DNA from: Ascidia mentula
Taxonomy: Eukaryota; Chordata; Ascidiacea; Phlebobranchia; Ascidiidae
Direction: 5' to 3'
Assembly: GCA_947561715.1 (NCBI GenBank)
Contig: OX387203.1
Location: forward strand, 17,112,001 to 17,176,000
DNA: 64,000 nucleotides
Below the pieces are notes generated by a model, which did not search any database, was not told the origin of the DNA, and saw only the letters and a program-made list of their open reading frames with translations. Shown here one piece after another: positions 1-64,000 of the stretch. The position numbers and the translations under genes were made by a program. Position 1 is the stretch's first letter; each line of letters begins with the position of its first letter.

Positions 1-530
1 AACCCACAAAGGGTGATGGACGATGCGATTTATTTTTGATAGCTGACAAGACAGGACAGATTTGTCGGTACCACTTAGTAAACAGGCTGATTCCAGTTGT
101 CTGAATGCGCTACTGCTGCAGTTGCTTGAATATTCCTGATACTCAATTTGTATAAAAATCAAGTCTTAGGTGCAAAAAAAAACAGGCCTTAACTAGTTTA
201 AAAAGGAAAGTCCAAGCTAGTTGGCTATACCAATGCCGAACCAGACGTTTCAAACACCAACGTGTTCATTATCAGTGATAGAGAAGATAACAAACCAAAT
301 CTCATTTGATATTTAACAACATATGGGAAAATATGTTTCCGGGATTGTCTTATTTAAATACAATTAATCTCCATACATGTGGTCAATAACAATGGGTAGA
401 GATCGTTGCAACTGAGGAACGGAAATGTTCATAATTCCCGAAATCGATTTCCAGGATTTCATGTTGTACTTTACAAAAAAATTATAATTCAAAATTTAGT
501 CAAAATACGTTTTGTTTTTATCGTGACTCA

Positions 531-3500
531 GCAAAAGAAAGGAGGAATTTGTATCAAGTCGCCCAAGAGATGAGTCAGCAATTGGGACCGAAGTGGATCG
601 AATCGGCGAAAGTGCTGAAGGATCTTGAAATGGACGATATTCGGGAATTGGAACAAGGGGTTGTTTGTCAGCAAGATTATATCCGTATATTTTCTGTGGG
701 TACTTTTTACAGAATATTTGAACAAGCTTTTTGGATTTTATATTATTTTTAACACTGTATCTCTATGGATCTGTCTCTGAATTTTTAAATTACAAAATTT
801 AAGTAATGTTATTGAGGTGCAGATAGGTGTACACACTGTTTCGACGTGAAAAGCCTCATCAGTGCAACTGGTGATTGCGGCCACTGGACTATGTTTTACA
901 CTAGCAGGCGCATAAATTTCCATATTGTCGTGCGTTTTGATCAACGTCGAGCCTTGGGTACCCAAATAGGCACCACCGTGGGACGCAATATTGCTTGAAC
1001 AGTGCGTACTACAGTCTGCAGCTCAATGATTACGTTATGGCCCTGTTTGCTACGTTTCGGTCAATACGGATTCCACTTGGTGCACGTTCGCGCATTTTCC
1101 TTTCGTTGGACCGGAACGTCGAATTTCATAGAAAGCCTAAGGAGTTTTTGAGTTGAATTCTGCCTGGTCAGCAACAAACTGGGTTGTAACATGAAAGTGT
1201 AAAATTTATGGACAAAAGAAAAACATATCAAAGCGCGCGAGCTTTTAACAATAGGTTGTTTCAAACTGGGTCATTGGCGATAGGACAAAAAAATCAAATT
1301 TATAGTTTCGTAAGCTTTCGCGTTTGAAATACTTTGTTCTTCCGTCAAATATTATTTGTTTTCCAATACCTCCGCGCTTGGTCGGAAAAATTGAAGTAAC
1401 GTAAGAAAACGCGAGGCCAAATTTACAAACGGGGGCCGCGGAACAACAAGTTTCGAAAACCCTATTGTAGAACGCGCATTATTATAGCGTGCATTATTAG
1501 TTTTGTTTCAATTTTCCACCTTAATCTGAAGAACTATGATTGTGACGTCACAATATACAGAATGCTTTGACTGTCTCGTGTTCTAATTCATCCAGGGTTC
1601 GCCCCAAGAAGAGGAAGATGACGTCAACGACGCCGCAGAAAAACAAAAGGTAGAACGGGGTTAAAATTGAACACCGACCTACAGTTGTGTTAATTCGCCA
1701 ATTCCACATAACAGACACATGTAATGTCAAATTCCTTAACCTTATGAAGCTTTGCGTTCACAATCGATATCTTTTAGGGAAGAAAGAGCTATTTTGTCGC
1801 TGTAACTTTCACTGACTCTGTAGCTTGTTGATCAAGTTCTGCCTAACGAATTTTTTTTTCACTTTTCATTGCCACAGATTCACGAACTTCAGGAGGCAAG
1901 AGATGAACTCATATCATGCAGGGTATGAAATATGTGATTGGAACTCACGAACAATAACACTACTTTTCATGTGATAAGTTTATTATTGCATCCGAAACCC
2001 ATTTAACTCTAACTACCTTTTGCTAAAATTCTCCTCTTGCTCTAAATGAAAGTTAAACGTAGTTTTTCGTTGTAAATCACTTGATGAACACCTTGACGTC
2101 ATTTCTGGTCAGGTGACCACCAGCATTCGGGAGCTTGCGGGCGAAATGTTAGGGGGGAAGGACCCCCTGTTATTGGAGGAAAGTAACCTGGCGAGCATCA
2201 ACACAATGCATAGTGAGGTAATAATACGGGGTATTCTACACTAAAAAAGTATTGGTTTCGAACATGACAAAATGTCGATTCACAAAGCTTGATTTATTTA
2301 TAACCCATGCAATACAGTGTTTCTCAAACTTATTTTGTCTGCGAAACCCTGCAAGTTAACATGGGACTCCCAGAACGTCAAATACACATAAACGTTTTTC
2401 ATCAAAATTGTCATCTTTTGAGCTTTGTTCTGATGTGTTTATTGCTCAAAGGCTAAGCAGACATATTCAAAGGTCTCAAAAATCAGATAGTATCTCATGG
2501 AACCTTTCATGTTTGGCACCCACGACCCACTGTGACAAAAGTTGGTCCAATGAAATATTTAAAGTATTTGTTTAAAAAATAACTCACGAATAAATCGCAT
2601 AAACGAAACTTATCCAAGAATACAAGCGCACAAAAATTCAAACTTTTTTTTTCTTGTTGCTTTAAGCATTAACAAGTTTATGACGTCATAATAGATGGAA
2701 AATATGATGAAGAGTGTGACGGGATTTGTGAACAAAGCGCAAGCTGTGATTGGTTGTCAGACGGGGATGATGAACGAAGCGAACGAAGAGATTAAAAAGA
2801 ACCTCCCACTCAACGTTCAAAAGCAACTGGAAAAGGTTGGAGGGTGTTGGTTCAAATCCCGGCGGAAACGAGTTATTTGTTCGCATTCAAAGCAAGGGAT
2901 TTTAATACGTTTTGTCTTCCTGTTAAAAACTTGGTCTAAAGATAAGCATGAGGCCTTTCAAAAATAACTTCTAGTATTAAATGTGTGAGAATCTGAATCA
3001 CAATTGCGGAAGATTCAGTTATTATGTACAAAAAGCGCTTGCTTAACAGGGGTAGCTTGGTATAATTGATTTAAGAAATACTGATGATGCCAACAAACAC
3101 AGGCCAAATTTATCTAACAATTGAAAACCTTGTGAAACAAACGACTCAGGATTTGTTACAGAAGTTGTTGAATGTTTTCGCGACAAAGTCATTGGTGGCC
3201 GTGGAGCTGTCAGGAGATTTTGATAAAATAAAATAGGGTGGGAATATTTAGGAAAATTTTAAACTGAAAAACAAACTGGATTTTGAACAAAAAAATGGCA
3301 CCTAATACTCTTATTCTCAGAACTCCTGTTAAAAAATACTGTTGAGATTAACTTTATTGTGTTCGATCAGAACAAATCGAAGGGTGGAATTCCTTCACAA
3401 ACAAGTTTGCCGTGTTCCGAACACAGCCAGGAATGGAAGGACATGAGTTTGACGGAACAAGTAGGTTTTGGTTAGGTTAGAAAGTATTCGTTTACTTCTG

Positions 3501-6476
3501 ATTTCGGGTAGTATTCAGATTCTTCTGGTTTTGAGTAGTATTCGGTAACTATTGGTTTCAGGTAGTATTCAGTTACTTTTGGTTCCGGATAATATTCGAT
3601 TACTTTTGGTTTCGGGTAGTTTTCGATTACTACTAATTTCGGGTAATATTCTAATTAATATTACAAAACAAACAAGAATTTAAAGACACAACAAGAGTGC
3701 ATGAAATCCTATTATGCGACTGGTGACATCCTGATGGCTAAAAGTTACAACACAAACTTAAGTCTGCAAGCAGAGCCACCAAAAATTAGCTCAAAAATAT
3801 CTTTTCAGGCCATTTTTATTTTGTTTGTGATCTGTCTGGATTTCAAAAGAAAGAGGAAAACCGCAAATAAACATTTTGTTTAGATTCGTTGCAAGTTGAA
3901 GGTGGTGGAAGAATCGATGAAGACGAATATTAATGAAGTTATGAACGTTTACATCAATGAAGTCGCAAAACAAGTTGGTATTTGTAGAAAATTAACACAT
4001 CTTCTGTTATCACAACCTTAAAATGGCTAAAAAAAGTAAGACCGTGGTAAAAAATATATTCAATCGCACTTATTTGCACGCAGTTCAACATGTCTTGAAA
4101 TTTAGTAAGCTGCAGACAGGGTGTGTACACGCACTGTTTCGACCTGTGAGGTCTCATCAGTCCAGCTGTTGCAGTGGCACTGTGCTAGCTTTTACACTAG
4201 CAGGCACACTAGATTCCACTTTGTGGTACCTGTCCGGTCAACGTCTTGAAATTTACATCAGCAATATATCACAAACGCTGTCGTTATTGTTTCGCAATAA
4301 GAGACGTAAAAGACAAGAATGTCATAGCATCTCAAAAGATTACGTCATTGTATTAAGCACGCGGAGTACAGCGATATCCACACATCGATTCAAGACGATT
4401 CACGGCTTGAAATTAAGAAAGTTGTGGGCGATCCGGGATCAGCCGTGCGTAACATGCAAAATAAGGTCGAATCATCGGTGCGTTACATGGCAAGGGTCAC
4501 TCGCGCGGAAAGGGGTCCAACCAATCAGCTTCCGCGACACATTTCAACAGCTCAAGTTCAGGAAATGGGCGAAGGAGCGAATCTGGGTAAATTTCCCGCG
4601 TCTTTTGATAAAATTTAAATAGTGGAAAGAATTGCGAGGAACGAGGGTTCAAACCTCACCGGGAGCATGACTTTTCATATCTAGGTTAAACAAGTCAGTA
4701 AACCTATCGCAATACGATAGCTGTGATCGCCAAGCAAGGACCTGGGCAGTGGGGCGATCCTTCCAATCATGTCATTGCATGAAATGTTACTGCGTTGTAG
4801 GTTAAACTTATGAACAAATCGTTATTAGTGTACATGAATCTTGTCGTGAAATGAATGAGTGACGTTATTTGACCTGTTAACACATGTGAAGCCCACCAAC
4901 ACGCCGGACGACAAGTCGGCACTTGGACAGCGGTTGGCAGAAGGCCCACAAGGGTTTTCCACGCTCAAACTGCACCCGAGGAACCACAACAACCGCTCTC
5001 ACTTTTTGGACACGCGGCAACTGCGGCTCAAAAAAAATCCCAACAGCAAACGAAACCTTCCACGACTGACGGAGGTACGACGTTACTTTGTTTAAGGAAA
5101 CGAGTCGCTCGCGAAAGCTCGTGCTGTCAAATAGTAAACTTGTGTCGCGTGACATACAGGCGGCCGGGGAGGAGGTAGACCACGTGACTTCCAGTTGGCG
5201 CGCGTTCGACGAGCGAAATTAAAACCGGAACTCCGTGGGTTGGGAATGATCGTGAAGAGTAGTAAGTAGAAGAAATATCCGGTAATCCGACTTCTAGCTG
5301 CGATCCTAATCGGAACCTTTACAATTTGTACAAAACACGTGTCGCTAGTGGTTCGATAGTACGAGGGTAACGAGAAGTCACAGCGATATTAGAATTGAAT
5401 TGAACACATGAGAGGCTGACAGAGGGCATCGTGACTCACAAACTGTTAATTTTCCTTCTTATCCGCTCCATCAATATCGCCAATTGAAAACTATCTTAAG
5501 GCAGATCCCACATGCAAATGTCGGCAATTTCAGATGCATCGGAGTGTGAAATATTTTTCGTCGAAATTGTACTTGTTTTCCCGGAATTTTTTTAGCTGGA
5601 GTGCAGAGAGATGTTCCGCAAACGATTGCAGCAACTGGTTTGAACCGGATCGGTTCAATTGGCGCAGGACCGATTCCAATTCCGCTGACGCAATCTTACC
5701 AAGATCCAAGTAAGTGTGAAAATTGGTTTTCAATAAATAATTTCATAGCAAACTTGGACAAGTATTCCCTGGATCGTCGAATTACAGCTAAATTTCGATA
5801 ATTCCAAATGAATTTGAAAACTGAGTGAGCTCTAATTTTAGTTCTAACCTAATTAGTTCTGAATTTACATTGAATTGTTTTGTGTCGGAAATTTTTATTC
5901 CAATCTTATTTATAAACGCCTAACAAAATCTACTAAAATCTACGCAGAAATAATTTCAGTTTCGAAAAGAAAACTTAATATTATTTAAAACTATCAACGA
6001 AAAAATATTTCCTGGCGTTAATTTTCGCACACGTGATTGTTCAAACTTCGTGTGTTTCTCATGTAAGTTTCAAATTCACCAACAAACGAAGCTATTAATT
6101 GCCTGGACTGGTTACGTTAAAGTTTACTCGTGTTTCGTCACGTGACTAACATTTCAGGGCCGAGATTAAGATTTGGGGAGAATCGCGGGGAGGAACTGAT
6201 GACCTTCTCCGACATTCAACAACAACTTACTGTGCAAGCTGCTGTGAGTTATTTCAATCAAAACAACGGGACAACATTTATTTCTCACTTTTGCTGATCC
6301 AAGGCAGCAGGGTACAGTTATTTTATTTTCAGAAACCTCAACAAACGCGACGAACCGGAACAATCGAACGTTTTCGCTCGACCCCAACCCCCCACCAACC
6401 CATAGGTCCTACCATGATCATTTCCCATGCGGCCAAACAAGCGGCGAGGGATATAAAATTACCGAAAATATTTTGA
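531..6476 (+). CDS. unrecognised multi-exon protein (5' end not resolved)
   Basis: Exons supported by splice sites and phase are 1596-1649, 1878-1922, 2113-2217, 2695-2835, 3321-3460, 3884-3973, 4358-4586, 4892-5074, 5596-5709, 6158-6243 and 6333-6476, ending at a TGA. An upstream exon begins near 531 and ends between 658 and 698; a further small exon probably lies near 3158. The 531 exon encodes LYQVAQEM...LGPKWIESAKVL...DDIRELE, which resembles the first helices of a death-fold domain, but this is only a resemblance. The middle exons are acidic and helical (EEEDD, IHELQEARDEL) and look like coiled coil. The last third is rich in Gln, Pro, Thr and Arg and probably disordered. The start codon may lie before the window. 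I cannot name the family. The joins from 4358 onward are the firmest because every phase agrees. Confidence 0.6.
815..869 (-). ncRNA. degenerate type I hammerhead ribozyme copy A
   Basis: On the minus strand the core CTGATGA and GAAA are both present with a 13-nt stem II segment between them. Stem II is weakened and stem I keeps only the inner TGCA pairing. The cleavage triplet reads ATC. It lies in an intron of the upstream gene. It belongs to the same family as the intact copy at 17278-17330 and is probably inactive or weak. Confidence 0.55.
3478..3656. repeat. short tandem repeat, about 34-bp unit
   Basis: Five to six diverged copies of a unit of roughly 34 bp follow each other; each contains TTTCGGGTAGTATTC or a close variant. 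It sits in the intron between exons 3321-3460 and 3884-3973 of the first gene. The copies differ at several bases each, so the array is not recent. Confidence 0.7.
4108..4167 (-). ncRNA. type I hammerhead ribozyme copy B
   Basis: Read on the minus strand, the element has CTGATGA, a perfect 5-bp stem II (GACCT/AGGTC), GAAA, a stem III closing ACAG with CTGT, and a GTC cleavage triplet. Stem I pairs AGCTGGA with TGCAGCT at six of seven positions. All conserved core positions are present, so activity is plausible. It lies in the intron before the exon at 4358. Confidence 0.72.
4620..4670 (+). repeat. 3' fragment of a tRNA-like SINE
   Basis: The stretch ends with a T-arm-like hairpin (GAGG-TTCAAA-CCTC region) followed by CCGGGAGC, matching the 3' half of the fuller tRNA-like copy near 8786-8850. 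No A box is recognisable here, so the copy is truncated at its 5' side. It is intronic. Confidence 0.4.
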
Positions 6477-7691
6477 TGATAAATGAGAAAAAAACGGCAA
6501 TCGTGGATCGTTGATGGCTAGCTGACTGAAAAGGGCAAATAATTATGCACTTAAACTGCAACAAACACGCTGAAAATCGCTCTGGCAACAGCACATGCGT
6601 TCCTGTTCATTTAACCCCATGCGTCACCGGTTTGCTTTGTTACGTGCCTTTATTTATGACAGAGCCAAAAGAGCAAAACTTTTTTTGATAGAAATACTGA
6701 TATGTGGTCTGTGGCAGAAAAGCCTTGGTTTAACAATACATGGATTGTTCAGAGACTGCTCACTACACAACACAGTTGCTCAATTTCATGTATTGTGTAT
6801 TCAAAATAATTGCTTGATCAAAAATGCCCTCGTGCATAGAAAGATTATTCTTTGGAATATTCAATATCGAAAATGTGAAAATTACAATGGTTTCACAAAC
6901 TCGATTTGTTTAACACTGGAAAAAATACTGAATCGAAAAAATCACACGTACCTTTATGGCGAAACAACGGACCTTTGTTAAACAACGCAACGACCTCAAT
7001 AGACGCCAAAAATATTTGCATGAAAAAATCTCTAATATTACAAGCAATTACAACAATAATAATCACCTTATATGTGAAAAGAACAGATGAAGAGCACTTA
7101 ACGGTTAGTATTTAGGCATCGCAAGCATCAGAAAATCAAAAGCACGGTGATTGGTCGATAAAGACGTAGAATTGTTCACCGCTACAATGAAACACACGCC
7201 GCAGCACCAACGTTACACGAAATATGAAGATTAACAGGTCAGCGTTGGTTCATTTAAGACAACGTCCCTGAATAAAACCACCAAGAATTGCACCAATATA
7301 TGAATTGTGTCCACTTGGTCCTTATGTTTCTATAAACGGTTTTGTTAATTATCGCACAAAGGTCTGTGTATTCTCTCCTCTAGTTCACAAGATCTTCCCG
7401 AGAAGACCTTGCTCTGTACAGTCCCATTGAGAAGCAATATTTTTTTTTTATCTTTGAAGAATTTTAGGTCCCTTTGCAACTCATTAGAACCAAGCAACGG
7501 TCGTTGGGAAACAAGCGGAACAATTGCCAGATGCACTATTGCAGAAAGCCTTGAAAACAGGATTACTTTGGCTTAACCAGCTTAATTGTAAAACCTACAG
7601 TTTTGAGGGTTAATGGAAAACTAACAACACTTCAAAACAACAATTTTGATCAATTAACAGAAAATTGAAGACCACCGACCAATTTTGATTT
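6477..7691. other. intergenic stretch between convergent genes
   Basis: This holds the 3' flank of the first gene and of the FAAH-like gene, which converge here. Open frames of up to 128 codons on the plus strand have low-complexity, AT-driven composition and no recognisable domain. An AATAAA occurs near 7272 on the plus strand. I see no other feature. Confidence 0.5.
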
Positions 7692-10600
7692 CTATTTACT
7701 CAGCATGTTAATGGTAAGAGGTGGTGGCTTTAAAGTAATTTTTCGTTCTACATATTCAGCTACTTGAAAGATGAGGTCTTCCCTCCACCAGGATGACATT
7801 ATCTGAAATATCATTATTTATCAATTTGAAGGTGGGCTCAATCCGATGACCGTTATGTTTTATGATATATGAGGGGTTTTACCTGTAGTCCGATGGGTAA
7901 ACCTGATTGGTTGTAACCAACAGGAATTGAAAGACCTGGAATTCCTGTGAAGTTTCCTAGACCTGAAAACCTAAAATTATCGTTGATCAAATTAAAAATA
8001 GATGAGTTGTTGGTAGTAAATTATTAAGTTTTGCGATACATGATTTTGGTTAAATATGATATAATGAGTTGTATTGTATTTAATTATTTCTTTTAACATG
8101 AAGACCAACGCATCTAAATCGTGCTTTATAAATGAATTTGAACAGAAAAAAACAATATGTGCAAAACAAGCTGAGTTATTAAGTGTGTATTTAGCTGTTG
8201 TACCTCATATTCATGGTATCTTGATTTCCATTTGCAGCTCCATATTTTAAATCTCCAGGGTGAATCTCAGGTGCTGCATGAGCAGCTGTTGGGGTGACAA
8301 AAACATCAACTTGACTAAAAACCTCTTTCATTATGGAAATGTTTCTTGTACGCTGCTTGTTAGCTTGTATGTAATCGAATGCAGTTATATGTTGGGCCAT
8401 GTTGAACAGGAGCCTGTTTGGAAGTGTCTGAAATAGTCGTTAAATAACGGTGTCATGTGAAACTCAAACAGAACGGCAATTTTTTTTGTAAATAGGCCAC
8501 AAAAAGGGTACAGTTTCAAACAAGATTATTGCAATGACTTGATGTAATATGAAGTGTCAAATTTGGGTAATCCCCTGCAATTTGGATGATTATTAAGTAG
8601 TCTTCCATGTAAAAAACTCTTGGATTTTGATACAAATTTAACACTTTTCATCAATTGAATCAACAATTGAAACAGGTATTTAATACAGACAATTAAATAT
8701 ATGTTTCTGGAGGATGTGAAGGTTGCCTGACAAGTCATTTGCTTGCACACCACAGTGTACTTTGGCCACAATATACCACGTGAAACCGCTAAGCTTCTGT
8801 AGTACGTTGTTCGAGCCTGATTAGCCCAGGGTCGTGAGTTCAAATCTCACCGGGAGCTGGAAAAAATGGCTGATCCAGCTTGGCTGCAAAGCCTGCAAGC
8901 CCATTTCTGGAAATTTTGACCATTCAACACCAGCAAACAGAAGGATTTGAACACTATTTTTGCAATTCAAAAAACCCATCAATTCTCACCCATTGTTCAT
9001 AGTGATTGTTGTAATATTTGTTTCCGGACGTTGTCATCTCCGAAAGAATGGCTATTCTGTGACCAATGATGCATTGATCCAATTCCGCAATTTCAAACTC
9101 AACTATTTCAGCTCCAGAGTGCTTCAAGTGTTGAAAAGCTCTGTTGCAACTTTCGAGTACGTCAGGTTTGCAATGCTGAACACACAACATTGATATTACT
9201 TGAATCGACATAAATATAAAAGAAAATGCATAGAAAAACATGGTAAACTTTTTTTAAATTTGAAGTTGTAAAGTCATCAAGGATTCCGTTAACTTAAGAT
9301 TAAACAGCTTGTATGAAATGTACAACTTTATTTTTTGGGTTTTTAAAACACAATTTTTATATATGAATAAATTCGATATAAGCCTGCTTAAGCATCAACA
9401 AAACCAACATGTTATTCAAGCTTCAAATTCATGTTTTATTTGAAAAAGACTAAAAATGTGAGCAAAACTATCACCTCAAAGTAACGACGATCAATCCCAA
9501 TTTTTAATCCAGTGAGATCGTCTGCAAATGTAGGCAGAAGAACAGGGGGTTGGGTTGAACCCTGGGGGTATTTAGGGTCGGCACCAGCAAGTAGGGAGAA
9601 GATGGCTGCAGTATCTCTCACATTCCCACAAATTGGACCTTACGAAAAAAATTTAAACACATTTTAGGAGAAGTTTAAATGTTTTATTTGTAAAACTATT
9701 GAGTCATTTTAACATATAATGTCATGTGGCAGTGATTCCACTTTTTTCTATTGTGTTCTTGACCTAGAGTGTCTTGCCCTTGTAGTCAGTTTGTAGTGTA
9801 AGGAACAGTGGTGTTTTGATAAATATATTTTAACTTTATTAAAATAACACATGATAAAGTTCCGGGCCCAACTCTGTGTCTAAGACCAATTGTTTATTTG
9901 TTTTGTGGTCTACTAATAGATTTTGCTTTTTCAGTTTTGAGAAAAGGTTTATAGAATTAGAGCCCCTTTTAATGTTTTGTTTATGCTTCAGCTTTGGCCA
10001 CTCCTTCACAATTGTAGAAACCATTTTATTCTTAGAAAAGCAATTGAAATTAATTATGGTCATTAAGATGTAGACAGTAGTGGACACCGTTTCAACCAAT
10101 CCGATCTCATCAGTGTAGCTGGTGACTAAAGCAGTGTCCACTTTCTGCAACCCATTAATTATATTGAAACTATTCAGAAATCAAAAATTGAAGCAAAGAT
10201 GAAAACATTACAACTGAAAGATTTCACTAACCACAGTGAGAGACAGTATTTGCGTGACCGTGCATTCCACCAGCTGAAATTCTGCCATAAGTTGGTTTTA
10301 ATCCAAAAACTCCACAATAAGAAGCTGGAATTCTTACAGAACCACCACCATCGGAACCTAGGTTTTTGGGATCAAAGGTTTAGATTCCAAGTGAAAACAG
10401 CTACAAGAAAATATATATTAGGAAAAGTGGGAAGGCATTTATGTTACATTTCATCTGACAAATGAAAGTTTGTATCATCAGAATCACCTGATAACTTTAT
10501 GGCCAACAAAGATTTAGTAACAGATTTTTTTGATGTAATTTGTTTGATAAATTTCACACATGCTTGTAGGCACAGCAGTATCACTTATTTAAATCGAACA

Positions 10601-13222
10601 AGCTAAATAAAAAAACAACAATATGGACAAATATTCCAGATAATTAGCCACTAGTTCTCATTAAACACAACAAAAATTGTTACATTTCATCAAAGCAGTC
10701 AACAAGAAAGTTAATGTTGGGAAGAGCGAGACACATTTATGTTGTAGTTCACTAACAATGTGGTTAACAATGTTGAGCAGAAATAGAAAAAAGAGAACAT
10801 TAAGGAGAGAAAAATCAAAAACATTAGCAAAAATTCAAACCTAGCGCCACGGAAACAAGGCCGCACGAAACAGCAGCAGCAGAGCCTGAAGAGCTCCCTC
10901 CAGTGAAATGTTTTTCACTGTATGGGTTGTGACATCGTCCATAACCTCTGCAAAAAAAATAAAAAAATTTTGATTATTTAAATGCAAAAACATTTTTTTT
11001 AAATAAAAACACTTAAATTTGATGATAATTTTTCATCAATTTAATTCTGTCAACATATGATGTCTATTATATGGACTGAAATTGTGATCAGCATTCTTTA
11101 AAATTACCACTATGTGTTGTTTGTATAAAATCAAAAAACTGTTAGTAGTTACCACACAGTTAAACAAAAGAGAATATTATGATTGAAACTGTTTTTTTTT
11201 ATTTGTTTACTTATTTGTATTGTTTCCATTCGTTCCAAGGCCGAACTCGTGCATGTTCGCTACAGCGAAAATAACAGCACCAAGCTTGCGTAACTTAGCA
11301 ACCACGCTGCAATCTTCTTTGCAGCTGTTGTGTGAAAGAAAAGTTGTTCCACTACTACAAGTCAAACCTTTCTGCATAAATAACACAGTGAAATTATTAA
11401 TCAATGCACACCGATAAGATAAACTCAGAAAAATTCAGTTTTTTGAATATGAAAAGCACGAACAAAAATGAAAACCTACCGCAGGATATTCGTCTTTCAC
11501 AATAACAAGAATCCCATCAATAGGAGACAAAGTTGACTTGTTTTTGTATCTTTCTGTTGAAGCTTTGGCCATCTGCAAAATATACGCACAAAGAGATATG
11601 AAACACAAAAGTTCATCAGTTTAATTAGAACTGTGGGGTGATATTGGTGTGACTAAAGGCATTAAGTACCATCAAGATCAGGGTTTTTTTTCAATGAGGG
11701 TCAATATTATTCAGGTATATACAGATGTCCGGGCCAGACTTTTTTTCTTTGTAGTTTTTAGGCAAAAAATTTAATACACAACAACTCGACTAAACAACAA
11801 TCGTTTTGTTTTCCATACTAACATTTTTTTAAGAATATTTGTTTCATTTAAAAATGCCTAATTCAACACAATTTACAGTTACGGGTCACATAAAATGCCA
11901 AAGCGAGCCACATTTGTCCTGCAGGACACACTCAGGACACCCCTGATTTTGATTAAAAATGTCAAAAATCAGAATAAAATACATTGAAAAAAGTTACCTC
12001 CTTGACACTTTCAGCATCAAAGTCGATCACAATGTTGTACTTTTTAAGCTGTTTCAAAGCATTAAGGGACCTTTCTGCCATCTCATTTGGAGTCAATGAA
12101 CCATCTTTGTACAGGGAGACAATCTCTCCAATTGACACAAACTTAAAGGTCTCTTCAATAAGATTACATTTTGTTGAACAACGCAGTAATGTTTCATGCA
12201 AAACCATGATTGGATCACGCCACTGGACAGGTCCCCACTTACTTGGCAATCGCAGCTATGGCATTTTTCAGATAATTATAACGATTCCAAAAAACAATAC
12301 TTTGTGTTTTGATCAAATAATGTGAAACAGGAACTTACTAGATGTTTGATTGTTGCTGATAAGCTTTTCAATATCTTGGTCATTAAAAGGGGGAATTTTT
12401 TGGTCGTGTTTGGGCTGCATGTAAGCGGTCGGGTAAAAGGTGGGCATTTCTTCAAAGTGAGTTGAGCGAAAAGAGAAAAATTCCGCTCTTTCATCCAAAA
12501 ATTTCACCAACCAAAAGTGGCCGAAGAACTAAAAGCAATAAACAATTACTTAAAACAAAAGAATATTTTAACATTAACAAAATACTGAGAACAAACAGAC
12601 AGGCCCATATAAGCCGAAAATAAATTAATCATTTCAATCTATTTGTCATCAGAATTATAGGTAAATTCGTTTGTTAGTGTTCCTTTGTATAAAATTGTAT
12701 ACAATTATCAATTTAAACATCCTATCTAAACTTAGACACATTTTAATGCAATAATGTAATTCGTTATCTTTTTACCCCACTAGTTATCTGCTAGGGAAGT
12801 AACTTACTGAACTTGTCAACTTGATTGCAATCTTCAATAAGAAACCTCTTGCAGGTTTAATCTAGTAAAAAAATGTTTCAAATTGTATTACTGATAAATG
12901 TTTAAAAACAAAAAAAAGATAACATCATAATAGTATATATATTTTAAATTTCTTTGTATATTTTAAATGTATTTTGGAAACACCTGGCTATATTTCTACA
13001 ATAAGGTTTTAAAGTGTGATTTAAGCATAATTTCACAACAAAATTTATGTTGGAAATTACAAAGCAAAAAAAACTCACAGGGATATTTTTCTTTGTGTAA
13101 CTTTTGTCATCATAACAATCTTTCTTGCGATTGACGAAACTTTTTGGTCCACGTCCATATCGTCGCACAAAAATAAACCAAAACAAAACTGAACAAATTA
13201 ACACTGAGGCGAGAATCTCCAT
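7692..13222 (-). CDS. fatty acid amide hydrolase-like amidase (plant-type)
   Basis: Amidase-signature serine hydrolase. Exons with matching phases, 3' to 5': 7692-7802, 7883-7970, 8204-8427, 8990-9175, 9475-9638, 10232-10357, 10841-10947, 11211-11371, 11480-11572, 11998 to about 12240, 12339-12528, a short exon near 12811-12850, and a first exon ending near 13079. The start at 13222 gives a single N-terminal hydrophobic segment ([16 protein letters not shown]), consistent with membrane anchoring. The catalytic Lys lies in VIVKDEYP (exon 11480), the cis-Ser and nucleophile in [10 protein letters not shown] (exon 10841), followed by [10 protein letters not shown]. As recalled, the layout resembles plant FAAH more than mammalian FAAH1. 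The family hydrolyses N-acyl amides; the substrate here is inferred. Phases around the 12240/12339 junction and the second exon did not reconcile, so a tiny exon may be missing. Confidence 0.85.
8786..8852 (+). repeat. tRNA-derived SINE or tRNA pseudogene
   Basis: The segment can be laid out as a tRNA: an A-box-like TAGTACGTTGTTCGAG, an anticodon-arm-like CCTG/CAGG hairpin, a perfect 5-bp T arm (GTGAG/CTCAC around TTCAAAT), then CGGGAGC. The 5' acceptor strand (GCTTCTG) no longer pairs well. It lies in an intron of the FAAH-like gene on the opposite strand. Similar 3' pieces occur near 4640 and possibly 2850 and 20810, which favours a SINE over a true tRNA gene. Confidence 0.55.
10066..10120 (-). 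ncRNA. type I hammerhead ribozyme copy C
   Basis: Minus-strand CTGATGA and GAAA are intact and the cleavage triplet is GTC. Stem II pairs GATC with GGTT using wobble pairs, and stem III closes ACGG with CTGT. Stem I (AGCTACA with TACATCT) is disrupted. It lies in an intron of the FAAH-like gene, on the coding strand. Confidence 0.55.
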
Positions 13223-13413
13223 TTATATTTTTTTCTACCACACCTAACACACACACAAATATATGCCGATCTTATTTCATACAAATTATGTCTCAGAATA
13301 AAACAGAAGACATAATGATACATTATACTTTTTTCAAAATGTTTTATGTTTTGGTTTGAAAATAAAGCATGCAAGAGTTTATTGAAATTGTGAAAAACAC
13401 TAAAGAAATGAGT

Positions 13414-13878
13414 TTAAGGTCCACATTTTGGTACAGTTGCCATCTGGTAGTAGAAGTACACAGAGTGCATAAAAGTATCTGACCACTGAAATTTTGGAAA
13501 AACAAATCTCTTTGTATTTTGGTTCACTGCGCGGTCGCCAGCTTTGTGCTCTGGGCAAAAACCAGTGCCCACAATATTTAGGGCTTCAGATTCAATTGTC
13601 TCCTTGAGAATCTGAAGTTGATGACGATCTTTCTCTGCATCCATGAGAGGAACAAGCAACTTCTCTGCTAGAAGACTCTCCTCTTGCTCTTTGATGAACA
13701 GTTTGCGTTGTCGCTTGTGCAAGTACGATGCAGAGATTGTATATGCTGCCGCCAATCCAAGCAACACATAACCGGAGGGGCCGCGCACGGGAAGGTTGCG
13801 CTTATACGGAATGCTACCATAACCACCAGGTGGCGGCATATCCTGTCGGTATTTCAGATTTTTCCAACCGGCAGACAT
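13414..13878 (-). CDS. NDUFA13: NADH dehydrogenase 1 alpha subcomplex subunit 13 (GRIM-19)
   Basis: Accessory subunit of mitochondrial respiratory complex I, located in the inner membrane. The 154-residue intronless frame contains the family hallmark QDMPPPGGYG followed by YKRNLP near residues 12-30. A hydrophobic segment (GYVLLGLAAAYTISASYL) around residues 37-54 is the single membrane helix, followed by a charged helical region. Human NDUFA13 is 144 residues, so the length fits. An AATAAA on the coding strand (complement of 13378-13383) lies just after the stop codon. It sits 218 bp downstream of TRNT1 and 191 bp upstream of the FAAH-like start, all on one strand. Confidence 0.95.
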   Translation of the reverse strand: MSAGWKNLKYRQDMPPPGGYGSIPYKRNLPVRGPSGYVLLGLAAAYTISASYLHKRQRKLFIKEQEESLLAEKLLVPLMDAEKDRHQLQILKETIESEALNIVGTGFCPEHKAGDRAVNQNTKRFVFPKFQWSDTFMHSVYFYYQMATVPKCGP

Positions 13879-13989
13879 TTTGGTCCTATTTGAAAACCTA
13901 ACCTTTAAATCAAAACAATTGTTGGCATGCTACCATAATAACCTTGCATGCAAAATAGTATAAATATTAGGATAGCATCGGATATTCCA

Positions 13990-13995
13990 TTTATT
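13990..13995 (-). terminator. poly(A) signal of TRNT1
   Basis: AATAAA on the minus strand, about 100 bp past the TRNT1 stop and just upstream of NDUFA13. It argues that the two genes have separate 3' ends. Confidence 0.5.
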
Positions 13996-14096
13996 TACTT
14001 TTCAAACGATGTTAATATATTTTGGGACTTGACGTAGTTTAAGTGACATGCTGCAACGTTTAGTTGACAATAAAACATTAAAATTAAATAATCATC

Positions 14097-15602
14097 TTAT
14101 TTTCTCCTTCGTTTTGGTGGAAAGGTAATGGTTTTTTTAGGATAGAGTTTTCGTAACTCATTCCAGTCTGTTGAATTGTCAAAGCTAGCCAGAAGCTCAT
14201 TTTTAGTCAGGGTGTAACCACTGGTTTTCCATTTTTGAAACAAAATCCAGACTGCGATTGAGACTTGCTTTCCCTTCAGATTTCCATGTGAAGCAACTAC
14301 ACCACCAGACAGGGGGAATTTGGGAGGTATTATGTGAGTAAAGTAATCCAATGCCTCAATGTCACCAGCAAACTTCATAAGTTCACGAACGTATGTAATT
14401 TGTGGACTTTGATTTGGCTCAGTAATCATTAAATCAATGTAGGCTTTAAACCGATCGCCACCTGTAGGCAGGTTGCACTTGTGTAGCACAATGAATAACA
14501 ATACATAATACTCAGAATTTGACAATTTCATCCTGTTACTAAACATTTCAATTTCATCCGTGGTGTTGACGATTGCAGCTATTGGAGAAATGTACTGCAT
14601 GTTTGTTTTTTTCATGAAGCTACATACCCTTTCTAATTGTTGAACATCATAGTTATTTGGTAAGCATAACAAAGGAAACAATCCACATTCCTGCATCATT
14701 TTTAAGGTTTCAGCAACAAGCCTTCCATTCAAAATCAACTTCAACTCCGTCCAAATTCTTTCTCCGGAAATTTTCAACATACCAGTTGAATTTTCGGAAA
14801 TTGTCAGTAAGGTTGCTTTGTCATGTACTGTGGTCTCTGTTGCAACTCTAGCAAAAAAACGAAAATATCGCATAATCCTCAAAAAGTCTTCTTTGATCCG
14901 TTCATCAGCTTCTCCTACAAATCGAACTCTCCTCTTTTCCAAATCGGATTTTCCATCAAAATAATCAATCAACTTTCCCTCCAAGGTTAAAAACATTGAG
15001 TTGAAGGTCAAGTCACGACGAGAGGCATCAAGATACCAATCATGAGTGAAAACCACTTCAGCGTGTCTGCCATCAGTGGTCTTGTCAATTCGTAAAGTGG
15101 TCACTTCAAAGTTTTCTTCCGCAATGCGACAGGTAACAGTTCCATGCCCTATTCCATTGGTTGATATTATTCGAATTCCTTTTTTTTCGAACATTTCAAG
15201 CATTTGTTCTGGAGTTGCAACAGTTGCCAAGTCCAGATCATGGGGTTGTTTGTTCATCAGCAGATCACGAACAACTCCACCACAGAGACGCAATTCATAG
15301 TTGTTTGTCTCAAAGAGTTCTTGCAAAATTTTAAAACCCTCAGTAAAAAGGCTTTGAAACTGGGGTGAGTTCAAGGTCACACTTGACACAGGGTTAGAAC
15401 TTTCACCAGAGGCATGGCTGGGTAACATTTGTACGGCAGCTTTGCTTGAAAACAACTTGCTTAAAGGCAATTGTCTCAGCAGTTTTGGCTGAGCATGAGT
15501 GTAATGCTTGTTAATTACTTTACTCCAAAGTTGAGCCCTTGTTGTTTCCGAAACACAACGACGTGTCCACATTACACACTTGTAATACGTTGGTTTGGCC
15601 AA
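14097..15602 (-). CDS. TRNT1: CCA-adding tRNA nucleotidyltransferase 1
   Basis: Adds the 3' CCA to nuclear and mitochondrial tRNAs. The 501-residue intronless frame has a class II nucleotidyltransferase head: LCGGVVRDLL near residue 105, then the metal-binding DLDLA, then RRDLTFNSMF, and the EDFLRIMRYFRFFARV motif near residues 237-252 that belongs to the nucleotide-selecting neck. The first 65 residues are basic and hydroxylated with few acids, consistent with a mitochondrial presequence. Human TRNT1 is 434 residues; the extra length is at the N terminus, and the internal Met at MLPSHASGES could be an alternative start for a cytosolic form. The C terminus ends in basic PPKRRRK. The gene is complete. 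Confidence 0.95.
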   Translation of the reverse strand: MAKPTYYKCVMWTRRCVSETTRAQLWSKVINKHYTHAQPKLLRQLPLSKLFSSKAAVQMLPSHASGESSNPVSSVTLNSPQFQSLFTEGFKILQELFETNNYELRLCGGVVRDLLMNKQPHDLDLATVATPEQMLEMFEKKGIRIISTNGIGHGTVTCRIAEENFEVTTLRIDKTTDGRHAEVVFTHDWYLDASRRDLTFNSMFLTLEGKLIDYFDGKSDLEKRRVRFVGEADERIKEDFLRIMRYFRFFARVATETTVHDKATLLTISENSTGMLKISGERIWTELKLILNGRLVAETLKMMQECGLFPLLCLPNNYDVQQLERVCSFMKKTNMQYISPIAAIVNTTDEIEMFSNRMKLSNSEYYVLLFIVLHKCNLPTGGDRFKAYIDLMITEPNQSPQITYVRELMKFAGDIEALDYFTHIIPPKFPLSGGVVASHGNLKGKQVSIAVWILFQKWKTSGYTLTKNELLASFDNSTDWNELRKLYPKKTITFPPKRRRK

Positions 15603-16640
15603 TTGCTCTAAAGAAATTTGAAAAATAGGTTCTGTATTTCAGTCAAAAATATTAAAAAAACATGACGTCATCATCTAAACAAAAACAACAGTGGACTTTT
15701 TTAGCAAAATTGCAATTGCCAACACCAAAAATATATTACTCACAAACAGATGACAATAGTGTCCACGCACAATTGATGATCAGCAGCGCACAAAAAAATA
15801 TCTGAATTACAAGATTATTTCCCATACACAAAAAATGATAATTTTATTTTATTGCAAAAACGCCACATTAGCAACTTTCTCCACATAAACTTCGGATGAC
15901 ACAACTACGTACACAATCGAAGGGATTGTAGTTGACAAAACTTTGGACGTAGTTAGCTCGTCACTTTTACAAAGTAGAAGCAGCTTGATTTTTTTTAAAT
16001 GTTACCAGGCTGACCTTTCATCGATAGCATAGTCAAAAATTATTTTTAATATGGTACATATTTAAAGTCGACTATAAACATGATACGAATATAATGACAT
16101 GAGTTCAAAAAGCTTTGCCTCGTCAGATGTTTTTGCACAATATTGCACGCGTAGCCCCAATAACCATCAGGGTCACCAACCGTGTTCATTTTTTGAAAAA
16201 ACGTTTTTTGATTTTTCTTATTAGCATTAAGCAACAAACAAGCACGCTAGTTTGCGCCTCCATGTGTGCTTATTTCTTCATAAAATACGGATTATTAGTT
16301 ATATCGCGAATTGCTGGACGTTTTTTGTCCTTTCTGCCGTCGAACTCAGTACGCTTCCGTTGACTTTTTGCGTTTGTAGTGAACACAGCAGTGTTATAAT
16401 AATAAAAAATACGAACCTAAACGATAATAACCGCGAGGAGTAAGTCTCGCCGGATGGCAGACAAAACGTCGGTTTCAAACAAACACTTTAGAAACTAAGT
16501 GCCAGAAGAGCAATTCCGATTAACTAAACGTTGATATAGGTATTTGTTAATGCTTTCCATGTGCGAATGGTTAACTTATATTAAAAATCTTTCGACAACG
16601 TCCGCTCTAACTCAAAAACAATAACCGTGCATCTAAACTA
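15603..16640. other. intergenic, upstream of TRNT1
   Basis: This holds the presumed TRNT1 promoter and AT-rich sequence. Short open frames on both strands lack recognisable domains. I see no gene. Confidence 0.5.
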
Positions 16641-16856
16641 TTGTAACTTGTTGGACCGCCCTCTAACATGCCTTGCGAGTGCCTGTGACCAGTGCTACTG
16701 TATATAATGAATTGTGTTTGCTTGTGTTGTGGTGGAGGTACAGGTGAACCCACCCATTCTGTGGTGATCTCACTTATTTTATTTTATTGTGGTTTCACCT
16801 CGACTGCTGTCGTGCGTTTGTGTCATCTTCAATAAAGATTGTTATAACTGATAGCA
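16641..16856 (+). mobile_element. possible solo LTR
   Basis: The stretch begins TGTAACTTGTTGG and ends in GATAGCA. It contains a TATATAA near 16700 and an AATAAA near 16831 about 20 bp before the end, an order typical of LTRs. No 5-bp target duplication or adjacent primer-binding site is visible, and there is no second copy in the window. Confidence 0.3.
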
Positions 16857-17277
16857 TATGTACGGAGATTTAGAAGAATACCCATAAAAACACCATGCGT
16901 TAAAATCTTGATTTTATACGCTCCACAAAGGTATTTTTGGAAGACAATTTTTTGATAAATTCAGGACTATGAAATTAACTTTTTTATGGCAAAAGTTATC
17001 TATATTTAATTTGCCGATTCAAATCCGCTCTGCTTTGTAAAATCGGAAAACTTTGTAAAATCGGAAACTTTGAATAATTTAAGGGGCGCATTTAGAAAAT
17101 ATTTTTTGCGTTTTAAAGCCTGAGTCCAGTCCCGTATGTACAGAACAGTGCATTTAGGCTCATGTGAACTTACCTTTAATACTACTATTTGATGAAAAAT
17201 ATGTTGACTTTGATTTTATAGACAACTGGCAAGCTTAAATTTAAACAATGTGGAGCCAATAATATGAATTGTGTATA

Positions 17278-17330
17278 AGCTGCAGACAGATGGCCACTGT
17301 TTCGACCTAAAAGGTCTCATCAGTGCAGCT
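17278..17330 (-). ncRNA. intact type I hammerhead ribozyme copy D
   Basis: The best copy of the family. On the minus strand a 7-bp stem I (AGCTGCA/TGCAGCT) encloses CTGATGA, a perfect 5-bp stem II (GACCT-TTT-AGGTC), GAAA, a stem III closing ACAG with CTGT around TGGCCAT, and the GTC cleavage site immediately before the 3' stem I strand. The parts account for all 53 nt, and every invariant core base of the hammerhead fold is present. It lies about 480 bp upstream of the PPP1R3-like gene. Self-cleavage is expected from known hammerhead rules but was not tested. Confidence 0.9.
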
Positions 17331-17805
17331 GGTGTGACTATTAAATTTAAACATTTCGCATGTGTCAAGTTTTTAGGCAGGATATATAGTGACTTAGGTC
17401 TATGTTTTTCAACAGGGTAATTCAATCTGTGTTCGTTTAATTACGCAGGTTAGTAAAGAGCGATTCTGCAGCTGTATTGATTTACAAAGTCCCAGAGTGG
17501 CTTAACTTGAGCGGGGGATTAAGCCGAGCGTTAAGTTAAGCGAGGTTTCTACTCACCACCCTAAAAACTGATTTTCAACTAAAAAAACCTCACAGTTAGG
17601 TGGATTTATATTCATACGTCACAGCGTTTCATTGATGACAAAACAAAGGCTGAGTTAACGTGGTCTGTGCAATTTGACCCTAATAATAACCTGATTAACA
17701 AAGCAAACACAACAACAAACTATTGGAAATTAAGTAAGCTGTTTTGAAGGAGGAATGTTCGGCAATACATAAAATGGACTTAGTTGAAAGGGATTACGGC
17801 ACGAA

Positions 17806-18603
17806 ATGGTGAATGAGGATGTAATATCAGTAAATGACAAAGACGATGGAATAGTTGGAAATAAATCGGAAACCCTGCGATCGAGTTTGTCAGAATCTTT
17901 ATGTCGGGACGAAAATTTCTTGACCAGGAAGCGTGGAAAAAGCGTTTCATTTGCTGACAATCGTGGTTTGAAACTCGAGGAGGTAATTTATAGTGTTATG
18001 GTCCAAAAATTATAAAATTTAACCAATTACGTTGTTCTAACACCTAAAGCACGCAAAACACTTGACAAAAACGCATAATCATTTTAGATTCGCGAATTCG
18101 ACGGTTCGACCGATTTCACTATCCATCGATCTCTCTCCTCTATGACGTCACAAGAGGTATCGCGCCCTACGCCGGAAATCTCCCGCTACTTCCTTCTATT
18201 TCCCCAGCCTTCTGTAAATTACCGCAATTTTATGCGAAATCTGTGGAGTCAAAATGTTTGCCTTAACTTAGCCTGGATCCGCAAAGAGCACCTCGTCATC
18301 TCCGTGTTCGTCGTCAACCTTGATTACGTCAAAGAAGTCGCCGCGCGCGTCACGTTTGACTCGTGGAAAACATTTCAACACTTCACAGCCAAGTTTTCGC
18401 ATTCGGAAAACGAGCACGTCGATGTTTTTGATTTGGATTTCCCGATTCCACGTCACTGCCGAAAGGTTAATTTTTGCATCCGCTATCGGTGCAAAGGCGA
18501 ATTTTTCTGGGACAATAATCGCGGTCTCAATTATTGTGTGGCGGCCCACATGACAATGCCTGGCGACGACTTCGGCGACGACACCGCCGCCTTCGTCACG
18601 TGA
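17806..18603 (+). CDS. protein phosphatase 1 regulatory subunit 3-like, CBM21 protein
   Basis: Targets PP1 to glycogen and promotes dephosphorylation of glycogen enzymes. Exons 17806-17982 and 18088-18603 join in phase 0 (GAG|gtaatt...tttag|ATT) to give 230 residues. Exon 1 ends in KSVSFADNRGLKLEE, the RVxF-type PP1-docking motif that typifies this family. Exon 2 encodes a CBM21 carbohydrate-binding domain: FPQPSVNYRNF, VCLNLAWIRKEHLVISVFV, VTFDSWKTF and WDNNRGLNY. The human paralogue (PPP1R3B, C, D or E type) cannot be assigned from sequence alone. The start is the first in-frame ATG; the ATG at 17774 is in another frame and stops quickly. Confidence 0.92.
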
Positions 18604-19615
18604 TCTACTACTGAACAACGCGATTTTCGAAAAAAATTGCGCATTTACTCTCAAACAAGTCCTGCATGACCTTGCCTGTTTATCCAGTGCTTAAATAATA
18701 TCTGTTTTCTGTTTATCATAGCGCACTTATTACATTCAAGCAGTTCAGTCATTCCTGCATGGTCGATCATTGCGCACCTGGGCAAGAATGGAGGTTTAAC
18801 AGACCATGATATATTTTATTCTAAAAACAAAAAATGACGAACTGGCTTAATTACTTTCAGCTTAGAACAGAGTTTGTTTTCTTGCCGATGAGAAAGGAAA
18901 CGAACTCAATGGGTTTTCGTAATTGTTGTTAAAGAATTCATTATTTTTGCCATCAGTCTTTAAGTATGGACCACCTCAGTTAGAGGTGCCTCGTTTCAAT
19001 GTCGTGGGAAAAGTTGGAGCGCAACTAACCAACTTTTGAGGAGCTTAACGCATTTTTTTCCTTAATCAATGTGTTGCCTTACGACTATTGCACTCATGCA
19101 CTGATGAAAAAGGTATTATTTTGGCAGCCCAGGTTTTATGAAACTGTAGTTGTAATATATTTAAAAAATCGAAATTTTGGGGTTTGCCATTCAGGGATGA
19201 CTGCATTACCGGTTCATGAAAGTTTTACGCCATTAACTGAAGTGATACTCATTAAATCCCAGCAGTTTTCTGTCTTAAATGCACTAGACATGAATTTTAA
19301 CAGGTTTGAAACTTAGAGAGCTGTGACTTTCATAGAAATACTTTTAATAAATAAAAAATAAATTACTGCACATAAAACAGAAATAAAATTTGGAAGAAAA
19401 AAGTTTTTAACTACATAGATCTAAACTTGGTTGATTGAAGTGTACAAAGTGAGGATGAACTAAATTTCATTATGTTAAACCTTTTCGTGGTGAAAAACAT
19501 CATCCAAAATGATATAAATATAAAATTTTTTTTGAAAAACAACAATAAATAACTTATTTGAGCATTTTGAAAGATTTGATTATTAAAATACTTTTTTTAG
19601 AACAATAGAAATGTT
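18604..19615. other. intergenic between convergent genes
   Basis: AT-rich sequence holding the 3' flanks of the PPP1R3-like gene and ARL16. Open frames such as 19071-19316 look random. Nothing else recognised. Confidence 0.5.
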
Positions 19616-20119
19616 TTATATCTTTCGAAGCCATTGAAATATGTCTTGGTAACTGGTTTTGTCGCGACAGCTAATTTCAATGGCAGAAACAGACAATTTA
19701 CCATTTGAAACCATTTGATCCAACTGCAACAGGTACTTGATTTCATTAATACTTGTTGAGGATAAAATGTCACATTTGTTGAGGACGACTAAAATTGGAA
19801 GGGAACATTCTACCACTTCACGCAATTGGGCCATTGCTGCTGCTACTCTGTGAGGATTGGCTGAGTCAATAACAAAAATTATTCCATGGGCATCAGCATA
19901 GTAACTTTTCCACATGGGTGCCATTGAGCCTCCAAGTTCACGGATTTCGATGTGACTTCTTTTGCCCAATGATATTTTGCCGATATTTGTACCAACTGTG
20001 GGAATCGGAGACGGAAGCTCACTGAAGTCGTTTTTCGAGTTTTTTGTTTTTCCATCTTGAGTCAAAAGCTTGAGGAGAGTAGATTTGCCTGAACCAACTG
20101 GACCTAGCATTAAAATCAT
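19616..20119 (-). CDS. ARL16: ADP-ribosylation factor-like protein 16
   Basis: Small ARF-family GTPase, 167 residues in one exon, with an in-frame TAA four codons before the ATG. The P-loop is GPVGSGKST (residues 6-14). The switch II region reads RELGGSMAPMWKSYY in place of the usual WDxGGQ. This RELGG...WxSYY sequence is characteristic of ARL16 as I recall it. The guanine-specificity motif is NKCD instead of NKxD with an aliphatic residue, and the terminal motif is EISCRD. There is no N-terminal Gly for myristoylation. Family members have been linked to cilia and innate signalling. Confidence 0.9.
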   Translation of the reverse strand: MILMLGPVGSGKSTLLKLLTQDGKTKNSKNDFSELPSPIPTVGTNIGKISLGKRSHIEIRELGGSMAPMWKSYYADAHGIIFVIDSANPHRVAAAMAQLREVVECSLPILVVLNKCDILSSTSINEIKYLLQLDQMVSNGKLSVSAIEISCRDKTSYQDIFQWLRKI

Positions 20120-21391
20120 GTCAGAATCTTATCAAAACATTTTGAAAATGCACTTCAAAAGAAAAAAATATAATTTAGAAAATCCAAACAAAACACTCAA
20201 ACAACACCACATTACCTACGAGATCTGGGGCTTGCAAGACTAAATCTTTTCGCGTGCGCGCTTGCACGACCCCTAAACCTGCATGCAACGAAAACGATAA
20301 AATGTCTTTCTGTTAATTGTTTTAAGTTTAGTGCAAACGAAAAAAGTAAAGAAAAAACTTGAGCGTGCAGTTGCCAAACTCTGCAAACTGGAAACATCAT
20401 ATTTCATATTAGGCTTACTTTTTTCTACAACGCACAAGGAAGTGTCATGACTAAACTATCAACCTACATTGAATAAATGTTCACGACCAAACACACAAAC
20501 AAACGGAACGACGAATACGAAAACTTGAACGAAGTTACCAAAGCAAAAGCAAAAATGCTGAATAATAATTACGTCCGCAAATATTCAATGTACGATTTCA
20601 GCAGTGTTCTAAACTTTTTTCGCCTTTAATTAAAAAATTCCATCAATTAGCAAAAATAATGCAAAAAATATATAAAATTGCAAAATTTTTTTTTTATCAG
20701 TTGAATATCAATGGACCAGACTGTCCTAAAATACATAAAAATGCATTCAACCTGAAATGACCAAAAAAATGTTTTATTTTTCTTAATCGTCCTGGATATT
20801 TAGGGTTCAAATCTCTGTCTGGTGAAAGAGAATAATATCTGTTTTTTAACGAGGTTTAATTTTTTGAACATTATTAAAACTAAAAGTCTTGTCAACTCCA
20901 CTGGCAATATATATAGGCTAGACAAAACCAGGGTACTTACGTAGGGCCGGTCTTTGGTACATTTGACCAAATCGCGTCATGAACGAGAGGGTGTGAATCG
21001 CCCAAAAATGCTTTTGGTCTTGCCCATATGACATAAATCATCCAATCTTGTGCACCACAATCCTAAACAATAATTAATTCTATTTTAATGTCCCCTATCA
21101 ATGGAAGGGGGGCGATAGTCTGCCTGTTTTAAACAAGGTATTTAATGCGTGGTTTAGTGGGTGGCAATTCACACCACAAGTCGGTTGCACAGTCGAGTTG
21201 TTTCCGTGCTTTTGTCTTAACACCAAGGATTCTACGTACTGTATATGTAGAAAATAATTAATTGATTATATTAAACGTTATATGGTCAAAATCAAGTAGG
21301 ATTCGGGGGTAATTGGGTTTCATATATACGACCCCTACGATTGGTACAAACCGCAGTGATGATTCATAAACAGCATTTGTATTTTAAAGTG

Positions 21392-21441
21392 AACTACAGA
21401 CAGGGCCACTGCTTCAACTAATGGGTTTCATGAATGCAGCT
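21392..21441 (-). ncRNA. degraded hammerhead ribozyme copy E
   Basis: Same family as copy D, but the core reads TTCATGA in place of CTGATGA and GAAG in place of GAAA. The stem I halves and a GTC remain recognisable. Expected to be inactive. Confidence 0.5.
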
Positions 21442-22209
21442 ATGGTATGACTTACAAACGATCTTATTGTCAACTATTAATACAAGACTTCCGTGTTGTG
21501 GCGACTATACTTAGCCTATACATTTGTTTACTGCAACATTTGAGTCTTTTTTTAACAGTGAGCTGGTAGTTTCACAAAGCAGTGCGACCACTTGAAAGCC
21601 GGTGGCTGGTTGGAAGATGATGGGCCATTGTTTTACGAAATGTCGATTTCTGTTCATCACAGAACAGAAGAAAAACACTTTAACACAGTTATTTTTTTTT
21701 GTTATTATTATTTTAATAATGTTTTGGCTACAAATCTATTTCAGCATAATTCCATGTTCCAGCTGAGAGACCTTCACCGACAAAGACACCAGCATGTCGT
21801 TCCACAGCCTCGCTCAACACAATTGCAAGTCAAGGGTGCAAAGGAAGAAAGAATATATTGATTAGAGATTTAACGGCAAAAGAGAATTCTCTAATCCAGA
21901 CTAAAACTATTGATTTTTCTGTCTCTCATTCCATTCGCCTTTGTTTGAAATTACGTGATTTCTTGCAACAAACAGGTGTTCCAATTAGGGCGTTTTTTAA
22001 AATAAATCTTAGCGACTTGACATTTCGTAATAGTGTATATAGATTGATGGGTTCCTTACGTTGCTTGCATAATTGTCGGGCTTTATTATGCACGTACACA
22101 AGTTGACCGCAAGATTTTGTGGGAAAGGCGGTTTGTAAAATTGAAATTTATTCATTTTGTTTAAACTTGGTCTTTGAAACCGCCTTCTACTCTTTTACAT
22201 TCACATCCG

Positions 22210-34831
<12,622 letters not shown>

Positions 34832-37800
34832 GTTCTTCCTTCTGTGACACACAGAAGGTTTTTATCATAAAAAAAATCACACTTCTTCAGGCAATTCTAC
34901 ACCAAAAATTGGAAGTGTTACAACACCCTTTGGAAGTATGAGTGATTTGTGTGCAAATGTATATCTTGGTTCTTTTTATAAAACACTTAATTGCTTGGCT
35001 ACAAAAAAAAATGTATAAATAAGGCATAAAGAATTGGTTGGATCAATCTATCCTGTAAACATAATGATATTCAAATGTTTTTTCTAACATAGTACAGTAG
35101 AGATAGTGAATAATTTACAAAATGCAAACTTTTTTATGTAAATGCCAAAATAAATATGGGGCACAAAAGGTGTTTGAAACAGTTGGTGTTTGAGCTTCTT
35201 CACATAAACTACTTGTGGGAAATTGAGATCAACCTGACATACACAGACTTGTCAGTGCCAAGGAAGGAAATAGATTTCCACATATAAACAAGACCAGTAA
35301 GGGAACTGAGGCGATAATAGAAACACACAACAGTGGGAGTACATGCAACATGAATAGCCCAGAATGTAATGTTACTGAAACAAACAACACTTCAATTAAA
35401 AGTTTCATGCTAACAAATGAACGAGGAATTTTGGTTAAGACACAATTGAGCATTTGAACATAGTTTTCACTATTTTATCAGACAAAAATGGAAAGAGCAT
35501 AATGAAAAAAATTTACCTAAGAAGACATAAAAGTTATTTTAACAGGTTTTGTTTGCTTACTTTTTCTTGGCAAGTCCCCCAAGAAGATGTTCTGCAAGTC
35601 CTTAGTGTTTTTCCTGGCTGCAGACCTTCTCTGTAGCAATTCCGTGCAAAAGAGTGTCACAGATAAAATTACTTCCACAGGTTGTGTGTTTCAACAGACA
35701 ATAAAACAAGTTTCATAAAACCAACTGAGGCAAGTATTCGCTTTCACTCCTGCAAAAAAATGTTGAGCACATGTTAGGTACTGCCTCTCACCAAGAACAA
35801 GTGGGTGTAAATCGGATTATGATGTCACAAGTATGATCGTTTAAACACTTGCCACATGTGTGAATGGTGGAGATGTGTCGTTGGATTTACCACAAAATGA
35901 TAAACATGACATTTGAATGGTAAATGTCATTAAGACTACAGGAATCATAAAATTTAAATATTTTTAATTTAGTCCAGTTAAAAAATGTTTTTTTTTATTA
36001 ACTTTTAGAATAAATGCATCAATCATAAATGAGCATCTGCTTGCTTCTGTCGTATTAAACTGTAAATATTTTGTTTGAGGCCACTTGGCTTTATGAATAC
36101 TTTCCATTTTATAAATATTCGATTTTGCAAAACAAAGGTTATGTTGTTACAAAATGAAAGTAAATTTTTTATAGCCTGGCCAACATTAAACATTTTGTTA
36201 AAACCTTTATATTTGGAATTCTGTGTTTTCAACGAAATGTAGGAAATAGGAAAGTAACCGAATTTATGTTTGTGAATAAAATCCTTTGGACAATGAACTG
36301 AGATAAAAAATAAACAACATATACGGTGAAATCAAGGCTTTAAATACAGAAATACCCTGGTTTCATGTGTATTTATATCATAGAGGAAGAGAATTACAAG
36401 CTTTAATAAAATACATATATAACTGTCAACTTCAGCTACAAGAAAAGTTATGTTGGCAAATTTCAACCCACAAAACTAGATTAATACACAGGGCTGAAAA
36501 TTAATATTACCAAAATTGATTGCCTTATGACACAGAAGCCAATGTTAAAAAACTGAAACTTCTTAGTTCTCCTAAAGAGTACCATGCAATATTAGTGCAG
36601 TAATTAATTACACTTACATACATGTACAATATATTACACATTACCAATAAGATTTAATCATTAACAACCAAATATCCACAAACAATTGTAAATGTCTTTG
36701 CACTGGCAAAGCTACCTTGTTGAACTGAACACACCTAAAAACTTTCATAAAAACACAACCACTAAATTTGAAACAAGCGCAAAATACACCATTTGCAACA
36801 AGGTCACTTCCTAAACTTACATTAACGTTTTCTTTTGGAGCAAGCGCTTGTGGCCATTCCACGAATACGCCCAAACAAGTTGTCTATTGATTGAATGCAA
36901 CGCGAGAAGAAGGAACGCCATTTCTTCATCCTTATTTCTTTATTGCTCTCGCTCCTCCGAGCGGCGGGTTTTTCTCGACGGCGTGAAAATTAGAATCGAT
37001 TGATCGTTTTGTTTTTTTTTGCCTAGGGATCGATAAAGCAGCGAGAAACGGACCAAGAAGGAGGTTTTATATTTGAATATCCTAAAACCTTTTCATCATT
37101 AAACAATAGCACAGATTTACAACCATATGAATAAATGTATTCTCTTGTTGGTGTATTTTTTGGTGGCCGGTTACCATATGTAGTGAAAAGTGGGTCATTA
37201 CGTCACTTTCAAGGTGGCTTTCCGGAGCATTGATTGGTTGATTTGGTTTTAAAGCAACATGACGTAATACAATTTAGTTCATAGCCAAACACTTGAACCA
37301 AAGACCACTTATTTTTGTTTTGGTTTCCAAAGTGAATCGTGCAAAACCATACAAAAAGAAACCTTTGAACATGCCCTGTTAAAAAAAGTGCTCAAATAAA
37401 GTCAATAGATAGTAGATTTTTTTTAAATAGATTGTTCCCAACAAGATTGGAGTTGGCTAGTTTATTGCAAACAATAGACAAATCGATTTCGCCTTCATCT
37501 GTTTCTGCAAACATATAAAACACAGAAAGCGGTACATTTTGTTTCAAAATATTATTTAATTTCTTGACTGAAATTGCATCTTTAAATATTTAGTATACTT
37601 TTGTAAACATATAAGGATAAAGGATGATATTGTCTACGAGACAGCAATAACATGAACCTGTACTAAAACCATTCAATCCTGTAAAATATTGTTTTAATAT
37701 AAGTTAAACAATTAAGTTAAATTCAAAATTTGAGAAAAATTTTCAATCATGTATAATATTTTAATGTGATATAAATCAATTAATTAGTCAAATACTTATC

Positions 37801-37920
37801 TCATTTGTATCTAAATTGCCAAAATACTCAACAAAAAGCTTTTTTCCTCCCTTGACAAAAATATTTTGCGTCGTAGCGCCACCTTAATAACAGTGGTCGG
37901 AAGCAAAGTTCAGCGATGAG
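34832..37920. other. region between divergent Gi-alpha and RPL23
   Basis: Probable 5' UTR exon(s) and promoter of the Gi-alpha gene. A tgtcacag acceptor lies 10 nt upstream of its ATG, so a leader intron is likely. One candidate leader exon ends at an AAAAA|GTAAGC donor near 35557 on the minus strand. A GC-richer patch at 36890-36995 (CGAGCGGCGGG) could be the promoter. The assignments are inference. Confidence 0.35.
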
Positions 37921-37929
37921 TCCTTTTTC
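37921..37929 (+). promoter_or_regulatory. TCT/TOP-like initiator of RPL23
   Basis: TCCTTTTTC lies 12 nt before the RPL23 ATG. This polypyrimidine tract fits the TCT initiator and 5' TOP element typical of animal ribosomal protein genes. If used, the 5' UTR is under 20 nt. Confidence 0.5.
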
Positions 37930-37940
37930 ACCAAAAAATC

Positions 37941-39979
37941 ATGTCGAAGAGAGGTTTGTAAAGTTATGTTTGTTAATCTGTAAAAATCCGCGTGTTAGCC
38001 AACCTAAATGCAATGAAGGAACAATTTTTATACACTTCAATCGTTGCTCTTTCTCAGAATTGCATAAATATGTGAAACAAATTGGCATAATGGCCAACAC
38101 TGTCACTTGAGTGGACGTAACTTATGTTTTGTTGATTTTTAATTCCAGGACGTGGTGGAGCATCTGGAGGTAAATTCCGGATTACCCTCAGTTTACCGGT
38201 GGGTGCCGTTGTAAACTGTGCAGACAACACAGGTATGTGTCAAAATTATTTTTAGTCCAGATTGGGAAAAAATCTAGGATATAGTCTCCGCACGCTTTTG
38301 CGAATGTTTACCGAAAACCAATGCAAAAACAATTCGCTAATGGATTAACATACAAAAAATGTTCCGATAATCTGCACAATTAACGATCATGTCGATCACA
38401 AATTATAAACTTATCTGGTGTGTAGTTTTGCGAAATTTGTGTAAACATTTAACTAGATGTGAGGGTTTAGTTTTCTTAAAATTCTGAGAATAAAAGATTG
38501 TCCCATAATGCAAACATGCATAGAATGGTATTTTATGGATTTTCATTTGGCAATGATGATAACACAGTTCAACCATCTTTCGGGGCTGAAACTGCATGTT
38601 GATACTTATTGAATCTGAGCCAATCCTTCTTTGGTAAAAAAGCATTAAAAATAACTTAAAAAGTCTCATTGATTAATCATAATCTCTTTCCAGGGGCTAA
38701 AAACCTTTACATAATTGCTGTGAAAGGCATCAGAGGTCGATTGAATCGTTTACCAGCTGCATGTGTTGGTGATGTTGTGCTTGCAACAGTGAAGAAAGGA
38801 AAACCGGAACTACGAAAAAAAGGTAAACATGATATAACCTCTTTAGTAATGAAAAGCTCGTCTGGCAAAAGAAAAACTTGTTTGTTCGACGTTTCGGTTG
38901 TTATACAACAAACCTTCATCAGGATAAATGAAAAGAACTATATAACCTCTATTGAAAAGAATGGCAGCATATTTATAGACAAACCTTGCAAATGAATTAC
39001 CTAATGCATTCACAAGCACAAATTATATCCTTTCCAATCTGTGATAAATCTCTCGAGTGCATGTAAAATTCCAAGGGTGTGCTGCATTCTATTTTCAACC
39101 AGTGATTCATAACCTAAATTCCATGCCACAAAACAACTAAATTTTATTAAAAATTTATTACGTTGATGAGTGAAGTACTAGCTTGTCTTGATCGCATGTG
39201 GACTGGACTGTATATGAGCGTACAATATCTAGATTAATTTTAACTTTTTGATGTATATATAGTTAGTTTGTTTGCACCAATTTTTTTTATCACCTTCAGT
39301 TGAGAACCACTGTTTTATGTTTTAGAATAGAACCCAATTAAAAATAACTACACATTCTCGTTACAGTACATCCTGCGGTGATCATACGACAGTCAAAACC
39401 GATTCATCGGAAAAATGGCCAGTTCCTGTATTTCGAAGACAATGCAGGCGTCATTGTAAATAATAAGGGAGAAATGAAAGGTAGAAAAAATTGTTATGAA
39501 ATTGTGTGTAAAAAAATTATGCAATGATGATTCCACTTTTTCAACCATCTTTCGGGGCTGAATACTGTGATGCCAATTTGTGAATCTGAGCATTTTTTCT
39601 TTGGGTGCAAAACACATAGAGTTAAGTAATTTGAACAAGAAAGCCGAATCCAGTATGTTGGACATAAAGCAGACGTTTCGAACAAGCCGTGTTCGTCAAT
39701 TACACTTAGCACTGACAATGAACACAGTCTTGTTCTAAGTGTCTGCTTTATGTCTAGCATAATAGCTTTGGCTTTCTTGTTCAAATTTTTTTCCTTCTGT
39801 TTTTTCATATTATTGCTTATGTTTTTACCGTGTAAGTTGATTGTAAAAGCCCTGTAAAAAGGTTTAAAGTAGTTAAAGTTCTGTGTTGTTTAACAGGTTC
39901 TGCAATAACTGGTCCGGTCGCGAAAGAATGTGCAGATTGCTGGCCAAGGATTGCTTCCAATGCCAGTTCGATTGCATAA
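37941..39979 (+). CDS. RPL23: 60S ribosomal protein L23 (uL14)
   Basis: Large-subunit protein near the 40S interface. Exons 37941-37953, 38149-38232, 38694-38822, 39367-39480 and 39897-39979 sum to 423 nt, giving 140 residues, exactly the human length. The sequence runs [83 protein letters not shown] and ends [12 protein letters not shown]. The first coding exon is only 13 nt, with donor gtttgt. An AATAAA overlaps the end at 39981-39986. Introns 2 and 4 host C/D box snoRNAs, intron 3 a dispersed repeat, intron 4 also a MITE-like element. Confidence 0.98.
38547..38623 (+). ncRNA. C/D box snoRNA in RPL23 intron 2
   Basis: C box ATGATGA (38553-38559) and D box CTGA (38615-38618) are closed by a 5-bp terminal stem TTGGC/GCCAA. 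An internal D' box CTGA (38586-38589) is followed by a C'-like TGTTGATA. The sequence before D' (AACCATCTTTCGGGG) is complementary over 13 nt to the large-subunit rRNA segment CCCGAAAGATGGT as I recall it. By the D+5 rule it would guide 2'-O-methylation of the G in CCCGAAAG, equivalent to yeast 25S G805 if my numbering is right. Confidence 0.85.
38885..38925 (-). repeat. dispersed repeat with hammerhead-like core, family 2
   Basis: On the minus strand CCTGATGAAGG and CCGAAACGTCG flank a hairpin (GGTT...AACC). A related, more diverged copy lies at about 41612-41645; both are followed by a TTTGCCAGA-like tail. The core matches the hammerhead pattern but no convincing stem I or cleavage triplet was found. 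Confidence 0.4.
39518..39594 (+). ncRNA. C/D box snoRNA in RPL23 intron 4, paralogue
   Basis: C box ATGATGA (39524-39530), D' box CTGA (39558-39561), C'-like TGTGATGC and D box CTGA (39586-39589), with an ATGC/GCAT terminal stem. The guide before D' (CAACCATCTTTCGGGG) is identical to the intron 2 copy, while the guide before D (CCAATTTGTGAAT) differs from that copy's (ACTTATTGAAT). So the D' target is shared and the D target has diverged. Confidence 0.85.
39631..39784. mobile_element. 154-bp MITE-like inverted-repeat element
   Basis: The ends TTGAACAAGAAAGCC and GGCTTTCTTGTTCAA are perfect 15-bp inverted repeats, and the pairing continues imperfectly for about 55 bp each side. The loop contains CAGACGTTTCGAACAAGCCG, which resembles sequence near 250-290. 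It is inserted in RPL23 intron 4, just past the snoRNA. Confidence 0.7.
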
Positions 39980-40130
39980 AAATAAAACTTTTCCGTGAAA
40001 CCAGGAAGTATTTATTTGATTAGCTCATTGAGATCAATGTCAGCCAGCCTATTGAAAACGCACTTCTTATTCTATTGCTCTTTAAAACAAAACATATTTA
40101 TGTGCATTAAGTGGAGTCAATAATATTAAT

Positions 40131-40240
40131 TCTGTGAGCTGCAGACTATTTGGTTGGCAAGATCTTCTACAAGAGTTGCATCAAGCTGCACTGATGATAC
40201 TTATAGGTCAAAACAGTAGCCATCTGTCTGCAGCTCACAG
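40131..40240 (+). mobile_element. hammerhead-containing short element with 15-bp inverted ends
   Basis: The 110-bp unit begins CTGTGAGCTGCAGAC and ends GTCTGCAGCTCACAG, perfect inverted repeats. Its right half (40184-40235) is hammerhead copy F: stem I AGCTGCA/TGCAGCT, core CTGATGA and a GTC site, but GAAA has become AAAA, which should abolish catalysis. It lies between the convergent 3' ends of RPL23 and MTX2. Confidence 0.65.
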
Positions 40241-40483
40241 AAAACATACATTGTTCTATATTAGTTGAACAGTGCTAACAGGGTCAGATTATGATCACAA
40301 TTTACTGCAATGGGGGTTCCATTTCCACTACATCAGCATGCAGTCAAGTTCTCTACATCGTTTTATATTCAACCAGCATCCTGTAGGACTTGAATTGATG
40401 TCTGATAGACTCAATAGGAGGTTCAGCCTATTTCTGTTACAAGACTCTATTTCATCCAATAAAGAACATTTTATTGAACAAAA

Positions 40484-42936
40484 TTATTCAACATCTCCAG
40501 CTTCACAATTCGACCGAAAAAATATTTTATCAATATTCTGACAAAAAGAAACGAGATTTTGAAACTGTTGGATGGTTTTTGCAAGTCTGTTGTCGGGAAG
40601 AGTGGTTGTAATAATTGTGAAAAGATGTCCAAATACCATTGCATCTAGCTGTGTGGGTCTGAAACGAACATTATCCACTTAATTTTAAAAAGTGGCACTT
40701 ACAAGTACCACATGAAAAATAATGTTACTACTCCAGAAGTTTATGATAAAACATTTTCTGCTGGTACATAATAATAAAAAAACATGCCATATCCAATTAA
40801 AAAACTAATCTTTTTGTTTATTAGTACACAAATATAGTAACTTACTTGTCTCCAAAAAAATATTTTTTGCCACCAAGTTTTTGCGATAAAGCAGCACAAC
40901 AACTTCGAACTTCTTCATCGATTGTGGTCAAAGAATGTTGTTTTTTACCCCAGCCAATAGCATTTAAGTACGAGGAAACTGTTCTTTTTTTACGGAAACA
41001 TAAAATATGGTTGAGTGGCCAAGGGTAGGGGAATCCGTATCTTTTCCATGTAACCTGTTTAAAAATATGAAATAAACTCAATGCCAGTATTAAGTTATCA
41101 ACAAATTTTTTAAACATAATCATAGGATTGTGGTTGTTGCCAGACAAAATGTGAATCCTGATTGCTGGTCATACTACTGGCAGAGGAAACATGGTTAAAA
41201 AATACTGTTTTGTGAGAACCAGCATCTTATCCATGGGGTGCACAGCTTAAACAAGGATGTGTGTAGTATATGTTGTGGATTATTATGTGTGAACTTTTGG
41301 AGTAGTGTCTTAAAACTTGTTATTCACAAAAAAAGTGTTGAACATTATTGGATCTAAAACAGGGCACCTGCTTGAGCGTGTCACCATGCTGCCACATTAT
41401 GTATAGTTCTGCCGGAATCAAAGTATCATTGATGAGTTGAAGGTAAGCTTTTAAATCTTGTTCTTCATTCTCACTCAGATGGGAGTGAAGATTTATTCCC
41501 TGCAAATAAAGTATCATCCAAATGACAGAAATTTACAAATATAATGTTTTTGTTGCTGCCAGGCACATTGTAACTTAATAATCTGTTCTTCTGGCAAAGA
41601 TAAAACGTAACTTTATTCACCGACGTTTCGCCTGTTATTCAACAAGGCTTCCTCAAGGTAATGGACAGAAATTTAATTACTTTCGAATAATGCTAAAAAC
41701 AGGTGTAATGCATGATGTTGTCAAAAGGTGACTTTAATGGAATTTAATTATTTTTTTATTTCTGTGTATTCTTAAAGTATAAAGTTTATTTTTTCTCACT
41801 AATTTTTTTAGTCTAGGAGAACCTGGCTCTCAGTCAGGCTTTGTCTTTTTGCTTTTTTTAATATAAGCAAATGCAGGAAAGTGCATCATTAGTAACTTGA
41901 CAAATTTACCTTTTGCTGTATGAAGTGGAATATTGGTAAAGGTTCAGAAATAACAAAATTACCACACATTAAAACTGGTAGCTTTCCAGATGGCGAAATA
42001 AATTCTGCATTTGTGCGACAATCCACCTTTAAAAAACATGTGTACATAAATTATATGTTTCATTTGCCAAGGCCCTTAAAAAACTTGTGTTGATGAGAGG
42101 TCCATGTTTAGAAACCACATGAAATTGTGGGAAATGCCCACCATTTACAACAAAAATCCCTTAGTTCTAAAGCAAACAACAATGTCCTATTTTTCAACTA
42201 AAGATCCCCCTAAAATGGTATGGAACCCCCTCTCGTGGGACCTTTATAAAGCCACCTTGGAAAAACAAACTGATAAAGACCCCCACATTGCTTACCTTTA
42301 TATTGAGGTCACACATGCGAAGGAATGCTTGGACGGCAATGGAAGAAGCATTTTCATTCACCAAAATTTGATTTACTGTGAATAAAAACTTGGTGCTTTA
42401 TTCACCACCTTACATTTTTGCATTGTGTTCATGCAAGTTTTTTGCATTGTGTTCATCAAACATCTAACAGACATGAAACCGACAGCAGAACTGCAGATAG
42501 ACGTCATCTGTTTCTTGGCCAAAGCAAAACCCAACGGGGTTTATTTTTGGCACTTTTGAAGTATTCCCTTTTAATGATGCATTTATCTTTTAATGATCTT
42601 GAATGTACTATGGTACAAGTGTCTTTAATTACAAACAATTGTTATTTTGAAACGGATAGACGTTCTGTGCACAATATCGCCTTTTGGGTGCAATGTGTGT
42701 TGTGCATAGCTATGAAAGTTGCATTGGACAAAACGTTTTTGTATTTTACCTTCGTCTGGTTTGAACAACGTTGATTCCCCACACCAAGGCTCGTGTGCTA
42801 AAACAGGTCGTAACGTTAAAACAATTCACATTTATTTGTCATAAAACGACAGTGGGCCTAATGCAAAAGTGTAAAGTCGCATGCAATTCAACTTACCGGC
42901 CATCTGACCCAAAACTGCATCTTGAGTTAATGTCAT
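40484..42936 (-). CDS. MTX2: metaxin-2
   Basis: Mitochondrial outer-membrane import/SAM-associated protein with a GST-like fold. Exons 42897-42936, 42750-42797, 42296-42375, 41910-42026, 41368-41499, 40846-41054 and 40484-40658 join with consistent phases into 266 residues (human 263). Recognisable parts are EPWCGESTLFKP, ASSIAVQAFLRMCDLNIKV, NAEFISPSGKLPVLMCGN, AYLQLINDTLIPAELYIMW, YGFPYPWPLNHIL, LNAIGWGKKQ, and PTQLDAMVFGHLFTI, all matching metaxin-2 and not metaxin-1. A minus-strand AATAAA (complement of 40470-40475) follows the stop. It converges on RPL23 with 504 bp between stop codons. Confidence 0.96.
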
Positions 42937-43770
42937 TTACTTCATGTCATGGAAAATGCAACAAAGTGAACCTAAGTGATTGGAAAGTTTAAAACTTGAT
43001 GATTTCTTGGGAAAGCTATTTGCGCTGTGCAAGAAAATCGATTTTTTTCGACAAGTAATTTTCTTTGATATTCGGTGCTTCCCCCTCGTTTGTCTAAAAT
43101 CCTGACTTGCTTTCTCGCAATTTTTTTTTAAGAAGCCTTTGCCTGACTTTCGTGATTGTTCGATGTTTCCTCAATTTCCGAACACTGCGATGTTTATGAT
43201 CCTGCGAAATACACGGACAGCGTAGGTATATTAACTGCTGTATATTACAAAACCTAACTAAACTAGCAATTAATAAACCCCAACACTGTGCGATTCGTAA
43301 TTACTAAGTTGTATAAAAATAGTAAAGCATTCCAATACAATTAACTGATGACAATTTTCAATTGGGTAGATCGAAGTAATTCAAATATTGCGTATTGAGA
43401 CAGAATGCAGAGCACAAAAGGTTAATAATAATAATGTAGCAACACGTATAGTTCCCTGATCTAACGCTGACATCTACACATGCTTCCCAACTTAATTCTT
43501 CATCCGGGTCGACGACAGATCTTTTTATCATTGTAACTTGTTAAATAACCATTTGCACTTTACTCTATTATTCTTTGTCATTCACCCAACTAGTCTCTGA
43601 CACTAAACTAAGCAACTGGCACGCGGTGGAAGTTATTCGCTCAGTCACTAACGCGCTTGGGACAATTTAAAGTTACGCTACCAGATATTGCAAACGTGTG
43701 TTTCAATCAATAAACAAGTCTGCCACGGAGTCGAGTTTATGTACAGCAAGAACACGTTAGGCAGACTTAA
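42937..43770. other. MTX2 upstream flank
   Basis: Presumed MTX2 promoter. AT-rich with scattered short frames; I see no gene or repeat in it. It ends at the TAA that precedes the Harbinger terminus. Confidence 0.5.
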
Positions 43771-44010
43771 GGCTGGTTCACACTGAACGCGCAAATCGTA
43801 AACGGATTGCGGCAGTGCGGAAACCGCCTAGCGTCAATGTCGCCAACCGCACAACGTTCACATTGCTCGACGGCGCCACGCAGCGTTAGCGTCTAGTGTT
43901 GTCTGCGCGACGGGGTCAAACAAGGTCAAAGGTTTGTTTATTTTCTGTAGTGGACCATTTTAGCTTATTTTCCTTATCTTGTCACCAGTAAAGTTGTAGT
44001 AAAAGTGGTC

Positions 44011-45348
44011 ATGGATGAACTTGTGTGTTCTTTATTGCTTGAACAGCAAAACCTTATTCTCCTATTGTTAATGAAGCAACAGAAACGAAGGTGGTGGGTG
44101 AGACCCATATTGCAGAAGAGAAAAAGTATGGGCGAGCAAAATCTGGTGCAAGAAATGAGAAACGACCCCCAGAGTTTCCATAAGTATTTTCGGATGGACA
44201 CTGCTTCATATGATTTGCTTTTATCGCTGGTTCAGCCCTTAATAGAGAAACAGGACACACCGTGGAGAGAAGCAATTTCGGCAAATCAGAAGCTTGCAAT
44301 GACTTTAAGGTATGTATTACATGTTATGTAGGTATAGGCTACTGTAAATTAGATATGTTTTCACCATCTGGATCTAATAATTGTAACAAACTGTCTTAGG
44401 TACTTGGCCACAGGAGATTCCCAACAAACAATAGCCTTCAATTTCCGTGTCGGGCGTTCAACCATATCTGGAATTCTTACAGACACTTGCAAAGCACTTT
44501 GTCAAGTTTTGCAGCCTTACTTGAAAATGCCATCATCACAAGAAGAATGGCATGCCATAGCTTCCGATTATGAACGCCAATGGAACTTCCCAATGTGCGT
44601 TGGTGCTATTGACGGAAAGCACGTTATGATTCAAGCCCCGCCGATGTCAGGTTCAGAGTTTTACAACTACAAGGGGCACTTCAGCATTGTATTGATGGCT
44701 TGCTGCACAGCTAATTACAAGTTTTCGTACGTCGATATAGGAGACTCCGGAAGACACAGCGACGGGGGAGTTTTTTCAAACTCAATCTTCGGCCAGCAAT
44801 TGTTGCACGGCAACTTACCGTTGCCTGCTCCTCGTTGTCTCCCGAATACAACAACAACTGTACCCTATTGTTTTGTTGGAGATGCAGCCTTTCCACTCAG
44901 AAACAACCTAATGAGGCCTTATCCGGGTCATTTCTTGCCAACTGACAAAAGAATTTTTAACTATAGGCTTTCAAGAGCAAGGCGGGTAATTGAAAATACA
45001 TTTGGAATTTTATCTACACGTTGGCGAATTTTCAGGCGACCTATAATAGCTAACGTAGACAAAGCAGTTTTAATTACCAAGGCCGCTTGTTCCCTTCACA
45101 ACTTTCTTCAAGACCAAGGGGATGAAAGTTACTTGCCTTCACACCTACTAGATAGAGAGGATAATGGTGAACTTGTACCAGGGTCCTGGAGAGCGGAAAC
45201 TATTGGAAACAACCTCCAAGAACTAGGCCAAATAAGCTCCAATAACTACACTCGTAATGCTGCACAAGTGAGGGATCATTTCAAGGATTTTTTTGTTTCA
45301 GATGTCGGTCAACTGCCATGGCAAAACTCTGTTGTTACCCGAACATAA
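44011..45348 (+). CDS. Harbinger transposase (HARBI1-like DDE)
   Basis: Exons 44011-44309 and 44400-45348 (AG|gtatgt...cttag|G) give 415 residues with no disabling change. The DDE catalytic core is visible: VGAIDGKHV (first Asp), VGDAAFPL (second Asp) and RRVIENTFGIL (Glu). An upstream helix-turn-helix-like segment (DSQQTIAFNFRVGRSTISGI) precedes it. The N-terminal exon carries the MRNDPQSFHKYFRMD motif common in this family. Because the reading frame is intact, the copy is young, active or domesticated; the terminal repeat at the left argues for a transposon. Confidence 0.92.
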
Positions 45349-45419
45349 AACTCACACAAGTTTTAAAAACAATCATAATTTTATTTTTGATAACAGTCAG
45401 TGTAAATGTGTTTTATAGT

Positions 45420-45619
45420 TTATTTATGTTGCAACTCACAAATATACTGCAAGATATGGGTCATAGCATGGTCAGCTTTCACTTCATCCATTGACCGCAG
45501 TTTAACTGCAATCAGCTTCCCAAATTGAGCAGCAGCATCATCACTGTGTCCTTTGGATGATTCCATTGCTGCTTCAATAGCTTTGCAGTTTTTTTCTATC
45601 ATTTCATATATTTTATCCT
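45420..45619 (-). CDS. Harbinger second ORF, C-terminal exon (MADF/SANT-type partner)
   Basis: A minus-strand exon with acceptor ttttcag at 45620 encodes about 65 residues: DKIYEMIEKNCKAIEAAMES, then DDAAAQFGKLIAVKLRSMDE, ending ICELQHK. The position, orientation and sequence fit the C-terminal part of the Myb/MADF-like DNA-binding partner that Harbinger elements carry. The DNA-binding half is not recognisable upstream, so the gene may be truncated. A poly(A) signal on the minus strand lies near 45380. Confidence 0.55.
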
Positions 45620-46059
45620 GAAAACAAAAAACTATTAATTTTTTCTGATTTAAGTGGAAAACAACACATCAAAAATCATGTACAATCATACCATTACCAA
45701 CATTTCAAAAGCTTGAACTAATACATGATTTGCACCAACGCCAATGCGCATGCGCGAGAATCGGGGTCATAGGTTAAGTTGTGCTACGCGCGTTTTGTTG
45801 TGTAGAAAATGACCACCGTCATTTCGGCGAAATGGAAATTGGCTAAAACCGAAATTATTTCACGCATCAGTGAATACGACTTCAGACGATTGCGTTCACA
45901 CAAATAATGCATTGACTCGTGACAAAAACAAACCATGCGATATAAAAACAAGCATTTCAATCAACAAAGTCAGCAATACTTTTAAAACAATATCTATACT
46001 TATATAATTTCAATTTTTGAACACCTATCAACTGCGAAGTGTGGCACAAATACAGTGAC

Positions 46060-49000
46060 AACTTTGACGACATATTTGAAAATGTTCCGAACTGAGGAAT
46101 TTTTTCAAAATCGCTCTAAATGTAGCTAAGAGCATATGGAACAACACGTCAGTGTTTATTTTTTACACCGGTAGCTCGTATGCCAACGAAACAACTTTAA
46201 GTCCGACAAGGGGCCATGTGACATGCAGCTGCGATCAACCCACGCAAGTGCGCATTCAATGCGACAAATTTAACGACATATTTGAAAATGTTCCGAACTA
46301 AGGATTTTTTTTAAAATCGCCCTAAATGTAGCTAAGAGCATATGGAACAACACGTCAGTGTTTATTTTTTACACCGGTAGCTCGTATGCCAACGAAATAA
46401 CTTTAAGTCCGACAGGGGCCATGTGACATGCAGCTGCGATCAACCTACGCAAGTGCGTATTCAATGCGACAAATTTAACGACATATTTGAAAATGTTCCG
46501 AACTAAGGATTTTTTTTAAAATCGCCCTAAATGTAGCTAAGAGCATATGGAACAACACGACACTGTTTATTTTTTACACCGGTAGCTCGTATGCCAACGA
46601 AATAACTTTAAGTCCGACAGGGGCCATGTGACATGCAGCTGCGATCAACCTACGCAAGTGCGTATTCAATGCGACAACTTTGACGACATATTTGAAAATG
46701 TTCCGAACTAAGGAATTTTTTAAAAATCGCCCTAAATGTAGCTAAGAGCATATGGAACAACACGTCAGTGTTTATTTTTTACACCGGTAGCTCGTATGCC
46801 AACGAAACAACTTTAAGTCCGACAAGGGGCCATGTGACATGCAGCTGCGATCAACCCACGCAAGTGCGCATTCAATGCGACAACTTTGACGACATATTTG
46901 AAAATGTTCCGAACTAAGGATTTTTTTTAAAATCGCACTAAATGTAGCTAAGAGCATATGGAACAACACGTCAGTGTTTATTTTTTACACCGGTAGCTCG
47001 TATGCCAACGAAATAACTTTAAGTCCGACAGGGGCCATGTGACATGCAGCTGCGATCAACCTACGCAAGTGCGCATTCAATGCGACAACTTTGACGACAT
47101 ATTTGAAAATGTTCCGAACTAAGGAATTTTTTAAAAATCGCCCTAAATGTAGCTAAGGGCATATGGAACAACACGTCAGTGTTTATTTTTTACACCGGTA
47201 GCTCGTATGCCAACGAAATAACTTTAACTCCGACAGGGGCCATGTGACATGCAGCTGTGATCAACCTACGCAAGTACGCATTCAATGCGACAACTTTGAC
47301 GACATATTTGAAAATGTTCCGAACTAAGGAATTTTTTTAAAATCGCCCTAAATGTAGCTAAGGGCATATGGAACAACACGTCAGTGTTTATTTTTTACAC
47401 CGGTAGCTCGTATGCCAACGAAATAACTTTAAGTCCGACAGGGGCCATGTGACATGCAGCTGTGATCAACCTACGCAAGTACGCATTCAATGCGACAACT
47501 TTGACGACATATTTGAAAATGTTCCGAACTAAGGAATTTTTTTAAAATCGCCCTAAATGTAGCTAAGAGCATATGGAACAACACGTCAGTGTTTATTTTT
47601 TACACCGGTAGCTCGTATGCCAACGAAACAACTTTAAGTCCGACAGGGGCCATGTGACATGCAGCTGCGATCAACCCACGCAAGTGCGCATTCAATGCGA
47701 CAACTTTGACGACATATTTGAAAATGTTCCGAATTAAGGATTTTTTTTAAAATCGCCCTAAATGTAGCTAAGAGCATATGGAACAACACGTCAGTGTTTA
47801 TTTTTTACACCGGTAGCTCGTATGCCGACGAAATAACTTTAAGTCCGACAGGGGCCATGTGACATGCAGCTGCGATCAACCTACGCAAGTGCGTATTCAA
47901 TGCGACAACTTTGACGACATATTTGAAAATGTTCCGAACTAAGGAATTTTTTAAAAATCGCCCTAAATGTAGCTAAGAGCATATGGAACAACACGTCAGT
48001 GTTTATTTTTTACACCGGTAGCTCGTATGCCAACGAAATAACTTTAAGTCCGACAGGGGCCATGTGACATGCAGCTGCGATCAACCTACGCAAGTGCGTA
48101 TTCAATGCGACAACTTTGACGACATATTTGAAAATGTTCCGAACTAAGGAATTTTTTAAAAATCGCCCTAAATGTAGCTAAGAGCATATGGAACAACAGG
48201 TTAGTGCTTATTTTTTACACCGGTAGCTCGTATGCCAACGAAATAACTTTCAGTCCGACAGGGGCCATGTGACATGCAGCTGCGATCAACCTACGCAAGT
48301 GCGCATTCAATGCGACAACTTTGACGACATATTTGAAAATGTTCCGAACTAAGGAATTTTTTTAAAATCGCCCTAAATGTAGCTAAGAGCATATGGAACA
48401 ACAGGTTAGTGCTTATTTTTTACACCGGTAGCTCGTATGCCAACGAAATAACTTTGAGTCCGACAGGGGCCATGTGACATGCAGCTGCGATCAACCTACG
48501 CAAGTGCGCATTCAATGCGACAACTTTGACGACATATTTGAAAATGTTCCGAACTAAGGAATTTTTTTAAAATCGCCCTAAATGTAGCTAAGGGCATATG
48601 GAACAACACGTCAGTGTTTATTTTTTACACCGGTAGCTCGTATGCCAACGAAATAACTTTAAGTCCGACAGGGGCCATGTGACATGCAGCTGTGATCAAC
48701 CTACGCAAGTACGCATTCAATGCGACAACTTTGACGACATATTTGAAAATGTTCCGAACTAAGGAATTTTTTTAAAATCGCCCTAAATGTAGCTAAGAGC
48801 ATATGGAACAACACGTCAGTGTTTATTTTTTACACCGGTAGCTCGTATGCCAACGAAACAACTTTAAGTCCGACAAGGGGCCATGTGACATGCAGCTGCG
48901 ATCAACCCACGCAAGTGCGCATTCAATGCGACAACTTTGACGACATATTTGAAAATGTTCCGAACTAAGGAATTTTTTTAAAATCGCCCTAAATGTAGCT

Positions 49001-49520
49001 AAGGGCATATGGAACAACACGTCAGTGTTTATTTTTTACACCGGTAGCTCGTATGCCAACGAAATAACTTTAAGTCCGACAGGGGCCATGTGACATGCAG
49101 CTGCGATCAACCTACGCAAGTACGCATTCAATGCGACAACTTTGACGACATATTTGAAAATGTTCCGAACTAAGGATTTTTTTTAAAATCGCCCTAAATG
49201 TAGCTAAGAGCATATGGAACAACACGTTAGTGCTTATTTTTTACACCGGTAGCTCGTATGCCGACGAAATAACTTTCAGTCTGACAGGGGGCCATGTGAC
49301 ATGTAGCTGCGATCAACCTACGCAAGTGCGCATTCAATGCGACAACTTTGACGACATATTTGAAAATGTTCCGAACTAAGGAATTGTTTCAAAATCGCCC
49401 TAAATGTAGCTAAGAGCATATGAAACAACATGTTAGTGCTTATTTTTTACACCGGTAGCTCGTATGCCAACGAAATAACTTTCAGTCCGACAAGGCGCAT
49501 TGTGACATGCAGCGTACGAT
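46060..49520 (+). repeat. left arm: about 17 tandem 206-bp units
   Basis: Each unit contains ATTTGAAAATGTTCCGAACT, then GCCCTAAATGTAGCTAAGAG, CATATGGAACAACACGTCAG, TTTTTTACACCGGTAGCTCG and GACATGCAGCTGCGATCAAC. Seventeen occurrences of the first motif are spaced 202-209 bp apart. The units differ by only a few bases, with variants (CAACACGTCAGTGTT or CAACAGGTTAGTGCT) shared between non-adjacent units, a sign of ongoing homogenisation. Open frames of about 65 codons repeat with the unit and are not genes. Confidence 0.95.
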
Positions 49521-50159
49521 CATGCAACCTAAACAAGTACAGGCGAAACAATAATGGACATTGTTTCCAAATTGTCAGCTAATTCCTTTTTTTTGAACTT
49601 TAATAACCTTTCGGCACATCATCACAACATGTTTTTTTCAATTTGCACAACTGACAGCCTCCACCGAAACGCAATGAAGTAGACAATCCTGGTAGGTCTG
49701 TGACGCAACAATATGCTAATGCCAAATAATAATAAACTGTACAGACTACAGTGTGAGCCTAGAAGTGCTAGAACCGAAGCAGTGACAAGTATGACAACAA
49801 ATTTGAAATTGTTCCGAATTGAGGAATATTTTTTATACCCGTCTTAAATGTAGCTGTGTAGCTAAGAGCATATGGAACAACAGACCGCTGCTTTTTTTGC
49901 ACTCATGGCTCGTATACGAAAGAAACCTGAAATCTACTCCCTTTTTTATGGCGGGACATTTCAGTTCTTCGATCAAACCTTAACCTTGTATCACAATGTA
50001 CCTATAACGCTTTTTCGTATTAATAAATTTGTTTGAAATTGTACAGTCATGTAGTGGAGAGTTCAAGTAGTTTGTAAGCTTTTAATTTAGCATTAAGAAC
50101 TATGCCGGTATTGGTATAAAGCCACTACACCACGTCAAGGTTCCGGCAATCGTAGTGGT
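49521..50159. repeat. inner left arm, single-copy part
   Basis: Bases 49500-49870 match the reverse complement of about 60430-60760 and, in part, of 61945-62225. A diverged copy of the 206-bp unit start (ATTTGAAATTGTTCCGAATT) lies at about 49800. From 49960 to the end of the large gene the sequence has no clear partner. Confidence 0.8.
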
Positions 50160-50165
50160 TTTATT
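50160..50165 (-). terminator. poly(A) signal of the 2464-aa gene
   Basis: AATAAA on the minus strand, about 100 bp beyond the stop codon at 50267. Confidence 0.6.
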
Positions 50166-50266
50166 TTACAGATAAAACAACATTTAGACACAAACAGTCC
50201 AAATGAAGAAAAGAACTGATGTAAACAATGAAGTCATCTCTCTGAAAAATAACACAATGTTGTTCA

Positions 50267-53200
50267 TTATTGCATGTAAGACGTTGCCTTGAAACCAACG
50301 TCATTCGAAGCCTTAGCATAAGTTACATTAAAGACCTTTACAACGTAATATGTGATAGCTTCAAAGTGTAACACTTCCTTTAAAAACAAATTAGCATCCA
50401 ATTCCTTTTTATTTAACATATCGGCAACCATGCTCTCTTGGACAACTGCATCCTGTTTCAACACAATTCCGCTATACGATTCCCTAAAGACTTGACATCC
50501 AATAAGCCGTTGTCGTACGCGACTTTGACCGAAAAAATGATGTACCAATCGCAATAGGTTTTCAATCACATTTTGTGACAACTTTTCCGAAACGAAATTT
50601 CTGTTAAAGTTTTGTAAGCGATTTTTGTTTTGGCGGTAGTACAAGCAAATGCGGAAACAGTCGGTTCTATATTTCCCAATGTGAAACGATTTGGACAGGG
50701 ACGCTGTAAGTTGCCTTAAAACAAACTTATACACCTCTTGCGTAGGCAATGCCAATAAGTTAAAATCTGAAACAAACTCATCACTGCCGTCAACCTTGTG
50801 TTTAAAAGATATGTTTTTATAAATGACGCGATCACTTGACTTTGCTGCCGATTCATTAAAACGGCGTCGCTTTCTGCGAATAACAGTAACTGGTTGAGGC
50901 AGAATGGGTCGGTTTTCAGGTTTTAATTTTTTATAAAAAAAAATACAACTTCCGGTCAATATTTTCTCCTCCGCGCTTTTCAAAGTTACATGTCTTACAA
51001 TATTATCATTAAACTCAGTTACTCCATATTCCGAAAACTTGTAAGCTACGTAGTGACCGAAATTAACCCCAGTTCCAACATGTACGACAACAGACACAAG
51101 CCTAAATGAAACTCCTTGCGAAAAAGACAACGTATTATCAGGAATTACTCGTTTTGTGCTTTTTATCCCGTCTAAATTTCTGTAAAATCCAATGCAAAGT
51201 ATGTCCGCCGTTTTACTAAGCTCAGTTAATACAGATTTTTGTGTTTCTGAATTGCAATGCGCACAACGGCCCCGAGCAACGCTGCGAAATTGAGCATCAC
51301 AATAAGCACTGAGATTGCTTTTGTCGGGGATATCATCGAACAGAGGCAAACTCAATACAGGTTGTTGATTTTCAAATTTCTCCTCGTTGCCACAAGACTT
51401 GCAAATGGTGGATGTTTTGTAATTAAACGAAAAATGTAAATCACAAGTTTTTAAAATTGATGTAAAGTCGATAAGCATTAAAAACTCGTTGGGATCCTGT
51501 TGCTGGCCTAACGTCCAACCAAGGTGCGCACAAACGTCTTTAACTAACTGCAAATACAAAGACTTATCTACTTGATTACCCGCGAGGCAACAAACAAATC
51601 TAGCAATTCTTACTTTTAAGTCACTTTCAGTACCACCGACAACAGGAACCACATCAAACAAACATCTAACTGCTTGCAACACAGAGTTAAACCAACAATT
51701 ATTAAATACATTTGGAAGACCTGACAAGACAAAGTTGTTTTTCTCTATCCACGACTTAATAACATCATTACAACGAAGCGAGTCCTGCACTAATGCATAC
51801 ACAATCCAAACTCGGTACTCTGAGGCGCTAAATTGCTTTACTGGTAAACGCATCATGTTTCTAGTTATTGTTTCCACCGCGTAACAAACACACAGACCAC
51901 AGCTTGTTCGGTCTTCCTGGGGTACTATAGAGTCAAGTTTTACTAAGACATTACAACCAGTAAAAGAGCGCAAAATCGGGACGAAGCATTTACGGATTAA
52001 ACTCAATAAATCTGTCTGTGAACCTACAGCGGAGTCATACAGTACAAGTTGGTTTCTAGAGCTATCAAACCACAAAACCACAAAATGCCCATTAAACAAA
52101 ATTGGAACAAAGACGTGTTCACATAATTTATCATTAAAAAATAAACCATCCAATGCCCTGCGACAATTCTTGAACGTTTTTCCACCAAGCACTTCTCTTG
52201 CTAAAATACTTGTGAGAAACCCAAACCTACCAGGATCAACTAAATTGCAGTTTTTGACAGTCCTTGAAACAAAACAATCGACAACGTTATCCGTTAACCA
52301 TCCAACTGTATCATCTGTGTGAGTCTTAGCAACATTCTGTGTCAATGAGCGATATGTTTTACCACGTGGTCTGTCACAAAGCGAACACAAGTCCAACCAC
52401 GACACGGACTGACGGCAAGGTGTGTCAAGAGCGGTATCAAAAATGGTAGTGGGACTAATCGGAATGTGATGCCAAATAAAATCGGAAAGTTCTTTACATA
52501 GGCTAAAATCCATAGTTTTTTCTGGACAACAAGAATAAAACATCAATTGCGGCGTCTTGTCATTGTTGTTTCTCGACTTATGTGAAAAATGTGATTCATT
52601 TTCGTAGTTAAGGCGCTTAAAACACTTTTCGGATGAATAAAAGCCGGTGTTGTTTCGTTTTCTTTTCTTAAATTTTGATTCAACAACTGGTGTAGGTTTA
52701 TCCGTTTCTAAAATATTTACTTTCGAAGGTTTGTTCTGTTTTAAACTTATCAAGGAATCAGCAAACTGCTTTTGCAAAATCGAAATGGCTTCGTAATATT
52801 TGATTACAAAATCATCAATTCGTGCTATTCTTTTTCCATCCAAAATGTTTGACTTTAAGTCTCCGAAATGTTGTTCAATAATTCCTTGTGTTTTGTTGTT
52901 ACGTAATATAGTTTGATGCCGACAACTTTTCAATTTTGAACAACCCTTCATATAATTTTTAAAAAATTCAGTTTGTTCCATGGTCGTTTTGCCCTTATGC
53001 GCGTGCCTCGACAGATCACCAAGCATTAATTTTGAAGTGCTACAAATTCTACTTAAGATGACCTCTATTACACGGGAGCACAAAGTAGGGTTGTAATATT
53101 TGTTTCTGCCGTCCTTCATATCAAATGCTTGGTCATCTGTTGATTTAACAAAATTATCCAGTCTACACTTATATCTTAAATAAAATGGCGATTGGCGTTC

Positions 53201-56200
53201 TTGCATTTTGTCCGACTCTTTACTAGTGAAAACATAATCTGTGGGGCCAGTTACACCTACACCATCATCGTCAGTGTCGCGTTTGAATTTTCCTGATCTC
53301 GACTTTAAACGAATAAAATGAAGTTCAACTAATGCCGATGTTGCTTTGGAATTGGTCAAAACTATAAAACTTTCTACTGCATCGTCAAGTTCTGCAATTG
53401 TTGTGCAACTAAAAAAAATATTTACCCAAAACAAATAGGTTCTCATCAGTTTAGAACTATCGGAATACTTATTGCACAAAGTTTTTGCGGCCTTCATTGC
53501 ATGGCTGTAGCAATTGTGAATCACAGTTTTTTGCAAGTCACCACAAGCAGGAACGCCTGTTGCAATTTTAAAGCAACGATTATAAAATTCTAAACGAGAT
53601 TCGCGGCAAAATGCTTTTAAAACTGCGTTCCACATTGCCATCGAACCATCAATTATTACTAGTTTGGGCTTCCGCGCCACACAACAAACTTTCAAACAAT
53701 GAAACATAAACGTTTCCAAAAAGTGGCTGATTGAAATAGCATCATGGTTTGTTGTAACGCAAGTGGCAACTGGAAGCGGTGTGCAACCTTGGCTTGGGTT
53801 TCTAATTAATAAAGTATAAACTTGAAAATCGTTGTAATTTTCCATCCGGCGCAACACGCTCCCAGTGGCATCAAAATAGACAACGTCCACAGCGCAAACC
53901 TGATTAAACGCTTTGATTTGCGTATTTGTGTACAACGAAACCAGGGGCGGGTGTAACCGAATGCAACGGATAAATGTTTGACTTTCCTTTTCCATTTTTT
54001 CAAGTAATATTATTAAATTAATAAACCACAATTTACTGAATCGGTTTCCAGTTTCACTTTCACTTTTTATGTTGTTCAAAACGGATTGTGATGGCAAGAA
54101 GGTATGAGCTCCCAGCCAACGTTCCTCCGCAGTGAGTTTGTCAAATAGTTTGCGATATTTTTGAACAGCGGTTTGATGTTTCATCGATTTGCGAATCTTG
54201 TGTCTTAAATTACCACTAACACGTCGACTTTTGCTACACCCCAAACGATGGTTTCGCTTTCCACAAATTTTTACTCGGCACTCAACTTTATCAACAAAAG
54301 ACCAGAAAGTAACAACAAACTTCACTCCACAATTACAACCCTCACATCTTTTGTGACCACAGTAAAAGTTGACCCAACCTTCTCTATAACAGTTATCGTT
54401 CATCGTGATGTTTTTGACGCCATCAAAATTGATCAAATAATTATTGGAGACATTAGGCACACAACCGGAGTAAATTTTACGAATTTCCCTGATCACAATT
54501 TGAACATATAAATCACTGGTAAAATGATTAGCAGACCTATTTTTAACCATTGCTTTCCATTGTTGCAAAGACAGAACAAACAAACCGGTAATACTCACGG
54601 CGTCGTTATGTGCAAAATGTTCCTGGGTCTTAACGTCTATTCCAATTTCATTAACCATGGAATCATGTATTTCGCATATGGCGTCAGGTTCAACACAAAC
54701 TTTGGCAAATGGGGAGTTACCGAATGCAATAATCGAAATTTCGTCGAACGAACTATTTAAATCTTTCCGAACACCCTGATTTGCCACAGGCGAACTACAA
54801 ACCGGCTCCTTATCAACACAAAAACTGCCAGAAGGTGAAACTGTATTATCGTTTTTACAAACATTACCAATAGGCGACTTGCCATATACAAGAGTCGAAA
54901 TGTCGTCGAACGAATCATTTAAATCTGCCCCAACCTCATTTGCCGCAGGCGAACTACAAACCGGCTCCTTATCAGCACAAAAACTGCCAGAAGGTGAAAC
55001 TGTATTATCGTTTTTACAAACATTACCAATAGGCGACTTGCCATATACAAGAGTCGAAATGTCGTCGAACGAATCATTTAAATCTGCCCCAACAACCTCA
55101 TTTGCCACAGGCGAACTACAAACCGGCTCCTTATCAACACAAAAACTGCCAGAAGGTGAAACTGTATTATCGTTTTTACAAACATTACCAATAGGCGACT
55201 TGCCATATACAAGAGTCGAAATGTCGTCGAACGAATCATTTAAATCTGCCCCAACAACCTCATTTACCACAGGCGAACTACAAACCGGCTCCTTGTCAAC
55301 ACAAAAACTGCCAGAAGGTGAAACTGTATTATCGTTTTTACAAACATTACCAATAGGCGACTTGCCATATACAAGAGTCGAAATGTCGTCGAACGAATCA
55401 TTTAAATCTGCCCCAACAACCTCATTTACCACAGGCGAACTACAAACCGGCTCCTTGTCAACACAAAAACTGCCAGAAGGTGAAACTGTATTATCGTTTT
55501 TACAAACATTACCAATAGGCGACTTGCCATATACAAGAGTCGAAATGTCGTCGAACGAATCATTTAAATCTGCCCCAACAACCTCATTTACCACAGGCGA
55601 ACTACAAACCGGCTCCTTGTCAACACAAAAACTGCCAGAAGGTGAAACTGTATTATCGTTTTTACAAACATTACCAATAGGCGACTTGCCATATACAAGA
55701 GTCGAAATGTCGTCGAACGAATCATTTAAATTATTCCCAGCATTCTCATAATCACAGTTGTCACAAAACAAGTTCGGCGATCGAGCATCTTTTGAACTGA
55801 ATTCGAGTTTATGTTCATAGAAAGGTTGTGACGTAGGCTTAGAGCTTGGGCAAATCAAATGGGAACATTTCCATTGGTTTACTGTTAGCAATGCAGCAGC
55901 AGATGAAGTACTAAAGGCACAACTCGGATGAAACCAATTCTTACAAGTCTCACATTCAACCATTAGTCGACCGTCGTACGGCGTTTTACAAATACAGAAC
56001 AATTCAATAGGATGTGTTGTAATCCGCGTATACGAGGTGTGTTGTGGTAATTTTATTCCTCGGAGTTTATTATACGATGTCTTTACGGACTGTCGAAATA
56101 CATGGTCAGTCACCCACAATTTATTAACTTTTAAAACATTTTTTTTGTTGATCAATAGTTTGCAAAATTTGAGCAACAATTTGACGGACTGGATTGGCAA

Positions 56201-57661
56201 CTGTGAAGTGTTTGGATATCTGTCCAAATTTCTGGCAAGCGTTGGTATTGCGCGGTAAAACATGTTATCTTTTAACGGCGACAATTGAAAAGAGGATGAT
56301 TGGGTTTTAAGACAAACATCACGTATATCCTTGTGATGGGCATTGCAAAAGTTTAAGAGCTGTTTCAAACGTTTGTTCATACACATACCCTTCCATAATA
56401 AATTATTTCGAAGGAATACCAATCCAGATTTTCGACTCATTTTTCGAACACCACGAGACAACAAAAACCGAGACACCATGTCAACTTTTTGGGAAACACT
56501 AACCAAGTTCGAGCCGCCTGTGCGCACTAAACGGACTGCAGGATTTACTGGACATAAAGCAGCATGCGGAGTAATACCAATATAAAATTTTTGACTACAT
56601 GGAAATTTCCCGGGACAAAAAATTGGTGACTCTACAACCACTGAACCAATGTCTGTCAAACCAGCACTAGATCGAAAGTTTTTTGTTACCTTGCTTGATT
56701 CGCTCGGAGCACGAGTCACCTTGGCGGACACACCCTTTGCATCACCCGAGGATCTGTTAGGGGCACTTACCACCTTGTTGGAGGCACCCTTTGCATCACC
56801 CGAGGATACGTTAGGGGCACTTACAACCTTGGTGGAGGCACCCTTTGCATCACCCGAGGATCCGCTAGGGGCACTTACCACCTTGGTGGAGGCACCCTTT
56901 GCATCACCCGAGGATCCGCTAGGGGCACTTACCACCTTGTTGGAGGCATCCTTTGCATCACCCGAGGATTTAGGGGCACTTACCACCTTGTTGGAGGCAC
57001 CCTTTGCATCACCCGAGGATTTAGTGGCACTTACCACCTTGTTGGAGGCACCCTTTGCATCACCCGAGGATACGCTAGGGGCACTTACCACCTTGGTGGA
57101 GGCACCCTTTGCATCACCCGAGGATTTAGGGGCACTTACCACCTTGTTGGAGGCACCCTTTGCATCACCCGAGGATACGCTAGGGGCACTTACCACCTTG
57201 GTGGAGGCACCCTTTGCATCACCCGAGGATACGCTAGGGGCACTTACCACCTTGGTGGAGGCACCCTTTGCATCACCCGAGGATTTAGGGGCACTTACCA
57301 CCTTGGTGGAGGCACCCTTTGCATCACCCGAGGATCCGCTAGGGGCACTTACCACCTTGGTGGAGGCACCCTTTGCATCACCCGAGGATCCGCTAGGGGC
57401 ACTTACCACCTTGGTGGAGGCACCCTTTGCATCACCCGAGGATCCGCTAGGGGCACTTACCACCTTGGTGGAGGCACCCTTTGCATCACCCGAGGATCCA
57501 CTCGAAGCACGAGGCAATTCGGTGACCGCACACTTTGCTCTTCTGGCAAAACTACAAAATCTTTTCTGATTCACGAACCGGGTTGAACAGACACTTGCTG
57601 TGTTCGGAGTCACTGATGATTTGCCTGGGTATACCTTCCTTGACTCCGTATAGTCGAACAC
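50267..57661 (-). CDS. 2464-aa transposase with PHD, Ulp1-like and USP protease domains
   Basis: Single exon. From the N terminus: about fifteen 17-18-residue repeats (SSGDAKGASTKVVSAP) at 55-335; a PHD finger at about 550-605 (CIC...CETCKNWFHPSC...CSHLIC); six 54-residue repeats (LNDSFDDISTLVYGKSP) and a partial seventh at about 637-980; a Cys/His cluster at 1085-1125 (CGHKRCEGCNC...CGKRNH), possibly WRKY/FLYWCH-like; a MULE-type DDE core with D1264 (YFDATGS), D1338 (IIDGS), C1384/H1387 (CYSH) and E1596 (NNKTQGIIEQHF); a Ulp1/C48-like protease with H1859 (NGHFVVLW), D1876 and Q1915/C1921 (PQEDRTSCGLC); and a ubiquitin-specific protease with C1989 (NNCWFNSVLQ), QQQDPNEFL, two CxxC pairs and H2203 (GHYVAY). 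Residues 2250-2464 are unassigned. All catalytic residues are present. The transposase presumably acts on the arms; protease roles are inference. Confidence 0.88.
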   Translation of the reverse strand: MFDYTESRKVYPGKSSVTPNTASVCSTRFVNQKRFCSFARRAKCAVTELPRASSGSSGDAKGASTKVVSAPSGSSGDAKGASTKVVSAPSGSSGDAKGASTKVVSAPSGSSGDAKGASTKVVSAPKSSGDAKGASTKVVSAPSVSSGDAKGASTKVVSAPSVSSGDAKGASNKVVSAPKSSGDAKGASTKVVSAPSVSSGDAKGASNKVVSATKSSGDAKGASNKVVSAPKSSGDAKDASNKVVSAPSGSSGDAKGASTKVVSAPSGSSGDAKGASTKVVSAPNVSSGDAKGASNKVVSAPNRSSGDAKGVSAKVTRAPSESSKVTKNFRSSAGLTDIGSVVVESPIFCPGKFPCSQKFYIGITPHAALCPVNPAVRLVRTGGSNLVSVSQKVDMVSRFLLSRGVRKMSRKSGLVFLRNNLLWKGMCMNKRLKQLLNFCNAHHKDIRDVCLKTQSSSFQLSPLKDNMFYRAIPTLARNLDRYPNTSQLPIQSVKLLLKFCKLLINKKNVLKVNKLWVTDHVFRQSVKTSYNKLRGIKLPQHTSYTRITTHPIELFCICKTPYDGRLMVECETCKNWFHPSCAFSTSSAAALLTVNQWKCSHLICPSSKPTSQPFYEHKLEFSSKDARSPNLFCDNCDYENAGNNLNDSFDDISTLVYGKSPIGNVCKNDNTVSPSGSFCVDKEPVCSSPVVNEVVGADLNDSFDDISTLVYGKSPIGNVCKNDNTVSPSGSFCVDKEPVCSSPVVNEVVGADLNDSFDDISTLVYGKSPIGNVCKNDNTVSPSGSFCVDKEPVCSSPVVNEVVGADLNDSFDDISTLVYGKSPIGNVCKNDNTVSPSGSFCVDKEPVCSSPVANEVVGADLNDSFDDISTLVYGKSPIGNVCKNDNTVSPSGSFCADKEPVCSSPAANEVGADLNDSFDDISTLVYGKSPIGNVCKNDNTVSPSGSFCVDKEPVCSSPVANQGVRKDLNSSFDEISIIAFGNSPFAKVCVEPDAICEIHDSMVNEIGIDVKTQEHFAHNDAVSITGLFVLSLQQWKAMVKNRSANHFTSDLYVQIVIREIRKIYSGCVPNVSNNYLINFDGVKNITMNDNCYREGWVNFYCGHKRCEGCNCGVKFVVTFWSFVDKVECRVKICGKRNHRLGCSKSRRVSGNLRHKIRKSMKHQTAVQKYRKLFDKLTAEERWLGAHTFLPSQSVLNNIKSESETGNRFSKLWFINLIILLEKMEKESQTFIRCIRLHPPLVSLYTNTQIKAFNQVCAVDVVYFDATGSVLRRMENYNDFQVYTLLIRNPSQGCTPLPVATCVTTNHDAISISHFLETFMFHCLKVCCVARKPKLVIIDGSMAMWNAVLKAFCRESRLEFYNRCFKIATGVPACGDLQKTVIHNCYSHAMKAAKTLCNKYSDSSKLMRTYLFWVNIFFSCTTIAELDDAVESFIVLTNSKATSALVELHFIRLKSRSGKFKRDTDDDGVGVTGPTDYVFTSKESDKMQERQSPFYLRYKCRLDNFVKSTDDQAFDMKDGRNKYYNPTLCSRVIEVILSRICSTSKLMLGDLSRHAHKGKTTMEQTEFFKNYMKGCSKLKSCRHQTILRNNKTQGIIEQHFGDLKSNILDGKRIARIDDFVIKYYEAISILQKQFADSLISLKQNKPSKVNILETDKPTPVVESKFKKRKRNNTGFYSSEKCFKRLNYENESHFSHKSRNNNDKTPQLMFYSCCPEKTMDFSLCKELSDFIWHHIPISPTTIFDTALDTPCRQSVSWLDLCSLCDRPRGKTYRSLTQNVAKTHTDDTVGWLTDNVVDCFVSRTVKNCNLVDPGRFGFLTSILAREVLGGKTFKNCRRALDGLFFNDKLCEHVFVPILFNGHFVVLWFDSSRNQLVLYDSAVGSQTDLLSLIRKCFVPILRSFTGCNVLVKLDSIVPQEDRTSCGLCVCYAVETITRNMMRLPVKQFSASEYRVWIVYALVQDSLRCNDVIKSWIEKNNFVLSGLPNVFNNCWFNSVLQAVRCLFDVVPVVGGTESDLKVRIARFVCCLAGNQVDKSLYLQLVKDVCAHLGWTLGQQQDPNEFLMLIDFTSILKTCDLHFSFNYKTSTICKSCGNEEKFENQQPVLSLPLFDDIPDKSNLSAYCDAQFRSVARGRCAHCNSETQKSVLTELSKTADILCIGFYRNLDGIKSTKRVIPDNTLSFSQGVSFRLVSVVVHVGTGVNFGHYVAYKFSEYGVTEFNDNIVRHVTLKSAEEKILTGSCIFFYKKLKPENRPILPQPVTVIRRKRRRFNESAAKSSDRVIYKNISFKHKVDGSDEFVSDFNLLALPTQEVYKFVLRQLTASLSKSFHIGKYRTDCFRICLYYRQNKNRLQNFNRNFVSEKLSQNVIENLLRLVHHFFGQSRVRQRLIGCQVFRESYSGIVLKQDAVVQESMVADMLNKKELDANLFLKEVLHFEAITYYVVKVFNVTYAKASNDVGFKATSYMQ
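54740..55745 (-). repeat. coding minisatellite, 162-bp unit, six copies plus a partial
   Basis: In-frame tandem repeats encoding LNDSFDDISTLVYGKSPIGN, VCKNDNTVSPSGSFC and KEPVCSSPV. Copies are nearly identical, with single-codon differences (VVNEVV, VANEVV, AANEV). A diverged seventh copy encodes LNSSFDEISIIAFGNSPF at the downstream edge. The identity indicates recent expansion inside an open frame. Confidence 0.95.
56690..57510 (-). repeat. coding minisatellite, 54/51-bp unit, about fifteen copies
   Basis: In-frame repeats encoding SGSSGDAKGASTKVVSAP with 17-residue variants beginning KSS. The unit changes by whole codons only, so the frame is kept. The segment is rich in Ser, Ala and Lys and likely disordered. 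The antisense frame is also open through the array, an artefact of the repeat. Confidence 0.95.
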
Positions 57662-57908
57662 GCAGCCGAAGCAAGAGAGTGGTTTGTAATTTCTTCCTTT
57701 GCGTTCTTTGCTGGGTTCGGGATTATTTGTTGGACTTCTATGCTCTTAAATATTGGCATAAAAGAATTTGGTTTATATATAAATAGAATTGGACATTCAC
57801 TAAGCAACAAAAGGTATATACATATTGAAGATCGACATTTTTTACTTGTTAGTATGTAGGGAAGGGATTTTTATTGGCTCACATTTTGACATTAAAAAAA
57901 AATTAGTC

Positions 57909-57914
57909 TTTATT
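57909..57914 (-). terminator. poly(A) signal of the SGNH gene
   Basis: AATAAA on the minus strand, 17 bp after the SGNH hydrolase stop codon and about 250 bp before the start of the large gene, suggesting separate transcripts. Confidence 0.6.
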
Positions 57915-57930
57915 CGACAAAAATCCCTAA

Positions 57931-58672
57931 TTACAGGAGATACAAGGTAGTTGACAACTCAAGTATTATTTGGCTATGTATGACAGAGAACCAACGGCTA
58001 CCTGCATCACCCGACAAGGCCAGTAGAGTATGGATGTGTGCCTCCAGACTTTCCATGTAATGGAACAGACCAACGTCCGACAAATGAAGGTGGTCTGCCC
58101 AGTTCACGCGGTCGTTGGAGATGTTGTAGTCGAGGAAGCTGAATCCATAATCAATAGCGACATTTTGCAGCAACATGTTCCATTTAGGAACACAAGATTT
58201 ATGAAAACCCGTTTGCTGCAGAATCCCAGCCAAAACGATCTGCAGTTTAAAAAATAACTGTGAAAAGAATTTTGCTGGCTTGGCATGTTTTTACCTTGGC
58301 CTGCGGGTACTTTTGCTGACAAGTCTCAACAAGCAATCGACACTCTGCTTCCAGGCTGCTGTGATTGTGGTCACGTCCAGTAGCGAGGTCGTTCGTCCCC
58401 AATGCCAGAATGACGATATCTACCTGATCGAACCTTCTGCCAAACTCCAGTTCTTTACAGCCGTGGCTCATCTTTCCTCCTGGAATAGAAATGGCATTTA
58501 AACTGAAATACTTACTTTTGGACGATACCACCTGGGGGCAGACAATGTTCCTCCCGTTGCTGTCGGTCACCAACAACACTGAAGGAAGTGGTGACCCCTC
58601 AGCACGGAGGTAACATGTCTGCTTTCCTGAAATTCCGATGTTGTATTGAACTGCCCGAGTTCTTCTTCCCAT
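57931..58672 (-). CDS. transposon-borne SGNH/GDSL-type hydrolase
   Basis: Exons 58295-58672 and 57931-58239 join in phase 0 (AAG|gtaaaa...ctgcag|ATC) into 228 residues. The SGNH blocks are visible: VLLVTDSNGRN (catalytic Ser, about residue 38), LALGTNDLATG (Gly and Asn of the oxyanion hole), and WADHLHLSDVG (catalytic Asp and His). Such domains hydrolyse esters; the substrate is unknown. The gene lies on the same strand as the large transposase gene and 269 bp upstream of it, inside the foldback arms, so it appears to be cargo of the element. SGNH-type esterase domains occur in other animal transposons, usually retroelements. Confidence 0.85.
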
Positions 58673-59285
58673 TGTTGGTTGATGATACTTGCTTGTTTTC
58701 AGAGACTATTCAGTAAGGAATCAAAATATCGACGATGGAGTACGATGTCAATTGATGAAAGCGTTTTTCGTGTAATAGTTTGTCTGTAGGCAAAAAATGT
58801 ACTTTACAATTGCTATTCATAGAATTCATAAAGGTGATTTAGGATAAAAATTCGAAAAACACTTTAAATTGCACTTGCGTCAAAGTATGACGACTAAAAA
58901 CGTCGAAAAATGGTTTGTGCTAACTTAAACAAATAATTCTGCTACACATCATATACATAAAAACATTAACTGATACTCTTGGTATTTGCGCATTGTGCCC
59001 AAGTAAATAACAGCAACAATAAAAATGTAGATGTTGCACTTTATTAAAATTAACTAAAATAGATTCTATCACATGATATTCATGGTGCCGACTTCGCATC
59101 ATCCTAACGGTAAAATATGGCTCAAAATGATTTGGTTTGGAAGAAAGTTCTTCAGTAAAATGAGTGTAACACAGCGGGGAAAATTTCCTTTTCGGGGAAA
59201 ATTTTATGTTTGGATAAAAGAAGAAATTGTTGTGGAATAAGCAACAACACAAAAATTAAGTGTCAGCCAAGAAAAACGTTAGGAA
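58673..59285. other. internal non-coding part of the foldback element
   Basis: Upstream flank of the SGNH gene. Open frames such as 58920-59252 have random composition. No inverted partner in the left half was seen. Confidence 0.5.
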
Positions 59286-59575
59286 TTAACGGCAACTAGC
59301 TCGTCGACCAGCTTGACTTTGGTGTGCGTTTTTACTGCATAGTAAGTTGGTAAAATCACAACATATCAAAGAAGAGACACTAAACCCTATCTAGAAAAGT
59401 TTAGTCCTAAGATATTAGTATTTACGAATTCTTATCTTTATAAGTTGTGTGAATTTACAAAACACATAGCAGATAAACTCTAGTGTACGTGTACTGTTAT
59501 TTTTCTTGCAAACAAGAATTAATCGCTCACGCGAAGCACAAGTATATATTTGCCAGGCGCGCTAGTTGCCGTTAA
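59286..59575. mobile_element. 290-bp MITE with TTAA ends
   Basis: TTAA is followed by CGGCAACTAGC, and the far end is GCTAGTTGCCG followed by TTAA: perfect 11-bp inverted repeats inside a TTAA duplication. This is the target and terminal arrangement of piggyBac- and Kolobok-type non-autonomous elements. It has no coding capacity and is nested inside the foldback element. Confidence 0.75.
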
Positions 59576-60424
59576 TTTAAGACGTTTTTCTTCGCTCCAA
59601 CGTAACATTTTTACCGCAAACGAATTTTTATTAAATAAATCCTATCCAAACCAATGCATATTCAGCCAATCTTTACCTCAAGCATTCTGACGTCAGACAT
59701 ATCGTTGACAAATAGTCGGATCCACGAAAAGCAATGTGGTGAAAAAATATATTAAGATAACGCGCGGGCCGTAACAAAGGTTTGTCGGGCAATCTGTTAT
59801 TACCGCCAGCAATACAGCTGCGGCGATTAATTGCTAAACTCCACAATATTCTTAACCGCCCTCAAATCACGAAATTCTGCTATCCCTCAGGCCGTTGAGT
59901 ACCACTGACATTATTTTAGTAGGACATAACTTTTATACATGCATGATGCAGAATGGTGTTCTCTTATTTTCACTAAACAATACATTCACTCAAAAATATT
60001 TAAAAAGAAACAATGCAAATCCAAAAACAAGCACTCACCATATAATTCAGCAAAAAGTGAAGCGCTAAAAAAAATTGGTGGCAACGTTCGGTTTACTCTT
60101 TATTGCGTCACAACAGTTTCCATGTGAACAAAATGCATAACTGTCTGATTGGACAAATTGAACAATAGGAGTGAGAATGTTGCGGGAGGAGTGAGAGCTG
60201 CCATGCGGATTTCTCATTTTGGTCTATCTGTGACAATTAAAAAAAAAACACACAAATAAGTGCAATGGTTAAACTCTAATGGGCACAATGGTTTGGGTCA
60301 TACAATTGTACGTTTGAGGCAAAGTTTTAGGATATCTAAAAAAATTTCACTTATTTTTTCTAGTTATGTCTCCACATATATTGAGCAGAAAACAATACGT
60401 TGGAATACAAGCTATCAATGCAAA
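59576..60424. other. internal right part of the foldback element before the arm
   Basis: AT-rich, no gene recognised. The pairing with the left arm starts near 60425. Confidence 0.5.
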
Positions 60425-63400
60425 AACTACGCATTGGTATCTTGTTCGGAATATTTTCAAATTTGTTTTCAAACTGGTCACTGCTTTGGTTCTAGGCATA
60501 TACACTGTAGGCTGTACAGTTTGTCATTAATTGGCATAAGCATACTGTTGCGTCACAGACCTAACAGGACTGTCTACTTCATTGCGTTTCGGTGGAGGCT
60601 GTCAGTTGTGGAAATTGAAAAAAACATGCTGTGATGATGTGCCGAAAGGTTATTAAAGTTCAAAAAAAAGGAATTAGCTGACAATTTGGAAACAATGTCC
60701 ATTATTGTTTCGCCTGTACTTGTTTAGGTTGCATGATCGTACGCTGCATGTCACAATGCGCCTTGTCGGACTGAAAGTTATTTCGTTGGCATACGAGCTA
60801 CCGGTGTAAAAAATAAGCACTAACATGTTGTTTCATATGCTCTTAGCTACATTTAGGGCGATTTTAAAAAAATTCCTTAGTTCGGAACATTTTCAAATAT
60901 GTCGTCAAAGTTGTCGCATTGAATACGCACTTGCGTAGGTTGATCGCAGCTGCATGTCACATGGCCCCTGTCGGACTTAAAGTTATTTCGTTGGCATACG
61001 AGCTACCGGTGTAAAAAATAAACAGTGACGTGTTGTTCCATATGCTCTTAGCTACATTTAGGGCGATTTTAAAAAAAATCCTTAGTTCGGAACATTTTCA
61101 AATATGTCGTTAAATTTGTCGCATTGAATGCGCACTTGCGTGGGTTGATCGCAGCTGCATGTCACATGGCCCCTTGTCGGACTTAAAGTTGTTTCGTTGG
61201 CATACGAGCTACCGGTGTAAAAAATAAACACTGACGTGTTGTTCCATATGCTCTTAGCTACATTTAGGGCGATTTTAAAAAAATTCCTTAGTTCGGAACA
61301 TTTTCAAATATGTCGTCAAAGTTGTCGCATTGAATGCGTACTTGCGTAGGTTGATCACAGCTGCATGTCACATGGCCCCTGTCGGACTTAAAGTTATTTC
61401 GTTGGCATACGAGCTACCGGTGTAAAAAATAAGCACTAACATGTTGTTTCATATGCTCTTAGCTACATTTAGGGCGATTTTAAAAAAATTCCTTAGTTCG
61501 GAACATTTTCAAATATGTCGTCAAAGTTGTCGCATTGAATGCGCACTTGCGTAGGTTGATCGCAGCTGCATGTCACATGGCCCCTGTCGGACTTAAAGTT
61601 ATTTCGTTGGCATACGAGCTACCGGTGTAAAAAATAAGCACTTACATGTTGTTCCATATGCTCTTAGCTACATTTAGGGCGATTTTAAAAAAATTCCTTA
61701 GTTCGGAACATTTTCAAATATGTCGTCAAAGTTGTCGCATTGAATGCGCACTTGCGTAGGTTGATCGCAGCTGCATGTCACATGGCCCCCTGTCGGACTG
61801 AAAGTTATTTCGTTGGCATACGAGCTACCGGTGTAAAAAATAAACACTAACATGTTGTTCCATATGCTCTTAGGTACATATAAGGCGATTCAAAAAAAAT
61901 TCCTTAGTTCGGAACATTTTCAAATATGTCGTCAAAGTTGTCGCTGCTTTGGTTCTAGGCGTACACTGTAGTCTGTACAGTTTGTCATTAATTGGCATAA
62001 GCATACTGTTGCGTCACAGACCTACCAGGATTGTCTACTTCATTGCGTTTCGGTGGAGGCTGTCAGTTGTGGAAATTGAAAAAAACATGTTGTGATGATG
62101 TGCCGAAAGGTTATTAAAGTTCAAAAAAAAGGAATTAGCTGACAATTTGGAAACAATGTCCATTATTGTTTCGCCTGTACTTGTTTAGGTTGCATGATCG
62201 TACGCTGCATGTCACAATGCGCCTTGTCGGACTGAAAGTTATTTCGTTGGCATACGAGCTACCGGTGTAAAAAATAAGCACTAACATGTTGTTCCATATG
62301 CTCTTAGCTACATTTAGGGCGATTTTAAAAAAATTCCTTAGTTCGGAACATTTTCAAATATGTCGTCAAAGTTGTCGCATTGAATGCGCACTTGCGTAGG
62401 TTGATCGCAGCTGCATGTCACATGGCCCCTGTCGGACTGAAAGTTATTTCGTTGGCATACGAGCTACCGGTGTAAAAAATAAGCACTAACCTGTTGTTCC
62501 ATATGCTCTTAGCTACATTTAGGGCGATTTTAAAAAAATTCCTTAGTTCGGAACATTTTCAAATATGTCGTCAAAGTTGTCGCATTGAATGCGCACTTGC
62601 GTAGGTTGATCGCAGCTGCATGTCACATGGCCCCTGTCGGACTCAAAGTTATTTCGTTGGCATACGAGCTACCGGTGTAAAAAATAAGCACTCACCTGTT
62701 GTTCCATATGCTCTTAGCTACGTTTAGGGCGATTTTAAAAAAATTCCTTAGTTCGGAACATTTTCAAATATGTCGTCAAAGTTGTCGCATTGAATGCGCA
62801 CTTGCGTAGGTTGATCGCAGCTGCATGTCACATGGCCCCTGTCGGACTCAAAGTTATTTCGTTGGCATACGAGCTACCGGTGTAAAAAATAAGCACTAAC
62901 CTGTTGTTCCATATGCTCTTAGCTACATTTAGGGCGATTTTAAAACAATTCCTTAGTTCGGAACATTTTCAAATATGTCGTCAAAGTTGTCGCATTGAAT
63001 ACGCACTTGCGTAGGTTGATCGCAGCTGCATGTCACATGGCCCCTGTCGGACTTAAAGTTATTTCGTTGGCATACGAGCTACCGGTGTAAAAAATAAACA
63101 CTGACGTGTTGTTCCATATGCTCTTAGCTACATTTAGGGAGATTTTAAAAAAATTCCTTAGTTCGGAACATTTTCAAATATGTCGTCAAAGTTGTCGCAT
63201 TGAATGCGTACTTGCGTAGGTTGATCACAGCTGCATGTCACATGGCCCCTGTCGGACTTAAAGTTATTTCGTTGGCATACGAGCTACCGGTGTAAAAAAT
63301 AAACACTGACGTGTTGTTCCATATGCTCTTAGCTACATTTAGGGCGATTTTAAAAAAATTCCTTAGTTCGGAACATTTTCAAATATGTCGTCAAAGTTGT

Positions 63401-64000
63401 CGCATTGAATGCGTACTTGCGTAGGTTGATCACAGCTGCATGTCACATGGCCCCTGTCGGACTTAAAGTTATTTCGTTGGCATACGAGCTACCGGTGTAA
63501 AAAATAAACACTGACGTGTTGTTCCATATGCCCTTAGCTACATTTAGGGCGATTTCAAAAAAAATTCCTTAGTTCGGAACATTTTCAAATATGTCGTCAA
63601 AGTTGTCGCATTGAATGCGCACTTGCGTAGGTTGATCGCAGCTGCATGTCACATGGCCCCTGTCGGACTTAAAGTTATTTCGTTGGCATACGAGCTACCG
63701 GTGTAAAAAATAAGCACTTACATGTTGTTCCATATGCTCTTAGCTACATTTAGGGCGATTTTAAAAAAATTCCTTAGTTCGGAACATTTTCAAATATGTC
63801 GTCAAAGTTGTCGCATTGAATGCGCACTTGCGTAGGTTGATCGCAGCTGCATGTCACATGGCCCCCTGTCGGACTGAAAGTTATTTCGTTGGCATACGAG
63901 CTACCGGTGTAAAAAATAAACACTAACATGTTGTTCCATATGCTCTTAGGTACATATAAGGCGATTCAAAAAAAATTCCTTAGTTCGGAACATTTTCAAA
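60425..64000 (-). repeat. right arm: about 15 tandem 206-bp units in inverted orientation
   Basis: The reverse complement of the left-arm unit recurs about every 205 bp from about 60.75 kb and continues to the window end, where the last unit is cut. A 280-bp inner segment (GCTTTGGTTCTAGGC through GCCTTGTCGGACTGAAAG) occurs at both 60463-60760 and 61945-62230, so the right arm has a higher-order repeat absent from the left arm. Confidence 0.93.

Follow-up and report, generated by a model that had tools for sequence, protein, structure and literature searches.

The window analysed here, a 64,000-bp stretch of chromosome 7 of Ascidia mentula (Chordata), very probably carries most of a complete, autonomous-sized DNA transposon with terminal inverted repeats, of the MULE/Rehavkus kind and with foldback arms. 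Backing for this reading comes from defined ends with an 8-bp target duplication, from empty sites at paralogous places, from the many copies, from intact, conserved catalytic residues and from dN/dS values mostly well below 1. A first-pass annotation of the sequence had drawn a giant foldback element at 46030..64000. The element is real and its limits are different: the left end lies at 45812, not 46030, and the right end was found beyond the window.

We extended the window 8 kb rightward (L009) to look for the outer end, as that annotation had proposed, and a right terminus was defined at 65928, 1,928 bp past the window edge. The element thus runs from 45812 to 65928, that is 20,117 bp. Its outermost sequence reads ACCACCGTC...GACGGTGGT, and the outermost bases of the two ends mirror each other. 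The left terminal domain (45812..46056, plus strand, 245 bp) carries the tip ACCACCGTCATTTCGGCGAAATG and has a 99% identical counterpart at 65684-65928, outside the window. Directly outside the ends, an exact duplication AGAAAATG was found at 45804..45811 and at extended coordinates 65929-65936 (L009). It is 8 bp long and not about 9 bp as had been anticipated. The same length was found elsewhere in the genome: 14 of 24 convergent tip pairings showed an exact 8-bp direct repeat just outside ACC...GGT, with 8 as the longest exact match in all 14, while the remaining 10 had no duplication and at least 3 mismatches. These 24 pairings involve 23 different right ends, since one of them was paired with two left ends. 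None of 552 mis-paired control flanks matched with 1 mismatch or fewer, and the duplication was exact in all six pairings that enclose a scored transposase copy. The 23-bp tip, with up to 2 mismatches, was detected at 76 genomic places (48 of them exact), whereas the reversed control gave 0 matches; the element is not a chance arrangement.

To look at the insertion site, the two flanks were joined with one copy of the 8-mer and used as a query against the genome. This gave 40 scored matches (43 candidates), of which 29 cover positions 1-172 uninterrupted at 84-97% identity. The window locus itself matched only as two halves, and repeat sequence makes up the last 92 bp on the left flank of the element. 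Uninterrupted joined flanks elsewhere and a split window locus indicate a clean insertion of the element into a copy of another repeat. Dispersed copies and empty sites, which the first reading had suggested searching for, were both found.

The overall plan, inverted satellite arms of about 206 bp per unit around two same-strand genes, was confirmed. Tandem Repeats Finder (TRF) gave a left arm of 16.9 tandem units of 205 bp with 96% match (46057..49522, plus strand). The right arm, also of 205-bp units, starts at 60734 on the minus strand, fills the window to 64000 and ends at 65683 in the extended sequence, with 23.9 copies and 86% match. The two arms run in opposite orientation, with 95-98% complementarity across the 25 longest of the 154 inverted pairs, and both genes lie on the minus strand. 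Inner spacers were delimited at 49523..50266, with an AATAAA at 50165 (minus) placed 102 nt past the transposase stop, and at 58673..60733, between the upstream gene and the right arm. The right arm contains an internal duplication (offset 2,078 bp, 98.5% identity across 2,876 bp), indicating that the arms are homogenised by local duplication. Near-identical arm units, from which recent activity had first been argued, are consequently poor evidence of recent transposition. We then compared the arm units of four subfamilies (205, 187, 188 and 206 bp). Their overall identity was 44-71%, and one 40-column block reached 68-95% with 23 invariant columns, a level that 0 of 2,000 column shuffles attained; before alignment, the units were rotated to a common motif chosen by eye, and the orientation of one subfamily was set to fit, which favours this block. 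By analogy with Galileo, for which extra transposase sites have been reported (cited in PMC4079207), the conserved block of ~40 bp would be a putative protein binding site. For Tetris, such units have been proposed to derive from the tip; this origin was not supported here: the terminal domain shares only matches of 7-8 bp with the unit.

The larger gene encodes a transposase polyprotein on the minus strand (50267..57745). It is open from stop to stop over 2,492 aa, and the protein analysed here (P0001, 50267-57661) has 2,464 aa starting from a GTG; the first methionine of the frame is residue 395. Two tracts of coding repeats were detected by TRF on the same strand, an N-terminal one of 14.7 units of 54 bp (18 aa, of the SGDAKGASTKVVSAP type) at 56717..57499, and an internal one of 6.2 units of 162 bp (54 aa, 97% match) at 54733..55731. 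Four domains follow one another in the protein. A PHD finger (residues 556-600, 55862..55996) was recognised by PF00628 (E 1.1e-5, 25.8 bits for a cut-off of 24) and by the PHF2 PHD structure in the PDB (E 2.4e-7); its Cys/His columns 556, 558, 570, 573, 578, 581 and 604 are identical in 12 of 12 aligned proteins, and column 599 varies. The DDE transposase domain (residues 1028-1650, 52712..54580) carries D1264, D1338, C1384xxH1387 and E1596, likewise identical in all 12. A third region (residues 1715-1965, 51767..52519) resembles Ulp1/C48 proteases. The His-Asp-Gln-Cys set of this family is present in the window protein (H1859, D1876, Q1915, C1921), while its profile score lies just under the cut-off (PF02902, E 0.001, 19.4 bits for 20.7; one of three members matched) and the match to SENP8 has an E of 0.1. 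The aspartate is replaced by Asn in five of ten aligned genomic copies (L019-L022 and L025). Finally, a ubiquitin-specific protease (USP) domain (residues 1981-2243, 50933..51721) with C1989, H2203 and D2219 was detected (PF00443, E 4e-10, 40.2 bits for a cut-off of 23.9), with both its Cys box and its His box. The giant multi-domain gene thus has the intact frame and catalytic residues first noticed in the sequence.

The same domain order was found in proteins from two public contigs. P0002 (2,074 aa) and P0003 (1,735 aa, ending inside the USP domain) align with the window protein along the PHD finger, the transposase, the C48-like region and the USP domain with 32-33% identity, so the fusion is old and extends beyond the window locus. 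When Pfam was used alone, the USP domain of P0002 was recovered (E 8.9e-20), the PHD finger fell below cut-off in both proteins, and neither C48 in P0002 or P0003 nor the truncated USP domain of P0003 was matched. Three shorter relatives also came from the protein search, and a transposase relative, P0006, is named from the tunicate Styela clava. A scan of IMG/VR, which may omit records from the A. mentula genome itself, gave 30 pattern matches, none of them confirmed as a relative. In the open-licence literature, Repbase not included, our search found no account of a fusion between a transposase and Ulp1 and USP domains; a prior report is possible.

Next, we looked at the copies present in the genome. 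Nineteen transposase copies were scored out of 527 candidates, the window copy included. They are dispersed across several chromosomes, and 17 of them have no stops in the main match. Four other copies (L019-L022) differ by 4-28 of 5,859 nt (99.5-99.9% identity), and each has an exact target duplication. These four near-identical copies support recent activity of the family, which can be kept from the first-pass annotation on this ground in place of the arm units. Their elements measure 16.1, 20.2, 16.5 and 13.5 kb; as their frames are equal in length, the size difference should lie mostly in the arms, which were partly read. Other tip pairs are 0.8-7.3 kb apart, too short to contain the large gene. 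We calculated dN/dS by domain for eight pairs of copies, giving 48 values. It was 0.11-0.52 in 42 of them and 0.71 in one (the USP domain between the window and L015, with few differences), and was undefined through saturation in five, several other dS values being near saturation. The window copy itself is presumably expressed and mobile. Synonymous divergence also changed along the gene. Between the window and L015, it was 83/402 in the transposase and 18/323 in the USP domain and C-terminus (p 2.5e-9); between L017 and L018, 257/398 and 22/313 (p 2.9e-61), with a switch between residues 1628 and 1728, in the transposase-protease linker. L016 and L018 showed the converse pattern (71/405 and 122/313, p 2.3e-10). 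Such patterns indicate that the elements swap modules through recombination or gene conversion.

Upstream of the transposase gene and on the same strand, a second gene is predicted to encode an SGNH hydrolase. Exon 1 (58295..58672, with an ATG at 58672) is separated by a predicted 55-bp GT-AG intron (58240..58294) from exon 2, which runs to the stop (57931..58239) and is followed by AATAAA 17 and 56 nt downstream. The predicted spliced product of 228 aa matches PF13472 above cut-off (E 8.7e-11). SGNH/GDSL hydrolases are characterised by Ser, Gly, Asn and Asp-His blocks, and the translation contains TDSN, IPGG, GTND and DHLHL. In 15 of the 19 scored copies, the transposase is preceded on its own strand by an SGNH match. 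The four copies without it form one young subfamily, and in one of its members (L066) no SGNH match was found in the ~3.5 kb read upstream of the frame. Relatives of exon 1 with 61-70% identity were detected in two public contigs, and dN/dS was 0.18 and 0.26 for exon 1 and 0.34 for exon 2. GDSL-type esterases are described as accessory genes of giant retroelements (PMC6431247). The SGNH gene probably serves the element as an accessory gene and would not be cargo captured at random.

We also wanted to define the class of the transposase. MULE/IS256 transposases have the catalytic set D, D, C/D(2)H, E and make target duplications of 8-11 bp; the window element agrees with both (D, D, C(2)H, E and 8 bp). 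No significant Pfam match was obtained, the MULE profile PF10551 giving an E of 0.026 in one of 12 members, and hhalign against the genome's own MULE ORFs did no better than with shuffled profiles (13 of 100 shuffles reached the score). Modelling the 641-aa transposase region in full, with 3 sequences, gave no usable structure (mean pLDDT 36.7). A model of the core, RNase H-like, had low confidence (mean pLDDT 49, pTM 0.45), with blocks within residues 81-220 at pLDDT 57-83 and one at 46. In Foldseek, it was nearest to ISCth4, an IS256/MULE relative, with low TM-scores (0.24-0.32). The absence of a eukaryotic MULE structure among the matches of the fold searches carries no weight for or against. 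In a viral model library, the bracovirus protein O92526, possibly encoded by a gene of a Phantom-type element, came first (E 6.9e-6). Support for the MULE class assigned at first reading comes from the motif and from a fold model of low confidence rather than from a significant sequence match; nothing placed the transposase outside MULE.

Other explanations have to be weighed against a complete mobile element. The region could be a host gene cluster flanked by a satellite array that a segmental duplication has copied in inverse orientation, and not a mobile unit. The arms are indeed long homogenised satellites, and a local duplication exists in the right arm. However, exact 8-bp duplications, empty sites, tips at 76 places and copies on several chromosomes oppose it so strongly that we give it almost no credit. 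A plain satellite duplication was rejected because the uninterrupted joined flanks occur elsewhere in the genome. Alternatively, a decaying giant element could be moved in trans, its polyprotein no longer being one product and its young copies being mobilised by another subfamily. The lack of a methionine before residue 395 and the 0.8-7.3 kb derivatives sharing the tips fit this idea. We nevertheless hold it to be unlikely, since most scored copies (17 of 19) are free of stops in the main match and dN/dS is mostly 0.1-0.5 in every domain.

Two more alternatives concern the kind of transposon. KDZ/Zisupton elements make 8-bp duplications and have Ulp1 domains; the window element shows an 8-bp duplication and a Ulp1-like domain. 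However, with E allowed up to 1, the KDZ profile PF18758 gave no hit on P0001. In the genome, it matched three other loci (6 matches) and none of these copies, and a distant member could escape this profile; a KDZ/Zisupton-type element is a most improbable reading. The FB-NOF elements of Drosophila share the foldback plan, a MULE-class transposase gene between inverted tandem-repeat arms, and have a 9-bp duplication. A true FB-NOF member, with a NOF-type transposase and expanded arms, is very unlikely here, given the 8-bp duplication and the PHD-transposase-Ulp1-USP order, an arrangement that, to our knowledge, has no NOF counterpart. Set against the general description of FB-NOF rather than its sequence, the window element differs in unit length, size, duplication length and extra domains. 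From the match to FB-NOF proposed at the outset, the foldback plan and the giant size stand, and the closest described kind is Rehavkus instead, by the PHD finger and the repeats inside the termini.

For the complete transposon favoured here, a way of working can be proposed. The DDE transposase, with its RNase H fold and D-D-C(2)H-E residues, would bind the conserved 23-bp tips and probably also the ~40-bp block repeated in every arm unit of ~190-205 bp. It would then pair the two ends, excise the element and insert it by an 8-bp staggered cut. The PHD finger may target or hold the polyprotein at chromatin, and the Ulp1- and USP-type domains may strip SUMO or ubiquitin either from the transposase or from factors that silence chromatin. 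With these three domains, the element may be able to work in repressed chromatin or evade it, or the transposase may be shielded from SUMO/ubiquitin control; the sequence favours neither, and it is an attractive possibility that the protease domains counteract silencing. A bolder proposal, which we consider possible but doubtful, is a self-derepressing giant transposon in which a single protein would read chromatin (PHD), remove SUMO and ubiquitin (Ulp1, USP) and cut DNA (DDE). The arms would consist of units close to a nucleosome in length (187-206 bp across four subfamilies), every one with a putative binding block, so one site per nucleosome-sized unit, an idea drawn from unit length alone. 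Recombination would let subfamilies exchange their protease and transposase modules, the breakpoint lying close to where the transposase meets the protease.

In the open-licence literature, Rehavkus is described from very few hosts, and for foldback elements a coding representative is frequently missing. The A. mentula genome offers many copies with open frames, young ones that are nearly identical, short derivatives, empty sites and ends that are defined, which makes both the transposition chemistry and the reason why a transposase keeps deSUMOylase-like and deubiquitinase-like domains accessible to testing. Here, satellite arrays grow inside a mobile element and are spread by it.

Among described elements, the closest kind is Rehavkus and not FB-NOF; the window element is Rehavkus-like, judged from descriptions, and, with its 8-bp duplication, a candidate for strict membership. 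Rehavkus elements, among them Rehavkus-1_TC and Rehavkus-1_HR in Repbase, are listed from Arthropoda and Annelida; they are MULE-like and have a single ORF, a PHD finger, 9-bp duplications, a minisatellite close to the terminus and inverted repeats of 26-400 bp (PMC6446971). Rehavkus-1_TC is described as a 9.5-kb element with 164-bp tandem units inside inverted termini (PMC10218199). The window element shares the PHD finger with a MULE-like transposase, the tandem repeats in inverted termini and the large size. In contrast, it has an 8-bp duplication, 20 kb instead of 9.5 kb, arms of 3.5 and 5 kb, two genes and a chordate host, together with Ulp1-like and USP domains that these descriptions, as consulted, do not mention (PMC6446971, PMC10218199). 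Tm1, a Mutator/foldback element of root-knot nematodes, likewise has a MULE-class transposase within composite foldback termini, as well as MITE-like derivatives, and differs by its 496-aa Phantom-like transposase with FLYWCH, arm repeats of ~14 bp, 9-bp duplication and size of 2.6 kb (PMC3169594). Tetris of Drosophila virilis has 8-10 bp duplications and foldback termini whose tandem units, of ~220 bp, feed satellite arrays; no coding element is known in that account (PMC4079207), whereas autonomous-size copies exist in A. mentula. Finally, the plant Ulp1-bearing MULEs Kaonashi / KIU-Vandal carry an Ulp1 domain in genes of the VANC type, which have been associated with hypomethylation in related elements (PMC13317346). 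Like them, the window element, as a probable MULE relative, keeps a SUMO-protease-like domain; there, the domain belongs to a separate captured gene of non-TIR elements (PMC13317346), whereas here it is fused to the transposase, the PHD finger and the USP domain.

The giant foldback element lies inside one copy of a flanking repeat of at least 172 bp, found around it at window 45720-45811 and at 2937-3026 of L009 (the window locus extended rightward). Full-length matches of this repeat number 29, with identities of 84-97%. Beside the giant element, an open + strand frame of 331 aa with a DDE_Tnp_4 domain (window 44353-45348; E 9.8e-30) was observed, which we take to be a Harbinger-type nuclease gene.

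The element's tips were also detected in other arrangements in the A. mentula genome. On contig C71, a 31.3-kb unit carrying them (810486-841778; L052, L053, L100-L105) is bounded by an exact 8-bp duplication. A 188-bp satellite occurs in it twice, near +2.5 kb and near +6.5 kb. Of six samples taken from this unit, the four from its interior had no match to any of the sequences compared; by eye, three of these four share a motif of a different type, either inverted or tandem. The unit is either a larger element or a set of nested insertions. On contig C69, the region 18906000-18935999 (L011-L013) has right-type ends at 18911533 and at 18926191. These two ends point the same way, are separated by about 14.7 kb and each match the window tip domain at 96%, with a broken transposase copy about 10 kb away, indicating either a rearranged or a duplicated cluster. 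Also on C69, two left tips and one right tip were found at 16385148-16402229 (L085-L087); their flanks (GCGCCAAG and CTTGGCGC) are each the reverse complement of the other, as though some other inverted structure had received these tips at its ends.

Tandem repeats also occur in the large transposase frame, in its N-terminal half, with 162-bp units at window 54733-55731 and 54-bp units at 56717-57499, and another copy (L013, 7217-9787) has 81-bp units; subfamilies differ in the sequence of these repeats. Elsewhere in the window, a minus-strand frame of 501 aa with a PolyA_pol head domain (14097-15602; E 7.6e-33) is perhaps a CCA-adding-enzyme-like gene.
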